Below, piece by piece: positions 1 through 64,000 of a DNA stretch of 64,000 nucleotides. How positions within the stretch are numbered: position 1 is the stretch's first letter; each line of letters starts with the position of its first letter. The notes under the pieces were generated by a model. It was given only the letters and a program-made list of their open reading frames with translations, searched no databases and was not told the origin of the DNA. This DNA is from Phaeobacter italicus. GTDB taxonomy: Bacteria; Pseudomonadota; Alphaproteobacteria; Rhodobacterales; Rhodobacteraceae. The stretch spans positions 310,001 to 374,000 of the forward strand of contig NZ_CVRM01000031.1 of the NCBI RefSeq assembly GCF_001258055.1, read 5' to 3'. Both the position numbers and the translations under genes were made by a program.

Positions 1-1379
1 CGTTCTTGCACGACAGAAATGTTGCGAATGTAATCGCCAGTGCCACGGCGGTCGCTGCGCTGGATGCGAATGTCCACTGCACCGGGGCCGGGAGTATAGT
101 CGAAACGGATCTCACCGCTCCCGTAGCGGATGTTTTCGGCGCGGCCTGCGACCTCGATGATCCCGTCGCCGTCAAACTGGAGGACATAGCGCCCCGCCAG
201 CGTTGTTGCCGTGCGCGGCAGATCCGTCAGGATCAATGTGCCGATTGACCCCAACTCAGGAGGCAGCGATGTGGGCCAGCCGTACTCGTCCAGGTATCCG
301 GCAGCGGCCAAATCCGGGTGATCGACCCCGCCCCATTGGCCGGGCAGGTGACCGATCCAGGGGCGTGCGGTTTTGAAGTGGTCCAGAAACGGGGCCTGTG
401 GGCTCCAGTCCGCGATTGCCGCGAGGTTCATGGCAATCGGTTGGCGCGGGACAGGATCCGATTTCGCCAGAGTGGGTGCCTCGCCCGTGGCGCCAACCTT
501 TGCCTGAACCGGGGCATTCAGAACCGGCAGCGTCGGGTCAGTGGGCATCGGCAGAGGGTCAGCGGGCAGGGCGGCGCGAATAGACGTTTCTTGGGCTGCC
601 TCCCATGCAATCATTTGCAGGCGCCGGGCAAGGGGCGGGGTGGGGGCCGCGTATGCCTGCCCCCATCGATTACGCAGCTGATGGGGCAATCCGACCGGGG
701 ACTGGTCGGTCAGAACGGCATATTGAAAAGCGGAGAGAAAGTAGAAGCCGATATCATTGGGGTGAATGTCATCGTCAAAGATATCTTCAATCCGGTTGAG
801 CCCGGGAACTGTTCCCGCGCGAATGGCGTCATCCAGCCGCGCCATCGCCTGACCTGCCTTGAGCAGGCGAATATTCCCTCCGGTCTCGCGATTGACGGCG
901 TCAACCACGCCTTGCCAGCGGGGCAGGTCTGCCTCCAACCGGTCGCGCCACGGGATAGAGGCGTCAGCGTCAAAAGGCACCTCTGTCCCGCTGCCGCTCA
1001 GCAACGAGTGCCAGGTCTCCTGCAGGTAGACCTCCACCTCCGGATTGGTCGTTTTGGCAAGGGTATAGAAATCACCTAGCGCAGCCTCGGTGTTGCTCCA
1101 CTTCAGGTGATTTGCGAGCGGGATGGCCTCGGTCACGATCAGGGCATCGACGGGCTCTTGAAGCCGCTCGCGGGCGTTGATGCCTTCCGCACGTGCGGCA
1201 TGGGTCCAGTTGTAACTGAGAGGAGCGCCGTTGATGATCTGCGCCTCAACCGTGACGGGCTGTGTGGTTTCGCGGCCGGGTTGTTCTGACAAAAGCTGGT
1301 TCAGCATGACGGGATTGTCCGGCCCAAACAGGGAATGGCCGACCATCACGACGCTTGTGACCAGCTCTGCCAGTGTCAT
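1..1379 (-). CDS. SGNH-like hydrolase paralogue, 3' part beyond left edge
   Basis: The reading frame is open from the ATG at 1379 to the left edge (459 codons visible, no stop), so the C-terminus is missing. The first 220 residues resemble the upstream neighbour: a GHSL nucleophile block (G14-H15-S16), an NGAPLSYNW stretch near 50-58, an ETWH block near 121-124, an AGQAMA block near 175 and a DxxH block (D203 to H206) followed by ND. Ser plus DxxH is the signature of SGNH/GDSL-type esterases or acyltransferases. Residues from about 260 on form an extra region absent from the neighbour, looking like a beta-rich domain. No signal peptide is evident, unlike the neighbour. The ATG overlaps the neighbour's stop (ATGA), so translation is probably coupled and this is the last visible gene of the PKS/NRPS operon. 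The substrate is unknown. Confidence 0.72.
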   Translation of the reverse strand, partial: MTLAELVTSVVMVGHSLFGPDNPVMLNQLLSEQPGRETTQPVTVEAQIINGAPLSYNWTHAARAEGINARERLQEPVDALIVTEAIPLANHLKWSNTEAALGDFYTLAKTTNPEVEVYLQETWHSLLSGSGTEVPFDADASIPWRDRLEADLPRWQGVVDAVNRETGGNIRLLKAGQAMARLDDAIRAGTVPGLNRIEDIFDDDIHPNDIGFYFLSAFQYAVLTDQSPVGLPHQLRNRWGQAYAAPTPPLARRLQMIAWEAAQETSIRAALPADPLPMPTDPTLPVLNAPVQAKVGATGEAPTLAKSDPVPRQPIAMNLAAIADWSPQAPFLDHFKTARPWIGHLPGQWGGVDHPDLAAAGYLDEYGWPTSLPPELGSIGTLILTDLPRTATTLAGRYVLQFDGDGIIEVAGRAENIRYGSGEIRFDYTPGPGAVDIRIQRSDRRGTGDYIRNISVVQE

Positions 1380-2281
1380 CTGCGGACCCCGGTGCGGGGA
1401 TGGGACGTCACCACCGTCCAGACAATTTCCTGAACCTTGCGTGCAGCCTCTGCAGAAAAGGCCTGCGCTGGGCTACCGTCTGCGCGTGTCAGCTGATGGG
1501 GCTGCCCTGCCGGGTTCACGTGGTAGAGCACGCTTAGATGGGTCAGTGCGACAATGTAGGCGCCCAGATCGTTGATATGGATCTGGTCCTGCGCTCCGTC
1601 AGGGGTGATGGCGAACACATCCTCGCGTCGTGACAGGCCGGGGATCTCTCCCGCCTCGATCGCGCGCACGACGGCGGCCATGACCTGACCTGCGGGGATC
1701 AGATAGGCCGGGCGGTTCGGGTTGCGCCGGGTGTCTGAGCCCGCCAATCCGCCGAGCCATAGCTGTTCCAGATCAGTGTCAATTCGAGCAAGCCAGCCAT
1801 CGGGCGTATCCAGAGGGTGCCATGTCTCATAGAGATAGAGACGTGTATCGGCAGACCCGGCCCGTGCCAGATCAGCCCACCGGCGGAAGTAGCGCGCGCC
1901 TTTGAAATAACGGATGGCATCCCGCAGCTCGACCATCTCGGTCAAGATGACGGCATCATAATCACCCGAGCCCACCGCCTCGCGGGCATCCCGCCAGATT
2001 GGAGGGTGGTTGACCTGATCGAAATGCAGGATGTCCTGATCTGGCTCCCAATGCTGTTGCAGCGGTGTGCCGGACCCCAATTGCGTGTTGTAGGCATGTT
2101 CCTTGGGGGCCAGTTGCGCGAGCATATGTGGGATGTCGGCCCCAACCAGTGAATGCCCCAGATGATAGACCGTCATAGCACCGGATGGCGGGGCAAGTTC
2201 GGGTACGGCGAAAGGGGTCGCCTGAACAGAGCCAAGCGGCAGCAGAGCCAGAAATGCAAGAAAACCGCGACGTCCGATCAT
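1376..2281 (-). CDS. Exported SGNH-like hydrolase (Tat-like signal)
   Basis: This 301-residue protein begins with a GRRGFLAF segment followed by a short hydrophobic stretch ending near A21. That matches a twin-arginine (RRxFL) export signal, so it is probably periplasmic and may fold before export. The mature part has an LGHSL block (G42-H43-S44), a YETWH block near 151-155, an IPAGQ block near 195-199 and a DQIH block (D232, H235). This gives the Ser and Asp-His elements of the SGNH fold, with His replacing the usual Asp in the first GDSL block. It is clearly related to the following gene, so the two are a tandem duplication. Its ATG overlaps the stop of the phosphopantetheinyl transferase gene. 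It might trim or deacylate the cluster product or a surface polysaccharide, but nothing in the sequence fixes the substrate. Confidence 0.75.
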   Translation of the reverse strand: MIGRRGFLAFLALLPLGSVQATPFAVPELAPPSGAMTVYHLGHSLVGADIPHMLAQLAPKEHAYNTQLGSGTPLQQHWEPDQDILHFDQVNHPPIWRDAREAVGSGDYDAVILTEMVELRDAIRYFKGARYFRRWADLARAGSADTRLYLYETWHPLDTPDGWLARIDTDLEQLWLGGLAGSDTRRNPNRPAYLIPAGQVMAAVVRAIEAGEIPGLSRREDVFAITPDGAQDQIHINDLGAYIVALTHLSVLYHVNPAGQPHQLTRADGSPAQAFSAEAARKVQEIVWTVVTSHPRTGVRR

Positions 2282-3015
2282 CGCACCCGCGGGAGCTGCG
2301 CCGCAGTTGCGATCAACCCCTCCCCAATAGCAAAGCGCCCTTCGATCCGGTCACCGGTCAAAAATGGTGCACGCTCCGCTGTGAAACACGCCGAAAACCG
2401 GCCACAAAGCGTGACATGGGCGTGTGGTGACGTCGCACAGGCGCTGTTATCCAATGTCACGTCCAGTTCCATTCCCTCAAATCCGAAAAACTGCTGGCTC
2501 AGGTGATACTGACATTTATAGGCGGCTTCCTTGGCGGAGAATATCACTTTGGCAAGCTGACCGGGATTGGCCTGCCTGCTGAGCCAGGCGCGTTCTGCAG
2601 GCCGGCAGATCTGCGGTATCAGATCATCGGAAAGCGGTGTGTCCTCTTCCAGATCTACCCCAAGGGCCTGAATGTCCTCTCCTTTGGTTGCCACGGCGAC
2701 GGCAGCGCTGCGGCAATGGCTGATGGATCCAATGAGCCCGGTTGGCCAGATTGGCGCCCGTTTGGGGCCGATCAATATCGGTTCAGCTGTCAGACCAAGC
2801 GCCGCCATCGCCCGATGCGCTGCAGCGCGCCCCGCTGCAAATTCGTGCCGCCGCTTGTCGACGGCATTTGGCGAAAGACATGCAGCTTCAGACGGGAAGG
2901 GCGCGGGCGGGTCGTCTTGCGGATCGCAGGTTTCCACCGCAACAGATGCGGCAAACAAGGGCCGTATCAGCGCCTGGTGGCGGGCGCTGCGCTGGCTGTC
3001 CAGAGTGGCCGTCAT
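2278..3015 (-). CDS. 4'-phosphopantetheinyl transferase, EntD/Sfp type
   Basis: This 245-residue enzyme should attach the phosphopantetheine arm of coenzyme A to the carrier-domain serines of the adjacent PKS (S1837) and NRPS (S1472). The family motifs are present in order: a KRRHEFAAGRAAAH block (residues 54-67), GSISHC (96-101), the metal-binding GVDLE (119-123, D121 and E123) and FSAKEAAYKCQY (159-170, K162 and E163). Length and motif set fit the EntD branch of the Sfp superfamily rather than the short AcpS of fatty acid synthesis. It starts with ATG inside an ATGA overlap with the NRPS gene and ends in another with the SGNH gene, so supply of the activator is tied to synthesis of its targets. 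Confidence 0.92.
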   Translation of the reverse strand: MTATLDSQRSARHQALIRPLFAASVAVETCDPQDDPPAPFPSEAACLSPNAVDKRRHEFAAGRAAAHRAMAALGLTAEPILIGPKRAPIWPTGLIGSISHCRSAAVAVATKGEDIQALGVDLEEDTPLSDDLIPQICRPAERAWLSRQANPGQLAKVIFSAKEAAYKCQYHLSQQFFGFEGMELDVTLDNSACATSPHAHVTLCGRFSACFTAERAPFLTGDRIEGRFAIGEGLIATAAQLPRVR

Positions 3016-6000
3016 CCCTGACGCGCCCGCCTGTTGGCCCGCATCGCGCGGCGTTTTGACATCATGTCGGACTTGGTCGCCGCATCAACAGCGGTCGCCG
3101 TCGGCTCTGCTTCAGGGGGGCTGTCACCGGTCAGCGTGGCGATGTGGCCCGCCAGACCAGACAGCGTTGGGAAGCGGAAAATATCCGTGATCGACAGTTT
3201 TGGTACATCCAGTGTGCTCCGAATGTCGCGATGCGCCTGAACCGCCAGCAGCGAATGCCCCCCGAGCGTAAAGAAATTGTCCTCGGCGCCAATGCCTTCC
3301 AGCCCCAGAATGCGGCCCCAGATCTCGGCGATCTGGGCCTGCGTACCCCCCGATGGGGGCGCAGAGTGGACGGGCACGGCGATCTTCACGGGGGTCGGAT
3401 CCGGCAATGCCTTGCGGTCGATTTTTTTGTTGGGCGTCAGAGGGAAATGATCAAGGTGCTCAATGTGGCTTGGCACCATGACCTCGGACAGCTGCTGAGC
3501 CAAGGCGGCCTTGATCGCGGCCTGATCCAATGGCGCCTGTCCGGTGACATAGGCAATCAACCGTGTGTCAGAAGCCGCCACACCAGCGGTGGCCATGTCC
3601 CGCGCAACCACCACCGCTGCGGTGATACCCGGCAGCCCGGCCAGCGCTGCTTCGATCTCGCCCAGCTCGATCCGCTGGCCGCGGATCTTGACCTGATGGT
3701 CGCTGCGGCCAAGGAAATCCAATTGGCCGTCACTGCGCCAACGCACGAGATCGCCGGTCCGGTACAGATGAGAGGAGGCAACGCCGGTTGTTGCAGCCTT
3801 GGCAAAAGGATCAGTAACAAAGCGTTCGGCGGTCAGCTCCGGCCGTTGCCAGTAGCCCGCCGTGACCCCTGCGCCACCAATCATCAACTCCCCCGGCACA
3901 CCAACCGGCTGCGGCTCTAGCTGATCGTCCACGACATAAACGGTGGTATTGGCAATGGGGGCACCGATGTGGGCGGTGCCTGCTGGCGTATCGCCAAGGG
4001 TTTGCATGGTGGACCAGATCGTTGTTTCGGTCGGGCCATACATGTTGTGAATGGTGGCTTCGGTTGCGCCACGCAGGTCACCAACCAGATCACCCGGCAA
4101 GGCCTCGCCACCAACCAGCAGCTGGGAAAGCCGTCCCAGAACGGGCCGCGCATCACTGTCAGCCGCGATCATCCGTGCCATCGACGGGGTGCATTGCATA
4201 TGGGTCACGCCATGGCGCAGGATCTGCGCCGCGAGCGATACGTCATCAGCCGCCAACTCCTGTGGTGCATTTGACAGGCGCAGCACCTCAGCCAGCGGTT
4301 TCAACCCTTCCAAAACGACCTCCGGCGCGATGCCGTAGTCGATGAGGCAGGCAATTTCATCCACCCCGATGCGTTTGAGCTGTTCAACCCGCTGCAGCGC
4401 GTCTTCGACCGTGCCGAACAATCCCGAATCCTCAAAGTAACGCTCAAAGGCGAATTCGAGGATGGCTTCGAGCTCGTCTGACGAGAGCATGCCAAGATCC
4501 ATCTCAAACGGGTTTGAGACGCCCTTGGGTTTTTTGAAGGCGGGGAAGGCCCAGGCATATTGCTTGATGAGCCCGGCGGCCGCGCGCAGGTAGTCCTTCA
4601 TCGGTTCGCGCGCGGTCTCACGCGCCTCTTGCCGTGTCGGGGCAAGATAGCTGTGCAGCATGAGGGTGACCTTGTGGTCGCGCGGATCATATCCCGCAGC
4701 GCGCAGTGCGTCGTGATAGATGGTGATCTTGCCAGCGACCTCTTCGATGCTCTGGCCGAGCAAATGGGTCAATACGTTGGCCCCGATGCTGCCTGCTTCG
4801 CGCCAGGTGTCCGGGTTGCCGGCGGTTGTGACCCAGACGGCAAGCTCTTTGGAGACGGGTCGCGGCTGCGTCATCACGCTGTGCAAGGCACCATCCTTGC
4901 GCGCAAAGCTCACCTCTTCGCCGCGCCACAGCTTGCGTACGGTTTCGATGGCTTCAAACATTGCGGGCTTGTTTGCGGGCGGGGTGTTTTCAGGCCGCAG
5001 GATGAAATCATCCGGCTGCCAGCCAGAGGCAAACCCAATACCTGCGCGCCCTGCTGTCAGGTTGTCGATGACAGACCATTCTTCGGCAATCCGAGCGGGG
5101 TGATGCAGTGGTGCGACGCAGGATCCTGCCCGCACGCCAATATTCTGCGTGACAGCTGCAACCGCGGCGCCGGTCACGGATGGGTTCGGATAGGGGCCCC
5201 CAAAGGCGTGGAAATGCCGCTCTGGTGTCCAGACCGCGTTGAACCCATGTTGATCTGCGAACTTCGCGCCCTCCAGCAGCAGTTCGTATTTGCGCGGGCC
5301 AGGACCATCGTCATTGCCCCAATAGAACAAGTTGAAGTCCATGCCACGATCACTGGTGGAAATCGGCCCGTTTGAGAGCTGCAACCGGCTTTCATCGCTG
5401 GACAACACCAGCTTCAACCCGCGCGACAGCGTCCAGAACAGTTCCAGCACGGAAATATCAAACGACAGGCTCGTCACTGCAAGCCAACAGTCCCCCGGCT
5501 GATGCGGGATTTTCCTGTCCATTGCGGCAAAGAAGTTGGCGACATTTCCGTGACGCACCATCACCCCTTTGGGGGTGCCAGTAGAGCCGGAGGTATAGAT
5601 CAGATAGGCCAGATCCTCTGGCCGGGGGGGCTGGGCGCCTGCGTCCTGCCCGTTCACTGTGCGCGATGGGAGGTCATCCAGCGCCACAACGATTGCAGCT
5701 GCGCGATGCGGCAGCTGTGGTTGCAGGGCGCTGGTGGTGAGCAGGACGGATGCGCCGCTGTCGGTGATGAAATGTGCGATGCGATCGGCGGGATAGGCCG
5801 GATCCAACGGCACATAAGCGGCGCCGGTTTGCATGGCCGCCAGCGCGGCAACCACCAGGTCGATGCTGCGATGCAGATAAATTCCGACCCGGTCCCCGCG
5901 TGTGACACCCTGTTGGCGCAGCACAGCAGCCAGCGCGTCAACACACTCCTGAAGGTCGCGGTAGCTCAGGCTGTCATGTTCAAAAACCAGCGCAGTTGCG

Positions 6001-7667
6001 TCAGGTGTGCGAGCCACCTGGGCTGCGAACTCTGCCGGGATTGTGCTGTCTGTTGTGCCCTCAAACGCTGTGGCGTTCCACTCAACCAGTAGTTTGCGAC
6101 GCTCGTCCTGTGGCAGGGCAGGAAGGTCGCTGATGGTGCGGCATGACCCCTCCTGCAATGCGGTGACCAACAGGTTGGCGCGCGCCACCAACAGCTCCTG
6201 GGCGGTTTCGTCCAACTGGCTGCTATCAAGGATCAAGGTCAGCGTGGCATCCGTCAGGCACAGCGTCACAGCACAGCCTGCAATTGGTGCGTTTGTGTCC
6301 AGGGCGCAGCCAAAGGTCGGCTGCAAGGGGCCGCGGGCGCGCAGTTCCGGTGCGCGTTGCTGCAGGTCGACTGCAAAGCCTCCCAGCTGATCTGCGGTCT
6401 CGACCTCAGCTGCAAGCCCTGCGCGCAACGTGGGCAGATCGTCCGTGCGCGCGATCTGGGCAGGCACCCAGTCGCTGATGAAACCGGGACGCGCCATTTG
6501 CGCAATGCGGCTGGTGCGCAGGGCAATACCTGTTGTTTCTGCCCCACTGCTGCGCAGGCTCAGCGCGGCGGTTGCCAGCACCGCGTCCGCCGGCGTCAGC
6601 GCTGCATCGGCGGGAACGGGGATCACATGGTTGACGTGGCCTGTTGTCGCCTGAGCGGAGATCAGCGCGAAATCATCAGCTGGCAGATCTGCCAGTCGCG
6701 CGCGCCACTTCGTTTCGCCTTTCTGGGTCGAACTGAGCGCATCGCCCAATGTCGTGCGCGCCGTCGCATCAAGCTGGGGCAGGATATCCCCCACCTTGGC
6801 CACGGTTGCGAGATCGATGTCAGAGCCATCGCTGCGTTTTACTGCGCTGAGATGCAGCGCCCCTTCGGCGCAGGCCACCGTCAGCCGGTCCTGCGAGACA
6901 GCCAGAACCTCACCCGCAGCGCCTGCGCCCTCTGCGCGGCTTGCGGTGCCAACACTCAAGACGTCAGCCTGCCCATCTGTACCGGTAACCATGATCTTGG
7001 CCGTGCACAGCGGATTCCAGTAGCCATTGAAATCCAGAGCCCGAACCAGACGCAGGAGATCATCTGCCGGTTGCCCGAAATCCAGAACACCGCCGGCTGC
7101 GGGGCGATCGGCGCGGGTATATAGCTTGCGTGTCGTGAAATCCTGCGGCTGTCGGTCCAGTGCGCCGCTTTCCAGTTGCGCCAGCACCTCGCCAAAACTG
7201 TCCATCGCAGCGGCGTAACACTTTGCGTTCAGGCTGTAGGCGGTTTCGTCTTCTGCGATATCGAACAACCGTTGGGCAAGGATATCCCCCTCGTCCACGC
7301 CACCCTCGATCATGTGCCAGGTGATGCCATAGCTATCGGCACCCTCGATCAGGGCCCAGTTCGGAGTGTTGAGACCGGCATAACGCGGCAGTGGGCCGTC
7401 GTGAAAGTTCACGCCTCCCTTGCGAGCACGGGCCAGCACGGGGGCTGGAATGATGTCGAGATTGGCAATCGACAACAGCCAGTCCACGTCCCCCTCAAAC
7501 GTGCGCGCATCTGTTAGAACCGGCAGCCCCTTGCCTTCAGCCCAGGCGCTGATTTCGGCGTCGCGGCTGACAACGGCGCTGATCTGATGGCCTCTTGCCA
7601 GCAGGCTGTCCGCACAGGCGATCAGCAGTGATTCATTGCCAAGCACGATACAGGAGAAGGGTGTCAT
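3012..7667 (-). CDS. NRPS: formyltransferase - C remnant - A (split by luciferase-like monooxygenase) - PCP
   Basis: This is a 1551-residue NRPS. Residues 1-300 form a methionyl-tRNA-formyltransferase-like domain that keeps the catalytic N87, H89 and D125. Residues about 330-535 resemble only the C-terminal lobe of a condensation domain and lack HHxxxDG. Adenylation starts near 545, with A3 (YTSGSTGTPKG, 691-701) and A4 (FDISVLELF, 736-744). A luciferase-like flavin monooxygenase of MupA/Atu3671 type then interrupts it (about 775-1120). Adenylation resumes with A5 (NMYGPTE, 1208-1214) and A10 (K1415). The carrier serine is S1472 in LGGHSL. The specificity positions read D-I-L-Q-L-G-M-I-W-K, one change from a known glycine code. 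Residues 1531-1551 are a basic tail. The ATG at 7667 overlaps the glycosyltransferase stop; a longer in-frame opening to 8030 lies inside that gene. Best read as a starter module that loads, oxygenates and N-formylates glycine. Confidence 0.93.
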   Translation of the reverse strand: MTPFSCIVLGNESLLIACADSLLARGHQISAVVSRDAEISAWAEGKGLPVLTDARTFEGDVDWLLSIANLDIIPAPVLARARKGGVNFHDGPLPRYAGLNTPNWALIEGADSYGITWHMIEGGVDEGDILAQRLFDIAEDETAYSLNAKCYAAAMDSFGEVLAQLESGALDRQPQDFTTRKLYTRADRPAAGGVLDFGQPADDLLRLVRALDFNGYWNPLCTAKIMVTGTDGQADVLSVGTASRAEGAGAAGEVLAVSQDRLTVACAEGALHLSAVKRSDGSDIDLATVAKVGDILPQLDATARTTLGDALSSTQKGETKWRARLADLPADDFALISAQATTGHVNHVIPVPADAALTPADAVLATAALSLRSSGAETTGIALRTSRIAQMARPGFISDWVPAQIARTDDLPTLRAGLAAEVETADQLGGFAVDLQQRAPELRARGPLQPTFGCALDTNAPIAGCAVTLCLTDATLTLILDSSQLDETAQELLVARANLLVTALQEGSCRTISDLPALPQDERRKLLVEWNATAFEGTTDSTIPAEFAAQVARTPDATALVFEHDSLSYRDLQECVDALAAVLRQQGVTRGDRVGIYLHRSIDLVVAALAAMQTGAAYVPLDPAYPADRIAHFITDSGASVLLTTSALQPQLPHRAAAIVVALDDLPSRTVNGQDAGAQPPRPEDLAYLIYTSGSTGTPKGVMVRHGNVANFFAAMDRKIPHQPGDCWLAVTSLSFDISVLELFWTLSRGLKLVLSSDESRLQLSNGPISTSDRGMDFNLFYWGNDDGPGPRKYELLLEGAKFADQHGFNAVWTPERHFHAFGGPYPNPSVTGAAVAAVTQNIGVRAGSCVAPLHHPARIAEEWSVIDNLTAGRAGIGFASGWQPDDFILRPENTPPANKPAMFEAIETVRKLWRGEEVSFARKDGALHSVMTQPRPVSKELAVWVTTAGNPDTWREAGSIGANVLTHLLGQSIEEVAGKITIYHDALRAAGYDPRDHKVTLMLHSYLAPTRQEARETAREPMKDYLRAAAGLIKQYAWAFPAFKKPKGVSNPFEMDLGMLSSDELEAILEFAFERYFEDSGLFGTVEDALQRVEQLKRIGVDEIACLIDYGIAPEVVLEGLKPLAEVLRLSNAPQELAADDVSLAAQILRHGVTHMQCTPSMARMIAADSDARPVLGRLSQLLVGGEALPGDLVGDLRGATEATIHNMYGPTETTIWSTMQTLGDTPAGTAHIGAPIANTTVYVVDDQLEPQPVGVPGELMIGGAGVTAGYWQRPELTAERFVTDPFAKAATTGVASSHLYRTGDLVRWRSDGQLDFLGRSDHQVKIRGQRIELGEIEAALAGLPGITAAVVVARDMATAGVAASDTRLIAYVTGQAPLDQAAIKAALAQQLSEVMVPSHIEHLDHFPLTPNKKIDRKALPDPTPVKIAVPVHSAPPSGGTQAQIAEIWGRILGLEGIGAEDNFFTLGGHSLLAVQAHRDIRSTLDVPKLSITDIFRFPTLSGLAGHIATLTGDSPPEAEPTATAVDAATKSDMMSKRRAMRANRRARQG

Positions 7668-8692
7668 TTGGGTTCCTCCGCAGAAGACGGGGTGGGGCGC
7701 GTTTCCATAAGACGGGTCACATGCGGACGAAAGAGCGCACGTGTGTGATGGGCAAGCAGATCCCGCAGGAAATGGGGGGGATCTGTTGCAGGCTTGTTCG
7801 AAATAACCCGTCGCAGACGATAAAGCAGACTGCCTGCGACAAGTGCAGCCGTGGCAAGCGCTGCATAGGTGCGGCCACGGGTGCTGATAAAGTAATGCAA
7901 GCGGCTGTCGAACCAGTAGCGTGGTGTGCGCTGCCAGTTCTTCATGCCAGTGGATGCCGACCCGACATGGGCGACTTCGCTCGCGGGGAGGTAATGCGTC
8001 TGCCATCCCGCGCGAGCAGCCCGGTGACACAGCTCGGTTTCCTCAAAATAAAGAAAGAAGGCCTCATCAAATCCGCCAACGGCCTCAATCACCTCTCGTC
8101 GGATCATCAGGCTGGCTCCCGCGGTCCAGTCCAGCTGTGCCGGTTCTTTTGGCAACGCCATCGGCACAACAGAGTTGCGCAGCAGGCGTGTGATGATCCC
8201 GGTTTGTATGGCGCCTTCAAACTCTCCAGCGATGGAGGGAAAGCGAAACGCCGTACAGTGCGGTTCGCCGTCCATGCCGCGCACATAAGAGCCGACCAGC
8301 CCGGCCCGTGGTGTGGCAATGAGATAGTCGCGCAGGGAGCGAATGGCGCCAGGCTGCACAAAGGCGTCAGAGTTCAGCAGATAGTAAAACGCAGGTGCGC
8401 TGCCATCCGAGAGACCAAGCTGGAAGCCGATGTTCATTCCCGCGCCAAAGCCACCGTTTCTGTCGCTGGCAATGACACGCAAGCGACCTGTGTTCAGCCA
8501 GCCGCGATCCTTGGCAGCGGCCAGTATCGTGTCATACGATCCATCGCCCGACCCGTTGTCGATGATCACGATTTCCCCTGGCAGCTCCGCCATTTCAACC
8601 AGCGCCGCCGCCGCACAATCCAGCGTCATCTGTGGCGTCTTGTAGTTCAGGATAATCGTGAGGATCCGGATATCGTGCGTGGTGTCGAGCAT
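7664..8692 (-). CDS. Glycosyltransferase family 2 in the PKS/NRPS operon
   Basis: This 342-residue protein has a GT-A fold of family 2. It has a beta-strand start (ILTIILNYKTP, about 9-19), the nucleotide-sugar block IIDNGSGDGS, and an LNSDAFVQPG segment in the place of the metal-binding DxD. The FDEAFFLYFEETELCHRA stretch and rhamnosyltransferase-like layout suggest transfer of a deoxyhexose or similar sugar. Near residues 290-310 a hydrophobic segment followed by basic residues suggests membrane association. It starts at ATG 8692, three bases after the PKS stop, and its own stop overlaps the NRPS start. This position suggests it glycosylates the NRPS/PKS product or an acceptor the product is joined to. 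The donor and acceptor cannot be read from sequence. Confidence 0.85.
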   Translation of the reverse strand: MLDTTHDIRILTIILNYKTPQMTLDCAAAALVEMAELPGEIVIIDNGSGDGSYDTILAAAKDRGWLNTGRLRVIASDRNGGFGAGMNIGFQLGLSDGSAPAFYYLLNSDAFVQPGAIRSLRDYLIATPRAGLVGSYVRGMDGEPHCTAFRFPSIAGEFEGAIQTGIITRLLRNSVVPMALPKEPAQLDWTAGASLMIRREVIEAVGGFDEAFFLYFEETELCHRAARAGWQTHYLPASEVAHVGSASTGMKNWQRTPRYWFDSRLHYFISTRGRTYAALATAALVAGSLLYRLRRVISNKPATDPPHFLRDLLAHHTRALFRPHVTRLMETRPTPSSAEEPK

Positions 8693-8695
8693 AGG

Positions 8696-11600
8696 CTACT
8701 CTGCGGCCTCCGCTTGTCGGGAGGCACTGGACTGTCGGAACGCATCCCGGTCGGCAGCGTCGAGGCGGGCTTTTACCTCTGCGGCCAGTACGCTGACATT
8801 TGGAACCAGAACCATGCTGTCATGATCACCCGGCACCTCGACCACCTCGATGTTGCGGGCAAAGCGGGTCCAGTCGTTGTCTTCAAAGACATATTCGCGT
8901 TCGGCACTGACCCAATTGCCCCCGGACACCGGCCAATGACGATCCAGTGGCGGACGGAACAGCGTCAGCGGTCCTTCCCATGGGCGTAAATCGTAAACCG
9001 GCAGCGCGGCCCGGAACGCCAGTTCGACCTTTCGGTTGTTGAAAGCGGGCAGAGTGCCGTCTTCTGCGGGGCGGTCGCGACGCTTTTCGATCTCCCATGC
9101 GATCCGGTTGCTCAGCCATTCGCCGAGATAGCCCAGTCCCTTGCGACGTAGTTCAGCCCATTTGATCAGCGCCTTGTCATGACGACTGAGCTCAGGGCGC
9201 ATCGGCAGCGGTGTATCGAGCAGGATCAGGGCATCGGTTTCCTCGCCTGCCTGCTTGAGCTGCTGCGCCATTTCATAGGCGGTCAGCCCCCCGCCAGAGA
9301 AGCCGCCCAGCAGATAGGGGCCTTCGGGTTGGACACTGCGAATTTCAGCGAGATAGTCGCGCGCAGCATCGTCGAGACGGTCATGCGGCGCCTCCTCTCC
9401 GATCAGGCCCTTGGCCTGCAGCCCATAGACCGGGCGGTCCTTGCCAACCATCAGGGCAAGATGGCGCAGGTTCAGGACATTGCCGAACATGCCCGCCACA
9501 AGGAAGAAAGGCCGCCGGCCGGTGCCATCACCGGGGTGCAGCTGCACCAGATGGGTGTGGCGTGCCGCGTCCTGTGTCGATCCGGCTTCATCGTCAGAGG
9601 ATGCATCTGTTGTCAGCCCCCCGCCGGTTCGGGCGATAATGATCTCGGCCAGTTTTGCCACTGATGGGGCCTCAAAGAGGGTGGAGATGGCCAGATCGAC
9701 GCCAAAGGTGCGTTTGATCTGCGCAAACAGTCGCACGGCAATCAGCGAGTGCCCGCCAAGGTCAAAGAAACTGTCCTCCACCCCGATCTGTGAGACGCCG
9801 AGCAGACGGGCGAACTGTGCGGCGATGTCTTCTTCTACCGCGTTGCGAGGCGCGATGTAGTCGGTATCGAGCTGCGGTCTGGCAAAGCTCTGATCGGTTG
9901 TGGCCTGTGCCTTGGGTGGTTGATCGGCCTCGGCAATCAGGTCCGGCAGATGAAGCGAAGAGACGACCACTTGGCTCAGGTCGGTCGCAAGCGCGCGTCG
10001 CAGTGCCTCTGGTCCCTCTTCGGCGCGGATGCCGTTTGCGATATTGCGGTGCAGACGACGTTCCTCGGGGGAAAGGGGCTGCGCGTGATTGGCGCTGGCC
10101 AGCCCCAGATCCGCTGTTGTGGCATCCACCGTGTTGACAGGCGCAGAGGCAACCGGCCCGCTCATTTGTTGCATTCGGAAGCCGTGAATTTCGACCAGAA
10201 CAGCGCCGTCCGGGGCGCAAAGGGTGATGTCAAAGCGCGCGGCGCCAGCTGCGCTGTCGCGAAGGCGCATGTGGCTGACAATCTCGGACCCTTTGGTGGC
10301 GGGCAGGGCGGCATGGATACACAGGCTGTCATAGGACACCGGCACCCACAGGGAAGCATCGCGGTAAGTCGGCGCGAGGTCGATGGCCCAGCCAGTGGCC
10401 AGATCCATCAAGCCAGGTGGTAGCAAGGTGGCGTCTGCGCTGGCAGCATCCGGCAGGCGCAGACGCGCGAGACCTTCGCCGTTGCCGCGCCGCATCTCCT
10501 GCAGCGCGTGCCAGCGCGGACCAAAGTCAAGGTTGGCCTCTTGCGGGGCCATCAGTCGATCACCAGCGGCATCGGCAACTGCGCTGCAGCGCGCGCTGAT
10601 CTCAGCAATCGGCAGCGGGGCGGGGTGTTCCGGTGCTGCGTCGGTGACCAGCACCGCCTGGACGTGCAGGGCGTAGCCTTCAGCAACTTCGCTGAACACG
10701 GCAAACTCATAGCCCTGTTCAACCGCGGTCAGGCGCACGACAATGCCGACAGGGCGGGCTGCCGTGACAATCAGCGGGCGCAGAAAATACAGCTCACGGA
10801 TCTCAAATGGCGCCTCGTGGCCCAGCTCTGCCAGGGCTTCGGCTGCATACTCGATATAGCCGGTGCCAGGCACCAATGCGGTGCCCTCCCTTGTCCTGTG
10901 TTCCGCAAGCAGCCATTGATCGTCTGTCAGGCGGCGATGGAACAGGACAGCGCCATCGCTGGCAAATTGACGGCTGTCAAACAGCGGTTGGCTGGATGGC
11001 TGTTCCTGTGGTGTCTCGCTTCCCGAGCGCGCATCCATCGCGTCTGCGGCCATGCCGACATCCGCCCAGACCCCCCAATCGATCGCAAGCACTCTGGTTT
11101 TGCTGTCACGGCGCGCGGCATGGTGGCGGGCAAAGGCATTGAGATATTCGTTGGCCGCCACATAATCGACCTGTCCGATGGGTCGCGTCACCGCAGAGGA
11201 GGAGGAAAACAGGACCATGACCTCCAGCTGATCCGGACCAAACAGGTCCGAGATGACCCGCAGCCCGCTCACCTTCGGGGCGAGCACCTGTGCGATGTCC
11301 TCCTCGGTCTTGGCAAGAACCGGCGCATCGTTGATCTGACCTGCGCCATGAATGACGCCCGTGATGGGACCGAATTCGGCCTCTGCACTGGCGACGGCCG
11401 CGCGCATCTGTTCGCTGTTGCAGACATCCGCAGCCAGCGACAGGACACGTCCCTTGCCGATCGCTTCCAGCTGCTGCACTGCGCGGATGCGCTGGGATTG
11501 TACATTGGCGGGGCTGTGGCGGTTCAGATGGGTATCCCAAGTCTCGCGCGGGGGCAGGCCCGCACGCGAAATGAGCACCACATTCGCGGCATAGTTCCGC

Positions 11601-14600
11601 ATCAGATCGGCTGCGATCGTGCGCCCAATACCGCCGTAGCCCCCGGTAATCAGATATGTGCCACCATTTCGGAAGCAGGGTGCGTCCGTGTCCGTCTCAT
11701 CCGCTTTTGCAAGAGGAATGGTTCGCCAGCGCAGAGAATGACGCCGCCCATCCCGGATCAGCGCGATGTCATTTGCAGGCTCTGCCAGTAGATCCTCCAG
11801 AAGTGGCGACAATGGCAGTTCTGTTTCCTGATCAGACAACAGTCGGCGCAGCCCGGTAGGCCGCTGTGGCAGCTCAATGTCCAACGCTGCACAGGTGAGC
11901 CCGGCCACCTCGCGGGGCAGAACACCTGCGGGCCCCGCAATCATTGCCTTTTCCGGATAGGGCAGGGGTTCGTCGCGCAGTTGGGCCGCGCCTGTGGTCA
12001 TGACGCAGAGGTGGATGGGATGGGGCAGATCAATTTGAGCAAGCGCCTGACCAAGTGCTGTCAGGGCGTAAAACCCCATCTCCAGATTGCGGTCAAAGAA
12101 GGACGCACCGGGGCGGAAGCTCTCTTTCTGCGTGACCAGCCAGAAATGGCCAATGCGGGTTGGCATCAGATCGCCATCTGCCAGATCGGAGAACAGCGCG
12201 TCATAGCCTGCGCGTCCCTGTTCGGGAGCAAGCATAAAGCGGGTTTCGCTCAGCCTTGCGTAGGTGTCGCCGGGAACCACGTGCACGACCCTGTGTCCCG
12301 CGTCTTCAAGCCTGCTGGCAAGCGCTGCGGCGAGTCCGGTGTCATCCTCAAAGAACAGCCAGGTTTCAGGGTGGCGGTTCAGATCGTCCTCGACATCAAT
12401 ATCGCAGCTTGCAAAGGCAGGCCGCCAGGCTGGGCGATATCCCCAGTCGCGGATGTCCTCGTGGCGGGCGGGGGCGCTATAGGTCTGTTCCGCTGCCTTT
12501 TCCTTGGCCGGTTCGATGAAATAATGACTGCGCTGAAAGGCGTAGGTGGGAAGGGGCAGGCGGCTGCGGCGTGCATCGCCCCAGATCTGATCCCAATCCG
12601 CCTCGTAACCGCAGGCCCACAAACGGCCGATCACACCAAAGAAGTAGGCATCATCCGCGACGTCCTGTTCCGGGTGGCGCAGGGAGGATAACACCTGTCC
12701 CGGCTTTACCTGTGGCGCCATCTGAGCCAGTGATGACAGCGCTTTGCCGGGACCAACCTCAAGGAAGATGCGGTTGGGAACCGCGGCAAGCGTGTCGATG
12801 CAATCGGCAAACATCACAGTGTTGCGCAGTTGGCCGACCCAATAGTCCGGATCCGTCGCCTCTGACGCGGTCAGCGCCTTGCCGCTACGATTTGAGATAA
12901 TCGGCAGATTTGGCGGCGTGAGCGTCAAACCCTTCAGGAACTGGCGATACTCCTCCAGAATGCCGTCCAACATCCGGCTGTGGGCAGCGATGTCGATCTG
13001 GATGCGTTGGTGATCGATATCTTTGGCCGTCAGCTGCGCAGACAGCGCATCAAGGGCATCTTGCGGTCCGGACACGGCTGTCAGGTTGGGGGCGTTGACG
13101 CTGGCAATATCAAGATCAGGACTGATCAGGGCCTCGACATCCTGCAGCGGAAGAGAAATCGAAAGCATGCCGCCTTCGGGCACATTGTCAAAGAGACGAC
13201 CGCGCAACAGGATCAGGTCGATGCAGGCCTCAAACGACAAGACGCCGGCAAGGCAGGCGGCTGTGTTTTCGCCCATCGAATGCCCGACCAGTGCCGCCGG
13301 GCGCACGCCCCAGCTGATCCACAACTGAGCAAGGGCGTATTCGACAATCATGATCAGCGGCAGCTGTACGGAGGGTTGTTGCAGGCGGGCATTTGCTGCC
13401 GCCTCGTCGCCATCCTCTGCCAGCCAAATTGCGCGGATGTCATAGTCCAGCTGGTTTTGCAGATGGTCGAGCCCCCGGTCCATCCAATCGGCAAAGACCG
13501 GTTCTGTCTCATAAAGATCGCGGGCCATGCCTGCGTATTGTGCGCCGCCTCCCGGGAACATGAAGACGGTTTCTGGCGTGCCGTCCAGACGGTCATGGGT
13601 GAAGACCTTGCGGGGATCAGCCTCTGTCAGCAGCGCGGCCGCTTCTTCGGCGGTTTCCGCAACCAGAGTGCGGCGTTTGGCAAAACCGCGTCGCCCTTCC
13701 TTTAGCGTGTAGGCGACATCTGCCAGATCAAGACCGGGATTGGCCTTCAGGTGGTCGGCCAGGGCATTGGCATTTGCATCAAGCGCAGCTTTGGACTGGC
13801 CGGAAATGCACAGGATGTGGAATGGGAAATCGCTTTCCTCGGAAGGCGGGCGGGCAGGGGCCTCTTCCAGAATGACGTGGGCGTTCGTGCCACCCACGCC
13901 GAGAGAATTGACACCGGCGCGGCGCGGTCCCTTATGGGACGTCCAGGCCGTCAGCGCAGAATTGACGCGAAACGGGGAGCCATCAAAGTCGATGGCTGGG
14001 TTGGGGGCCTCATACCCCAACGATGGGGGGATTTCGCCGTGGTGCAGTGCCAGTGCGGTTTTGGTCAGGCTGACCACCCCCGCTGCGGTATCGAGGTGGC
14101 CAATGTTGGTTTTGACCGACCCGATACGGCAAAAGCCCGCGGCGTCGGTGCTGTCGCGGTAGGCTTCCGTCAAAGCGGTAACCTCGATCGGGTCGCCAAG
14201 ATAGGTGCCGGTGCCGTGGCATTCGACATAGTCAATGGTTTCGGCCGGTGTTTTTGCTGTATCCAGCGCCTTGCGGACGGCCTTGGCCTGGCCGCCGACA
14301 GAGGGCGCAAGGTAGCCCGCCTTATCGGCCCCGTCGTTATTGATCGCCGACCCTTTGATAACGGCCCAGATGTGGTCACCGTCTGCGATTGCGTCTTCCA
14401 GCCGACGCAGGGCAACCGCCCCCGCGCCAGAACCGAACACAGTGCCCTGCGCGCGGTGATCGAATGCGTGGCAATGCCCGTCGGGTGAAAGGATTTCGTT
14501 TTCCTTGAACAGGTATCCCCGACCTTGTGGCAGTTCGATCGTCACGCCACCGGCGATTGCCATTTCACACTCGCCTTCGCGCAGGGCCTTGCTGGCGTAG

Positions 14601-15256
14601 TGGACCGCGACCAAAGACGTGGAACACGCGGTCTGAATGTTGACCGAAGGGCCGCTGAGATCAAAGACATGGCTGACGCGGGTGGACAGGAAATCCTTGT
14701 CATTGCCGGTATGACGCAAAAGGAACATGCCGACGTCATCGACCAATCCACGGTTTGAGCAGATGTTGAAATAGAAATAGCTGCCCATGCCACAGCCCGC
14801 ATAGACCCCGATGGGGCCGTTCAGGCTCTCTGGGGGGTGGCCTGCGTTTTCCATAGCCCCCCAGGCAACTTCAAGAAACTTGCGGTGCTGAGGGTCAAGG
14901 ATTGCGGCCTCCTTGGGGCTGAAGCCAAAGAAGTCTGCGTCAAATTCCGCATAGCCATCCAGTGATGCAGTGGCGCGGACATAATTGGGGTCACTCAGCG
15001 TGTCGGGGTCTTCCCCGGCGGCGATCAGCTCTTCATCGGTGACGGGGCGGATGGACTCGATTCCATCGCGCAAATTGTTCCAGAATTCAGCCGGAGACGC
15101 CGCTCCGGGCACGCACAGGGACATACCGACAATAGCGATGTCGCCGCTGTAGCGCGTGTCGTCAAACGGTTTGGATCCAGAATTTCCCAATGCCCCAATC
15201 GCCTTTAAATCATGTGCCCCGATCCGGCGTGCCGGTCGCGGCAGGTTCGCTACCAA
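8696..15256 (-). CDS. Type I polyketide synthase: KS-AT-KR-DH-ACP-TE
   Basis: This is a single-module PKS of up to 2186 residues. Ketosynthase: C211 (TACSTS), H347 (ECHGTGT) and H387 (TNIGH). Acyltransferase: S660 in GHSMGE; the usual HAFH/YASH specificity motif reads IAAH, so the extender is probably malonyl but not certain. A structural KR half (about 930-1180) precedes the catalytic KR (TGGYGGIG 1204-1211, serines 1351-1354, Y1365, N1369). A dehydratase-type double hotdog follows (H1453, D1618), with one residue more than usual between His and Gly of its motif. ACP S1837 and a type I thioesterase (S1987 in GFSGGG, H2145 in GDHDS) complete the chain. DH after KR is unlike the standard DH-KR order. 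The frame opens at TTG 15256 right after a stop. An internal TTG at 15190 behind AAAGGCG is an alternative start. First gene of the operon. Confidence 0.93.
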   Translation of the reverse strand: MVANLPRPARRIGAHDLKAIGALGNSGSKPFDDTRYSGDIAIVGMSLCVPGAASPAEFWNNLRDGIESIRPVTDEELIAAGEDPDTLSDPNYVRATASLDGYAEFDADFFGFSPKEAAILDPQHRKFLEVAWGAMENAGHPPESLNGPIGVYAGCGMGSYFYFNICSNRGLVDDVGMFLLRHTGNDKDFLSTRVSHVFDLSGPSVNIQTACSTSLVAVHYASKALREGECEMAIAGGVTIELPQGRGYLFKENEILSPDGHCHAFDHRAQGTVFGSGAGAVALRRLEDAIADGDHIWAVIKGSAINNDGADKAGYLAPSVGGQAKAVRKALDTAKTPAETIDYVECHGTGTYLGDPIEVTALTEAYRDSTDAAGFCRIGSVKTNIGHLDTAAGVVSLTKTALALHHGEIPPSLGYEAPNPAIDFDGSPFRVNSALTAWTSHKGPRRAGVNSLGVGGTNAHVILEEAPARPPSEESDFPFHILCISGQSKAALDANANALADHLKANPGLDLADVAYTLKEGRRGFAKRRTLVAETAEEAAALLTEADPRKVFTHDRLDGTPETVFMFPGGGAQYAGMARDLYETEPVFADWMDRGLDHLQNQLDYDIRAIWLAEDGDEAAANARLQQPSVQLPLIMIVEYALAQLWISWGVRPAALVGHSMGENTAACLAGVLSFEACIDLILLRGRLFDNVPEGGMLSISLPLQDVEALISPDLDIASVNAPNLTAVSGPQDALDALSAQLTAKDIDHQRIQIDIAAHSRMLDGILEEYRQFLKGLTLTPPNLPIISNRSGKALTASEATDPDYWVGQLRNTVMFADCIDTLAAVPNRIFLEVGPGKALSSLAQMAPQVKPGQVLSSLRHPEQDVADDAYFFGVIGRLWACGYEADWDQIWGDARRSRLPLPTYAFQRSHYFIEPAKEKAAEQTYSAPARHEDIRDWGYRPAWRPAFASCDIDVEDDLNRHPETWLFFEDDTGLAAALASRLEDAGHRVVHVVPGDTYARLSETRFMLAPEQGRAGYDALFSDLADGDLMPTRIGHFWLVTQKESFRPGASFFDRNLEMGFYALTALGQALAQIDLPHPIHLCVMTTGAAQLRDEPLPYPEKAMIAGPAGVLPREVAGLTCAALDIELPQRPTGLRRLLSDQETELPLSPLLEDLLAEPANDIALIRDGRRHSLRWRTIPLAKADETDTDAPCFRNGGTYLITGGYGGIGRTIAADLMRNYAANVVLISRAGLPPRETWDTHLNRHSPANVQSQRIRAVQQLEAIGKGRVLSLAADVCNSEQMRAAVASAEAEFGPITGVIHGAGQINDAPVLAKTEEDIAQVLAPKVSGLRVISDLFGPDQLEVMVLFSSSSAVTRPIGQVDYVAANEYLNAFARHHAARRDSKTRVLAIDWGVWADVGMAADAMDARSGSETPQEQPSSQPLFDSRQFASDGAVLFHRRLTDDQWLLAEHRTREGTALVPGTGYIEYAAEALAELGHEAPFEIRELYFLRPLIVTAARPVGIVVRLTAVEQGYEFAVFSEVAEGYALHVQAVLVTDAAPEHPAPLPIAEISARCSAVADAAGDRLMAPQEANLDFGPRWHALQEMRRGNGEGLARLRLPDAASADATLLPPGLMDLATGWAIDLAPTYRDASLWVPVSYDSLCIHAALPATKGSEIVSHMRLRDSAAGAARFDITLCAPDGAVLVEIHGFRMQQMSGPVASAPVNTVDATTADLGLASANHAQPLSPEERRLHRNIANGIRAEEGPEALRRALATDLSQVVVSSLHLPDLIAEADQPPKAQATTDQSFARPQLDTDYIAPRNAVEEDIAAQFARLLGVSQIGVEDSFFDLGGHSLIAVRLFAQIKRTFGVDLAISTLFEAPSVAKLAEIIIARTGGGLTTDASSDDEAGSTQDAARHTHLVQLHPGDGTGRRPFFLVAGMFGNVLNLRHLALMVGKDRPVYGLQAKGLIGEEAPHDRLDDAARDYLAEIRSVQPEGPYLLGGFSGGGLTAYEMAQQLKQAGEETDALILLDTPLPMRPELSRHDKALIKWAELRRKGLGYLGEWLSNRIAWEIEKRRDRPAEDGTLPAFNNRKVELAFRAALPVYDLRPWEGPLTLFRPPLDRHWPVSGGNWVSAEREYVFEDNDWTRFARNIEVVEVPGDHDSMVLVPNVSVLAAEVKARLDAADRDAFRQSSASRQAEAAE

Positions 15257-15390
15257 TCAACAACACAGGCCAGACCTCTGCAGAGATCCAGCAATGGTGG
15301 CACAAATTGGTCCCCAACATGTGAACAGAGCGTACGCACGTCAGCCCCCTTGCCGACATCCACCCCGAGCGCATAGCGCACCGTGCCTAA

Positions 15391-15407
15391 ATTATACGGT
15401 AACGTTA
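15391..15407 (-). promoter_or_regulatory. Candidate promoter and operator of the PKS/NRPS operon
   Basis: On the minus strand the 213-base gap before the PKS gene contains a perfect TATAAT (15396 to 15391). I see no good -35 box at 16-18 bases. The gap to any -35 is instead occupied by a TAACGTTA palindrome (15400-15407). A strong -10 without a -35 fits an activator-dependent promoter, with the palindrome as a possible operator. A transcript from here would have a leader of roughly 130 bases before the TTG start. No lux-box-like repeat was recognised. Confidence 0.4.
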
Positions 15408-15469
15408 GGGACGAAATGTGTCCAATTGCGCCAAAAAAACGAAGAGTTTAAGGCGCCGCAGCCGAGGAG

Positions 15470-16933
15470 TCAGATCACGCTGCGGGGCTTGTTTGTCACC
15501 CCTTGTTGGGCCATTGCCTGCTGGCCCTCGAACAACGCGCGCTTCGGCTCGAACAGGCCGGGGTATCGCAATCGTTCTGCGTAGCCGAGCACAGATCCCG
15601 CACACAGCCAGGTCACCGGTGTCAGCGTGGCGTTCAAGAGCATATCCACCAGGGTGGCTGCCAGCATCAGGGCCAGCGGCGCCGCATATGGAGACACATC
15701 GGCAGGCGCGCGTTTGCGGATCTCGCTCCAGAGCAGCACAAGTGGGCCAGCCAAGAGCCCCATTTCCGCGATGTAGCCCACCCAGCCGTAGGTGCCAAAG
15801 ACCAGGATCCAACGCCCGTCAGGAATTGAGACGATTTCGCCTGTTTCGCTGTGCCGTACCAGATTGCGGCCCCAGCCGCCCCATCCAAACCACGGCTTTT
15901 CTGCTGCACGATCAAGCATCAGGCCTTCGTTGGTGAAACGAAAGCCGAGCGACTGCGCCCGTTCGGGGCTGAAGGCCTGAGCCTTGGCGAGAATGGCATC
16001 AACGGGCACCACACCAAAATTGCGCAACATCGGGTAGACGATCGCTATGATGCCCAGCGTCAGCGCGAGCCGCATCTGCCAACGATAAGAGGCCATCGCG
16101 ACAAAGGGTGTGAAAATCAGGCCGTAAACCAGGGATGCAATGCTCTTGCACAGGATCAAAACACCGAAAAGGTAGACAGCAGCCAAGGCAAAGCGACGTT
16201 TGTCTGGCCCATCGGCCGCCCGGGCCAGAGCGGTGGCCGACAAAAGGGTCATCAGGACGAACAGTGCCAGCCACAGACTGTGAGGCAGGAACACGATGGG
16301 TCGGAAACCACCTTGGCGGATGGTCTGGCTGAAGTCATGCTGGAAAAAACCGTAGATCCAGGTGTTCAGCTGCGGGCTGAAACGGACTTCGAACAGTGAG
16401 GGGATGGAATACACCAACCCAGCCACCATCAGCGTCATCACAAGCGTTTTCTGTTGGGCCTCGCTTGATAGATAGCGGCGGCCAAGAAAGAAAGGCAGCA
16501 GGAAAATCAACTGGTTGATCATCACCGACCCCAGATCCCGCCAGCGGAGTTCGGGCAGAGCGTAGGTCGGGAAGACGATAGGCGCCGCATCCTCGAGAAC
16601 CCGGAAAATGATCGGATCCCCATTGGTCAATACTGTCGCGATGACAGAGCCGAGAAACAACGCGACGAGCGCACGCATGATGGGCTGGCGGGGCCAGATT
16701 TCGACCTTTTTGCCCAATAGGTAGACGCAGATGACAAAGGCCACGACAGACGGGATGGAATCCTTGTCCATGTCCGGAACCAACGGCAGGTCGAATACGG
16801 CGATCGGGGGCAGGAACAGATAGCCACCGATGATTGTCCACAAAATGGCGTGCTGAAGCGACAGCCGTTGAAACAAGCCAAAAGCAACCGCCGGCCAGGC
16901 GATCAGCATCAGATATGCCAGCGCATTGGGCAT
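15470..16933 (-). CDS. Wzy/O-antigen-ligase-like integral membrane protein
   Basis: This is a 487-residue polytopic membrane protein with about ten or more hydrophobic segments spread over its length. Around residue 355 lies a hydrophilic block with the pattern NEGLMLDRAAEKPWFGWGGWG. That is the Wzy_C signature of O-antigen ligases and polysaccharide polymerases, which join or polymerise lipid-linked sugars at the periplasmic face. The ATG at 16933 is preferred over in-frame openings up to 17029 because the upstream extension is Arg/Pro-rich and a modest ribosome site precedes 16933. It lies 213 bases upstream of the PKS on the same strand and is divergent from a WecG-type gene, so it belongs with the glycosyltransferases. 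It could also hand a glycosylated cluster product to a carrier; that is only an inference. Confidence 0.78.
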   Translation of the reverse strand: MPNALAYLMLIAWPAVAFGLFQRLSLQHAILWTIIGGYLFLPPIAVFDLPLVPDMDKDSIPSVVAFVICVYLLGKKVEIWPRQPIMRALVALFLGSVIATVLTNGDPIIFRVLEDAAPIVFPTYALPELRWRDLGSVMINQLIFLLPFFLGRRYLSSEAQQKTLVMTLMVAGLVYSIPSLFEVRFSPQLNTWIYGFFQHDFSQTIRQGGFRPIVFLPHSLWLALFVLMTLLSATALARAADGPDKRRFALAAVYLFGVLILCKSIASLVYGLIFTPFVAMASYRWQMRLALTLGIIAIVYPMLRNFGVVPVDAILAKAQAFSPERAQSLGFRFTNEGLMLDRAAEKPWFGWGGWGRNLVRHSETGEIVSIPDGRWILVFGTYGWVGYIAEMGLLAGPLVLLWSEIRKRAPADVSPYAAPLALMLAATLVDMLLNATLTPVTWLCAGSVLGYAERLRYPGLFEPKRALFEGQQAMAQQGVTNKPRSVI

Positions 16934-17164
16934 TGCTCGTCTTTGTGGCCTCGTCTTGTCCGACCTAACAGGCGCTGGGCCGAATGGTCTCGGTATGGGC
17001 TCAGTTCTGGCGCAATCTGGCCGTTTCAATCGTTAAGTTTAACCATAGTTCCCGCATCTGTCGCGCGCATTCGTCTATAGAGGTAAACTCTTGCTCGGAT
17101 GTGGTGTCCGTGTGATCGAGGACGTGTCGGATGCAGGCTCTGGGGCAGAAAATGGGGCAAGGTC

Positions 17165-17917
17165 GTGTATTTTGATTTCAAGGACGTTCGGATTGACGTC
17201 AATATCGCTGACCGCACCCGGTTGGAGCAGGCGGTCATGGGCCATTTCCAGACGCGCCGCGGGTTTGCTCTTGCCACGGTGAATCTCGATCATCTGGTCA
17301 AGATGAAGGCCTCGGACTCTTTTCTGAAAGCCTATGCCGCGCAGGATTTCGTGGTGGCAGATGGTCGACCGATCGTCTGGCTGTCACGGCTCGCGCAGCG
17401 GCCCGTGTCGCTCATGCCGGGGTCTGACATGGTGGTACCATTGTGCCAGTGGGCCGCTCGGGCCGGGGTGCCGGTCGCATTCGTGGGTAGCACAGATGTT
17501 GCCCTTCGCGACGCTGCCGAGGCGCTGAAAGCTGAAGTGCCGGGGCTGGAGGTCAACTGGTGTCATGCGCCCTCGGGTGTGTTTGATCCTGCCAGCGATG
17601 AAGCTGCCGACATCCTGCAAGAGCTCGCCCGTCGGAAGATCGGTCTTTGTTTTCTGGCGCTGGGAGCCCCAAAGCAAGAGGCGATGGCCGCGCGCGGTCG
17701 TGCCCTTTCGCCCGAGGTGGGATTTGCCTCTGTCGGGGCCGGGTTGGATTTTCTGGGCGGGCACCAGAAGCGCGCACCAAAACTGGTGCGGGATCTTGCG
17801 CTGGAATGGGCGTGGCGTTGGCTCTGGAGCCCGCGTCGGCTAGGCCCGAGATATCTGAAATGCCTTGCGATCCTGCCCGGTCAGCTGCTGCACGCGCTGA
17901 GACTGCGTCATCCTTAG
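17165..17917 (+). CDS. WecG/TagA/CpsF family glycosyltransferase
   Basis: This 250-residue enzyme belongs to the family that adds N-acetylmannosamine-type or glucose-type sugars to undecaprenyl-linked precursors of exopolysaccharide, teichoic acid or enterobacterial common antigen. Family blocks are visible: TVNLDHL near the N-terminus, VVADGRPIVW, the MPGSDMV block, and LGAPKQEAMAARGR, whose G-x-P-K-Q-E is the most conserved patch. The C-terminus is rich in Trp and Arg (WAWRWLWSPRR), fitting membrane contact. The GTG at 17165 gives a normal family N-terminus. An ATG at 17099 in the same frame would add 22 residues of atypical Cys/Trp/Arg-rich sequence. The gene is convergent with the next glycosyltransferase, with only five bases between stops. 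Confidence 0.86.
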   Translation: MYFDFKDVRIDVNIADRTRLEQAVMGHFQTRRGFALATVNLDHLVKMKASDSFLKAYAAQDFVVADGRPIVWLSRLAQRPVSLMPGSDMVVPLCQWAARAGVPVAFVGSTDVALRDAAEALKAEVPGLEVNWCHAPSGVFDPASDEAADILQELARRKIGLCFLALGAPKQEAMAARGRALSPEVGFASVGAGLDFLGGHQKRAPKLVRDLALEWAWRWLWSPRRLGPRYLKCLAILPGQLLHALRLRHP

Positions 17918-17922
17918 ACGCG

Positions 17923-18903
17923 CTACTTATATTCCAAAAGACCACGGGATCGGCCGCGCATCCGCAGCCAGTGATATTCCAGTGCGCCTTGGGCTTCGGC
18001 AAATTTACCGATGACAGAAAACCACGCCCGCTGCAGTCCCATCTGGCGGGACAGCCGGATGATCTGCGCAGGATACGCGAGCAACAGCACTGCCGCCCAA
18101 GCGGTGCAGGCCACGGACAGGGCCAGCGCGGCAAGAGGCAATCCAGCGCCCCAGATCAACGCGCGGCGGGTTTCGCGCACCCAGTGCCGCTCAGGCGCGT
18201 TGCCATGCAGAGCGGCCCCTTCGGCAAAGGCAAATCCGGCACGCCGACTGCGCTGCCACCACTGGCCAAACCGCATCATCTGCGCATCATGCAACGTCAT
18301 TTCCGCTTCATGACGCCAAATCCCCCATCCGGCGCGCGACAGACTCAGGCAGAGTTCCGGCTCTTCCCCGGCAATCAGATCATTCCGATAACCGCCGACT
18401 TCGCGCAGGGCTGAAAGCCGCATCATTGCATCCCCCCCGCAGGCCTTTGCCGGGCCCACAGGCGTGTCCCATTCATGATCACAAAGCCGGTTGTAGACCG
18501 AAGCCTCTGGATGGCGTTCGCGCCGACGCCCGCAGACCACGGCGAGTTTTGGGTCGCTCTCCAACTTGGTGACCGCAGCGTCGATCCAGCCCGGCACAAT
18601 CTCGCAGTCACCATCTACCAATTGCACGTATGTGCTGTCGCCATCGAGATGGGCCAGACCCGCGTTGCGGGCGCGGGCGGCGGTGAACTTCTGCGACATA
18701 TCCAGACTGACCACTTCGGCCCCGAGATCGCGGGCGGCTTCAACTGAACCATCGGTAGAGCCGCTATCAACATAGATCAGGCGCCGCACCTGACCTCGCA
18801 AACTGGTCAGGCAGGCAATCAGTCGCGTGCCCTCATTTCGGCCAATGACGACCGCATCGATATGGGGGGCAGCCTTGACCGGCAGGTCGGGATCGGTGGT
18901 CAA
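17923..18903 (-). CDS. Glycosyltransferase family 2 with C-terminal membrane segment
   Basis: This 326-residue protein starts with the family 2 core: VVIGRNEGTRL near residue 18, YVDSGSTDGS near 44-53, and a VDGDC segment near 95 for metal and nucleotide-sugar binding. AGEEPELCLSL near 175 matches the acid/base block of this family. A hydrophobic stretch at about 245-280 is probably one or two membrane helices. It starts at TTG 18903 in a TTGA overlap with the upstream glycosyltransferase gene, so the two are translationally coupled. Function is probably addition of one sugar of a surface polysaccharide; specificity is not readable. Confidence 0.84.
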   Translation of the reverse strand: MTTDPDLPVKAAPHIDAVVIGRNEGTRLIACLTSLRGQVRRLIYVDSGSTDGSVEAARDLGAEVVSLDMSQKFTAARARNAGLAHLDGDSTYVQLVDGDCEIVPGWIDAAVTKLESDPKLAVVCGRRRERHPEASVYNRLCDHEWDTPVGPAKACGGDAMMRLSALREVGGYRNDLIAGEEPELCLSLSRAGWGIWRHEAEMTLHDAQMMRFGQWWQRSRRAGFAFAEGAALHGNAPERHWVRETRRALIWGAGLPLAALALSVACTAWAAVLLLAYPAQIIRLSRQMGLQRAWFSVIGKFAEAQGALEYHWLRMRGRSRGLLEYK

Positions 18904-20003
18904 TTCGACATCTCCTCCACGAAACGCGCGGACACCTGCAAAAAGCCCGCAGCCCGCAGGGCAGCGGGTCCGTCGTAGACCTCGGCGTGTTCAGACCACA
19001 AGGAAAGGTCTGGTCGGGCATCAAAACCGGCCAGGCGCAATGCGTCCTCTCCGTGGCCAATGGACTTGCTCGCAAGGCTCGCCTGATCGCGGCCGATCGG
19101 GTCATTTGCAAATTTGTAATGCTTCAGCACGGCCATGGCGTCTGCCACTCTGACACCCGTCGACAGATGTGGATGCACCGCAGGCGCGACGCCCTGCACG
19201 ACCTTGACCAGCGGGTGCTTGCTCAGGCAGCAGTTTTCACCAAAGGCGCTGGCGCGGATGCCGCCAAACTGAAACCGGGGGGCGGCGGTATCCGGCACTG
19301 TGTTGAGGCGCAAGAGATCGGAAAGCCCAGTTGCACGATCACGATAGGCCAAACTGCGCACTGCCGTGAGATCGTAGTGGCAGAACTCATCCTGTGCCTC
19401 GGCGTAGGTCAGGTCTGCAGTGTCGCGCAGCGCGCATCGGGGGAACATCTCCAGCATCTGCGCCATCATCGCAGTGTAGCCGTACCGCTCCAGGTACCCC
19501 GTCAGCCCACGCAGCCCGCGCTCGGAGCGGCCGTCGAAGTCGAGGATTTCATCCATGTCGGCAAAAAGGCACCAACGTCCGCGACTGAACCGGGTCGCGG
19601 CATGCCCGCGAAAGAGGTTCTCGAACCGCCCCCAAGGAAGGGTGGATTGCAGGACGCTTGCATCCGGTTCAGCGGCTAGCCGTGACAGGGTTTGATCTGT
19701 TGATCCCGTGTCGCAGAACACAAAGTGGCGCACGCCAAGGCTGCGGTAGTGGTCAAGAAAGACATCCAGATAATAGGCTCCATCCCGTACGAGGGCGACC
19801 ACGGTGACATCGTCTGCCATTCCTTGCGGGTCAACGGGGCCGGAGAGATGGCGCAGCGAGCGGTCAAATCTGAGCTGGTCAATCCGGGCCCGGACATGGC
19901 GCTGCAGAATACCCCCGAGCCGATCAACCGCCCGCGCCGCCAGGCCGGGCACTTGCATGGCGTCGGAATCGGGGTGGCCTGCGATGTCCTTGTTGCCGCT
20001 CAA
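18900..20003 (-). CDS. Glycosyltransferase family 2-like protein (DUF/GT92-type)
   Basis: This 367-residue protein carries a degenerate GT-A core: VTVVALVRDGAYYLDVFLDHY near residue 65, FVFCDTGSTDQT near 94, and LFADMDEILDF near 145, where D-x-D would bind the metal and donor sugar. The pattern RNGxxYLxxFLxHYxxLGV followed by DTGSTD and DxDE is typical of the glyco_tranf_2_4/GT92-like proteins often found in bacterial polysaccharide loci. No membrane segment is evident. The start is TTG 20003, supported by a strong AGGAGAG ribosome site about six bases upstream. The stop overlaps the start of the next glycosyltransferase. The pair probably acts together in polysaccharide assembly. Confidence 0.8.
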   Translation of the reverse strand: MSGNKDIAGHPDSDAMQVPGLAARAVDRLGGILQRHVRARIDQLRFDRSLRHLSGPVDPQGMADDVTVVALVRDGAYYLDVFLDHYRSLGVRHFVFCDTGSTDQTLSRLAAEPDASVLQSTLPWGRFENLFRGHAATRFSRGRWCLFADMDEILDFDGRSERGLRGLTGYLERYGYTAMMAQMLEMFPRCALRDTADLTYAEAQDEFCHYDLTAVRSLAYRDRATGLSDLLRLNTVPDTAAPRFQFGGIRASAFGENCCLSKHPLVKVVQGVAPAVHPHLSTGVRVADAMAVLKHYKFANDPIGRDQASLASKSIGHGEDALRLAGFDARPDLSLWSEHAEVYDGPAALRAAGFLQVSARFVEEMSN

Positions 20004-20095
20004 ATCTGTCTCTCCTGTTGTTGGTCGCGGTACGTCGATCTGTTGCTTTCTTCGGTTTAGCAGTTGGTCCGCAGTCTCACGCTACATTTTTTATG

Positions 20096-20105
20096 TTAGC
20101 GCTAA
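20096..20105. promoter_or_regulatory. Palindromic LacI-type operator upstream of glk
   Basis: A perfect ten-base palindrome, TTAGCGCTAA, with the central CG step typical of LacI-family operators lies 84 bases before the glk start. It sits in an AT-rich patch (TTTTTTATG just upstream) that probably contains the promoter. A bound repressor would block transcription. No LacI-family gene is in the window, so the regulator would be encoded elsewhere. Confidence 0.5.
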
Positions 20106-20188
20106 AACTTTTGCCCTGCGTCCAATTGCATTTAACCGCCGAATACTGCACTGTCTCGCAAAATTCGTACATTCGAAAGGCAGAGCAT

Positions 20189-21142
20189 ATGAGCTCGGAC
20201 GTGACAGTGCTGGTTGGCGATGTGGGTGGCAGCAATACCCGGCTGGCCCTTGCCGGGCCTGAAATTGGTGTGACCGCCCTGCAGAGCTTTGCCAACGACA
20301 GTTTCGCGAGCCTTGATGATGTGCTTGCCGCCTATTGTGCACAGCCTGATCTGCCGCCCCTGGCTGGCGCCTGCATTGCAGTTGCCGGCCCTGTTTACGG
20401 CAATGAATACCGTCTGACGAACCGCGACTGGCACGGCACGGCAGATGACCTGGCAAAACAGCTGAACCTGGGTGAGGGCGGGCGCGTTGATGTGATCAAT
20501 GATCTTGCCGCGCTTGGCCATTCAGTGCCTGCGCTTATTCCGGGCCAGTTGTCGTCGCTGCGGGCAGGGCACCAGCGGGGCAATCAGGCGTTGGTTGCGG
20601 GGATTGGAACGGGCTTCAACGTTGCCCTTACTGCGGATGGCAACACGGCTGAGGCTGAGATGGGCCATGCGAGCCTCGCAGCGCCCGTGGCTGACCTGCT
20701 GAGGAACATCCTGGGCGATGACCGGGCCGCTGGGTTCGCGACCAACGAAGATCTGTTCTCTGGTCGGGGGCTGGTGCGCTATCACCAGGCAATGCATGGC
20801 ACCGCACCCGAAGGCGGCGCGCAGATCGTGGCACGTTTCCTAGAAGACGAAAACAGCCCAGAGGCACAAACCGTCATCACCTGGGCAAAGCTGCTGGGGC
20901 AGTTCGCGCGGGAACTGGTGCCGACCTACATGCCCGGCATGGGGATTTTCTTTGCAGGAAGTGTTGCGCGCGGCATTCTGGGAACCGCTGCGCGCGACGT
21001 GTTTCTGGAGCAGTTCCTGCAGCCGGCAACAGGTGTTCAGGCGCGCTGCGAAACCACACCACTTTGGGTGATCACAGATGATGCCGCCGGGGTCAGCGGT
21101 GCGGCCCGTTTTGCAATCGAGACCGCCAAATCCGCAGAGTGA
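20189..21142 (+). CDS. glk: Glucokinase
   Basis: This 317-residue cytoplasmic kinase phosphorylates glucose with ATP, feeding the Entner-Doudoroff or glycolytic route. The N-terminal phosphate-binding loop reads GDVGGSNTRLAL (residues 10-21). The hinge GIGTGFNVAL and the EMGHASL sugar-binding segment (E and H of the Glk family) are present, with FFAGSVARG near the C-terminus. The ATG at 20189 has a GAAAGGCAG ribosome site just upstream. An in-frame opening from 20018 adds an unrelated hydrophobic leader and is rejected. The gene stands alone, divergent from the glycosyltransferase block and convergent with tamB, and is followed by a strong terminator. A LacI-type palindrome upstream suggests sugar-responsive control. 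Confidence 0.92.
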   Translation: MSSDVTVLVGDVGGSNTRLALAGPEIGVTALQSFANDSFASLDDVLAAYCAQPDLPPLAGACIAVAGPVYGNEYRLTNRDWHGTADDLAKQLNLGEGGRVDVINDLAALGHSVPALIPGQLSSLRAGHQRGNQALVAGIGTGFNVALTADGNTAEAEMGHASLAAPVADLLRNILGDDRAAGFATNEDLFSGRGLVRYHQAMHGTAPEGGAQIVARFLEDENSPEAQTVITWAKLLGQFARELVPTYMPGMGIFFAGSVARGILGTAARDVFLEQFLQPATGVQARCETTPLWVITDDAAGVSGAARFAIETAKSAE

Positions 21143-21171
21143 TCTGTCCGCTTCGGCTTGGGGTGAATTAT

Positions 21172-21198
21172 CCCGGTGGCATCCACCGGGATTTTTTG
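21172..21198 (+). terminator. Intrinsic terminator of glk
   Basis: A perfect eight-base-pair stem, CCCGGTGG with CCACCGGG around a CAT loop, is followed by A and six T. It begins 30 bases after the glk stop and separates glk from the convergent tamB. Confidence 0.9.
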
Positions 21199-21222
21199 TG
21201 ACCTGCGGGAATGCCCCCGGGT

Positions 21223-24200
21223 TTAGTAGTCCCGCTTGAAGAACAGGCCAAACCCGGTTTCACCTTCGCCATCAACCTTGCCGGTGACGGTGACGCTCTT
21301 GCTGACATCGAGGTTGATGCTCAGCTCGCTTTCGCCGCGGGTGTTGACGTTGAAGTCGGTGTAGACGTTGTCAGAGATATAGCCGCCGATATCCAGCAGG
21401 CCGGATCCGAGGTTGTCGAGCCCGACTTCGACGTTGCTGGCGCCAGTTTCGTCCCTCAGTGCGCCTTCGACTCCGCTGCTTTGACCGCTGAGGCGGGCGA
21501 CAGAGCCTGCCAAACGGGCAAGCGCGAGTGGCGACAGATCTTGGATGTTGTCGCCAAACAGCAAGAGCGCCAGTGCTTCCTCGCTTGGCCGTTCAGGGTC
21601 AGAAGTCACCTTGATTTGCGGGCTGTCGATCAGACCTGAGATTTCAAGCGTCGCGGTGCCTTCCGAGGTGGTGGCAGAGGAGCGCAGCAACAGATATGGG
21701 CGCAGATCTCCTTGCAGGGTGATTTGCCCCTCGTCCAGCGCGAGCCGACGGCCCAGAATGTCAAAGGTGCCCCGAATAAGGCTGATCTGGCCTGCCGGTG
21801 CCAAGTTGGCGGTGCTGCCGCGCAGGTGGATCTGGCCCCCCAGTTCGGCGCGTACGCCCCTGCCACGCGCAAATATCCGGTTTGGAGCGCTGATCATCAC
21901 ATCTAGCAGCGTCCGACCGCTGCCACCGCTTGCATTGTTGCCGCTGTTCAGCAGGCCTGCACGCGCGCGGGTGGTGCGGACAGCCTTGGGTTCAGAAACA
22001 TGGCGGATCTCGGGAATGGGGGCTGCGGTGACAGAGCCGCCGGCGGTGGCGAGGTTGATGTTGGTTTCCCCCACATTGATGCGACCAGACAGCCTATTGG
22101 TGCCGATTAGCCCGCCTTGCAGGGAGAGAGCGCCGGACAGCCGTGTGTCGTAGGACAGCTTGTCGCTCAGCACCACGTCAGACAGGGAGATATTCAGACC
22201 GGCGTCAAACGGGGCCGTCAGGCCAATGGGGCCGGAAATCTGCAGCTGGCCGCCGTCACGGGGGCGCGCACTCAGGGTGATGCTTGCGCGCGAGTTTGCG
22301 ATCGAGACAGTGCTGTTGATGCCGTCTATCCGTTGGGCTGCAGCAGGAATAGCAAGTGAGGCATCACTGGTTCTGATTTGACCACTGAGCGCGCCAAGAC
22401 CCGGGGGGCCGTTCAGTGCCAGGTCGAACTGCGCCGCCCCGCGCAACAGGTTTGGCGCGATAAACGGGTTGATCCCTTCCAGCCGTAGCTGACCGTTTGC
22501 ATCGATATCTGCGGTTCCGGCGACTTCGTCCCAGGTGCCGCGCACTGTGCTGGTCACGCCGGCCGGGCCTTCGGCGCGACTGTCGATGGTCCAGACCCCT
22601 GCGCGTCTCTCGGCGGTGCCGGTTGCCGTCAGTTGGCCTGCCAGCTCGGGCACAAACCGCTGAACCTGCGCGACCAGGGCGTCAAACGAAATGTCAGCGT
22701 CGCCCTTGTCCTCGCTCACCCGGCCCTCAAGCTGCGCTGACAACCCCGCAGGGCCATCAGCGTTGCCGTCAAAGGTCCAGACGCCAGCCCTGCGCGCGCC
22801 GGTGCCCTTGACCTCAAGAGAGCCAGCGAGCGTCGGGATAAAGCGTTCCAATGCGTTGATTGCCGCATCAACTGTCAGGTTGCTATCACCATTGAGGTTT
22901 ACATCGCCCGATAGCGTTGCCAGCGACGACCGTGGGCCGCGGAGTTGTGCGACCCCGGAAAAGATGTCGTGATCACGCGTGATATCCGCTGAAAACTCCA
23001 GCGCGCCGGGGGCCTGCGGAAGGATCTTCTCCAGCTCCTTTAGCGTGGCGCCCAAGGTCAGTTGCCCGCTGGTGCTGCCAAGGGTTCCCTGGGCGTTGGC
23101 TGCCAGGGCTTTGGCCGCGAGATCGAAATGGTCGATCCGCAGTCCGTTTTCGTCGCGACCCGCCTGCAAGGCGATTGTGCTGGTGCCACCGATCAGGTCA
23201 TCGACCGGAGCGAGACCGGAAGACAGATCCTGCCCCAGCACGGAAAGGTCGACGTCAAAAGCACCAGAAAGAGGGGTGGCAGAGCCGGAAACGGTTGCCG
23301 TGACGCGCCCTGACAGGGATTGACCGCTCAGATCGGAGAGGCGCGAAATATCCTGCAATCCTGCCCGCAAATCGGCAGCAACCCGAAGGCCGCTTTCCAA
23401 TCCTTCAAGCGTCAGATCGCCACTGGCCTGATAGTCTGTTCCGGACAAATCCATGCTGGTGATGCGGACTGCCCCAGGGCCATCAGTTGTGACCCGCCCC
23501 TCAAAGTGCAGGCTGTCGCCAATAGCACGCGCCAAAGCCGGGTCGGTGAGGGCAAGACCGTTCAGCGAGGCGGTGATCTGCCCGTCCAATGCAAAGGCCG
23601 GGCTTTGATCCAATGTGCCTGTCATTTGCAGTTCTGCCGAAGCAAGCGAAACGTCCGGCGTGCTGAAGCGGTCGGCCTGCGCAGCAATCACCCACTCCCG
23701 ACCTTCGGGTTTGCGGGCGTGCAGTGACAGGGCAGAAACGGTGGTCGATCCGCCAGATACGGGAAGAACGACAGCAATCTGATCGTTGGGCGGCGTAATA
23801 TCGGCGCGAATGTCCGCCTGTTGCAGCATACCGCCAGCCGCCATTTCAACGCCGCCGCTGACGTTCAGGGCCTGGGTGCTGAGCAGCAGGTTGTCGATAA
23901 CAAGGCCACCCGCAGCTTTGGTCTGGCCGCGCAACCGTGCCTGCATGTCGGGGCCAAAGAAAGGTTGGTAGACAGGTTCAACCAGTTCGGTGATGTCGCC
24001 GGTCAGATCCGCAGAGAACTCGATCGGGCGGGCGTCGATTTCTCCCTCCGAGGGGGGCTCTCCTGCTGCGGCCAGTACAACCTGACCTGTCAGACGTTCG
24101 CTGCCATCTGTCTTGAGCACAAGATCCGCATTGAAATCGGACACGGGGCCCTTGCCGGTCAGGACCAGATCAATATCCGGCCCCCCCGGCAAGTTCAGCG

Positions 24201-24882
24201 TGCTAGATACCAGGCCGCCATTATCTTCGTGCAGGGTCATGTCCAGCGTGATGTTGCCCGTGGCGTTGGCAAACCCTGCGCGGAGATCGAGCGTATCGCT
24301 TGCGCGGTCCAATCGGGTAATGGTCAGCTGGCTGTCCAGTGCACCATCGGCAAGCGTCAGCGTGCCATCCACATCCAGAACCGCGGCCACCCCGGCGAGC
24401 TGTTCTCCAAGCGTCAGCTCTGCCACCGAAAGCTCGCCGATCTTGATGGCAACCGGCAGTTCGGGGAGCTGAAAAGGAGTGGCTTCGGGTGCAGGCAGAT
24501 CCGGGTCTTCCAGCGGCGTTGTGGGTGCACGTTCGATGTGGATGCGATCCGCCTTGAGCGCGTTGACGGAGAAGTTCCCGCGCAGCAACGCCAGGCGGTT
24601 CCAATCCAGCTCTGCTCCTTCGATGGTGAGCCAAACGCCATCGGCGTCTGCCACTGTCAGCTTGTCCAATGTTGCACGGGAAGAAAGCGCGCCCTCAAGA
24701 CCCGTGACGCGGATTGCCCGGCTTTCCCCTGACAGCGTATCCTCAAGAAAATCGACAAGGAGCCCGCCAGAGCTCTCGCTCTCCTGGGCTATGGCCACAG
24801 GGGCTGAACCGATCAGGCTTGTGCTCAGCAACACGGGGGCGAGCACGGAGGCCGGGCGCAGATATGCGGGAATGCGGGTCAA
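21223..24882 (-). CDS. tamB: TamB-like translocation and assembly module protein
   Basis: This 1219-residue envelope protein is built almost entirely of repeating beta-strand segments, the pattern of the AsmA/TamB lipid-transfer and outer-membrane assembly family. An N-terminal signal or anchor (residues about 10-32, ending near AIAQ) would place it in the inner membrane, spanning the periplasm. The C-terminal 350 residues match the DUF490/TamB domain: an RGTFDILGRRLALDEGQI block, a PEISGLIDSPQIKVTSDP-like region, the SEEALALLLFG block and a final aromatic Tyr. It starts at TTG 24882 in a TTGA overlap with the tamA stop, so the TamA-TamB pair is coupled. It is shorter than enterobacterial TamB but normal for alphaproteobacteria. 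Likely role: insertion of some beta-barrel proteins or phospholipid transport. Confidence 0.9.
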   Translation of the reverse strand: MTRIPAYLRPASVLAPVLLSTSLIGSAPVAIAQESESSGGLLVDFLEDTLSGESRAIRVTGLEGALSSRATLDKLTVADADGVWLTIEGAELDWNRLALLRGNFSVNALKADRIHIERAPTTPLEDPDLPAPEATPFQLPELPVAIKIGELSVAELTLGEQLAGVAAVLDVDGTLTLADGALDSQLTITRLDRASDTLDLRAGFANATGNITLDMTLHEDNGGLVSSTLNLPGGPDIDLVLTGKGPVSDFNADLVLKTDGSERLTGQVVLAAAGEPPSEGEIDARPIEFSADLTGDITELVEPVYQPFFGPDMQARLRGQTKAAGGLVIDNLLLSTQALNVSGGVEMAAGGMLQQADIRADITPPNDQIAVVLPVSGGSTTVSALSLHARKPEGREWVIAAQADRFSTPDVSLASAELQMTGTLDQSPAFALDGQITASLNGLALTDPALARAIGDSLHFEGRVTTDGPGAVRITSMDLSGTDYQASGDLTLEGLESGLRVAADLRAGLQDISRLSDLSGQSLSGRVTATVSGSATPLSGAFDVDLSVLGQDLSSGLAPVDDLIGGTSTIALQAGRDENGLRIDHFDLAAKALAANAQGTLGSTSGQLTLGATLKELEKILPQAPGALEFSADITRDHDIFSGVAQLRGPRSSLATLSGDVNLNGDSNLTVDAAINALERFIPTLAGSLEVKGTGARRAGVWTFDGNADGPAGLSAQLEGRVSEDKGDADISFDALVAQVQRFVPELAGQLTATGTAERRAGVWTIDSRAEGPAGVTSTVRGTWDEVAGTADIDANGQLRLEGINPFIAPNLLRGAAQFDLALNGPPGLGALSGQIRTSDASLAIPAAAQRIDGINSTVSIANSRASITLSARPRDGGQLQISGPIGLTAPFDAGLNISLSDVVLSDKLSYDTRLSGALSLQGGLIGTNRLSGRINVGETNINLATAGGSVTAAPIPEIRHVSEPKAVRTTRARAGLLNSGNNASGGSGRTLLDVMISAPNRIFARGRGVRAELGGQIHLRGSTANLAPAGQISLIRGTFDILGRRLALDEGQITLQGDLRPYLLLRSSATTSEGTATLEISGLIDSPQIKVTSDPERPSEEALALLLFGDNIQDLSPLALARLAGSVARLSGQSSGVEGALRDETGASNVEVGLDNLGSGLLDIGGYISDNVYTDFNVNTRGESELSINLDVSKSVTVTGKVDGEGETGFGLFFKRDY

Positions 24883-26762
24883 AATGCCTGTCCTATGCCA
24901 ATGTAGAATTGCAGCCCATCTTCCGTGTCACCGTTGACCGGATAGGCCAGATCCAGTCGGATTGCGCCAATGCCGGTCACGTCGTAACGCAAGCCAACCC
25001 CGGCCCCTGCGTGTCTGGCGGAATCTGACGACACGAAACTCTCGCTGTCGACAAACCCCACGTCGTAAAACCCGACAAGCGTGATCTTCTCTGCAACCCT
25101 TGCGCGGATCTCACCGGACAGCGCGAGATATCCGCGGCCGCCGGAAATACCGCCAGCGGCAGGAACGCCGAGCGACTGGAATTCCTGTCCGCGCACGGAT
25201 CCCGCACCACCAGAATAAAACAGAAGTGTCGGAGAGACCTCGGACACGCTGGGGCCAATGACGGAACCAAGCTGCATCCGGCCGGCCAGCACAATCCTGT
25301 CAGAACCGCCAAGAGACCGATAGGCACGCCCATCGAAACGCAGCTGGACCCCAGACTTTGTTCCGTCCACGCCGACAAAGGGCAGGACGCGTGCATCCAG
25401 GTAATAGCCGCTTGTGGCGCTCAGACTGCTGTCACGGCCGTCATATTCCACCCGCACCCGGCCCAGAAGGAACTTGAACCGCCGTTTGCCATACACGTCT
25501 TCTGCAAGCGTGCTGGCAAAACCGAGCGCTGCTTCGCCAAACAGCTTGTCGGAATAGACGCGACGCACACCAAAGGCACCATAGCCCTGGGTGGCGGTGT
25601 AATGCTCTTCATCCAGCTTTTCGGCCTCAAGCAGATAGAACTGGCTGTCGTCGGGCCCGAATGCCGCAGGGCGGTCCAGCCGAACCGCAATTCGTCCGTC
25701 CAGATCATTGGCGCTGCCAATGCCGGAAAGACGCGTTTCAAACCGCAGCCGCTCGGCCCCGCCAAAGAGATTGCGGTGGGTCCAGGTGCCGCTGACTTCC
25801 AACCCATCAGACGAGCTGATTTCGGCACCAAAGGTCAGCCTGCGTGGGGGCAGGTCTTCAATCGTTGCGACATAGTCCAGCGTGCCATCTGGATTGGCGC
25901 GCTCTTCTGGGCGGATGGTGACGGATGCGAAACTACCGGTGCGGCGCAACCGAGTGGCAGATTGCGACAAAAGATCAGGGTGGAACACTTCGCCGGTTGG
26001 AAAGCCTGCAATGCGTTGGATCGCATCGGGGCGCACCGCAGAGGCCGAGGCGAGTTTCAGCTGGCCAAAGCGCAGGCGGGGGCCGGGGGCAAGGCGCAGG
26101 CTGGCGTTCAGCCGCGCTTCGACGTGATTTGCCGTAATCAACTGCCCACCGACATCTGCCTGCGGGTGGCCTGCATAACGCCAGTTCTCTACTCCGGCGT
26201 TGGCGGCATCGCGCAGTACGGCGGTGGTTGCGGTGCGGCCTGACGCGAACGCCTCCGGGATGTCCACTTCCTGCGGTGAGGGCAGTGGCGCGATCTCTGC
26301 CCGCCCAAAAGTGAACTGGCGACCAGGGCGCACGGTTATGGCAATTTGATCAATGGATCTTGGCGGGTTCAGCAGCTGGATGGAGGCTGCCTCGCGACCA
26401 TCCATGCGGATCTGCACGACGGGAGAAAAATAACCCTGATCGTAAAGCACCTGCACCAGGGTCCGGTAATCAGAGAGAGCCGCTGCGAGAAGCGGCTGAA
26501 CCCCGGTTTCGCCGCGTGCGCTTGCAGACAGGGTGGCAGAGGCGGCGCGCAGCCGGTCGCGCAGATCCCCGTCCGAACCCGGCGCATCCAGCCGGGCCTC
26601 AACCGCAAGCGCCTTGCCCGCGCCGCCACAAAGGAGCAGCGCCGCAACAGCGAGCGAGCACAGAGTACGAACCCAGCCCTGACGGGGAGCGATGGCCCCA
26701 CCGGACCAGAGATGTTTCGGCGATTGAAGGGTGCGGCGCCGCTGAACTCGATAAAGTGACAT
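24879..26762 (-). CDS. tamA: TamA: Omp85-family outer-membrane assembly barrel
   Basis: This 627-residue protein has an N-terminal signal peptide (hydrophobic core about residues 36-53, cleavage near ALA-VEA), then POTRA-like domains and a C-terminal 16-strand Omp85 barrel. The barrel is marked by GGAERLRFETRLSGIG, the SVRGQEFQSLG loop (position of the conserved VRGF/Y motif) and a terminal Phe, the beta-signal recognised by the BAM complex. Only about three POTRA units fit before residue 300, as in TamA rather than BamA. ATG 26762 is preceded by a GGAGC ribosome site. Translational coupling to tamB supports the TamA assignment. It would sit in the outer membrane and work with TamB. Confidence 0.9.
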   Translation of the reverse strand: MSLYRVQRRRTLQSPKHLWSGGAIAPRQGWVRTLCSLAVAALLLCGGAGKALAVEARLDAPGSDGDLRDRLRAASATLSASARGETGVQPLLAAALSDYRTLVQVLYDQGYFSPVVQIRMDGREAASIQLLNPPRSIDQIAITVRPGRQFTFGRAEIAPLPSPQEVDIPEAFASGRTATTAVLRDAANAGVENWRYAGHPQADVGGQLITANHVEARLNASLRLAPGPRLRFGQLKLASASAVRPDAIQRIAGFPTGEVFHPDLLSQSATRLRRTGSFASVTIRPEERANPDGTLDYVATIEDLPPRRLTFGAEISSSDGLEVSGTWTHRNLFGGAERLRFETRLSGIGSANDLDGRIAVRLDRPAAFGPDDSQFYLLEAEKLDEEHYTATQGYGAFGVRRVYSDKLFGEAALGFASTLAEDVYGKRRFKFLLGRVRVEYDGRDSSLSATSGYYLDARVLPFVGVDGTKSGVQLRFDGRAYRSLGGSDRIVLAGRMQLGSVIGPSVSEVSPTLLFYSGGAGSVRGQEFQSLGVPAAGGISGGRGYLALSGEIRARVAEKITLVGFYDVGFVDSESFVSSDSARHAGAGVGLRYDVTGIGAIRLDLAYPVNGDTEDGLQFYIGIGQAF

Positions 26763-26912
26763 GGGTGCTCCGGGCAGGGTGCAGAAATGGCCTTTCCCTG
26801 CCGAAGCGGTGACGCTGTGTCAGCTGCGACCGGGCAGGAACACAGCTAACATAGGGCCCGGGTTCGGTAAAACGACAATAACTTGAGACTGCAGGTGTTT
26901 GCGGGTCCGTGC

Positions 26913-28145
26913 CTACATCTGAGCGGCGCGAAACCAGGCCCGAATTGCGGCGCGGTCTTCGGGTTCCATATAGGTGATATTGGCCGGTGGCATGGCATGG
27001 GTCACACCCGCTTGCAGATAGATTTCATTCGCCCGGCTCGCGACATCGGCTTCGGTTTCCAGCAAAACGCCTTTTGGGGCGGTGCGGATGCCGTCCCAGA
27101 ATGGCTCGCGGGCATGGCACATGCTGCAGCGGCCGAGGACGATTTCATGGACGTCCTCGAAACCCTCGGCGTTGGCCATGACGAGAGCGGTGCCGCTCAA
27201 CGTGGCCTCTTCGAATGCTTCGTCGCCTTCATGTTCCAGCCCAAGGGAGGACAGGATGATCACCCCCAGAAACAGAAGTGCTGTTGCAAGCCATGTCCAG
27301 GTCGGATTGCCCGCGCGGGCATGACGGGTGTTGAAATAGTGCCGGATCGTAACCCCCATCAGAAACACAAGTGCCGCGATCACCCAGTTGTATTCGCTCG
27401 CAAAGGCCAGCGGGTAGTGGTTGGACAGCATCAGGAACACGACGGGAAGTGTCAGGTAGTTGTTGTGGGTGGAGCGCAGTTTGGCGATCTTGCCGTATTT
27501 GGCATCGGGGGTGCGGCCTTCCTGCAGGTCTTTCACCACGATGCGCTGGTTCGGCATGATGATGAAAAACACATTCGCTGTCATGATGGTCGCGGTAAAG
27601 GCACCAAGGTGCAGCATCATGGCCCGCCCGGTAAAGACCTGGTTCAGCCCCCAGCCCATCGCAACCAGCATCACGAACAGCAGCACCATCAACAGCGTCG
27701 GGCGTTCGGCCAGGCCGGATTTGCATAGACGGTCATAGACCAGCCATCCAATCGACAGCGTCGCCGCCGAGATGAGGATCCCCTGCCAAAGCGCCAGATC
27801 CGCTTTGGATTGGTCGATCAGATACAATTCGCCGCCGACCCAATAGACGACCATCAGCAGGGCAAAGCCGGACAGCCAGGTCGAATAGCTTTCCCATTTG
27901 AACCAGGTCAGATGATCCGGCATCTCTGCCGGAGCGACGAGGTATTTGCGGATGTGATAAAACCCACCACCGTGCACCTGCCATTCCTCGCCGTGGGCTC
28001 CGGGCGGAAGATCTGGTGCCTTGCGCAGTCCAAGATCCAGCGCGATGAAATAGAAAGACGAGCCGATCCAGGCGATCGCGGTGATCACATGCAGCCAGCG
28101 GATGGCAAATCCTAGCCAATCCCACATCATCAACAGCTCAAACAT
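26913..28145 (-). CDS. puuD: Membrane urate hydroxylase with C-terminal cytochrome c (PuuD)
   Basis: This 410-residue protein oxidises urate to 5-hydroxyisourate and passes electrons to the respiratory chain instead of oxygen. About eight membrane helices fill residues 1-300, starting with the GFAIRWLHVITAIAWIGSSFYFIAL region whose His residues are characteristic of the family. A soluble cytochrome c domain follows, with a CSMCH heme site (C340, C343, H344) and a methionine in HAMPPANIT as likely axial ligand. The heme domain should face the periplasm. The gene is divergent from a LysR regulator and is the entry point of the purine-ring pathway encoded to its right. HIU hydrolase and OHCU decarboxylase, the next two steps, are within 3 kb. 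Confidence is high because the fused architecture is specific to PuuD. Confidence 0.94.
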   Translation of the reverse strand: MFELLMMWDWLGFAIRWLHVITAIAWIGSSFYFIALDLGLRKAPDLPPGAHGEEWQVHGGGFYHIRKYLVAPAEMPDHLTWFKWESYSTWLSGFALLMVVYWVGGELYLIDQSKADLALWQGILISAATLSIGWLVYDRLCKSGLAERPTLLMVLLFVMLVAMGWGLNQVFTGRAMMLHLGAFTATIMTANVFFIIMPNQRIVVKDLQEGRTPDAKYGKIAKLRSTHNNYLTLPVVFLMLSNHYPLAFASEYNWVIAALVFLMGVTIRHYFNTRHARAGNPTWTWLATALLFLGVIILSSLGLEHEGDEAFEEATLSGTALVMANAEGFEDVHEIVLGRCSMCHAREPFWDGIRTAPKGVLLETEADVASRANEIYLQAGVTHAMPPANITYMEPEDRAAIRAWFRAAQM

Positions 28146-28278
28146 TGCGTCTTTGTCCTTCGTATCCTTGGCATTGCGCTATGAGGCCTGCCCGCGCAGT
28201 CTCGCCTTTGGCTAGGCGGAATGAGGGCAGGGCAGTTCCGTCACCCTAGGCAAACCCGTGTTTCTTCGGTATTCCCAT

Positions 28279-28295
28279 ATACTGCCAAACTGTAT
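28279..28295. promoter_or_regulatory. Candidate LysR-type binding site between puuD and its regulator
   Basis: The 181-base gap between the divergent puuD and LysR genes contains ATAC-N9-GTAT, an interrupted dyad of the T-N11-A class bound by LysR-type regulators. It lies 32 bases before the regulator start, where it could mediate autoregulation and control of puuD. Only this single dyad was noticed. Confidence 0.4.
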
Positions 28296-28326
28296 CAAAA
28301 AAACTGGAACAATCGCAGGTCGCGTC

Positions 28327-29253
28327 ATGTCTTATCTCGATAACATCCGCACATTTGTTCGCGTCTACGAACTGGGGTCCATGTCTGCGGCTGGGCGGGA
28401 TCTGCGGGTATCGCCGGCGGTGACCTCGGCCAGAATTTCCCAGCTTGAGGAATATCTTGGCGTGCGCCTGTTCCAGCGCACCACGCGCAACCTGACTGCA
28501 ACCGAACAGGGGCGCGCCTTTTACGATGGGGCCGTTGCGGTGCTGGATGCGGTGGATGAGGCCGAGGCAAAGGTCATGCATCTGACCGAAACCCCGCGCG
28601 GGACGTTGTTTGTGGCTGCACCTCTCGGGTTGGGGCGTCGCCTTTTGGCTCCGCAAGTGCCAGAGTTCCTGGACAGATATCCCGAAATCAACCTGCGCCT
28701 GCGCCTGTCAGACCGAGCCGTCGACCTGACGAGCGAAGGATTGGATCTGGCCTTTTTCCTCGGCCAGCCGGAGGACAGCAATCTGCGCATCCGCAAGATC
28801 GCGGATTGTCCGCGTGTGCTGTGTGCAGCACCCGACTACATTGCGCGTCGCGGAATGCCCCAGGACGGCAGCGCCTTGTTGCGGGATGGCCATGACTGCC
28901 TGAATCTGCGCTATCCGGGAGCAAGTGAATTCCAATGGCTCTTGCAGACAGCGGATGGCCCACGACGCTTTGCCGTCAGCGGGCGGTACGAATGCGATGA
29001 TGGCGATGTGCTGACCGATTGGGCGCTGGCGGGTGAGGGGATCATCCTCAAGCCGGAGTTTGAGGTTGCCGATCATCTGACCTCTGGGCGGCTAGTTCCC
29101 GTCGCCACCCAAACCCCACCTGTGCCGGTTCAACTGGCCTGTCTTTACACCCATCGCCGCCACCAGGATCCGAAAACCCGGCTGTTCATGGAATACATGA
29201 TTGCACAACTCAGCGAGGTGTTGCGCCAGTCTGGTGCTGCGGGGGCAGACTGA
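28327..29253 (+). CDS. LysR-family transcriptional regulator of the urate pathway
   Basis: This 308-residue DNA-binding regulator has an N-terminal winged helix-turn-helix (residues 1-62: IRTFVRVYELGSMSAAGRDL, then ARISQLEEYLGVRLFQRTTR) and a C-terminal periplasmic-binding-like effector domain (about 90-300). ATG 28327 begins at MSYLDNIRTF, the normal LysR N-terminus; an in-frame opening at 28258 adds 23 residues without family match. The gene is divergent from puuD and convergent with the HIU hydrolase gene. It most likely controls urate or purine catabolism, with urate or a downstream intermediate as inducer; that is inferred from position only. Confidence 0.88.
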   Translation: MSYLDNIRTFVRVYELGSMSAAGRDLRVSPAVTSARISQLEEYLGVRLFQRTTRNLTATEQGRAFYDGAVAVLDAVDEAEAKVMHLTETPRGTLFVAAPLGLGRRLLAPQVPEFLDRYPEINLRLRLSDRAVDLTSEGLDLAFFLGQPEDSNLRIRKIADCPRVLCAAPDYIARRGMPQDGSALLRDGHDCLNLRYPGASEFQWLLQTADGPRRFAVSGRYECDDGDVLTDWALAGEGIILKPEFEVADHLTSGRLVPVATQTPPVPVQLACLYTHRRHQDPKTRLFMEYMIAQLSEVLRQSGAAGAD

Positions 29254-29271
29254 TCTCGCCCAACCCGTGGA

Positions 29272-29643
29272 TCAGCTGCCGCGATACGTTGAATAGCCAA
29301 AGGGCGACAGCAGCAGCGGCACATGATAGTGGGCACTGCCGTCGGTGATGCCAAAGCGGATCGGGACTTCATCAAGGAACAAAAGTTCCCCCGATGCCTG
29401 ACCGCTGGCGCGCAGGTATTCTCCGGCTTCGAATACCAGCTCATAGGTTCCGGTCACAAAATCCTTCTTCGGCAAGATGGGGCTGTCGGTGCGGCCATCG
29501 GCATTGGTCAGCATCCGCGCCAGTTCGGTCCGGCCGCGTTCATCGAGACGGTACAGGCGGATCTGCAGACCCGCAGCAGGGCAACCCCGTGAAGTATCCA
29601 GAACATGGGTGGTCAGATAGCCGGCGTCTGATTGGGTGCTCAT
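29272..29643 (-). CDS. uraH: 5-hydroxyisourate hydrolase
   Basis: This 123-residue transthyretin-related enzyme hydrolyses 5-hydroxyisourate, the product of PuuD, to OHCU. Diagnostic features are the LTTHVLDTSRG N-terminal block (His of the active site), the central YELVFEAGEYL and the C-terminal tetrapeptide YRGS that distinguishes HIU hydrolases from transthyretin. The His in SAHYHVPLLLSPF is the second active-site element. ATG 29643 is chosen because the protein then has standard family length; an open frame to 29982 runs under the neighbouring promoter and gene. It is transcribed divergently from the allantoinase/OHCU decarboxylase gene and convergently with the LysR gene. Confidence 0.95.
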   Translation of the reverse strand: MSTQSDAGYLTTHVLDTSRGCPAAGLQIRLYRLDERGRTELARMLTNADGRTDSPILPKKDFVTGTYELVFEAGEYLRASGQASGELLFLDEVPIRFGITDGSAHYHVPLLLSPFGYSTYRGS

Positions 29644-29801
29644 CGTCAGTGTCCTCCTGCTGGGCCCTTTGCATCTGCCTGATGCGCCGAGGCGCTGCAA
29701 ACATGCGTGTTCTGATAGTGTATTCGGGAAAATTTGAAAAATGGCTGTGATCTTCTGCCATAGTAATGTCCTGATACCGTTTGAAAAGAGGCGTCCTTTC
29801 C

Positions 29802-31217
29802 ATGAACAGATACCCCCGCAACATGATCGGCTATGGCGCGACACCGCCGGATGCCGCCTGGCCTGGTGGGGCCAAGGTCGCGGTGCAATTTGTGCTGAAC
29901 TACGAAGAGGGCGGCGAGAACAATATCCTGCATGGGGATGCGGGATCTGAGGCGTTCCTGTCAGATATTGCCGGTGCAGCACCCTGGCCGGGGCAGCGTC
30001 ATTGGAACATGGAATCGATCTACGATTACGGCGCGCGTGCCGGTTTTTGGCGCCTGCACCGGATGTTTACGGCTGCGGGGATCCCGGTCACCATCTATGG
30101 TGTTGCGACGGCGTTGGCCCGCTCTCCCGAACAGGTGGCCGCGATGAAATCTGCGGGCTGGGAAATTGCCTCTCACGGGTTGAAGTGGGTCGAGCACAAG
30201 GACATGCCCGAGCCAGATGAGCGCGCGGCGATTGCAGAGGCCGTTCGGCTCCATACCGAGGTCGTGGGTGAACGGCCGCGTGGCTGGTACACGGGACGCT
30301 GCAGCGAGAACACGGTGCGGTTGGTGGCCGAAGAGGGCGGTTTCGACTACGTCTCTGATACCTATGACGATGATCTGCCGCATTGGATGGAATTTGGCGA
30401 TCGCGACCAGCTGATTATCCCCTACACGCTTGAGGCAAACGATATGCGGTTCGCAACCGCGCCGGGCTACATCACCGGAGAGCAGTTTTATCAGTATCTC
30501 AAGGATGCTTTTGATCTGCTCTATACCGAGGGAGAGGCCGGGGCCCCCAAGATGATGTCCATCGGGTTGCACTGCCGTCTGATTGGCCGTCCGGGCAAAG
30601 CAGCAGGGCTGAAGCGGTTTCTCGACTACATCAGCGGTTTCTCTGACGTGTGGTGCCCGCGCCGCATTGATATTGCAGAACATTGGGCAGCGACCCACCC
30701 CCACCAGCGCCGGGACCGGCCCAGCAAGATGGCGAGAGACGAATTTGTCGCCGCATACGGCGGTATCTTTGAACACTCTCCCTGGATCGCGGAACGCGCC
30801 TTTGATCTCGAACTGGGACCAGCCCATGACCGTGCAGCGGGGCTGCATAATGCCCTGTGCCGGATGTTCCGTTCTGCCAGCGAAGACGAGCGTCTGGGCG
30901 TTTTGCGCGCTCACCCCGATCTTGCGGGGAAACTGGCGGCGGCCAAGCGCCTGACAGCAGAAAGCACGTCAGAGCAGGCCTCTGCCGGGCTGGATGCGCT
31001 GACCGACGCGGAGCGCGCCCGCTTTAGTGAGCTCAACGCGGCCTATGTCGAAAAACACGGCTTTCCCTTTATCATTGCGGTGCGTGATCACGATAAGGCG
31101 TCTATTTTGCAGGCGTTTGTTCAGCGCATCGAGAATGACCGTGCGACAGAATTTGACGAGGCTTGCAGGCAGGTAGAGCGCATCGCAGAGTTTCGTCTGA
31201 TGGATCTGCTGCCATGA
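29802..31217 (+). CDS. Bifunctional allantoinase (PuuE type) / OHCU decarboxylase fusion
   Basis: This 471-residue protein joins two steps of urate breakdown. Residues 1-300 are a polysaccharide-deacetylase-fold allantoinase of PuuE type (NRYPRNMIGYG start, FVLNYEEGGE, WEIASHGLKW metal/active-site region, YTGRCSENT, GLHCRLIGRPG), which opens allantoin to allantoate. Residues about 310-471 are OHCU decarboxylase (DEFVAAYGGIFEHSPWIAE, AHPDLAGKLA, STSEQASAGLD, KHGFPFIIAVR), which makes S-allantoin from OHCU. The C-terminal domain thus acts first and hands allantoin to the N-terminal domain. ATG 29802 has an AGAGG site about ten bases upstream. The 44-base gap to allA suggests one transcript. Confidence 0.94.
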   Translation: MNRYPRNMIGYGATPPDAAWPGGAKVAVQFVLNYEEGGENNILHGDAGSEAFLSDIAGAAPWPGQRHWNMESIYDYGARAGFWRLHRMFTAAGIPVTIYGVATALARSPEQVAAMKSAGWEIASHGLKWVEHKDMPEPDERAAIAEAVRLHTEVVGERPRGWYTGRCSENTVRLVAEEGGFDYVSDTYDDDLPHWMEFGDRDQLIIPYTLEANDMRFATAPGYITGEQFYQYLKDAFDLLYTEGEAGAPKMMSIGLHCRLIGRPGKAAGLKRFLDYISGFSDVWCPRRIDIAEHWAATHPHQRRDRPSKMARDEFVAAYGGIFEHSPWIAERAFDLELGPAHDRAAGLHNALCRMFRSASEDERLGVLRAHPDLAGKLAAAKRLTAESTSEQASAGLDALTDAERARFSELNAAYVEKHGFPFIIAVRDHDKASILQAFVQRIENDRATEFDEACRQVERIAEFRLMDLLP

Positions 31218-31260
31218 AGCAATTGGATCGGTGGCCGGTTTCCAGCGTGCAGGGGGCGTC

Positions 31261-31746
31261 ATGCAGACAATCGTAATCCAGCCGATGATCGCAGCGGCCT
31301 TTGCGCCGTTTGGAGATCTGATCGACTGTTCCGGCGCTGCTGACAAAATCATCAATCAGGGCCTGTGCGGTCGGTTCCATGACCGCGCGCAGATGGATTT
31401 TGCCGACGGGCGCGCAGGCATCAGCCTGTTTCGTGCCGAGCCGCGTCATCTGCCGTTGTCGCTTGAAATGGTAGAGCGCCACCCAGAGGGCAGTCAGGCC
31501 TTCATCCCCATGAGCGAACATGGCTTTCTGGTGATTGTGGCGCCGGACGATGCGGGAAAGCCGGGGCAGCCGCTGGCATTTGAAACGGCACCGGGGCAGG
31601 CGATCAACTTTCATCGGGGTACTTGGCACGGTGTGCTGACGCCGCTTCATGCGCCCGGGCTTTTTGCCGTTGTTGATCGCATAGGGGACGGCGCCAATCT
31701 CGAAGAACACTGGTTTGAAACTGCTTTTCAAGTGGTTCGACCCTGA
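31261..31746 (+). CDS. allA: Ureidoglycolate lyase
   Basis: This 161-residue cupin-fold enzyme splits ureidoglycolate into glyoxylate and urea. The start TIVIQPMIAAAFAPFGDLID and the middle RAEPRHLPLSLEMVERHPEGSQAF match the AllA family, as do the FIPM block and the INFHRGTWHGVLTPL stretch whose His lies near the active site. ATG 31261 is chosen over an in-frame opening at 31231 because it gives the family N-terminus and is preceded by a G-rich ribosome site. It follows the allantoinase fusion by 44 bases and is followed by a terminator, so the two genes form a short operon. Glyoxylate released here could feed glycine formation and the gcv system downstream in the window. Confidence 0.92.
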   Translation: MQTIVIQPMIAAAFAPFGDLIDCSGAADKIINQGLCGRFHDRAQMDFADGRAGISLFRAEPRHLPLSLEMVERHPEGSQAFIPMSEHGFLVIVAPDDAGKPGQPLAFETAPGQAINFHRGTWHGVLTPLHAPGLFAVVDRIGDGANLEEHWFETAFQVVRP

Positions 31747-31757
31747 AACGCATCAAG

Positions 31758-31788
31758 CGGCGCATCCCTGCAGGGGCTGCGCCGTTTT
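31758..31788 (+). terminator. Intrinsic terminator after allA
   Basis: CGGCGCA pairs with TGCGCCG around an inner CCCTGCAGGG palindrome, followed by TTTT. It starts 12 bases after the allA stop and separates allA from the permease gene. Confidence 0.75.
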
Positions 31789-31879
31789 CATTTACTGAAG
31801 GCAGTCCAGAAAACGAGGCTGCCGCACCAAAGACCAAAGAAAGACCAATAGAAAAAAATCAAACAGAGAGGGACAAACC

Positions 31880-33307
31880 ATGGCCGACGGGTCGATTGGA
31901 ACGCCGGATCAGTTGAAAGATCCGAACTACACGCCACCACTGGGCAAGGCCGTACCGCTGGGAATTCAGCACGTATTGGCGATGTTCGTGTCAAACGTCA
32001 CGCCAGCAATCATTGTTGCGGGCGCTGCGGGGTTTGGCTTTGGATCGAACTCGCCCGATTTTCCAGAGCTGTTGTATCTGATCCAGATGTCGATGCTGTT
32101 TGCAGGGGTGGCGACCCTGATGCAGACGCTGACAATCGGTCCGGTTGGGGCTGCCCTGCCGATTGTGCAGGGCACCAGTTTTGCGTTTCTGCCCATCATG
32201 ATCCCGCTGGTGGCGGGCAAGGGGGTTGATGCGCTGGCAGCGCTCTACGGCGGTGTTCTGGTCGGCGGCGTCTTTCACGCAGCGCTGGGGCTGGTGATTG
32301 GGCGTATTCGTTTTGCTCTGCCACCGCTTGTCACCGGTCTGGTTGTCACGATGATCGGTCTCGCCCTGGTCAAGGTGGGCATCCAATATGCCGCCGGAGG
32401 TGTGCCGGCGATTGGGACACCGGAATATGGCTCGCTTCTTAACTGGTCCGCCGCACTTGTTGTGATCGTCGTCACCTTGGGGCTGAAGTTTTTTGCCCGC
32501 GGGATGCTGTCGGTTTCGGCTGTTCTGATGGGGCTGATCGTGGGGTACGCCTATGCGATGTTGATGGGAATGGTCACGGTCGAGGCAATCGGTACCAGCT
32601 GGTCGCGTGCCGCGAGTTTTGCCCTGCCGGTGCCGTTCAAATATGGGCTGGAGTTCTCCTTTGCGGCCATTCTGGGGTTCTGCCTGATGGCCTTTGTGTC
32701 GGCCGTCGAAACCGTGGGCGATGTCAGCGGCATCGCGCGGGGTGGCGCCGGGCGCGAAGCAACCGACGAAGAAATTGCCGGGGCAACCTATGCTGATGGT
32801 CTTGGCTCTGCCGTGGCGGGGATCTTTGGCGGTTTGCCGAACACGTCTTTCAGTCAGAATGTGGGCCTGATCGCGATGACCGGCGTGATGAGCCGCCACG
32901 TCGTGACAATTGGCGCGCTCTTCCTGATCCTCTGCGGGCTGGTGCCTAAGGTGGGGGCGATTATCCGCACCATTCCGATCGAGGTGCTGGGCGGTGGCGT
33001 GATCGTCATGTTCGGCATGGTCGTGGCTGCAGGCATTTCCATGCTGTCCGATGTGGACTGGAACCGTCGCAATATGGTGATCTTTGCGATTTCGCTTTCG
33101 GTCGGACTTGGCCTGCAGCTAGAGCCTGGCGCGGTGCAGTATCTGCCAGATACGCTGCGGGTTCTGATGACATCGGGCCTGTTGCCGGCGGCGCTAATTG
33201 CAATCGTGCTGAATTTGGTTCTGCCGCAAGAGCTGGCGAGTGAGGCAACGGAAGAGGTCTCTGGCGGCCTGTCGGGTCAGGGGCGTGGCAGCCTACCTGG
33301 CCGTTGA
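31880..33307 (+). CDS. NCS2-family purine (probably urate/xanthine) permease
   Basis: This 475-residue inner-membrane transporter has about 14 hydrophobic segments and the NCS2 signature blocks: the QHVLAMFVSNVTPAII start near residue 35, the QTLTIGPVGAALPIVQG segment, the conserved SAVETVGDVSGIA helix near 275 (Glu and Asp needed for substrate and cation) and the NTSFSQNVGLI motif (about 318-328). The family imports xanthine, urate or uracil with protons or sodium. Placement directly after allantoin-pathway genes, behind a terminator and with a 133-base leader of its own, suggests urate or xanthine import. The exact nucleobase is not readable from sequence. Confidence 0.9.
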   Translation: MADGSIGTPDQLKDPNYTPPLGKAVPLGIQHVLAMFVSNVTPAIIVAGAAGFGFGSNSPDFPELLYLIQMSMLFAGVATLMQTLTIGPVGAALPIVQGTSFAFLPIMIPLVAGKGVDALAALYGGVLVGGVFHAALGLVIGRIRFALPPLVTGLVVTMIGLALVKVGIQYAAGGVPAIGTPEYGSLLNWSAALVVIVVTLGLKFFARGMLSVSAVLMGLIVGYAYAMLMGMVTVEAIGTSWSRAASFALPVPFKYGLEFSFAAILGFCLMAFVSAVETVGDVSGIARGGAGREATDEEIAGATYADGLGSAVAGIFGGLPNTSFSQNVGLIAMTGVMSRHVVTIGALFLILCGLVPKVGAIIRTIPIEVLGGGVIVMFGMVVAAGISMLSDVDWNRRNMVIFAISLSVGLGLQLEPGAVQYLPDTLRVLMTSGLLPAALIAIVLNLVLPQELASEATEEVSGGLSGQGRGSLPGR

Positions 33308-33332
33308 TCGACAGAGCAGCGACTTTCAGAGC

Positions 33333-33367
33333 AAAAAAGGGCCGCGTCAGGGATGGCGCGGCCCTTT
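33333..33367 (-). terminator. Terminator between the NCS2 permease and gap-like genes
   Basis: A perfect 11-base-pair stem (33336-33346 with 33357-33367, ten-base loop) lies between two convergent genes. On the minus strand it is followed by six T, so it should mainly stop transcripts of the GAPDH-like gene. The plus side has only TTTGCT. Confidence 0.85.
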
Positions 33368-33388
33368 GCTATGTTTGTGGCGGGTCTT

Positions 33389-34372
33389 TCACCCAGCCAT
33401 CAGGCGCGCCATGTCGATCATGCGCGCGGAAAAGCCCCATTCGTTGTCATACCAGCCAAACAGCCGCAGCTGGTGGTCAGCGACGCTGCGGCTCTCTGGC
33501 CCTGCCAAGATCAGCGATTCAGGGCGCGCGCGCAGATCAGAGGACACCAGCGGGTGATCCGTCCATCCCAGAACGGGCGAGACATCAACAGCCGCGCGCA
33601 GGGCCGTATCGGCGAAATCTTCTGCAAGCGGGGTTTTGGTCCGAACGACCAGATCGACGGCAGAAACGCTGGCGGTGGGGACACGCACGGCAGCGCCGCT
33701 GATACGCCCGGCCAGATGCGGCATGACCTCATCAATGAGATGCATGGCGGAGGTGGTGGTTGGCACCATCGACAGCGCCCCAGCGCGTGAGCGTGCGAAA
33801 TCCCCGCGCGGTGCGTCGACCATCGGCTGGGAGTTGGTGTAGCAGTGGATCGTGGTCATGTGACCGCTGTCGATCCCGACAAGCTGGTCGACCAGCTTGA
33901 CCAGTGGGGCCAATCCGTTTGTGGTGCAGGACGCGTTGGAGATGATGCGGGCGTCTCCAAGCTCGTCTTCATTTGCGCCCAGAACCACCGTGCGTTCAGC
34001 TGCGGGGGAGGGGCCGGAGATCAGCACCTTGCGCGCGCCGGCCGACAGCCCGCGCTCGGCAACATCGGAGGTGCGGGCAATACCGGTACATTCCAACACC
34101 ACGTCAACGCCAGTCAGGTCCAGCGTGCTCAGATCTGCGGTCTGGCTAAAGGCAATACGCCGCCCGGCAACAACAAGCGCGCCGTCTTCGGTACGGACGT
34201 CTTCGGGAAAGGGGCCAAAGGTGCTGTCGTATTGGAACAGGTAGGCACACATGTCCAAGGGGGCGATGTCATTGATGCGCACCACCTCGATCCCGTCGCC
34301 GCGTGGCGTCGTCAGGATCTGGCGCAAGATTGCGCGGCCGATGCGGCCGAATCCGTTGAGTGCTATTTTCAT
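33389..34372 (-). CDS. Glyceraldehyde-3-phosphate dehydrogenase family protein
   Basis: This 327-residue NAD(P)-dependent dehydrogenase has an N-terminal Rossmann start (MKIALNGFGRIGRAILR, residues 1-17), the catalytic cysteine C149 in SNASCTTNGLAPLVK, and the His partner in TTIHCYTNSQ. The phosphate-site region reads SMVPTTTSAMHLIDEVMPHLAG and RVPTASVSAVDLVV, somewhat divergent from the standard GAPDH. That leaves room for an erythrose-4-phosphate dehydrogenase or a specialised paralogue. The C-terminal WYDNEWGFSARM is fully conserved. ATG 34372 is chosen; upstream in-frame codons to 34444 lack family similarity. It lies alone, convergent with the permease. Its relation to purine catabolism is unclear. 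Confidence 0.88.
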   Translation of the reverse strand: MKIALNGFGRIGRAILRQILTTPRGDGIEVVRINDIAPLDMCAYLFQYDSTFGPFPEDVRTEDGALVVAGRRIAFSQTADLSTLDLTGVDVVLECTGIARTSDVAERGLSAGARKVLISGPSPAAERTVVLGANEDELGDARIISNASCTTNGLAPLVKLVDQLVGIDSGHMTTIHCYTNSQPMVDAPRGDFARSRAGALSMVPTTTSAMHLIDEVMPHLAGRISGAAVRVPTASVSAVDLVVRTKTPLAEDFADTALRAAVDVSPVLGWTDHPLVSSDLRARPESLILAGPESRSVADHQLRLFGWYDNEWGFSARMIDMARLMAG

Positions 34373-34491
34373 GCCCAAGCTATGACAGGGCAGGCAATGG
34401 GGCTCAATCCGCAACAGCGGCAATTGCGTCGTGGTTTCGGTCACAATTGCCTGTGCAGTGTTTCAGGTGGGCAAGGCGCGCGTGATTTGTG

Positions 34492-34884
34492 TCAGTCGCA
34501 GCTGAGACGCGCGAAATACGCACCGCTGATCGTGCGCATCATCGTATTTGTATAAACGCGGCAGCCGGTTGCGCCTCGCAGGGCGCGCGCGGCTTGTCTC
34601 GCGCTCAGCAGCGAGGGACGGCGAAACGCCTCAAGCTTGGGGTTTTGGCGCACGGCCATGTAGATCGGTGCATCTACGCCCAGCCGTTCGGTCGCCTTGG
34701 CGTGTGCTGGCGTGTCTTCGACGACCGGTCCGACGTGCCATATCGCGCCCTCGACCGTCACGGAGGTTAATCCCGCTGCTGGGTCAGACCCCGCGGCGAG
34801 CGGGCTGGCGGGCAGGGATATGATCGCAGCGAGCAGGCCCGCTGCAATCATGAGGCGGAGGGTTGATTGCTGGCAGTTGGACAT
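34492..34884 (-). CDS. Small exported protein of unknown function
   Basis: This is a 130-residue protein with an N-terminal signal peptide (hydrophobic stretch about residues 10-30, likely cleavage after PLA-AG). The mature part has two cysteines (in TGCRVY and at the C-terminal LSCD) that could form a disulfide, and an RRPSLLSARQAARALRGATGCRVY segment. It is translated from ATG 34884 with a GAGG ribosome-site-like sequence upstream and has normal codon use for the window. I do not recognise a family. It is transcribed in the same direction as the GAPDH-like gene downstream, with about 120 bases between them. The reading frame and export signal make it a probable real gene. Confidence 0.6.
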   Translation of the reverse strand: MSNCQQSTLRLMIAAGLLAAIISLPASPLAAGSDPAAGLTSVTVEGAIWHVGPVVEDTPAHAKATERLGVDAPIYMAVRQNPKLEAFRRPSLLSARQAARALRGATGCRVYTNTMMRTISGAYFARLSCD

Positions 34885-35001
34885 GGGGGCACCTCGGCTG
34901 GTTCGGGTGGGTCACGGAACTAGACCCGTTCACCACAGCTTGCCCATGCCTGGGTGCGCTGCATAGGGGAAAACCGACAGCGCAACCGCATCGCCCGCTG
35001 C

Positions 35002-35832
35002 TCAGCGCAGCGGGCTGAGCGGCATGTGGCGATTGACGTCCTTGTAAAGCAGATAGCGGAACCGCCCGGGTCCACCCGCATAACAGGCCTGCGGGCAAAA
35101 CGCGCGCAACCACATGAAATCACCCGCTTCAACTTCAACCCAGTCCTGGTTGAGCCGGTAAACGGCCTTTCCCTCCAGCACAAAGAGCCCGTGCTCCATG
35201 ACGTGGGTTTCCGCAAACGGGATGACGCCGCCGGGCTCGAAGGTGACAATGGTCACATGCATGTCATGGGACAGATCTGCAGGATCTACAAAGCGGGTCG
35301 TGGCCCATCGGCCTTCGGTGCCCGGCATCGCAGTTGGGGCCACGTCGCGTTCATTGGTGATCAGGGGGGCGGGTTTGCTGACACCAGGCGCAGCTTCCCA
35401 CCGTTTGCGGATCCAGTGAAAACCGGCGGCGGTGTCAGAGCGGTTGTGCAAAGTCCAGGACGCGCCCGCCGGGATATAGGCATAGCCGCCATCTTCCAGC
35501 TGATGCGTGTCGCCGTCGATGCTCAGCGTGAGCTGGCCCTCGGTGACAAACAACACAGATTGCGCGCCTGCGTCGCTCTCGGGGGTGTCGGATCCGCCGC
35601 CGGGCTGAAGCTCCACGATATATTGCGAAAAGGTTTCGGCAAACCCGCTGAGCGGGCGGGCGATGACCCACATCCGCATGCCGTCCCAGCCGGGCAGGAA
35701 CGAGGTGGTGATATCTCGCATGGTACCCTTAGGGATCACCGCATAGGCATCGGTGAACATTGCCCGATCGGTCAAGAGCTGCTCCTGCCCCGGATGCCCC
35801 CCCTTGGGGGTGTAGTAACGCGGTGGGGTCAT
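35002..35832 (-). CDS. allE: (S)-ureidoglycine aminohydrolase
   Basis: This 276-residue bicupin releases ammonia from ureidoglycine to give S-ureidoglycolate, the substrate of AllA. It resembles E. coli YlbA/AllE throughout: an N-terminal cupin with VLFVTEGQLTLSIDG and GGYAYIPAGASW, and a C-terminal cupin with the manganese-binding ETHVMEHG block, the LNQDWVEVEAGDFMW block and LLYKDVNR near the end. ATG 35832 is preceded by a good AAGGA site seven bases away; an opening at 35850 is less likely. It is on the same strand as and 140 bases downstream of the IclR regulator gene. Its presence implies that allantoate is opened by an allantoate amidohydrolase, which is not in this window. Confidence 0.92.
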   Translation of the reverse strand: MTPPRYYTPKGGHPGQEQLLTDRAMFTDAYAVIPKGTMRDITTSFLPGWDGMRMWVIARPLSGFAETFSQYIVELQPGGGSDTPESDAGAQSVLFVTEGQLTLSIDGDTHQLEDGGYAYIPAGASWTLHNRSDTAAGFHWIRKRWEAAPGVSKPAPLITNERDVAPTAMPGTEGRWATTRFVDPADLSHDMHVTIVTFEPGGVIPFAETHVMEHGLFVLEGKAVYRLNQDWVEVEAGDFMWLRAFCPQACYAGGPGRFRYLLYKDVNRHMPLSPLR

Positions 35833-35972
35833 TTGTGATCCTTTCCTCATGCGATGGATCAGTTATGCGCCGCCCCCTCGGTGGGTCCAAGGGGGGCAGA
35901 GCAGGTAACATTCTTCGTGAAATTTTGAATATGGGGTGCGACGCGCGCCGACGGGCACCTATCGCCCCATTC

Positions 35973-36743
35973 TCAGAGCTCGGCGAGTGCCTGGCTCTGA
36001 CGCAATTCGGCTGCACAGACTTGCAGCGCACGCAGCGACCGTTCGGTATCCTGCGCTGGTGTGACGCCGCGCGGAGAGGAGCTGCCCACCACAATCGGGG
36101 TCTGGCCGGGGCGTGAAACCGGCACCGCATAGCCGACAATTCCGGTTTCAAATTCGCTGTCCGTCACGGCATAGCCGCGTTCCCGCGCGAGACTGACCCG
36201 TGACAGGATCTGTGCAGGCTCGGTCAGCGACTGTTCCGTATGACGTGGGATTTCTGCGTGGGCCAGAACCTCTGCTGCGTCCTCGACCGTCAGGCAGGCC
36301 ATCAGCATCCGGCCCAGGCTGGTATGGACCAGCGGGATATGCGCACCGGCGGTAAAGCCATATGTGATCGGCGCATGTTCGACGGTGGATTGCGCGAGCA
36401 AAAGAACGCGCCCCTGATCCAATGTGGCCAACGTAATTTCGGCATCCAGACTGGCGGCGTGACGGTTCAGCACTGGCTGGATCTTGCGGCCAAAGTGATT
36501 GGCCTGAAGAAACCCGCCCGACAACGCCAGCACTTTCGGGGTCAGCGACAGAACGCGGCCCTGTTGGCGCAGGTAGCCGGCCTGCACCAAAGTCAGTGCA
36601 CCCCGCCGGGCCGTTGCCCGATCTTGTCCGGTGCGCCGGGCAATCTCGGCCAGTGTCAGTGTCGGAGTGGCGGCATCAAATACCGCAAGCACGGCCAGCC
36701 CTTTGGCAAAGCTCGAGGAAATATTGCGATCTTGGTCAGTCAT
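35973..36743 (-). CDS. IclR-family transcriptional regulator
   Basis: This 256-residue regulator has an N-terminal winged helix-turn-helix (residues about 10-70, including LAEIARRTGQDRATARRGALTLVQAGYL) and a C-terminal effector domain with HIPLVHTSLGRMLMACL and the CxxY-like region. IclR proteins of the PcaR/AllR subgroup bind small acids such as glyoxylate or protocatechuate. The position between allE and the divergent glutamine-synthetase-like gene suggests control of ureide catabolism, comparable in role to AllR. The effector is inferred, not seen. ATG 36743 begins MTDQDRN; the longer in-frame opening to 36818 is rejected for lack of family similarity. Confidence 0.87.
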   Translation of the reverse strand: MTDQDRNISSSFAKGLAVLAVFDAATPTLTLAEIARRTGQDRATARRGALTLVQAGYLRQQGRVLSLTPKVLALSGGFLQANHFGRKIQPVLNRHAASLDAEITLATLDQGRVLLLAQSTVEHAPITYGFTAGAHIPLVHTSLGRMLMACLTVEDAAEVLAHAEIPRHTEQSLTEPAQILSRVSLARERGYAVTDSEFETGIVGYAVPVSRPGQTPIVVGSSSPRGVTPAQDTERSLRALQVCAAELRQSQALAEL

Positions 36744-37148
36744 GGTGTCTTTCAAAACGAACGGGGCGGGTCCAGCCAGCGAATGAACCTGCGTCAAAAT
36801 AGTCTCGGGACAGATCATTGGTGCGCCACCTGTGTGCCGTCAACCCGCTAGACGACCCCCTTGCGCCATCAGCGTCACGACGCCACGTTGCTGCAGGTTT
36901 TCCCGAAAACGCGTTATTGGATAGCATGTTAATCATCGTTCAATCGGGGGTTACTTTTTCACCGAAGTTTCACATAAGGGTCTGGACCTTAAACTCTTTT
37001 TTGTTCAACCCTTCAATTATACCAACGTGTAACAAGCGCCCGCATGGCGCCGTCATCATCAGGCGCCAGAATGGGCTCTCTTGCGGCAGGACCAACTGCC
37101 GAACTGCCCGGATGCTGCTGCGCGCCGCAGGCAGGGACGAGAGCAGAC
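36744..37148. promoter_or_regulatory. Divergent control region, IclR gene / glutamine-synthetase-like gene
   Basis: This 405-base region has no convincing gene. Its middle (about 36905-37030) is clearly AT-richer than the flanks and should hold the two divergent promoters. A near-perfect dyad, AAGGGTC-TG-GACCTT (36976-36990), lies in that patch and is a candidate operator for the IclR protein. I could not assign -35/-10 pairs with confidence. Confidence 0.4.
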
Positions 37149-38600
37149 ATGAGCAGCACGGTTGCCAAAGGGGATTTGGCCCGCATGGGTCTACTGGGCG
37201 CCACCGCCTGTGAGCAGGCAGAGGCGGTGATCGCGCAGGCCGCAGCGGCGCGGCTGGAAACCATCCGTGTCCTGTTCGTCGACCAGCATGGCATTCTGCG
37301 CGGCAAGACAATCGTGGCGTCTGCCTTCAGGCGGCTGTTCGAATGCGGGATCGCGGTTCCTTCGACGCTGCTGTTAAAGGACACGGCACATCGCACCGCC
37401 TTTCCTGTCTGGAGCGAAAACCCGGAGGACGAAGTCACCCCGATGCAGGGGGCAAGTGACGTCCTGTTGGTGCCCCGGCCTGAGAGTTTTCGGATCCTCC
37501 CCTGGTCGCCGCACTCTGCCTGGATCTTCTGCCATGTCGCGTTTCATGACGGCGCACCGGTGCCGTTTGGCTCGGCTCATGTGCTTGCGCGGGCGATGGA
37601 TACTTTGTCGGAACAGGGGATGGAGCTGGTTGTCGGGCTCGAAGTTGAGTTCCAGATCTTCGAGCGGCTGGACCCCTCGCTGGGTCACAGCCAATCCGGG
37701 ATGCCCGGCGTTCCGATCCAGACACGCAATCTGATCCAGGGGTATCAATATCTGACCGCAACCCGCTATGGAGAGGCCGAAGCCATTTTGGACAGGCTGC
37801 GTCGCCATGCCCAGGCTCTCGGTCTGCCGGTGCGCACGGTCGAGATCGAGATGGGGCCAAGCCAGTTCGAGTTCACGTTCGAACATGCCGACCCGTTGAC
37901 CCAGGCCGATGCGATGGTGATGTTTCGCACAATGGTCAAAGAGGTCTGTGCCGCGCAGGGGCTGCACGCCAGTTTCATGCCCAAGCCCCGCCAGGATCAT
38001 GCAATGGCCAACGGCTGGCATATTCACCAATCCCTGACCGTTCCCACCAGTGGCCGCAATCTGTTTATGCCGGAAACCGCAGAGACCCTGACGCCCGAGG
38101 CAAGTGGCTGGATGGCGGGGCTCCTCACCCATGCAGAGGCGATGTCGGTGCTCGTTGCGCCCACCGTCAACAGCTACAAGCGATATCTGCCGTTCCAGCT
38201 GGCCCCCAATCGGGTGCAATGGGGGCGGGACAACCGCGGCGCAATGCTGCGGGCTTTGATGCGGCCCGGCGATCAGGGTAGCCGTGTCGAAAATCGTGCG
38301 CCAGACAGTTCCGCCAATCCGTATTTCGCGCTCGCGGCGCAGATCATCGCTGGCAGCGAGGGGATCGCGGCAGGGCGTCAGGCACCAGCGCCGACGGTTT
38401 CGCCTTATTCCGATGATGCGCAAAAACTGCCGCGTTCCTTGGGACAGGCGCTGCAGGCGTTTCGGGCCTCTGACCTGTTCAGAACTGCGCTGGGTCAGGA
38501 TGTGGTCGACTATATCTCGCACCTCAAAGAGGTCGAATGGGCCCGCTATCTCGACACCGTAAGCGAGTGGGAGCAGGCAGAGTATTTCAATCTCTACTGA
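37149..38600 (+). CDS. Glutamine-synthetase-like gamma-glutamyl ligase
   Basis: This 483-residue protein has the glutamine synthetase catalytic core: metal and substrate residues in GLEVEFQIF (about 174-182) and EIEMGPSQFEF (about 234-244), the NGWHIHQSL block, RVQWGRDNRGAMLR and the ENRAPDSSANPYFALA block. These blocks match the GlnT/PuuA-like branch, which can ligate glutamate to amines rather than only to ammonia. The N-terminal beta-grasp part contains VLFVDQHGILRGKT. ATG 37149 has a GAGAG site upstream; an opening at 37044 adds a Cys/Pro-rich extension not expected for the family. Divergent transcription from an IclR gene beside allE suggests assimilation of ammonia or an amine released from ureides. 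Confidence 0.85.
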   Translation: MSSTVAKGDLARMGLLGATACEQAEAVIAQAAAARLETIRVLFVDQHGILRGKTIVASAFRRLFECGIAVPSTLLLKDTAHRTAFPVWSENPEDEVTPMQGASDVLLVPRPESFRILPWSPHSAWIFCHVAFHDGAPVPFGSAHVLARAMDTLSEQGMELVVGLEVEFQIFERLDPSLGHSQSGMPGVPIQTRNLIQGYQYLTATRYGEAEAILDRLRRHAQALGLPVRTVEIEMGPSQFEFTFEHADPLTQADAMVMFRTMVKEVCAAQGLHASFMPKPRQDHAMANGWHIHQSLTVPTSGRNLFMPETAETLTPEASGWMAGLLTHAEAMSVLVAPTVNSYKRYLPFQLAPNRVQWGRDNRGAMLRALMRPGDQGSRVENRAPDSSANPYFALAAQIIAGSEGIAAGRQAPAPTVSPYSDDAQKLPRSLGQALQAFRASDLFRTALGQDVVDYISHLKEVEWARYLDTVSEWEQAEYFNLY

Positions 38601-38738
38601 CCTGTTGACGGTTCGCAATCTGCCCTTGCGTCAGTCAGCGGTTATGATTCGGGTAATCCACTGACGAGGTTGAGAAAATAATTGCACATAAAAAGCGGCA
38701 ATAGCCCGGTTCAAAGCGGCATTTCCGGCATTTGTTTA

Positions 38739-38767
38739 TTGCGAGGCGGCAGGTGCCTTGCTAGTGT
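38739..38767 (+). promoter_or_regulatory. Candidate promoter of the gcv operon
   Basis: TTGCGA (38739-38744) and TAGTGT (38762-38767) are separated by 17 bases, a sigma-70-like arrangement. Transcription would begin near 38774, immediately before the glycine riboswitch. The 138 bases between the preceding gene and this promoter hold nothing recognisable. Confidence 0.5.
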
Positions 38768-38775
38768 ATGCGCGC

Positions 38776-38952
38776 GTATGCGGGAGAACCGGCGCAGCTG
38801 CTGTCACGGCCGCTGACACCGGTGCCGAAGGAGCAACCGCCCCGGAAACTCTCAGGCACAAGGGACCGTACACGCGCATCAACTCTGGAGAGATCCGGTC
38901 AAAGCCGGACGCCGAAGGGATAACGATCTCAGGCGAAGGGACAGAGGGGGCA
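38776..38952 (+). ncRNA. Tandem glycine riboswitch
   Basis: Two consecutive glycine-aptamer copies precede gcvT. The first contains CGGGAGAA, GCCGAAGGAGCAA and GGAAACTCTCAGGCACAAGG. The second contains TCTGGAGAGA, GCCGAAGGGATAACG and ATCTCAGGCGAAGGGAC. These are the conserved P1-P3 and junction elements of the gcvT RNA. The two copies are separated by only a short linker, as in cooperative tandem switches. About 95 bases lie between the second copy and the gcvT start, room for an expression platform. Established role: glycine binding turns on the cleavage system genes. Confidence 0.93.
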
Positions 38953-39045
38953 TCAGGTTGCACAGGTGTTCCTGTGCGCAATCCAGGTGCCGGAAACTGC
39001 CGTCATTTCTGACCAGCCCGGCCCGTGTTTATGGGACGGACACGC

Positions 39046-40188
39046 ATGTCGGCTGACACGACGTCGAGTGATTTGAAGAAGACCCCTTTGTTTGACCTCC
39101 ATCAGGAGCTGGGTGGAAAAATGGTGCCTTTCGCCGGCTATGCGATGCCGGTGCAGTATCCGATGGGCATCATGGGTGAGCACAGCCATACACGCACCAG
39201 AACTGGTCTTTTTGACGTAAGCCACATGGGGCAGGTGATCCTGACCGGTGACAGCTATGAAGCGGTCGCCAGGGCGTTCGAAACCCTTGTCCCAATGGAT
39301 GTGCTGGGCCTGAAGGAGGGCCGCCAGCGCTATGGTCTGTTCACCAATGATGCAGGCGGCATCGAGGACGATCTGATGTTTGCCAATCGCGGGGATCATC
39401 TGTTTGTGGTCGTCAACGCGGCATGCAAGGACGCTGATATCGCCCGAATGAAAGCCGCGCTGGAACCAGCTGTCACCGTGACGCCGGTGACCGATCGCGC
39501 CCTTGTTGCGCTACAGGGGCCGGGGGCCGAGGCCGCACTGGCGGCGTTGACCCCTGCGGCAAGAGATATGTCTTTTATGGATGTGGCCACGCTGGATCTG
39601 GACGGGGTGGAAATTTGGGTGTCACGCTCGGGCTACACCGGCGAAGATGGCTATGAGATTTCCATCCCCGAAGCCCATGCCGAAACAGTCGTTCGCAAGC
39701 TGCTGGCACAGGACGGCGTGGCGCCTATCGGGCTCGGCGCCCGTGACTCGCTGCGGCTTGAGGGCGGCATGTGTCTCTATGGTCATGATATCGATGCAAC
39801 CACCGGGCCGATCGCGGCGTCGCTTGGTTGGGCTATTCAGAAGGTGCGCCGCCCCAACGGTGATCGCGCGGGCGGCTTTCCGGGGGCAGCGGCCGTTTTT
39901 GCGGAAATCGAGGCCGGTGCATCGCAACGCCGTGTCGGGCTCAAACCTGAAGGGCGCGCACCGATGCGCGAAGGGGTTCTGCTGTTCAAAGAAGCCGAAG
40001 GAGGTGAGCCCATTGGCCGCGTGACCTCCGGCGGATTTGGCCCCACTGTCGGTGGCCCTGTCGCGATGGGCTACGTGTCCGCTGACCTCAGTCAGGTCGG
40101 AACCACCCTGTTTGGTGAGCTGCGCGGCAAACGCCAGCCCATCACCGTTCATGCGCTGCCTTTCGTGGCGGCCAATTTCAAGCGCTGA
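39046..40188 (+). CDS. gcvT: Glycine cleavage system T protein (aminomethyltransferase)
   Basis: This 380-residue enzyme transfers the methylene group from the lipoyl arm of GcvH to tetrahydrofolate and releases ammonia. The start [26 protein letters not shown] (residues about 13-38), the FDVSHMGQ block, the LQGP block, [13 protein letters not shown] and the [20 protein letters not shown] block (folate-binding side) are all conserved. Length fits GcvT. ATG 39046 has a GGGACGG site six bases upstream; two earlier in-frame ATGs at 39025 and 39031 are less well placed. It directly follows the glycine riboswitch and is followed by gcvH 41 bases later. Confidence 0.96.
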
Positions 40189-40229
40189 TCCCGGCGCAAT
40201 TCCCCAGCCATCTGCAAAGGAAGAGACAG

Positions 40230-40592
40230 ATGAAATACACCGAAGAACATGAATGGCTGCTGGCCGAAAGCGACGATCTGATCACCGTCGGCATCACCAA
40301 TCACGCAGCTGAACAGCTGGGTGACGTGGTTTTCGTGGAACTGCCCGAGGTCGGCACCGAGGTTTCCAAGGACGATGAAATCGTGGTGATCGAATCCGTC
40401 AAGGCGGCTTCCGACATTCTGGCTCCGCTGGATGGTGAAATCGTCGAGGTGAACGAGGCCCTGGCGGACAACCCCGGCAAGGTAAACGAAGATCCGCAGG
40501 GCGAAGCCTGGTTCTTCAAGATCAAGCCGTCTGATCTGTCCCCGATGGACGATTACATGGATGAAGCCGGTTACAAGGACTTCATCGGTTAA
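40230..40592 (+). CDS. gcvH: Glycine cleavage system H protein
   Basis: This 120-residue lipoyl carrier shuttles the aminomethyl intermediate between the P, T and L proteins. The lipoylated lysine is K58 in ESVKAASD. The N-terminal YTEEHEWL and the C-terminal [12 protein letters not shown] are family hallmarks. ATG 40230 has an AAAGGAAGAG ribosome site. It is co-transcribed with gcvT and followed at once by a strong intrinsic terminator, so H can be made in excess of P. Confidence 0.97.
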
Positions 40593-40601
40593 TCCCTTCG
40601 G

Positions 40602-40636
40602 CCCCGCCTGCGCAATGTTGCGCGGCGGGGTTTTTT
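40602..40636 (+). terminator. Intrinsic terminator between gcvH and gcvP
   Basis: CCCCGCC pairs with GGCGGGG, and an inner GCGCAA pairs with TTGCGC around a TG loop with one bulged T. Six T follow. The 13-base-pair hairpin starts ten bases after the gcvH stop. Confidence 0.93.
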
Positions 40637-40735
40637 GATCGCTGTTCCCGCATTTTCAGCGGTGTCATTCCGCATGCCCGGGCCAGCCCGCAGCATCCCG
40701 CTGCCTTAACCTCCTGTTGCTGAAGAGGGCGACAC

Positions 40736-43585
40736 ATGTCTTTTGAACCCACGGACTATCTGCCGTATGACTTTGCCAACCGCCGCCATATTGGCCCGTC
40801 TCCCGAAGAGATGGACGACATGCTGGCCGTGGTCGGCGCCGAGAGCCTGGATGCGCTGATCGACGACACCGTACCGGCCACCATTCGCCAGGCTGCCGCG
40901 CTGGAGTTTGGCCGCCCTCTGTCGGAACGCGAACTGCTGCACCACATGCGTGAGGTCGCAGGCAAGAACGTTCTGAAAACCTCGCTGATCGGCCAGGGCT
41001 ACCACGGCACCGTGACCCCGCCCGCCATTCAGCGCAACATCCTGGAAAACCCGGCCTGGTACACCGCCTACACGCCCTATCAGCCCGAAATTTCGCAGGG
41101 GCGTCTTGAGGCGCTGTTGAACTTCCAGACCATGATCTCGGATCTGACCGGTCTGGAAATCGCCAATGCCTCGCTGCTGGACGAGGCCACCGCCTGCGCC
41201 GAAGCGATGACCGTGGCCCAGCGGGTTTCCAAATCGAAAGCCAAGGCGTTTTTTGTCGACCGCGACTGCCACCCACAGAACATCGCCGTGATCCAGACCC
41301 GCGCCGAGCCGCTGGGGATCGAGGTCATTGTCGGCAACCCTGACAAGCTGGAGGCGGACAAGGTCTTTGGCGCCATCTTCCAATACCCCGGCACCTATGG
41401 CCACGTGCGTGACTTCACCGACCACATCGCCCAGCTGCACGCGCATAAGGCCATCGGCATCGTTGCAGCCGACCCGCTATCGCTGACCCTGCTGAAAGAG
41501 CCGGGCGCAATGGGCGCGGATATCGCTGTCGGCTCGACCCAGCGCTTTGGTGTGCCGGTGGGCGCAGGCGGTCCGCATGCGGCCTATATGGCGACCAAGG
41601 ACGCTTACAAGCGCTCGATCCCCGGCCGGATTGTCGGCGTCTCGGTCGATGCGCATGGAAACCGGGCCTATCGTCTGTCGCTGCAGACCCGCGAACAGCA
41701 CATCCGCCGCGAAAAAGCGACCTCCAACGTCTGTACCGCGCAGGCCCTGCTGGCGGTGATGGCGTCAATGTACGCGGTTTTCCACGGGCCCAAGGGGCTG
41801 AAGGCCATCGCGCAGCGCATCCATCGCAAAACCGTGCGTCTGGCCCGCGGGCTGGAAGGGGCCGGGTTCAGCGTTGATCCCAGATCCTTCTTCGATACGA
41901 TCACCGTGGATGTGGGGCCGCTGCAATCGGCGGTGCTGAAATCCGCGGTAGATGAGGGGCTGAACCTGCGTCGCGTTGGCGAAACCCGGGTTGGTATCAC
42001 CCTCGATGAAGTGACCCGCCCCGAAACCATCGAAGCGGTCTGGCGTGCCTTTGGCATTCGCCGCAAGGACGATGACTTCACGCATGAATACCGGGTGCCG
42101 GAGAACATGCACCGCACGTCGGAGTATCTGACGCATCCGATTTTCCACATGAACCGGGCCGAGACCGAGATGATGCGCTACATGCGTCGCCTCGCGGATC
42201 GCGATCTGGCGCTGGACCGTGCGATGATCCCGCTGGGCTCCTGCACCATGAAGCTCAACGCCGCGGCGGAAATGATGCCGCTCAGCTGGCCGGAGTTCGC
42301 AAATATCCACCCCTTTGCGCCTGCGGATCAGATGCAGGGCTATGCAGAGATGGTGCGCGATCTCTCCGACAAACTGTGCCAGATCACCGGCTATGATGCG
42401 ATTTCCATGCAGCCGAACTCCGGCGCGCAGGGTGAATACGCAGGCCTCCTGTCCATCGCGGCCTATCATCGCGCCAACGGGCAGGGCCACCGCAACATCT
42501 GTCTGATCCCGATGTCCGCTCATGGCACCAACCCGGCTTCTGCCCAGATGGTGGGGTGGAAGGTTGTCGTGGTGAAATCCGCCGACAACGGCGATATCGA
42601 CCTCGATGATTTCCGCGAAAAGGCAGAGAAACACGCCGAGAACCTCGCAGGCTGCATGATCACCTATCCCTCGACCCACGGCGTGTTCGAGGAAACCGTG
42701 CATGAGGTCTGCAAGATCACCCACGATCATGGCGGGCAGGTCTATATCGACGGGGCCAATATGAACGCCATGGTGGGCCTGTCGCGTCCCGGAGATCTGG
42801 GCGGCGATGTGAGCCACCTGAACCTGCATAAAACCTTTGCCATTCCTCACGGCGGCGGTGGCCCCGGCATGGGTCCGATCGGCGTCAAGGCGCATCTGCA
42901 GCCGCATCTGCCCGGCCACCCGGAAACCGGCGGGCAGGAGGGTCCGGTCTCGGCCGCGCCCTTCGGCTCTGCCTCGATCCTGACCATCAGCTGGGCCTAC
43001 TGCCTGATGATGGGCGGCGCGGGTCTGACGCAGGCAACGAAGGTGGCGATCCTCAATGCCAACTACATCGCCAAGCGTCTCGAAGGGGCCTATGACGTGC
43101 TTTACAAGGGGCCCACGGGCCGCGTCGCGCATGAGTGCATTCTGGACACTCGCCCGTTCGAGGCCAGCGCAAATGTCACTGTAGACGATGTTGCCAAACG
43201 TCTGATCGACAGCGGTTTCCATGCACCAACAATGTCCTGGCCGGTTGCTGGCACGCTGATGGTGGAGCCGACAGAATCCGAGACCAAGGCCGAGCTGGAC
43301 CGTTTCTGCGAGGCCATGCTGTCGATCCGCGAGGAAATCCGCGCGGTCGAGGCAGGGGAAATGGACGCAGAGAACAACGCGCTGAAAAACGCCCCTCACA
43401 CGATGGAAGACCTCGTGAAAGACTGGGATCGCCCCTATTCCCGCGAACAGGGCTGCTTCCCTCCGGGTGCGTTCCGGGTGGACAAATACTGGCCGCCGGT
43501 CAACCGCGTCGACAACGCTTACGGTGACCGGCATCTGGTCTGCACCTGCCCCCCGATGGAAGACTACGCCGAGGCGGCAGAGTAA
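40736..43585 (+). CDS. gcvP: Glycine dehydrogenase (decarboxylating), P protein
   Basis: This 949-residue PLP enzyme decarboxylates glycine and loads the remaining aminomethyl group on GcvH. It is the fused alpha-beta type, with two homologous halves joined near residue 450. The PLP lysine is K699 in [21 protein letters not shown]. The N-terminal [15 protein letters not shown] and the [16 protein letters not shown] stretch are typical. ATG 40736 follows a GAAGAGGGC site. An intrinsic terminator separates it from gcvH, so it depends on read-through or its own promoter in the 143-base gap, where I could not identify a clear -35/-10 pair. The lpd (L protein) gene is not in the window. Confidence 0.97.
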
Positions 43586-43594
43586 ATCGCTGAC

Positions 43595-43620
43595 AAACGG
43601 GCCCTCCGGGGCCCGTTTTT
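43595..43620 (+). terminator. Intrinsic terminator of gcvP
   Basis: AAACGGGCCC and GGGCCCGTTT form a ten-base-pair stem with a TCCG tetraloop, followed by further T. It begins nine bases after the gcvP stop. Confidence 0.92.
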
Positions 43621-43728
43621 CTGTCCTGTGCAGCCTATCCATCCGTGACGTCCCGTCACGCGGCTGGACAGCGACACAACCCCCGCGCCATGCTGCCGCC
43701 GAGGGAAACAACACAAAGAGGCGCCGGG

Positions 43729-44967
43729 ATGGACATGAACTTGGGTATGCGCAGCGAAAACCGCGCGCTTCTGGATCGGGTGGCGGCAATGATCCGCGAC
43801 GAGATCATGCCGATGGAGGCCGCGTATCACGCCGAGATCTCAAAGGGCGACCGCTGGCAATACACCGACCGTCAGGCCGAAATCCTTGAAGGCCTGAAAG
43901 CCAAGGCCAAGGCCGAGGGTCTGTGGAATTTCTGGCTCACCGACAGTGACAAGGGGTTTGGTCTCTCCACCGTGGAATACGCCTATTTCGCTGAGGAAAT
44001 GGGTAAAACCCCGCTGGGGGCAGAGGTCTTTAACTGCTCCGCGCCGGATACCGGCAATATGGAGGTGTTCGAACGCTACGGCACCGAGGCGATGAAACAG
44101 CAATGGCTCGCCCCGCTCCTGCAGGGAGAGATCCGCTCCGCCTATCTGATGACAGAGCCGGATGTGGCCAGCTCGGATGCGACCAATATCTCGATGTCCT
44201 GCGTACGCGATGGCGATGACTACGTGCTGAATGGCGAAAAATGGTGGGCCTCTGGTGCCGGGGATCCGCGCTGCAAGGTTTATATCGTCATGGTGCGCAC
44301 CGGTGGGGACGACCTGCCCAAACACAAGCGTCAGTCAATGATCGTGGTACCAGCGGATACGCCGGGGATCGAGGTGCTGCGCCCGATGGAGGTCTATGGC
44401 CACGACGATGCCCCCCACGGCCATATGCACATCCGCTTTTCAGATGTGCGGGTGCCTGCTGAAAACATGCTGCTGGGCGAAGGGCGCGGGTTCGAGATCG
44501 CGCAGGGCCGCCTTGGGCCGGGGCGTATCCACCACTGTATGCGGGCCATTGGTCAGGCTGAAAGCGCGCTGGAACAGCTCTGCCGCCGCTCACTGCGCCG
44601 CGAGGCCTTTGGCAAGCCGCTGGCCCAGCTGGGCGCCAACTACGACATCATCGCCGAATGCCGGATGGAAATCGAAATGGCCCGTCTCCTCTGCCTCAAG
44701 GCGGCGTGGTACATGGATCAGGGGGACCCCCGCGCTGCCGCGCCTTGGATCAGTCAGATCAAGGTGGTCGCCCCCCGCGTCGCGCTGAAGGTGATCGACG
44801 AGGCGGTGCAGATGCACGGGGGGCAGGGCATCAGTCAGGACACGCCGCTGGCGCAGGCCTGGACCCATGTGCGCACCCTGCGCCTCGCCGATGGTCCCGA
44901 TGCCGTTCACCGCAGGCAGGTCGCGCGGGCAGAGCTAAAGGCCTACAGTCAGGAAGACCTGGGCTGA
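43729..44967 (+). CDS. Acyl-CoA dehydrogenase family protein
   Basis: This 412-residue FAD enzyme should oxidise an acyl-CoA at the alpha-beta position and pass electrons to electron-transfer flavoprotein. Visible family blocks are the helical N-terminus, AYLMTEPDVASSDATNIS (about 140-157, FAD/substrate region), GEKWWASGAGDPRC, the FSDVRVPAENMLLGEGRGF block, and C-terminal RLCCLKA-like and MHGGQGISQDTPLA stretches with the late active-site region. ATG 43729 is preceded by AAAGAGG; an opening at 43645 lies in the post-gcvP leader. It sits alone between two terminators. Substrate chain length is not readable. Similarity in layout to ACAD10/11-like bacterial enzymes (long-chain or hydroxyacyl substrates) is possible. 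Confidence 0.9.
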   Translation: MDMNLGMRSENRALLDRVAAMIRDEIMPMEAAYHAEISKGDRWQYTDRQAEILEGLKAKAKAEGLWNFWLTDSDKGFGLSTVEYAYFAEEMGKTPLGAEVFNCSAPDTGNMEVFERYGTEAMKQQWLAPLLQGEIRSAYLMTEPDVASSDATNISMSCVRDGDDYVLNGEKWWASGAGDPRCKVYIVMVRTGGDDLPKHKRQSMIVVPADTPGIEVLRPMEVYGHDDAPHGHMHIRFSDVRVPAENMLLGEGRGFEIAQGRLGPGRIHHCMRAIGQAESALEQLCRRSLRREAFGKPLAQLGANYDIIAECRMEIEMARLLCLKAAWYMDQGDPRAAAPWISQIKVVAPRVALKVIDEAVQMHGGQGISQDTPLAQAWTHVRTLRLADGPDAVHRRQVARAELKAYSQEDLG

Positions 44968-44988
44968 AATAGCACGACAGAAAAAAGC

Positions 44989-45021
44989 AAAAGGCGCCAC
45001 CGATAAGGTTGGCGCCTTTTT
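44989..45021 (+). terminator. Intrinsic terminator after the acyl-CoA dehydrogenase gene
   Basis: AAAAGGCGCCA pairs with TGGCGCCTTTT around a ten-base loop, and the T run continues for one more base. It lies 21 bases past the stop and isolates the queuosine operon downstream. Confidence 0.9.
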
Positions 45022-45119
45022 GCTGCGTTCTCTTATCTATCTGAAAACAATCAGCAACCCCCCGTTCTGAACGCTCTCGCGTCGCAATCGTGACGTCCGG
45101 GAAATTCTCTGTGGATATC

Positions 45120-45148
45120 TTGTCGACGTACACGTCAGTCGTTATACG
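45120..45148 (+). promoter_or_regulatory. Candidate promoter of the queC-D-E-F operon
   Basis: TTGTCG (45120-45125) and TATACG (45143-45148) are spaced by exactly 17 bases. Transcription would start at about 45155, the first base of the preQ1 aptamer, which supports both assignments. Confidence 0.6.
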
Positions 45149-45154
45149 CACGCT

Positions 45155-45190
45155 CTCCGGTCGCAGCCTACCCGGATATCAAAACAAGGA
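45155..45190 (+). ncRNA. preQ1-I riboswitch (type II-like loop) upstream of queC
   Basis: TCCGG (45156-45160) pairs with CCGGA (45172-45176) as stem P1. The loop begins TCGCAG, exactly as in the Thermoanaerobacter tengcongensis preQ1-I aptamer. An A-rich tail (ATATCAAAAC) and AAGGA follow, giving the AAAACAAGGA end of that aptamer. AAGGA is also the ribosome site of queC, eight bases before its TTG start. Ligand-stabilised pseudoknot formation would therefore hide the ribosome site and switch off translation when preQ1 is plentiful. The match covers every conserved segment. Confidence 0.93.
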
Positions 45191-45198
45191 CTGAAAAC

Positions 45199-45897
45199 TT
45201 GAAAACACTTGTCATCTGCTCGGGCGGGCTCGATTCCGTGTCCCTTGCCCATGTACTTGCTGCCCAAGGGCAGCTGTCGCGTTTGGTGTCGTTCGACTAC
45301 GGGCAGCGCCACCGCAAGGAACTCGACTACGCCGCCGCCTGCGGGCAGCGGCTTGGGGTTCCACATGAGATCATTGATATGCGTTCGATCGGTGCTGCGC
45401 TCAGCGGCTCGGCGTTGACGGATGATATCGATGTGCCGGACGGGCATTACGCCGAAGAGACCATGAAGGTCACTGTCGTGCCCAACCGGAACGCCATCAT
45501 GCTGACCATTGCCTACGGGATTGCCGCCGCCAAGGGCGACACGGCTGTCGCAACCGCGGTTCATGGCGGCGATCACTTCATCTACCCGGATTGTCGTCCG
45601 GCCTTTACCGACGCATTTGACGCAATGCAGCGCATGGCGCTGGATGGCTATGCTGACGTGTCGCTGGTGACGCCTTTTGTGCATCGCTCCAAAGGGGACA
45701 TTGTCGCCGCAGGAGCGGCCGTGAACACCCCCTTTGCCGAGACATGGTCCTGCTACAAGGGCGGCGAACATCACTGCGGGCGCTGCGGCACCTGCGTAGA
45801 GCGGCGCGAGGCCTTTGATCTGGCGGGGGTTGAGGATCCGACAGTCTATGCTGATCCCGATTTCTGGCGCACAGCGATCAAAGACGGGGGTGCGTGA
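45199..45897 (+). CDS. queC: 7-cyano-7-deazaguanine synthase
   Basis: This 232-residue ATP-dependent enzyme converts 7-carboxy-7-deazaguanine and ammonia to preQ0. It has the PP-loop SGGLDS at residues 8-13 and a C-terminal zinc site formed by the cysteines of SCYKGGEHHCGRCGTC. The start is TTG 45199 with AAGGA eight bases upstream; no ATG in frame gives the complete PP-loop. The weak TTG start plus the riboswitch that includes the ribosome site mark translation as the control point. queD begins on the last base of its stop codon. Confidence 0.96.
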   Translation: MKTLVICSGGLDSVSLAHVLAAQGQLSRLVSFDYGQRHRKELDYAAACGQRLGVPHEIIDMRSIGAALSGSALTDDIDVPDGHYAEETMKVTVVPNRNAIMLTIAYGIAAAKGDTAVATAVHGGDHFIYPDCRPAFTDAFDAMQRMALDGYADVSLVTPFVHRSKGDIVAAGAAVNTPFAETWSCYKGGEHHCGRCGTCVERREAFDLAGVEDPTVYADPDFWRTAIKDGGA

Positions 45898-46250
45898 TGT
45901 TCCGGATCACCAAGGAATTCCACTTCTCCGCGTCCCATCAGCTGACGCATCTGCCAGCGGATCACCAATGTGCCAGGCTGCATGGGCACAACTACATCGT
46001 GGTGGTCGAACTGGCGGGGGCCGAGCTGAACAGCGATGGCTTTGTGCGGGACTATCACGAGCTTGCACCGCTGAAGAATTACATCGACGGCAGCTTTGAT
46101 CACCGCCATCTGAATGACGTGATGGAGGGCCCCTCCACCGCAGAAAACATGGCGCGCTACTTCTACGATTGGTGCGTGTCGCGTTGGCCAGAAACCGCCG
46201 CTGTGCGGGTGTCCGAGACCCCGAAAACCTGGGCTGAGTATCGACCATGA
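45897..46250 (+). CDS. queD: 6-carboxytetrahydropterin synthase
   Basis: This 117-residue enzyme makes 6-carboxytetrahydropterin from dihydroneopterin triphosphate, the first pathway-specific step to queuosine. The zinc ligands are H14 (SASHQL) and H29/H31 (LHGHNY). C25 in QCARLHGH is the catalytic cysteine, and the C-terminal [13 protein letters not shown] carries the conserved Glu for pterin binding. The ATG shares one base with the queC stop (TGATG); a GTG one codon earlier is also possible. It overlaps queE by ATGA. Confidence 0.95.
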
Positions 46251-46954
46251 GTTTACGTATCGCCGAAATTTTCGGCCCCACGATCCAGGGTGAAGGCGCC
46301 CTGATCGGGGAGCCAACAGTCTTCGTGCGCACAGGCGGTTGCGATTATCGCTGCAGCTGGTGCGACAGTCTCCATGCGGTGGACAGCAAGTTCCGCGACA
46401 CATGGATGCCAATGACAACTCGCGACGTCTGGGCAGAGGTCACGCATCTCAGTGGCGGGCAGCCGTTGACCGTGTCTCTGTCCGGCGGCAACCCGGCCAT
46501 CCAGGACTTTGCCGAGTTGATCGCCATGGGAAAAGAGGCGGGCTATCGCTTTGCCTGCGAAACCCAGGGATCGATCAGCCAGGCCTGGTTCAGCAAGCTG
46601 GACACGCTTGTGCTCAGCCCGAAACCGCCGTCCAGCGGACACAAGGTCGATTGGCTCAAATTCGGATCCTGTCTGGCGGCTGCAAAAGACTGCCCAAACG
46701 TGGTGCTGAAGATCGTGGTCTTTGACGAAGTGGACTACGACTGGGCGCGCGTAGTGGCGGATCGTTACCCGGAACTGCCGCTCTACCTTCAGCCCGGCAA
46801 CCCGACAGTCGATCCCGAAACTCCCGTTGATCTGACAGAGACGACCGCCCGCCTGCGTTGGTTGATCGACAAAGTCACAGCCGACAAGTGGTTTGCCCCG
46901 CGTGTGCTGCCGCAACTGCATGTCCTTGTCTGGGGCAATCAGCGCGGCGTCTGA
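46247..46954 (+). CDS. queE: 7-carboxy-7-deazaguanine synthase (radical SAM)
   Basis: This 235-residue radical SAM enzyme contracts carboxytetrahydropterin to 7-carboxy-7-deazaguanine. The cluster-binding cysteines are C32, C36 and C39 (CDYRCSWC), the classic CX3CX2C spacing. The preceding [19 protein letters not shown] block is typical of QueE and binds the substrate. ATG 46247 overlaps the queD stop (ATGA), so translation is coupled. QueE acts between QueD and QueC. Confidence 0.96.
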
Positions 46955-46998
46955 CCGGCGCAAGAGACCATATCGCAGGATCCCATTGGAGACGCATC

Positions 46999-47463
46999 AT
47001 GAGTGAAGATATCTACCAAAACCTCAAACAACTGGGCGGTGCCACCGTCATGCCGTCCAGCCCGGAAGACGCCGAATTGGAGCGCGTCGAAAATCCGCAG
47101 GCCGATGTGGCCTACAACGTGCGTTTCACAGCGCCGGAGTTCACGTCCCTCTGCCCGATGACGGGCCAGCCCGATTTCGCCCATCTGGTGATCGACTATG
47201 TCCCCGGCAAATGGCTGGTGGAAAGCAAATCGCTAAAGCTGTTCCTTGGCTCGTTCCGAAATCACGGTGCCTTCCACGAGGATTGCACTGTCTCCATCGC
47301 GCGCCGTCTTGCCGATTTCCTGGAGCCCCAATGGCTCCGGATTGGCGGATATTGGTATCCGCGAGGTGGTATTCCCATTGATGTCTTCTGGCAGACCGGG
47401 CCGCTGCCAGACGGCGTATGGATCCCCGATCAGGGCGTGCCGCCCTATCGTGGGCGGGGTTAA
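46999..47463 (+). CDS. queF: NADPH-dependent preQ0 reductase
   Basis: This 154-residue enzyme reduces the nitrile of preQ0 to the amine of preQ1. It is the short unimodular type (YkvM-like). The nucleophile is C52 in [11 protein letters not shown], the acid D59 follows, and the QueF motif reads [15 protein letters not shown] (residues 72-86). ATG 46999 is used; an opening at 46858 runs under queE. The gene lies 44 bases after queE and should be on the same transcript, so the product of this last enzyme is the ligand that controls queC. Confidence 0.96.
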
Positions 47464-47512
47464 GATCTGCATCAGACGGATCATCCCCACCCGGCAGCGC
47501 CATACAGGCACA

Positions 47513-47546
47513 GATCACACCGGGCGGTGTCGCGCCCGGTGTGATC
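47513..47546. terminator. 14-bp inverted repeat between queF and the PAS gene
   Basis: GATCACACCGGGCG and CGCCCGGTGTGATC form a perfect 14-base-pair stem with a six-base loop, 49 bases after queF and 48 bases after the end of the convergent PAS gene. There is no T run on either side, so it may act as a bidirectional, factor-assisted terminator or transcript-end protector. Confidence 0.6.
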
Positions 47547-47594
47547 TTCCCCGACCTTGGTTCAGGTCATGGTCGCCCGTTCCTTCGGGCATCA

Positions 47595-48227
47595 TCACGC
47601 GTCCAGCTCGTTCGCAACAAACGAAGCCTTTGGCGCAGGTTCAAGAAAGCTGCTTGGAATGTCCCCGGGCAGCACACCCTTGTGCCGGTCAAGGTATAGA
47701 TTGATGCGGCTGTAAAGCGTGTTGCGCCGCATTTCCAAACAGCGGACCATCGCCTGTTTGGCATAGTCAAGAAGATGGTCGTGCTGTTCGTCCCGTTGCT
47801 GCAGTTCGCTTTGGCGACCGCTCAGAACCCCGTCGCCAGCAGGCTCTGATGTCCGGCTAAAGGCAGTGGCGAGCGGGAAATGCACCCCAAGCAAAAGGCA
47901 TGTCTCCTGCCCAAAGAAGATCGGATCTACATAGGTCAGGAACTCGATCACCCGCCCGTCTGCATGGGTGTTGGTCAGGATGAGCCGCAGCGACCTGCAT
48001 TCATCGCGCGCCTTGCGGATCTTGCGCACGGCCATCGGGTCAATTGAAGCACCAGTGAACAGCGGGCAGGGCGCGGCCAGCGCCTCGTCAATGCGATACC
48101 CGGTGGTGGTCTCAAACGCGCGGTTCACATAAGTGAGCCGCAGTTCGTCTGATGCTGGATCGATCAGCGAAATCGGCAAGGCGGAGTACTTCAGTATATT
48201 CCCGAGGAGATCGATTTCTTGGGGCAT
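47595..48227 (-). CDS. PAS/LOV-like sensory protein
   Basis: This 210-residue cytoplasmic protein has one PAS domain (about residues 5-120) aligned best with LOV photoreceptors. The sequence APCPLFTGASIDPMAVRKI occupies the place of the LOV GRNCRFLQGPxTDP helix, with C54 at the photo-adduct cysteine. TNTHADGRVIEF corresponds to LNYRKDGTPF. The Arg and Gln that usually hold FMN in that helix are missing, so flavin binding is uncertain. Residues 140-190 form a probable helical output segment (HDHLLDYAKQAMVRCLEMRRNTLY) without a kinase or DNA-binding domain. ATG 48227; no operon partners. It could be a short LOV/PAS regulator or a degenerate relative. Confidence 0.75.
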   Translation of the reverse strand: MPQEIDLLGNILKYSALPISLIDPASDELRLTYVNRAFETTTGYRIDEALAAPCPLFTGASIDPMAVRKIRKARDECRSLRLILTNTHADGRVIEFLTYVDPIFFGQETCLLLGVHFPLATAFSRTSEPAGDGVLSGRQSELQQRDEQHDHLLDYAKQAMVRCLEMRRNTLYSRINLYLDRHKGVLPGDIPSSFLEPAPKASFVANELDA

Positions 48228-48404
48228 ACGGAAACCTGATGAAACTAACGATGCAAATTAGATCCCCAACGCACGTCCTGTGCGTTTGGTTCCCGCGAAG
48301 ATTGAAAAAACTTCGCCGCGCCCGGTTTTCACTATTGATGCCTGTTTTGGGGGCTGAAGACAGCCTGACCTTAGGCTGGCAAGCGGGGCTAACCGTGTCG
48401 GTGC

Positions 48405-49184
48405 CTAGCTGGCAAAGGGATCCTGAGGGTAGCCCACGCGCGCCAGATACAGCCCGTGGCCGGGGCAGACCGGGCCACATGCTGCGCGATCACAGGCCTC
48501 CAGCGCGTCTTTTACGTCAACCGGATCCCATGCTCCGGCGCCAACGCGTTCCAATGTGCCGACAAAGCTGCGCACCTGATTGTGCAGAAAGGAGCGGGCC
48601 CGCACATGAAAATGGATCTCCGGCCCGGAAAAGCCCTGCACCCGTTCCACCCGCAGTTCATCCAGTGTCTTGAGCGGGCTCGCGGCCTGACAGATCGAGG
48701 AGCGGAAGGTCGTGAAATCATGCTGCCCCACCAGATGATCGGCGGCTTCCTGCATGGCGGCCACATCCAGATCATGGCTCAGCTGCCACACCTGACCTGC
48801 GTCATGTGTGGCGGGCGCGCGGCGGATCAGAATGCGGAACAGATACTGTCGCTCAATGGCCGAGAATCTGGCGTGCCAGTCGTCGTCCACCTGGGCGCAG
48901 TCCACGATCGCAACGGGGGCGGGCTTTAGGTGATAGTTCAGGGCCTCGGATAGACGAAAGGGATCCCATGCCTTGGCCATGTCGCAATGGGCCACCTGAC
49001 CCAGCCCATGTACGCCGGTGTCCGTCCGCCCTGCCGCTGCAATTGTGTGCGGGCCGGGTTCAAGTCGCGCAAGCGCATCCTCAATCGCCCCCTGAACAGA
49101 GGGCTGATCTTTCTGGCGCTGCCATCCGGCAAAAGGCGCGCCGTGGTATTCGACTTTCAAAGCAAAACGCGGCATGGCGGGCAA
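48405..49184 (-). CDS. truA: tRNA pseudouridine synthase A
   Basis: This 259-residue enzyme makes pseudouridine at positions 38-40 of the tRNA anticodon arm. The catalytic aspartate is D55 in [15 protein letters not shown]. The opening [18 protein letters not shown], the RYLFRI-like RQYLFRILI, and the C-terminal [20 protein letters not shown] are standard TruA blocks. Length is normal. It is divergent from ycjX with a 190-base gap and is not in an operon. The 177 bases between it and the PAS gene contain only two small hairpins (near 48266-48289 and 48360-48377). Confidence 0.96.
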
Positions 49185-49375
49185 GTAACCCGCCTGCGAA
49201 GTTCGTACAAGTCCCCGCGTGTCCCTCTCGCGGCTCTGGTTCTGCGCCCGCCGAGATGGGTGGCATCACGGGCAGGCAGTGCTTATCTTGGGAGTAATCA
49301 ACAGGATCACAGGGGCGGGGCAGCGATGCCCAAGGCCCCCTTCTCCTGAAATCGGGCAAGGCACGGGGCATCACT

Positions 49376-50791
49376 GTGGGACTTTCTTCAATCGCAGACG
49401 GCGTCTTGCGCAGCGTGGAAAACGCGGGCGCCTCCCTGTCGGAAACCCTGTTTGAGCCCTCCATCCGGCTGGGCGTCACAGGGCTGGCACGGGCGGGCAA
49501 GACGGTGTTCATCACCTCACTGGTGGCCAATCTGATGAACCGGGGCCGCATGGTGCAGCTGGCGGCAGTGCGCGATGGGCGGATCGAGACGGCTTTCCTG
49601 CAGCCCCAACCAGACGATACCGTGCCGCGGTTTGACTACGAACAGCACCTGGCCGCCCTGACAGGTCCACGCCCCTTTTGGCCCGACAGCACCCGCGCCG
49701 TGTCAGAGCTGCGGCTCAGCCTTCGGGTCCAGCCCAATGGTCTTCTATCCGGGTTGCAGGGGCCTCGTACACTGCATCTGGATATCGTTGACTATCCGGG
49801 AGAGTGGCTGCTGGATCTGGCGCTTTTGGACAAGACCTACGCCCAATGGAGCGACGAGGTTCTGACCCGGATCCGCAGCCGGAGCGAAGCGCAAACCTAT
49901 CTGGGCAAAGCCCAGAAAGCCGATGCAACGGCCCCCCACGACGAGGTGCAGGCGCAGGACTTGGCTGGCACGTTTGCAGAGTATCTTCAGGCCGCGCGCA
50001 CCGCCGGGTATTATGACTGCACGCCGGGGCGGTTCTTGTTGCCCGGTGATCTGGCGGGATCGCCGGTTCTGACCTTTGCCCCCCTGCCACAGAGCGACAC
50101 TGCCCCGCGCCGGTCCCTGCAGCGCGAGATGGAACGCAGGTTCGAGGCCTATAAATCCAAGGTGGTGAAGCCATTCTTCCGGGATCACTTTGCCCGCATC
50201 GACCGGCAGGTGGTGCTGGTGGACGCATTGAGCGCGATCCATTCTGGCCCGCGTGCGGTCGAAGACCTGCGCCACGCCATGACGGATATCCTCGCGGCGT
50301 TCCGGCCTGGGCGAAATGGCTTTCTGACCCAGATCCTGCGGGGAAAGCGGGTTGAAAAAATCCTGTTTGCCGCGACCAAGGCCGATCATCTGCACCATCA
50401 GCAGCACCCGCAGCTGACAGCTATCATCGAGGCGCTGACCCGTGACGCGCGCGACCGGGCGCGCTTTGCTGGGGCCGAAACTGCAGCGCTCTCGCTTGCA
50501 GCGCTGCGTGCCACGACCGAGGAAATGCGCCGTCACAACGGTGAAGACCTGCCCTGTGTGTGTGGCACCTTGCTTGATACGGGCAGACCGGCTGCGTTTT
50601 ATCCCGGTGCCTTGCCACAGGATCCTTCGCACCTGTTGACGCCCGCGCGACAGGGGGCGGAGAACTGGCTGGAGGGGGATTATCGGGCGATGTCCTTTGC
50701 GCCCGCGCCGCTGACCCTGCGTCCGGGGGACGGGCCACCTCATATCCGCTTGGACCGGGCGGCGGAGTTCCTGATCGGGGATCGTTTGTGA
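49376..50791 (+). CDS. ycjX: YcjX-like P-loop NTPase (DUF463)
   Basis: This 471-residue protein has a Walker A motif GLARAGKT (residues 36-43) in the RLGVTGLARAGKTVFITSLVANL context that defines the YcjX family, plus LHLDIVDYPGEWLLDL near 135-150, a dynamin-like G3-type motif. The family is stress-linked in enterobacteria; its precise reaction is unknown. The start is GTG 49376; the ribosome site is weak. The stop overlaps the GNAT gene by one base, and the TIGR01620/DUF697 partner follows, so the three are one operon. YcjX and YcjF are neighbours in many proteobacteria, which supports the call. Confidence 0.88.
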   Translation: MGLSSIADGVLRSVENAGASLSETLFEPSIRLGVTGLARAGKTVFITSLVANLMNRGRMVQLAAVRDGRIETAFLQPQPDDTVPRFDYEQHLAALTGPRPFWPDSTRAVSELRLSLRVQPNGLLSGLQGPRTLHLDIVDYPGEWLLDLALLDKTYAQWSDEVLTRIRSRSEAQTYLGKAQKADATAPHDEVQAQDLAGTFAEYLQAARTAGYYDCTPGRFLLPGDLAGSPVLTFAPLPQSDTAPRRSLQREMERRFEAYKSKVVKPFFRDHFARIDRQVVLVDALSAIHSGPRAVEDLRHAMTDILAAFRPGRNGFLTQILRGKRVEKILFAATKADHLHHQQHPQLTAIIEALTRDARDRARFAGAETAALSLAALRATTEEMRRHNGEDLPCVCGTLLDTGRPAAFYPGALPQDPSHLLTPARQGAENWLEGDYRAMSFAPAPLTLRPGDGPPHIRLDRAAEFLIGDRL

Positions 50792-51288
50792 TGCAGCCGC
50801 ACGCTGATACAACCCTGCGCCCGGCACGCAGCACGGATGCTGGCAAAATCGCCGAGATCCTGCATGGGTTTGAAACCGATACGCCGTGGATGCCAAAGCA
50901 GCACTCTGGCGCCGAGGCGATCCAGTTCTGCGCTACCATGATTGACCGGGGTTGGGTGACGATCGCCCAGAAACAAAACCGGGTTGTCGGCTTTATCGCG
51001 CAAGACGGGCCGGAGATCTGCGCGCTCTATATTCATCCTCAGGCCCGTGGGCTGGGGGTGGGCAAGGCGCTCTTGGACACGGCCAAAAGCAAGATTGATC
51101 ATCTGGACCTGTGGACCTTTCAGGAAAACACCGGCGCGCAGAGGTTTTATCTGCGGGAAGGGTTCCACGAAGTCGCCCGCACCGATGGGGCGCAGAACGA
51201 CGAAGGTCTGCCGGACATCCGCTACATCTGGCCCGCCGCCTGTTTGCAGACCGGCCAGAATAGCACCAGCGACAAGGGGCAGACATGA
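50791..51288 (+). CDS. GNAT-family N-acetyltransferase
   Basis: This 165-residue enzyme has the GNAT fold: RPARSTDAGKIAEILHGF at the N-terminus, the strand before the acetyl-CoA loop (EICALYIHPQARGLGVGKALLDTAK, residues about 72-96, with the Q/RxxGxG/A signature as ARGLGVGKAL) and the C-terminal LWTFQENTGAQRFYLREGFHEV block. The acceptor is unknown. Its ATG uses the last base of the ycjX stop and its stop overlaps the ycjF-like start by ATGA. An acetyltransferase lodged between the ycjX and ycjF homologues may modify one of them or a shared target, or may just be hitch-hiking. Confidence 0.88.
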   Translation: MQPHADTTLRPARSTDAGKIAEILHGFETDTPWMPKQHSGAEAIQFCATMIDRGWVTIAQKQNRVVGFIAQDGPEICALYIHPQARGLGVGKALLDTAKSKIDHLDLWTFQENTGAQRFYLREGFHEVARTDGAQNDEGLPDIRYIWPAACLQTGQNSTSDKGQT

Positions 51289-52325
51289 GCCGCCAGAAAG
51301 ACGCCATTCTCTTTGATCTGAGCGAAACGCCGAGCGCACAGCCGCATCCCAACGTGGCAGAGGCCCCGCCGGTGCCGGATCTCGACGGTGCGGCGGGGGA
51401 CGGGCTTGCGCCATCGCCTGCACTCGCACAGGCGGCCGAGCTGGCAGCGCGCCGTCCATCCCGGCTGGTGCGGTGGTTCTGGGCAAGCCTTTTGGCGTTG
51501 ACGGGCGCGGTTGTCTCGGTCGCGGCCTGGGAATTCGCAACCTCTCTCATTGACCGGGTGCCGCTCTTGGGCTGGGCCATCACCGCGGGGTTTGCGGTTG
51601 CGGTTGTGCTGGCTTTGGCACTGTGCCTGCGAGAGCTGGCGGCCCTGTCCCGTCTGCGCCGGGTGGAAACGCTGCGCACTGGCCAGCCCGACCTGACAGC
51701 CTCCAGTGATCCCGCGGCAGACCTCGCAGAAGCGCGCAGCTATGTGTCTGACCTTGAACGGTTCTACCACGGCCGCAAAGATCTGACCTGGGGGCTTGCG
51801 CGTCTGGCAGAACGCAAGACAGACGTCATGGATGCAGATGCGCTCCTGCAGTTGGCAGAGGCAGAGCTGATGGCCCCGATGGATGCCCGCGCACTAAAGG
51901 TGGTCGAGGGCGGCGCGCGTCAGGTCGCGACTGTCACAGCGCTGGTGCCGTTGGCACTGGCCGATGTGGTGACGGCCTTGTTCACCTCGCTGCGCATGAT
52001 CCGGCGGATTGCCGAAATCTATGGCGGGCGGTCAGGGTTCTTCAGCTCTTGGCGCCTCACGCGCGCGGTGCTTGCGCATCTGGTGGCAACCGGTGCGGTT
52101 GCGGTCGGGGATGATCTCTTGGAACCCGTGCTGGGCGGGTCGGTCCTGTCGAAACTGTCGCGTCGCTTTGGCGAAGGGTTGGTCAACGGGGCGCTGTCCG
52201 CGCGGGTTGGGATCGCCGCGATGGAGGTCTGCCGCCCGATGGCCTTTGGCCCGGATCGCCGCCCCAGTACGCGCCGCGTCATTCAGCGTGCGCTAACGGG
52301 GTTGTTTTCCAAGGAAAAGACCTGA
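51285..52325 (+). CDS. ycjF: YcjF-like membrane protein (TIGR01620/DUF697)
   Basis: This 346-residue inner-membrane protein has a hydrophilic N-terminus (about 60 residues), two closely spaced membrane helices (about 65-90 and 98-118) and a soluble C-terminal DUF697 domain with SLRMIRRIAEIYGGRSGFFSSWRL and VTALFTSLRM segments. The family is widely paired with YcjX. It overlaps the GNAT gene by ATGA and ends two bases before the stop of the convergent hemoglobin gene. Function is unknown; a role with YcjX in membrane stress is the usual suggestion. Confidence 0.87.
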   Translation: MSRQKDAILFDLSETPSAQPHPNVAEAPPVPDLDGAAGDGLAPSPALAQAAELAARRPSRLVRWFWASLLALTGAVVSVAAWEFATSLIDRVPLLGWAITAGFAVAVVLALALCLRELAALSRLRRVETLRTGQPDLTASSDPAADLAEARSYVSDLERFYHGRKDLTWGLARLAERKTDVMDADALLQLAEAELMAPMDARALKVVEGGARQVATVTALVPLALADVVTALFTSLRMIRRIAEIYGGRSGFFSSWRLTRAVLAHLVATGAVAVGDDLLEPVLGGSVLSKLSRRFGEGLVNGALSARVGIAAMEVCRPMAFGPDRRPSTRRVIQRALTGLFSKEKT

Positions 52326-52327
52326 AC

Positions 52328-52780
52328 CTAGAACAGTTTGGGCGGGGCGTTCTTGGGCTGGCGCATTGCAACGACGCCAGTACGAAACCCCTCTCCGATG
52401 CGGTCGGCCAGGGCGCCCCACTGGCGCGCTGTCAGCTCCGGCAGCTCTGCCTGCAGCACCTCGTGAAACAGCCCCAGCCAGATCGGGAAATGCTCTTCGC
52501 GCACGTCAGGGCGGCTGACATGGATCCGCATTGGATTGCCGCTATAGCATTTCTCCCGCAGGATCGCATTGCGCCAGAAACGCGCGATCTTCTCCTCATG
52601 TTCGGGCCAATCCTCCACATGGGCGCCAAACACCGGCCCCAGCACGTCGTGTGACCGCACCCGGCCGTAAAACACCGCAACAACCCGGCTGATCTGTTCC
52701 GCTGAAATGTCGAAACGGGCCAGCGGAGCCTCAGGGCGAGAGGGGGAACCGGCAGTGGGGGAGGGGGCAGGATCGGACAT
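52328..52780 (-). CDS. Group III truncated hemoglobin
   Basis: This is a 150-residue heme protein of the truncated globin fold. Matches to the group III subfamily are the VVAVFYGRVRSHDVLGPVFGAHVEDWPEHEEKI stretch (helices A-C and the distal side), FWRNAILREKCYSGNPMRIH, and the HFPIWLGLFHEVLQ segment, whose first His is the likely proximal heme ligand. The C-terminal AMRQPKNAPPKLF tail is flexible. ATG 52780 follows a GGAG ribosome site; an upstream in-frame ATG at 52807 is possible. It could bind NO or oxygen. It is a single gene, convergent with ycjF. Confidence 0.9.
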   Translation of the reverse strand: MSDPAPSPTAGSPSRPEAPLARFDISAEQISRVVAVFYGRVRSHDVLGPVFGAHVEDWPEHEEKIARFWRNAILREKCYSGNPMRIHVSRPDVREEHFPIWLGLFHEVLQAELPELTARQWGALADRIGEGFRTGVVAMRQPKNAPPKLF

Positions 52781-52905
52781 CTGGGTGGTCTCCACTAAGT
52801 CAGCCACTATTTACGGCAGCGATCCGGCAGACAAAAGAGGGCCGGCGCATCTGCCGCATGGGGCAGGGACCGGCCTGTGCCGCCTCGATGCGGCACATCT
52901 GCCGC

Positions 52906-52934
52906 TTTACCCTGCGCGCAGCCCACCCTATAAG
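52906..52934 (+). promoter_or_regulatory. Candidate ileS promoter
   Basis: TTTACC (52906-52911), a 17-base spacer and TATAAG (52929-52934) form a near-consensus sigma-70-like promoter. It lies in the 302-base gap between the hemoglobin gene and ileS and gives a leader of about 140 bases. No T-box-like element was seen. Confidence 0.6.
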
Positions 52935-53082
52935 GCCCTCATGTCCCAGATTGCGGCCATCATTATTCGAATTATATCCCCGGCGCTCTGACTGACTTCG
53001 AGCTGCCGGGCAAAGGCGCTTGAGCGATCGCGCCGAACCGAATATCCCAAAATCCGACCAGATCATCCAAAGGACGCTGCAC

Positions 53083-56013
53083 ATGTGTGCCGACACGCCT
53101 CAGACGCCTGAATATAAAGACACCCTCAATCTGCCCAAAACTGATTTCCCGATGCGCGCGGGCCTGCCCAAGCGCGAGCCCGGCTGGCTGGAGCGTTGGG
53201 CACAGATTGGTGTGTATGACAAGCTGCGCGAAAAGGCCGCCGCCGCAAAAGGCACCGACGCCGAACGCAAGCCCTTCACGCTGCACGATGGCCCTCCTTA
53301 CGCCAACGGCCACCTGCACATCGGTCACGCGCTGAACAAGACGATCAAGGACATGATCGTCCGGTCCCATCAGATGCTGGGCTTTGATGCGCGCTATGTG
53401 CCGGGGTGGGACTGCCACGGTCTGCCCATCGAATGGAAGATCGAAGAGCAGTACCGCAAGAAGGGCAAGAACAAGGATGAAGTGCCGGTTGTCGACTTCC
53501 GTCAGGAATGCCGCGCCTTTGCAGACGAATGGGTCGGCATCCAGCGTGAGGAATTCAAGCGTCTGGGCATCACCGGCAACTGGGATGATCCCTATCTGAC
53601 CATGAACTATCACGCCGAGGCGGTGATTGCAGACGAGTTCATGAAGTTCCTGATGAACGGCACGCTCTATCAGGGCTCCAAGCCCGTGATGTGGTCGCCG
53701 GTCGAAAAGACCGCGCTGGCCGAGGCCGAGATCGAATATCACGACCACAAGTCGCACACGATCTGGGTGCCGTTTGGCTTTGCTGGGGCAACCGGTGATC
53801 TGGCCGAGGCCCGCGTGGTGATCTGGACCACCACCCCCTGGACCATCCCGTCGAACCGCGCCATCGCCTATAACCCCAAGGTGGCCTATGGGCTCTATCG
53901 CGTGGACGCCACCGAAGAGGAAAGCTGGACAAAACCCGGCGATCTTTATCTGTTTGCGGATGCATTGGCGGCCGACGCGCTTGGCAAATCCCGCGTCACC
54001 GAATTCACTAAGGTTCGCGACGTAGAGGCATCCGAGTTCGCAGATCTGATCTGCAAGCATCCGTTCCACGGCATCGAGGGCGCGAACGGCTTCTGGGATT
54101 ATGACGTGCCGATGATCGACGGTGATCACGTCACCGATGACGCAGGCACCGGTTTCGTGCATACCGCACCCAGCCACGGTGCGGATGACTACGAGTGTTT
54201 CGTGGCGCGCAACTGGCTGGATCGCATGACCCACAACGTGGGCGAGGAATCCGAATTCCTGCCGCATGTGCCGTTTTTTGCGGGCCTTCAGGTCTTTGAC
54301 AAGAAGGGCAAGGAAGGCAAAGCCAACAACGCTGTCATCGCGAAGCTGGTCGAGGCCGGTGGCATCATTGCCCGTGGCCGCATCACCCACAGCTACCCGC
54401 ATTCCTGGCGCTCCAAGGCGCCGATCGTGTTCCGCAACACGCCGCAGTGGTTTGCCAGCGTGGACCGCGAGCTGGATGACGGCATGGGCGAAATGGGCGA
54501 CACCATCCGCACCCGCGCGCTCAACTCCATCGACCAGCTGGTGCAGTGGACCCCGCAGACCGGTCGTAACCGTCTTTATTCCATGATCGAGAGCCGCCCG
54601 GACTGGGTGCTGTCGCGCCAGCGTGCCTGGGGCGTGCCGCTCACCTGCTTCACCAAGAAGGGCGTGCTGCCGACCGATCCCGAATTCCTGTTGCGCAATG
54701 AAGAGCTGAACAAGCGCATCGTGGCCGCGTTCGAGGAACATGGCGCCGATGTCTGGTACACCGATGGCTTCAAGGAAAAGATGCTGGACGGCATCGTGAA
54801 CCCCGACGACTACGATCAGGTGTTCGACGTGCTGGACGTGTGGTTCGACAGTGGCTCCACCCACGCCTTTGTGCTGCGCGACCGCGAAGACGGCACCGAG
54901 GATGGCATCGCCGACGTCTACATGGAAGGCACCGACCAGCACCGCGGCTGGTTCCACTCCTCGCTGCTGCAGGCCTGCGGCACCAAGGGGCGCGCGCCTT
55001 ATCGCAATGTGGTCACCCACGGTTTCACGCTGGACGAAAAGGGCAACAAGATGTCCAAATCGCTCGGCAACACCATCGTGCCCGAGAAAATCGTCCAGCA
55101 GTATGGCGCCGATATCCTGCGTCTCTGGGTGGCCCAGACCGATTATACCGCGGACCAGCGGATCGGGCCGGAGATCCTGAAAGGCGTGGCTGATGGCTAC
55201 CGCCGCCTGCGCAACACCATGCGGTTCATGCTGGGGTCGCTTGGCGATTTCAAGGAAGACCAGCGCGTTGCCCCCGCGGACATGCCCGAACTGGAGCAAT
55301 GGGTGCTGCACCGTCTGGCAGAGCTCGATCACCGGGTCCGCACTGGTTATCAGTCCTTTGATTTCCAGGGCGTTTTCTCTGCGGTGTTCAACTTTGCCAC
55401 GGTAGAGCTGTCGGCGTTTTACTTCGACATCCGCAAGGACGCGCTCTACTGCGATGGTGATACGCTGAATGCACGGGCCGCCCGCACCGTGCTGGATATT
55501 CTGTTCCACCGCCTGACCACCTGGCTGGCACCTATTCTGGTATTCACCATGGAAGAGGTCTGGCTGGAGAAATATCCGGGCGATGACAGCTCCCTGCACC
55601 TGCAGGACATGCCGGAAACCCCCGCCGACTGGCTGAATGAGCCGCTGGCATCGAAATGGGCCAAGGTCCGTCAGGCCCGCCGCGTTGTGACAGCCGCCCT
55701 GGAAGTGCAGCGCACCGACAAGGTGATCGGTGCCTCGCTTGAGGCGGCGCCAGTGGTCCATGTCCGCGACCCAGAGGTGCTGGAAGCGTTGAAGTCGGTG
55801 AACTTCGCGGATGTCTGCATCACCTCCGATATCGTCCTCAGTGGTGATCCGGCCCCGGCCGAGGCGTTCCGCATGCCCGAGGTCGATGGCATCTCTGTCG
55901 TGTTCGAAAAGGCCGATGGCGAAAAATGCCAGCGTTGCTGGAAGATCCTGCCGGATGTGGGCAGCCACAGCCACGCTGGTGTCTGCGGCCGCTGTGACGA
56001 CGCGTTGAGCTGA
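53083..56013 (+). CDS. ileS: Isoleucyl-tRNA synthetase
   Basis: This 976-residue class I synthetase charges tRNA-Ile. The HIGH motif is H79-I80-G81-H82 (HLHIGHAL) and the second signature is KMSKS in GNKMSKSLGN. An editing CP1 domain lies between (about 200-420; TTPWTIPSN and GTGFVHTAPSHG are conserved). The C-terminal zinc finger carries CQRCW and CGRCDDAL, as in the bacterial IleS1 type. ATG 53083 is preceded by AAAGGACG at seven bases; an opening at 53020 is rejected. A strong hairpin follows the gene. The opposite strand shows a very long open frame (52972-56037) with no protein-like features. Confidence 0.97.
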   Translation: MCADTPQTPEYKDTLNLPKTDFPMRAGLPKREPGWLERWAQIGVYDKLREKAAAAKGTDAERKPFTLHDGPPYANGHLHIGHALNKTIKDMIVRSHQMLGFDARYVPGWDCHGLPIEWKIEEQYRKKGKNKDEVPVVDFRQECRAFADEWVGIQREEFKRLGITGNWDDPYLTMNYHAEAVIADEFMKFLMNGTLYQGSKPVMWSPVEKTALAEAEIEYHDHKSHTIWVPFGFAGATGDLAEARVVIWTTTPWTIPSNRAIAYNPKVAYGLYRVDATEEESWTKPGDLYLFADALAADALGKSRVTEFTKVRDVEASEFADLICKHPFHGIEGANGFWDYDVPMIDGDHVTDDAGTGFVHTAPSHGADDYECFVARNWLDRMTHNVGEESEFLPHVPFFAGLQVFDKKGKEGKANNAVIAKLVEAGGIIARGRITHSYPHSWRSKAPIVFRNTPQWFASVDRELDDGMGEMGDTIRTRALNSIDQLVQWTPQTGRNRLYSMIESRPDWVLSRQRAWGVPLTCFTKKGVLPTDPEFLLRNEELNKRIVAAFEEHGADVWYTDGFKEKMLDGIVNPDDYDQVFDVLDVWFDSGSTHAFVLRDREDGTEDGIADVYMEGTDQHRGWFHSSLLQACGTKGRAPYRNVVTHGFTLDEKGNKMSKSLGNTIVPEKIVQQYGADILRLWVAQTDYTADQRIGPEILKGVADGYRRLRNTMRFMLGSLGDFKEDQRVAPADMPELEQWVLHRLAELDHRVRTGYQSFDFQGVFSAVFNFATVELSAFYFDIRKDALYCDGDTLNARAARTVLDILFHRLTTWLAPILVFTMEEVWLEKYPGDDSSLHLQDMPETPADWLNEPLASKWAKVRQARRVVTAALEVQRTDKVIGASLEAAPVVHVRDPEVLEALKSVNFADVCITSDIVLSGDPAPAEAFRMPEVDGISVVFEKADGEKCQRCWKILPDVGSHSHAGVCGRCDDALS

Positions 56014-56044
56014 TCGGGGGCAGACCCCCTTTGGCAAAACAGGT

Positions 56045-56078
56045 TGCGCCGCCCACCCCTGACGGGGCGGGCGGCGCA
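56045..56078 (+). terminator. Hairpin after ileS
   Basis: TGCGCCGCCC pairs with GGGCGGCGCA over ten bases, with an inner CCCC/GGGG pair. No long T run follows (GTTCGTTT), so it may be a weak intrinsic or a factor-dependent terminator. It is 31 bases past the ileS stop. Confidence 0.65.
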
Positions 56079-56129
56079 GTTCGTTTACAGGCGACTTCGG
56101 AGTAGTAGGCTGTTCAGGGCCGGTTCAAC

Positions 56130-56459
56130 TCAGCGTAGGGCCTTCATGGCGGCGCGGTAACGGTCCTGCGCGATCAGTTCGCGGGTCGGCAGGGGGCCGG
56201 CCTGACAGCCGGACTGGATATCCTGCAGACGCTGCTGGATGATGCGACGCATGTATTGCGGACCCACCACCATCAAGGCGGCATCGGCGTGGCCGGTGTG
56301 GGCGGCCTGACGAGCTTGAGCGAGCTCTTGGACCTTTGCCTTGGCACCTGCGCCGACGGCCGTATTGAGGGCATTCATCTTTTGCGGTGACGACTGACCA
56401 TTGGTGTGCCCATTGAGCTTGCGATAGACACCTACGTTGGAAATAGCCGAAACTTGCAT
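56130..56459 (-). CDS. Small conserved-looking hypothetical protein
   Basis: This 109-residue protein is translated from ATG 56459 behind an AGAGGGAAG ribosome site. It has no signal peptide or membrane helix. Residues 40-109 look helical, with AKAKVQELAQARQAA, a MRRIIQQRLQDIQSG segment and a Lys/Arg-rich end. I do not recognise a family. Codon use and the good ribosome site support a real gene. It lies between ileS and ogt on the opposite strand to both, with no operon partner. Longer in-frame starts to 56516 are not supported by a ribosome site. Confidence 0.55.
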   Translation of the reverse strand: MQVSAISNVGVYRKLNGHTNGQSSPQKMNALNTAVGAGAKAKVQELAQARQAAHTGHADAALMVVGPQYMRRIIQQRLQDIQSGCQAGPLPTRELIAQDRYRAAMKALR

Positions 56460-56648
56460 GATGGTCTTCCCTCTGAACAGCTTGCCTCTTAGGTTTATTA
56501 AAATTTGCATAAACACGGGATAGGTGCTGCGGGTTAGCCCGATCTGTCGAAGGCATAAGAGGCCCTATCCCAAAGGATAGGCCGCTGATCCAAAGGCCGC
56601 AAAAAAGGGGGCCGAAATCCCGCACAACGCTTGAAAAAGGAATCGACC

Positions 56649-57107
56649 ATGCCCCATGCGTCCATCGACAGCCCCGTCGGGCCTCTGTGTCTGCATGAAG
56701 AGGACGGCGCGATCATCCGGCTCAGCTGGCAGCATCCAGAGGTGGGCGCGGACGAAACCCGCCTCCTGCGGGAAGGTGTGGCCCAGCTGCGTGCCTATTT
56801 TGCCCATGAGCTGCGTGACTTTGACCTGCCGCTGGTGGTTCGCGGCAGCGCATTTCAGCAAAAGGTCTGCGCGGCGATGTCGGCCATCCCGCTGGGCGAG
56901 ACGCGCACCTATGGCGATCTGGCGCGCGAGCTTGGCGCGGCCGCTCAACCCGTCGGCAACGCATGCGGCGCCAATCCCATTCCGGTCATCATCCCCTGCC
57001 ATCGCGTGCTTGGTGCAAACGGGCTAGGGGGTTTTTCGGGTTCAGGCGGGGTTGAGACAAAGGTCGCCCTGCTGCGCCACGAAGGGGCGGCAGGGCTGTT
57101 GATCTGA
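56649..57107 (+). CDS. ogt: Methylated-DNA--protein-cysteine methyltransferase
   Basis: This 152-residue suicide repair enzyme removes alkyl groups from O6 of guanine. The acceptor cysteine is C117 in IIPCHRVLGANG. The helix-turn-helix arginine region (ELGAAAQPVGNACGANP) and the SPVGPLCL start are typical of Ogt/MGMT. ATG 56649 has AAAGGA seven bases upstream. It is not in an operon; the next gene is convergent. No Ada regulatory domain is present, so it is expected to be constitutive. Confidence 0.95.
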   Translation: MPHASIDSPVGPLCLHEEDGAIIRLSWQHPEVGADETRLLREGVAQLRAYFAHELRDFDLPLVVRGSAFQQKVCAAMSAIPLGETRTYGDLARELGAAAQPVGNACGANPIPVIIPCHRVLGANGLGGFSGSGGVETKVALLRHEGAAGLLI

Positions 57108-57129
57108 CAGGGCGGTCAGGGCGCCGGGA

Positions 57130-57825
57130 TCAGCTGCGCCGTTCCGGGATGATCTGCTGGGCAATGCCCACAAACAGCAAGTAGACCGAGGTCACAATCA
57201 ATCCCCAATGGGCCCAGCTTTCCGGGTGGAAATCGACCCATGCCGCCCAACCGGCAAAAAAGGTCCAGGCCAACGCCATCGGCAAGGACACATTGCGCCA
57301 GCGCTTTGTGCGGACGGGGTGAATGAACTTCAGCGGCAGGAACATTGCAACGGATAGCACGGTGACAAGGATAAGGCTGGTCCAGTGGCTTGGCTCCAGC
57401 GCAAAAATCACCAGAACCGGCATGTTCCAGACGCCTGGATAACCGGAAAAGGAGTTGTCCTTGGTCTTCATCCGGGTGTCGGCATAGTACATCGCGCTGC
57501 CAAAGGTGATGACGATGATCGCAAACCACCCGGTCCAGCCCGCCATCAGCCCCGATTGGAACAGGGCAAAGGCCGGGATAAAGACGTAGGTCAGATAATC
57601 AATGATCAGGTCCAAAAGGACGCCGTCAAATTCAGGGGCATAGCGTTTGACGTTGTAATGCCGGGCGAGCGGGCCATCGATGCCATCCACGGCAAAGGCG
57701 ACGACGAGCCAGACAAACATCAGGCTCCATTTTGCATCAACAGCGGCCAACATGGCCAGCATTGCAAAAACGGCACCGGTGGCAGTAAGCAAATGAACGG
57801 AAAGGGCACGAAACTGAGGTGTCAT
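57130..57825 (-). CDS. pcs: Phosphatidylcholine synthase
   Basis: This 231-residue inner-membrane enzyme condenses CDP-diacylglycerol with choline to give phosphatidylcholine. It has about six to eight membrane helices. The CDP-alcohol phosphotransferase motif appears as DGIDGPLAR followed by EFDGVLLDLIIDY (about residues 46-75), the Pcs form of DGx2ARx8Gx3Dx3D. The N-terminal RALSVHLLTATGAVFAM matches Pcs. The ATG at 57825 is chosen; a GTG 27 bases upstream (57852) is possible because family N-termini vary. It is monocistronic and convergent with ogt. Phosphatidylcholine synthesis is common in Rhodobacterales and rhizobia. Confidence 0.92.
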   Translation of the reverse strand: MTPQFRALSVHLLTATGAVFAMLAMLAAVDAKWSLMFVWLVVAFAVDGIDGPLARHYNVKRYAPEFDGVLLDLIIDYLTYVFIPAFALFQSGLMAGWTGWFAIIVITFGSAMYYADTRMKTKDNSFSGYPGVWNMPVLVIFALEPSHWTSLILVTVLSVAMFLPLKFIHPVRTKRWRNVSLPMALAWTFFAGWAAWVDFHPESWAHWGLIVTSVYLLFVGIAQQIIPERRS

Positions 57826-57947
57826 GCCCCCCGTGATGGCGAATTTCGCCACAGCCCGCAAGCGCTCAATCCCAAAACCCTACAACTCTGGCGGATTTTC
57901 GTTGCGATGCGTCGCACGGATCGGCTGAGGCAGGGCTGGCGGCCTCT

Positions 57948-58277
57948 TCAGTCCTGCTCTTTCATGGCCGCACGAAAGAGCGTTTCGGTAATCGCGCGGG
58001 TATCCATCGACTGGTGGCTGTGCTGCGTGGGGCCGTCAGCGGGAATATACTCCCCCCGGGCGGCCTTGGAAGCGCGGTAGTTGGCCCATTCCTGATCAGA
58101 AATCTGGCGATCCCCGTCGCTGTCCAGTCCGGCCAGAAGCTGTTCGTAGAACTGGCTGAAATCCAGATCACCGATCGCGGCGTTGGTGGCGTTTTCGGCG
58201 CCGGTGACAGCAGGAGCATAAGGCGCGGCAGCAAGCGGGGCGGTGGCAGGTTGGGCGGTCTGGGTAATCGTGGTCAT
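57948..58277 (-). CDS. Small EF-hand calcium-binding protein
   Basis: This 109-residue protein contains one clear EF-hand loop, GLDSDGDRQISDQEW (about residues 50-64), with the D-x-D-x-D-G pattern and terminal Glu. A preceding helix (LDFSQFYEQLLA) and a following one support a calcium-binding helix-loop-helix. The N-terminus is Ala/Pro/Thr-rich without a clear signal peptide; the C-terminus is helical. ATG 58277 follows an AGAAGGA site; an opening at 58319 is less likely. Function is unknown. It lies 131 bases downstream of xerC's stop on the same strand, so it may not share its transcript. Confidence 0.72.
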   Translation of the reverse strand: MTTITQTAQPATAPLAAAPYAPAVTGAENATNAAIGDLDFSQFYEQLLAGLDSDGDRQISDQEWANYRASKAARGEYIPADGPTQHSHQSMDTRAITETLFRAAMKEQD

Positions 58278-58408
58278 ATTGGCATCCTTCTGGAGAACCG
58301 AAATGTGGCAGGGCCGCATCCTGCCACAACAGCTGTTATCACCCGGTTAAGCTGGGCCCGCCTGTCTAGCGTTCACCTTTGCGTTGCGCTTCGCACCCGG
58401 TCGGGCTG

Positions 58409-59356
58409 CTACGCCTTGGGGTGGGCGCGGTTGTAGACTTCCATCAGATGGGCTGTGTCAACGGCCGTATAGGCCTGGGTCGTCGACAGCGAAGCATGAC
58501 CCAGAAGCTCCTGGATGGCCCGAAGATCCCCTCCCGCCTCAAGGAGATGGGTTGCAAAACTGTGGCGCAGCGCATGGGGCGTCGCTGTTGCAGGCAGGCC
58601 CAGCTGGGCCCGTGCCTGTGCCATCGCCTTGCGGATTATGCTGGCATTTAGGGGGCCACCGCGGACCCCGCGAAACAGCGGCGCGTTGGTCTCTTGCGGG
58701 TGCGGGCACAGATCCAGATAACGATCGACCGCCGCCCTGGCAGCGGGCAGAACCGGCACGATGCGTTCCTTGCCACCCTTGCCGGTGATCCGCAGCACTG
58801 CGGGCAGGGGGGCATCCCCCCCGGTCAGCCCCAGCGCCTCGGATATCCGCAGGCCGCAACCATAAAGCACCGTCACCACAGCCACATCGCGCGCAGCGAC
58901 CCAGTCACTGGTCGATTGATATTCCACCGTTTCGATCATCGCCTTGGCCGCATCCTCGGCAAGGGGGCGGGGCAGTTTTTTCTGAAACTTCGGGCTACGG
59001 GCCGACAAGACGGCGGTCGCCTCGAACCCCTGTCGTTCGGCCAGCCAGGTGTAAAAGCTTTTGACCGCAGACAATTTGCGCGCAAGAGAGCGTGCGCCGG
59101 TGCCGCCGGCCCGTGTGGCGGCCATCCAGGCGCGCATGTCGCCCGTGGTGATCTCTGCCAGCGCCCCGAGCCCCTGGGGACTGCCGAAATGCTGTGTCAT
59201 AAAGGCGAGAAAATCGACCACATCTCCGCGATAGGCGGTCAGCGTATTATCCGCAGCATCGCGCAGCCCGCCCAGATGAGCCAGCCAGTGTTCCAGCGCA
59301 TCGCGGCACGCGGGAGAGATCATCACGGCCTGCGCCGCTCTCTCCCCGCTGCTCAC
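58409..59356 (-). CDS. xerC: Site-specific tyrosine recombinase XerC
   Basis: This 315-residue recombinase resolves chromosome dimers at dif together with XerD. The N-terminal SAM-like domain is at residues about 15-100. The catalytic domain carries the first Arg in YGCGLRISEALGL, Lys in ITGKGGKERIVP, HxxR in HALRHSFATHLL and the nucleophile Tyr in STTQAYTAVDT. GTG 59356 overlaps the DUF484 stop (GTGA). A TTG at 59365 and an ATG at 59323 are alternatives. Coupling to a DUF484 gene is the usual alphaproteobacterial and gammaproteobacterial arrangement. Confidence 0.93.
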   Translation of the reverse strand: MSSGERAAQAVMISPACRDALEHWLAHLGGLRDAADNTLTAYRGDVVDFLAFMTQHFGSPQGLGALAEITTGDMRAWMAATRAGGTGARSLARKLSAVKSFYTWLAERQGFEATAVLSARSPKFQKKLPRPLAEDAAKAMIETVEYQSTSDWVAARDVAVVTVLYGCGLRISEALGLTGGDAPLPAVLRITGKGGKERIVPVLPAARAAVDRYLDLCPHPQETNAPLFRGVRGGPLNASIIRKAMAQARAQLGLPATATPHALRHSFATHLLEAGGDLRAIQELLGHASLSTTQAYTAVDTAHLMEVYNRAHPKA

Positions 59357-60066
59357 GACAGCCAATGGCGCATGGACCGTTCAAACACACCGGCGAAAAA
59401 CGCCAGCAGGTCAGTGCCATGCTGGGGGGTGAACTGATGGGGGTCTTCAGAGCCAAGCACCAAAAGTCCGGGCAGACGGCCTTCGCCGAGTTCCAGACGA
59501 AGACAGGCCTCAGAGCGGATATAGTCGGCTTTGCTGCCGTGGGTGCGGGCGTTGCCACACTCCATCTGGCGCAGGGTGACCTGACGGTCAGGACGATCAC
59601 CGCCGCCCCGCTGGCTCAGATAAGTGGCGACAAACCCCGGCTCGACCACCTTCAGCACCTGATCCATGCGCTGAACCGCTGCATCCTGATCGGGTTGTGC
59701 GGATTCCAGCACCAGCGTCACGCTGTCGACGCGCAGGATCTCGGCCAGCTCGCCGCCCAGATTGGACAGGTAGCTTTCAAAATCCATCGGATCCAGCAGG
59801 CGCAGGACTGCGCGGTGGATCTGGTTGGTTCCGGCAAGGTTTTCATAGGCTGCTGCAATCACCGAACGATGGGTGTCCTCTAGCCGGTCCAGCCGGGCCT
59901 CCATCCTCTCCATCGCAATGCCGCGCAGGTCCACGATATTGGACCCCATCGCACGTTCATTGGCGCTGACCAGCGCGTTCATCACGCTTTGGTCGTCAAG
60001 AAGGGCATCAGGTTTGGCCAGGATTGCCTGGCGCAGGCTCTCGTCGAGTTCTGCTGTATTGCTCAT
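59353..60066 (-). CDS. DUF484 family protein
   Basis: This 237-residue cytoplasmic protein belongs to the DUF484 (YigA-like) family, which has a GAF-like fold and is typically found immediately upstream of xerC. Visible features are a helical N-terminus (SLRQAILAKPDALLDD), MGSNIVDLRGIAMERMEARLDRLED, and the LLVLGSEDPHQFTPQHGTDLLAFFAGVFE block shared by the family. ATG 60066; an opening to 60144 is rejected. Its stop overlaps the xerC start. The molecular role is unknown. Confidence 0.9.
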   Translation of the reverse strand: MSNTAELDESLRQAILAKPDALLDDQSVMNALVSANERAMGSNIVDLRGIAMERMEARLDRLEDTHRSVIAAAYENLAGTNQIHRAVLRLLDPMDFESYLSNLGGELAEILRVDSVTLVLESAQPDQDAAVQRMDQVLKVVEPGFVATYLSQRGGGDRPDRQVTLRQMECGNARTHGSKADYIRSEACLRLELGEGRLPGLLVLGSEDPHQFTPQHGTDLLAFFAGVFERSMRHWLS

Positions 60067-60210
60067 TTTCTGCTCTGTCTGACCTCTGGTGGGTTTGCGC
60101 CCGTTATAACACGGGATCCCGGAAAGGGTGGCAAAAAATTCCACTGCCGGGGCAGGTCATCGCCAGCGGTGCAGCCACAGGCCGCAGGGAACACCAGAAA
60201 GACGGGCAAC

Positions 60211-60239
60211 AAAAAAGGGGCCGCCTGATTGGCCGCCCC
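60211..60239 (-). terminator. Intrinsic terminator of the transaldolase-family gene
   Basis: GGGGCCGCC and GGCCGCCCC (60217-60225 with 60231-60239, one internal mismatch) form a hairpin that on the minus strand is followed by six T. It lies 30 bases after the stop of the gene at 60269-60922. Confidence 0.85.
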
Positions 60240-60268
60240 TGATGGTTTTCTGCCTGATGCCGCTTGGC

Positions 60269-60922
60269 TTACAGGATTTTGATGTTCGCGGCCTTGATGT
60301 CGGCCAGGAACGCATCAAGCCCCTTATCGGTCAGCGGGTGGTTGATCATGCTCTTGATGACGGCCGGCGGTGCGGTAATCACGTCGGCACCGATCCGCGC
60401 GCTTTCCAGAACGTGGTTGGCGTTGCGGATGGAGGCCGCGAGGATCTCGGTCTCAAAACCGTAGTTGTCGTAAACGGTGCGGATATCTTCGATCAGATCC
60501 ATGCCGTCGAGGTTGATATCGTCCAGACGGCCGATGAAGGGCGAAATGAAGGTCGCGCCCGCCTTGGCAGCCAGCAGCGCCTGATTGGCAGAGAAACACA
60601 GGGTCACATTCACCATGTGGCCATCGTCGGTCAGGGTTTTACAGGCTTTCAGACCATCCCAGGTCAGCGGCACTTTGACGGCGATGTTCTCGGCAATCTC
60701 AAGCAGCTTGCGGCCTTCGGCAATCATGGTGTCCGCGTCGGTTGCGGTCACTTCGGCAGAAACCGGGCCGTCCACCAGATCACAGATTTCCTTTGTGACT
60801 TCGATGATGTCACGGCCGGATTTCTTGATCAGCGAGGGGTTGGTGGTCACACCATCCACCATGCCCAAAGCGTTCAGCTCGGCAATGGCGTCGATTTCAG
60901 CGGTGTCTACGAAGAATTTCAT
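60269..60922 (-). CDS. Transaldolase / fructose-6-phosphate aldolase family protein
   Basis: This 217-residue enzyme is of the short transaldolase type (TalC/Fsa fold). The Schiff-base lysine is K83 in [18 protein letters not shown] near residues 26-31 and [31 protein letters not shown] are family blocks. Length and sequence fit both bacterial short transaldolases and fructose-6-phosphate aldolases; alphaproteobacterial members are usually transaldolases of the pentose phosphate pathway. ATG 60922. It is divergent from priA with a 158-base gap and ends in a terminator. Confidence 0.92.
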
Positions 60923-61080
60923 CGGCTAGGGTCCTCTGGGTGGGTTGGCCTTGATTGCGCTAGCCTTTACCTGATGGCGGCGGCTTTAAAAACCCCCCGC
61001 TGTTTTCGATGCGTCCCGGGCGGGCGCCGTCGGGGCAGGGCGCCGGGGAAGAACCCCGACAGGCAAAAGAGGCAAACAGC

Positions 61081-63276
61081 GTGCAGGAGCAGGCATTTTT
61101 CCACGAAGGTGAGCGGGTTGGCGTCCTGACGACACAGCCTCTGGACCGTGTTCTTGACTACCGCGCCCCCGAAGGTGGCTGCCATCTGGGCGCCTATGTC
61201 GAGGTGCCGCTGGGCCCGCGCCGTGTTCTTGGGGTGATCTGGGGGCCGGGAGCGGGGGATTTCGATTCGGCCAAGCTGCGCCCGGTGAACCGGGTTCTGG
61301 ATGTGGCGCCGATGCGCGACGAGATGCGCCAGTTCCTGACCAAATCGGCGGATTATACGCTGACGCCTCTGCCTGCGATGCTGCGGCTGGCCACGCGCGC
61401 GCCGGGCCTTTCTGATCCTGTGTCCATGCGCAAGGTGTTGCGCCCCACAGGCCAGATGCCCGACCGCATGACAGAGGCCCGCGAGCGGGTTCTGACGGCC
61501 GCAGATGAATACGGCGGTCTGGCCTTCACGGCAAAGGAGCTCGCAGATCTCGCAGGGGTCACAACGTCGGTCATCAAGGGGCTGGTGAAACAGGGCGCCC
61601 TGCGCGAGGAGGACGCCCCGCGCGATCTGCCCTATCCCCGCCTTGACCCTGACCTGCCCGGCAAGACCCTGACCGAAGATCAGGCTGCCGCCGCCGCCAG
61701 ACTGGGCGAAGGGGTCGCAAGCGGGCGCTACGGCACAACCCTTCTGAAAGGCGTGACCGGCTCCGGCAAGACCGAGGTCTATCTGGAAGCCGTCGCCGCC
61801 GCTCTGCGGGCAGGGCGGCAGGCGCTGGTGCTGTTGCCGGAAATCGCCCTGACGGCCGAGTTCCTCAAGCGGGTGGAACAGCGTTTTGGCGCAACGCCCG
61901 CCGAATGGCACTCAGGTGCAACCATGACCGAACGCCGCCGGGTCTGGCGCATGGTCGGGCAGGGCAAGGCCCAGCTGGTGATCGGCGCGCGCTCGGCCCT
62001 GTTTCTGCCCTATCAGAACCTCGGCCTCATCATCGTGGATGAGGAACATGACACCTCTTACAAACAGGACGATGGCGTCTGTTACAACGCTCGCGACATG
62101 GCGGTTTTGCGCGCGGCGATGTGTTCGGCGCAGGTCGTGCTGGCGTCGGCAACACCCAGCCTTGAAACCTGGGCCAATGCCGAAGCCGGCAAATACCAGC
62201 GCCTTGATCTGAAATCCCGGTTCGGTGCCTCGGTCCTGCCGGATATGCGCGCCATCGACATGCGGGCAGAGCAGCTGGCCCCCTCCACCTGGATCTCGCC
62301 CAGCCTGCGTCAGGCTATGGCAACCCGGCTCGAGAGGGGGGAGCAGTCGCTCCTGTTCCTCAACCGTCGTGGCTTTGCGCCGGTCACCATCTGCCGCGCC
62401 TGCGGCGGCCATGTGACCTGCGATCACTGCGACTCCCGCATGGTTGAACACCGTTTCATGAAACGACTGATGTGCCACCAATGCGGCGAAACGAAACCAG
62501 TGCCCGAGGCCTGCCCGACCTGTCAGGTCGAGGGCAAGATGGCCCCCGTCGGCCCCGGCATCGAACGTCTGGGAGAGGAAACCGCAGCCCTTTTTCCAGA
62601 GGCAAGGATCGCGGTTCTCTCCTCGGATCTTTTCGGCTCTGCCCGCGCGCTCAAGCAGCGGATCGAGGAAATCGCAGCGGGGGAGGCCGATATCGTGCTG
62701 GGCACCCAACTGGTGGCCAAGGGACATAACTTCCCGCTCCTCACGTTGGTCGGCGTGATCGATGCCGACCTTGGCCTGCAGGGGTCGGATCTGCGCGCGG
62801 CAGAGCGCACCTTTCAGCTGATGCGTCAGGTCGCAGGCCGGGCAGGGCGGGCCGACAAACCCGGTGAGGCCCTGATGCAGACCTTCCAGCCTGAACACCC
62901 CGTGATCCGGGCGATTCTTTCCGGGGATGAGGAAGCCTTCTGGAAAGCCGAGGCTGCCGAACGACAGGCCGCAGGCGTGCCCCCCTATGGCCGCATGGCG
63001 GGCATTGTGCTGTCCGGGCCAGATCTGCCCGCGGTGATGGATCTGGGGTTGGCGTTGTCGCGCAATGACATGCCGCTGCGCCAGATCGGAGCACAGGTCT
63101 TTGGCCCAGCACCGGCCCCCATCGCCCGCATCCGTGGCCGCCACCGCGTGCGTCTTCTGATCAAGGCCGCCAAGGGCACGCCCCTTCAGGACGCCATCGC
63201 CCGCTGGATCAGACCGGTGAGGCTCAAGGGGGATCTGCGCCTCTCTGTCGATATCGACCCGCAGAACTTCTTCTGA
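61081..63276 (+). CDS. priA: Primosomal helicase PriA
   Basis: This 731-residue DEXH helicase restarts stalled replication forks. The Walker A motif is GVTGSGKT (residues 224-231) and the Walker B motif is DEEH (320-323). The zinc region contains CRACGGHVTCDHC, CHQCG and CPTC. The N-terminal 3'-end-binding domain begins RVGVLTTQPLDRVLDY. The start is taken as GTG 61081 behind an AGAGGC site; an ATG at 61009 in the same frame would add 24 Gly/Pro/Arg-rich residues. The final SVDIDPQNFF is typical for the family C-terminus. Confidence 0.96.
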   Translation: MQEQAFFHEGERVGVLTTQPLDRVLDYRAPEGGCHLGAYVEVPLGPRRVLGVIWGPGAGDFDSAKLRPVNRVLDVAPMRDEMRQFLTKSADYTLTPLPAMLRLATRAPGLSDPVSMRKVLRPTGQMPDRMTEARERVLTAADEYGGLAFTAKELADLAGVTTSVIKGLVKQGALREEDAPRDLPYPRLDPDLPGKTLTEDQAAAAARLGEGVASGRYGTTLLKGVTGSGKTEVYLEAVAAALRAGRQALVLLPEIALTAEFLKRVEQRFGATPAEWHSGATMTERRRVWRMVGQGKAQLVIGARSALFLPYQNLGLIIVDEEHDTSYKQDDGVCYNARDMAVLRAAMCSAQVVLASATPSLETWANAEAGKYQRLDLKSRFGASVLPDMRAIDMRAEQLAPSTWISPSLRQAMATRLERGEQSLLFLNRRGFAPVTICRACGGHVTCDHCDSRMVEHRFMKRLMCHQCGETKPVPEACPTCQVEGKMAPVGPGIERLGEETAALFPEARIAVLSSDLFGSARALKQRIEEIAAGEADIVLGTQLVAKGHNFPLLTLVGVIDADLGLQGSDLRAAERTFQLMRQVAGRAGRADKPGEALMQTFQPEHPVIRAILSGDEEAFWKAEAAERQAAGVPPYGRMAGIVLSGPDLPAVMDLGLALSRNDMPLRQIGAQVFGPAPAPIARIRGRHRVRLLIKAAKGTPLQDAIARWIRPVRLKGDLRLSVDIDPQNFF

Positions 63277-63316
63277 GGGATCGGTTGGGGGCTCTGCCTA
63301 CAAACTTGTGGCCTTT

Positions 63317-63379
63317 CCCGGAATATTTCAGACCAGAAGATGATCTGTGTGCCGCTTCTTCTGGCCCCAAATATCCCGG
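63317..63379. repeat. Long imperfect inverted repeat, possibly a dispersed intergenic element
   Basis: Two arms face each other: CCCGGAATATTT (63317-63328) with AAATATCCCGG (63369-63379), and CCAGAAGA (63333-63340) with TCTTCTGG (63357-63364). Three-base and four-base spacers separate the inner and outer stems, and the loop is 16 bases. It fills the gap between the convergent priA and the YeeE-like gene and could form a large bidirectional hairpin. I saw only one copy in the window. Confidence 0.6.
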
Positions 63380-63406
63380 AGCGCGAGGCAGCGCCTCGCA
63401 TCCTGT

Positions 63407-64000
63407 CTAAGCGGGTGCCGCAACACTGCGCTGATCCACCAGAAGGTCGGTCAGCACAGCCCCGACCCACATGGAAAACAGCGCCAGCCAGGCGGTGCCT
63501 GCAAAGATCGACCCGCCCGTGACACCGGCGCCAATCGCGCACCCTCCCGCCAGCATGCCGCCAAACCCCATCAGCGCCGCGCCGATCATGGCCTTGCGCA
63601 TGGTCACAGCCCCGTCAAAGGCCTGAATGCGCATCTCTCCCGCCAAAGCCGCAGCACCCATTGCGCCCCCAAAAACACCTGCGACCAGCCCGACGTCGAA
63701 TTCCAGAACCGAGGCGCGATCCAGAAAGAACATCAGCATCCGGGCGGATGGGCCCGTGAAGGTCACGCTTTCGATCTGCACCGGATCAAACGCCACCTGC
63801 GCCAGCGTCGATGTCAGCCCCCAGCCAAGCGCGACGGCAAAGCCGACACCAGAGGCAAAGATCAGCCGCGCGGCCCCGATCCGGTTTTGCAGGGACAGGC
63901 CAAGCGCAAAGACAGCACACCCAACCCCCAGCGCCAGTCCGGACCAATCGGGCAGGCCTAGGGCTGCCAACAGATCCAGATTGCGCCCGCCAGAGGTGAT
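63407..64000 (-). CDS. YeeE/YedE-type membrane protein, 5' part beyond right edge
   Basis: The frame is open to the right edge of the window (ITSGGRNLDLLAALGLPDW is still in frame before the TTG at 63970), so the start is probably outside. The visible 197 residues include about five hydrophobic helices and a GFGGMLAGGCAIGAGVTGG block with one cysteine, the hallmark of the YeeE/YedE (DUF395) sulfur-compound transport family. Another match is AAALAGEMRIQAF. A cysteine in that loop would bind thiosulfate or relay sulfur. It is convergent with priA. Partner genes are not visible. Confidence 0.83.
   Translation of the reverse strand: MTSGGRNLDLLAALGLPDWSGLALGVGCAVFALGLSLQNRIGAARLIFASGVGFAVALGWGLTSTLAQVAFDPVQIESVTFTGPSARMLMFFLDRASVLEFDVGLVAGVFGGAMGAAALAGEMRIQAFDGAVTMRKAMIGAALMGFGGMLAGGCAIGAGVTGGSIFAGTAWLALFSMWVGAVLTDLLVDQRSVAAPA

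Follow-up and report, generated by a model that had tools for sequence, protein, structure and literature searches.

LgrA, the first enzyme of linear gramicidin assembly, carries a formyltransferase (FT) in front of an adenylation domain and a carrier (F-A-PCP), and extension of the chain is described as requiring prior action of the FT. CongA and OzmO, of the conglobatin and oxazolomycin pathways, are described as pairing an FT with a glycine adenylation domain and handing an N-formylglycyl starter to a PKS; the sections drawn on here describe no monooxygenase in them, and their products are oxazole-bearing macrolides rather than parts of surface-sugar loci. In MtaG and MelG, of the myxothiazol and melithiazol pathways, a flavin monooxygenase lies between motifs A4 and A5 of a glycine adenylation domain and is reported to hydroxylate the glycine alpha carbon; these modules end the chain, which is cut to a terminal amide. 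Alpha-carbon hydroxylation is likewise assigned to PuwE of the puwainaphycin pathway, which is placed between PKS, aminotransferase and NRPS parts, outside any glycine adenylation domain. According to a 2025 survey, all four glycine domains with an inserted monooxygenase have the code DILQLGMIWK. The enzymology, the survey and the Phaeobacter facts used here follow sections of PMC10204066, PMC11342130, PMC12283262, PMC4062626, PMC4359443, PMC4219810, PMC8739492 and PMC4504003.

The window, the whole 64,000-nucleotide stretch of Phaeobacter italicus DNA analysed here, encodes one protein with features of several of these systems. We put at about an even chance the reading that this protein and a partner PKS form a two-protein assembly line whose product, a short glycine-derived acyl group that is N-formylated and oxidised at the alpha position, is destined for a surface polysaccharide.

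Architecture and conservation of the NRPS protein

3012..7667, minus strand: NRPS starter protein (FT, C-terminal condensation lobe, adenylation domain with inserted luciferase-like monooxygenase (LLM), PCP), 1551 aa, ATG at 7667
6798..7667, minus strand: formyltransferase domain with N87, H89 and D125, aa 1-290 (Pfam, residue invariance, model with Foldseek)
6048..6767, minus strand: C-terminal lobe of a condensation domain, without HHxxxDG, aa 301-540 (hhalign to a condensation-domain profile)
5385..6029, minus strand: first part of the adenylation domain, ending just past A4, aa 547-761 (Pfam, NCBIfam, alignment)
4284..5336, minus strand: inserted LLM, TIGR04020, aa 778-1128 (470 bits)
3405..4280, minus strand: second part of the adenylation domain, A5-A10, aa 1130-1421 (Pfam, NCBIfam, alignments)
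3141..3335, minus strand: carrier domain with Ser1472, aa 1445-1509 (Pfam PP-binding; Ser in 79 of 80 aligned rows)

Pfam located Formyl_trans_N at aa 62-154 (E 7.4e-16) and Formyl_trans_C at aa 193-288 (E 9.8e-7), and an AlphaFold2 model of residues 1-545 (mean pLDDT 94.5) gave ArnA and methionyl-tRNA formyltransferases as its best Foldseek matches (TM about 0.75-0.8 on ~300-aa targets). In hhalign (98.7%, E 1.8e-16), residues ~300-545 aligned with a condensation-domain profile of 496 columns over columns 217-495, corresponding to the C-terminal lobe only; the HHxxxDG of active condensation domains sits in the profile before these columns and was not found in the protein. Pfam alone did not reveal the lobe in the window protein (0 families) and reported PF00668 in 2 of 24 relatives.

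AMP-binding matched in two stretches, the best being 547-761, and AMP-binding_C at aa 1337-1415. The stretch FDISVLELFW (aa ~736-745), which we take to be A4, precedes the insert in the alignment, and NMYGPTE (~1208-1214), presumably A5, follows it. The insert itself matched Bac_luciferase at aa 792-1103 (E 1.2e-42) and belongs to TIGR04020, scoring 470 bits against a cut-off of 244, and its nearest solved structure is PuwE (PDB 6ket, E 2.7e-101). The specificity code, read from motifs over both parts of the adenylation domain, is DILQLGMIWK. The original prediction had described an intact FT, a condensation remnant, an adenylation domain split by an LLM and a PCP at the C-terminal side, all of which these matches confirm. 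Its call of glycine as the probable substrate agrees with the code reported for monooxygenase-bearing glycine domains, and its starter-like reading fits the lack of a complete condensation domain.

Near-full-length relatives were found in at least 80 genome loci (80/80 among those listed), which excludes a protein unique to one strain; the loci come nearly all from one bacterial family, so that linkage counts are not independent locus by locus. The FT residues N, H and D were kept in 24/24 rows of a first alignment (24 of 28 proteins; L015, L035, L042 and L043, too short or broken, were left out) and in 80/80 rows of a second (79 of the 80 loci plus the window; L044, with a broken frame, was left out). 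The code pattern DILQ-x-GM(I/V)WK was kept in every row of the second alignment, and the carrier serine was missing a column match only in the short L105. Retention of catalytic residues over 24 and 80 rows rules out a chance frame or pseudogene, and is consistent with the formylation originally proposed. The combination of FT and LLM-split adenylation domain is uncommon against the characterised enzymes found, where the earlier description of it as unusual stands; in genomes that description does not hold, since it is a recurring family.

LgrA and MtaG/MelG, both proposed at the outset as partial parallels, are apt as such. LgrA shares the N-terminal FT with its N/H/D residues fused to A-PCP and gives the best solved relatives over the protein; it differs in having no monooxygenase and another amino acid, whereas the Phaeobacter enzyme has the condensation lobe, a Formyl_trans_C subdomain and a PKS as partner. 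MtaG/MelG share the insert position and the glycine code. In contrast to these modules, the Phaeobacter enzyme carries an FT and is predicted to start a chain, and it has neither their full upstream condensation domain nor their terminating TE; Pfam found no TE domain in the NRPS protein and placed one on the partner PKS.

The cassette and its predicted chemistry

8696..15256, minus strand: partner PKS, KS-AT-KR-DH-ACP-TE (Pfam; uncertain start codon, KS from about aa 39)
7664..8692, minus strand: cassette glycosyltransferase, family 2 (Pfam; the NRPS start codon and the stop of this upstream gene overlap by 4 bp)
2278..3015, minus strand: 4'-phosphopantetheinyl transferase (Pfam)
1376..2281, minus strand: SGNH-fold protein 1, GHSL...DxxH (alignment; one N-terminal hydrophobic segment)
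1..1379, minus strand: SGNH-like protein 2, GHSL and DxxHxN by eye, 850 aa in total and running beyond the window

The partner PKS, the glycosyltransferase, the phosphopantetheinyl transferase and the surface-polysaccharide setting were all absent from the original prediction, and the setting alters where the product is likely to go. The genes form an operon whose order PKS, glycosyltransferase, NRPS recurs in 74/80 of the listed loci; the phosphopantetheinyl transferase is present in 72/80 and the SGNH proteins in only 35/80 and 31/80. The model of SGNH protein 1 (pLDDT 91.9) matched DUF4886, PatB and CE3 in Foldseek. Catalytic residues of the PKS KS, AT, KR, DH and ACP were kept in 104/104 aligned rows (103 of 124 loci plus the window), and those of the TE in 101/104 (Ser), 102/104 (Asp) and 101/104 (His). 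The AT motif, AAHS, matches neither of what we take to be the two textbook motifs, so that a malonyl extender is a guess.

In the proposed scheme the NRPS protein would be the loading half of the line. The split adenylation domain would activate glycine and load it onto the carrier, and the FT would transfer a formyl group from formyl-tetrahydrofolate to the glycyl amine; the condensation remnant would be a structural spacer, because the chain starts at this protein. With reduced FMN the LLM would hydroxylate the alpha carbon of the carrier-bound glycyl group, before or after formylation, to an N-formyl-alpha-hydroxyglycyl thioester that is retained uncleaved. The KS would accept this starter and most likely one malonyl unit would be added, although the PKS could be iterative; KR and DH would then reduce and dehydrate to a C4 acyl group of the 4-formamido-4-hydroxybut-2-enoyl type, which the TE would release or transfer. 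The 80 listed loci showed no flavin reductase like that neighbouring an A(LLM) gene of Streptomyces, which counts against the scheme.

The original prediction had left N- and alpha-hydroxylation side by side. Hydroxylation of the alpha carbon is favoured, since the inserted monooxygenases of glycine modules and PuwE are so assigned and the code equals that of the monooxygenase-bearing type; N-hydroxylation was without support in anything found. N-formyl-N-hydroxy groups are known from other natural products, a precedent for a hydroxamate (N-formyl-N-hydroxyglycyl) unit that might bind metal. We consider this very improbable, as the functions described for this kind of LLM are carbon oxidations and no siderophore uptake or export genes were noticed among the listed neighbours.

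Retention of the hydroxyglycine is challenged by myxothiazol and melithiazol, where the carbinolamide cleaves. By the same route formamide would leave the N-formyl carbinolamide, and the glyoxylyl thioester would be the true PKS starter, as the insert position and code class might suggest, cleavage to amide and glyoxylyl thioester being described for MtaG-type modules. However, a pathway aimed at a glyoxylyl starter would need only oxidation of unformylated glycine and its FT would be free to decay, so the FT intact in 80/80 rows would argue against cleavage, and solanimycin B is described as keeping its hydroxyglycine. We therefore judge this route improbable.

Surface-polysaccharide neighbourhood and proposed product destination

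15470..17029, minus strand: polytopic membrane protein, Wzy/O-antigen-ligase-like (Wzy_C 20.9 bits against a cut-off of 31.7; 9 hydrophobic segments)
17099..17917, plus strand: WecG/TagA/CpsF glycosyltransferase (Pfam)
17923..20003, minus strand: two family-2 glycosyltransferases (Pfam)

Just beyond the window in the same genome lie a flippase (Polysacc_synt_3), a family-2 glycosyltransferase and a Wzz-like protein (24.6 bits, slightly below the Wzz cut-off of 25.5). By sequence the gene set (flippase, Wzz-like, Wzy-like, glycosyltransferases) is that of a Wzx/Wzy-type locus, with the Wzz and Wzy calls sub-threshold. Surface-polysaccharide markers occurred at 76/80 listed loci, which span 8-27 kb, and at 0/20 control regions of 20 kb each, chosen by hand at round positions across 13 genomes that carry the cassette. 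As plasmid relatives and the window supplied the 26 query proteins, the test was not blind. A stricter count, dropping the window-derived, WecG, GT2b and O519 classes, gave 58/80 against 0/20. Glycosyltransferase cross-hits did not inflate the count: masking the cassette removed two hits and left 76/80. Four loci (L045, L083, L097, L120) had no marker. The link also appears, with other gene orders, in several Hyphomicrobiales plasmid loci and on one Deinococcus plasmid, where a split-gene version adjoins capsule genes.

That these genes, together with the partner PKS, usually stand in surface-sugar clusters suggests an unusual chemical decoration of the sugar coat. The acyl group would be attached to one of the sugars in a surface polysaccharide of Wzx/Wzy type; the glycosyltransferase of the cassette would act on the acylated sugar or polymer, as would the SGNH proteins in loci that have them. 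In D-alanylation of teichoic acid by Dlt, an adenylation domain and a carrier prepare the acyl group that a surface polymer receives, and an SGNH-like protein takes part. The likeness is one of outline and the cassette is not a member of that system: Dlt uses D-alanine, has no PKS, FT or LLM, and has an MBOAT partner of a type that gave no match among the proteins scanned, which covered part of the frames. This, with the patchy occurrence of the SGNH proteins, weighs against a surface acyl group.

So do the deep-branching relatives L009 and L145, in which FT-A(LLM) sits in longer NRPS/PKS lines and, around L145, no listed marker was detected. They would suit a secreted small molecule, free and perhaps glycosylated, whose genes merely lie within a polysaccharide island; release as a free acid is within the reach of a TE, and PKS/NRPS genes of P. 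inhibens have been discussed, in the sections drawn on, as secondary metabolism. We nevertheless find a free product rather unlikely, given the marker counts, the persistence of the polysaccharide link in Hyphomicrobiales and Deinococcus under other gene orders, and the fact that no recurring dedicated exporter was noticed.

A library with few subscription journals yielded no paper on the cassette in polysaccharide loci or on such an assembly-line-made sugar decoration. Orphan NRPS/PKS pairs have been reported in Phaeobacter (Inhi_1972, Inhi_1974), and from gene spacing we infer these to be cassette genes. Tentatively, and at somewhat less than an even chance, we propose that surface-polysaccharide synthesis in many Rhodobacterales and in some Hyphomicrobiales and Deinococcus routinely includes a modular NRPS/PKS line, whose product, a C4 acyl group derived from N-formyl-alpha-hydroxyglycine, is attached to a glycan. 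If so, part of the Phaeobacter orphan pairs would be explained, and the NRPS protein would supply an oxidised formyl-glycine building block and, as a compact natural enzyme with formylation and oxidation combined on a single chain, would lend itself to enzymology. A type of line usually seen as antibiotic machinery would then serve the cell envelope, in a conserved role, among marine bacteria that are abundant.

Architecture and specificity code of the starter synthetase

The synthetase is encoded by a single gene of the window:

3012-7667, minus strand: nonribosomal peptide synthetase (NRPS), 1551 aa frame

Pfam and NCBIfam identified a formyltransferase (FT), a split adenylation domain, a TIGR04020 luciferase-like monooxygenase (LLM) and a carrier domain in this protein, in the order that the original prediction had read from sequence. 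A C-terminal condensation lobe lacking the HHxxxDG half was likewise confirmed, as the region between the FT and the adenylation domain aligned only with columns 217-495 of 496 of the condensation-domain profile (98.7%, E 1.8e-16). Using a profile of 18 family members, the best PDB relatives across the whole protein were structures of linear gramicidin synthetase LgrA, and the closest PDB match for the LLM alone was PuwE (6ket, E 2.7e-101). The model of the FT and condensation lobe (mean pLDDT 94.5) was grouped by Foldseek with ArnA and methionyl-tRNA formyltransferases. The observation of this architecture stands.

The ten adenylation specificity positions, which we take to be those of GrsA numbering, read DILQLGMIWK (D737, I738, L741, Q1158, L1184, G1186, M1209, I1217, W1218 and K1415). 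Across 80 aligned rows (the window and 79 loci from the best 80 of 588) the codes were DILQMGMIWK (47), DILQLGMIWK (22), DILQFGMIWK (8), DILQLGMVWK (2) and DILQYGMIWK (1). A survey of 93 glycine domains describes a MOX domain in four, all with DILQLGMIWK (PMC12283262).

Distribution and phylogeny

A search of 61 relatives placed the LLM above its family cut-off in 18: 7/7 of the same genus, 11/30 others of the same family and 0/24 outside it. One class-wide draw yielded 6/289 genomes and a phylum-wide draw 19/398. The original prediction had considered the single-protein combination unusual, but it is no lone oddity: an FT lay upstream of the split adenylation domain in 14 of the 19 phylum-draw genomes (two had the split domain without FT, and in three the LLM was otherwise placed), 17 plasmid records held NRPS relatives at a cover of at least 80%, and at least 80 loci were found. 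Cassette counts used the best 80 of 588 loci confirmed by genome-contig search, nearly all assigned to Rhodobacterales by their titles and one to Hydrogenophaga. The NRPS frame is interrupted in L044 and L042, whose contigs are equally long, and in L035 (a 150 aa frame from the start in L042, a break near residue 1223 in L035), reflecting either assembly errors or decay.

In an LLM tree of 67 rows, 50 rows from Rhodobacterales, Hyphomicrobiales and Hydrogenophaga formed a single group (support 100/99), and five deeper rows (Deinococcus L015, L009, L145, L014 and L143) a second (98/88). A 56-row group (82/89) contained every FT-bearing row and also L152, a stand-alone LLM on a long branch. From these sequences, a single origin of the fusion between FT and LLM-split adenylation domain is likely, if not firmly supported. 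The cassette of the betaproteobacterium Hydrogenophaga pseudoflava (L069) branches among the Rhodobacterales rows, which points to transfer.

The cassette and its genomic surroundings

Among the best 80 of 588 loci, the tally was family-2 glycosyltransferase (GT2) 78, polyketide synthase (PKS) 77, PPTase 72, GT2b 45, O519 44, WecG 42, SGNH1 35 and SGNH2 31, with the same-strand order PKS, GT2, NRPS in 74/80. In the window, the successive genes GT2, NRPS, PPTase, SGNH1 and SGNH2 overlap by 4 bp each. On Hyphomicrobiales plasmids the PKS adjoins the NRPS but is divergent in orientation. In Deinococcus actinosclerus (L015:14001-19324) FT and split adenylation domain are two annotated genes, adjoined by PKS and capsule genes. 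A Streptomyces plasmid (L189) carries a flavin reductase gene (11846-12367) directly after the split-domain gene; no homologue of it was found in the best 80 of 588 loci.

The window's PKS is KS-AT-KR-DH-ACP-TE. Over 104 rows, KS Cys/His/His, AT Ser/His, KR Ser/Tyr/Asn, DH His/Asp and ACP Ser were invariant, and the TE residues were present in 101 (Ser), 102 (Asp) and 101 (His). SGNH1 matched no Pfam family; its GHSL and D-x-x-H motifs were invariant in 30 rows. Its model (pLDDT 91.9) best matched a DUF4886 protein, peptidoglycan O-acetyltransferase B and carbohydrate esterases of families 3 and 2 in the PDB, mostly above E 0.001, which would fit a protein handling acyl groups on sugars.

Surroundings were searched with 26 marker proteins (E 1e-10, 60 bits). 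At least one polysaccharide marker class occurred in 76/80 and at least two in 74/80 of the best 80 of 588 loci, compared with 0/20 control regions from cassette-bearing genomes; masking the cassette left these counts unchanged. Without the window-derived, WecG, GT2b and O519 classes, the values were 58/80 and 55/80 (controls 0/20). Beyond the window, neighbours in the same genome include a flippase (Polysacc_synt_3), a family-2 glycosyltransferase and a Wzz-like protein, with homologues in 45, 45 and 53 of these 80 loci, respectively, and in 0/20 controls. Sugar transferases, flippases, export proteins and glycosyltransferases are annotated around plasmid loci L005, L006, L007, L008, L010, L012 and L193, and likewise around Deinococcus L015. 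By its annotated genes L009 is an exception (nitrous-oxide-reductase genes, TamB/Omp85, exosortase), and around L145, L182 and L183 of one genome (G605) an SDR was the sole match in the marker search. Judged from this neighbourhood, the cassette product would go to a glycan.

Other window genes include TamB and Omp85 genes adjoining the polysaccharide genes (21223-26762; homologues in 6 and 2 of the best 80 of 588 loci) and purine-breakdown genes (26913-33307: urate oxidase, transthyretin/HIUase family, xanthine/uracil permease family, LysR regulator). About 20 kb separates the cassette from the glycine cleavage genes gcvT and gcvP (39025-43585) and a glutamine-synthetase-like gene (37044-38600). 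Glycine and folate are presumed NRPS inputs.

Proposed chemistry of the starter unit

In myxothiazol and melithiazol, according to PMC10204066, the monooxygenase at A4/A5 hydroxylates glycine at its alpha carbon; the chain is then released in amide form, leaving a glyoxylyl thioester behind. In solanimycin B, by contrast, hydroxyglycine is retained and the monooxygenase lies at A8/A9 (PMC10204066). The product of PuwE is a 2-hydroxy acyl (PMC4219810). In linear gramicidin, formylation takes place before the chain is extended, and in conglobatin it supplies PKS lines (PMC4504003). From these precedents we infer that the LLM would hydroxylate the alpha carbon of N-formylglycyl on the carrier. 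We favour retention of the hydroxylated unit rather than its cleavage: a starter of the glyoxylyl type would not require formylation, but all aligned rows have an intact FT. The NRPS is a variant of known starter modules, in a setting that is unexpected and conserved.
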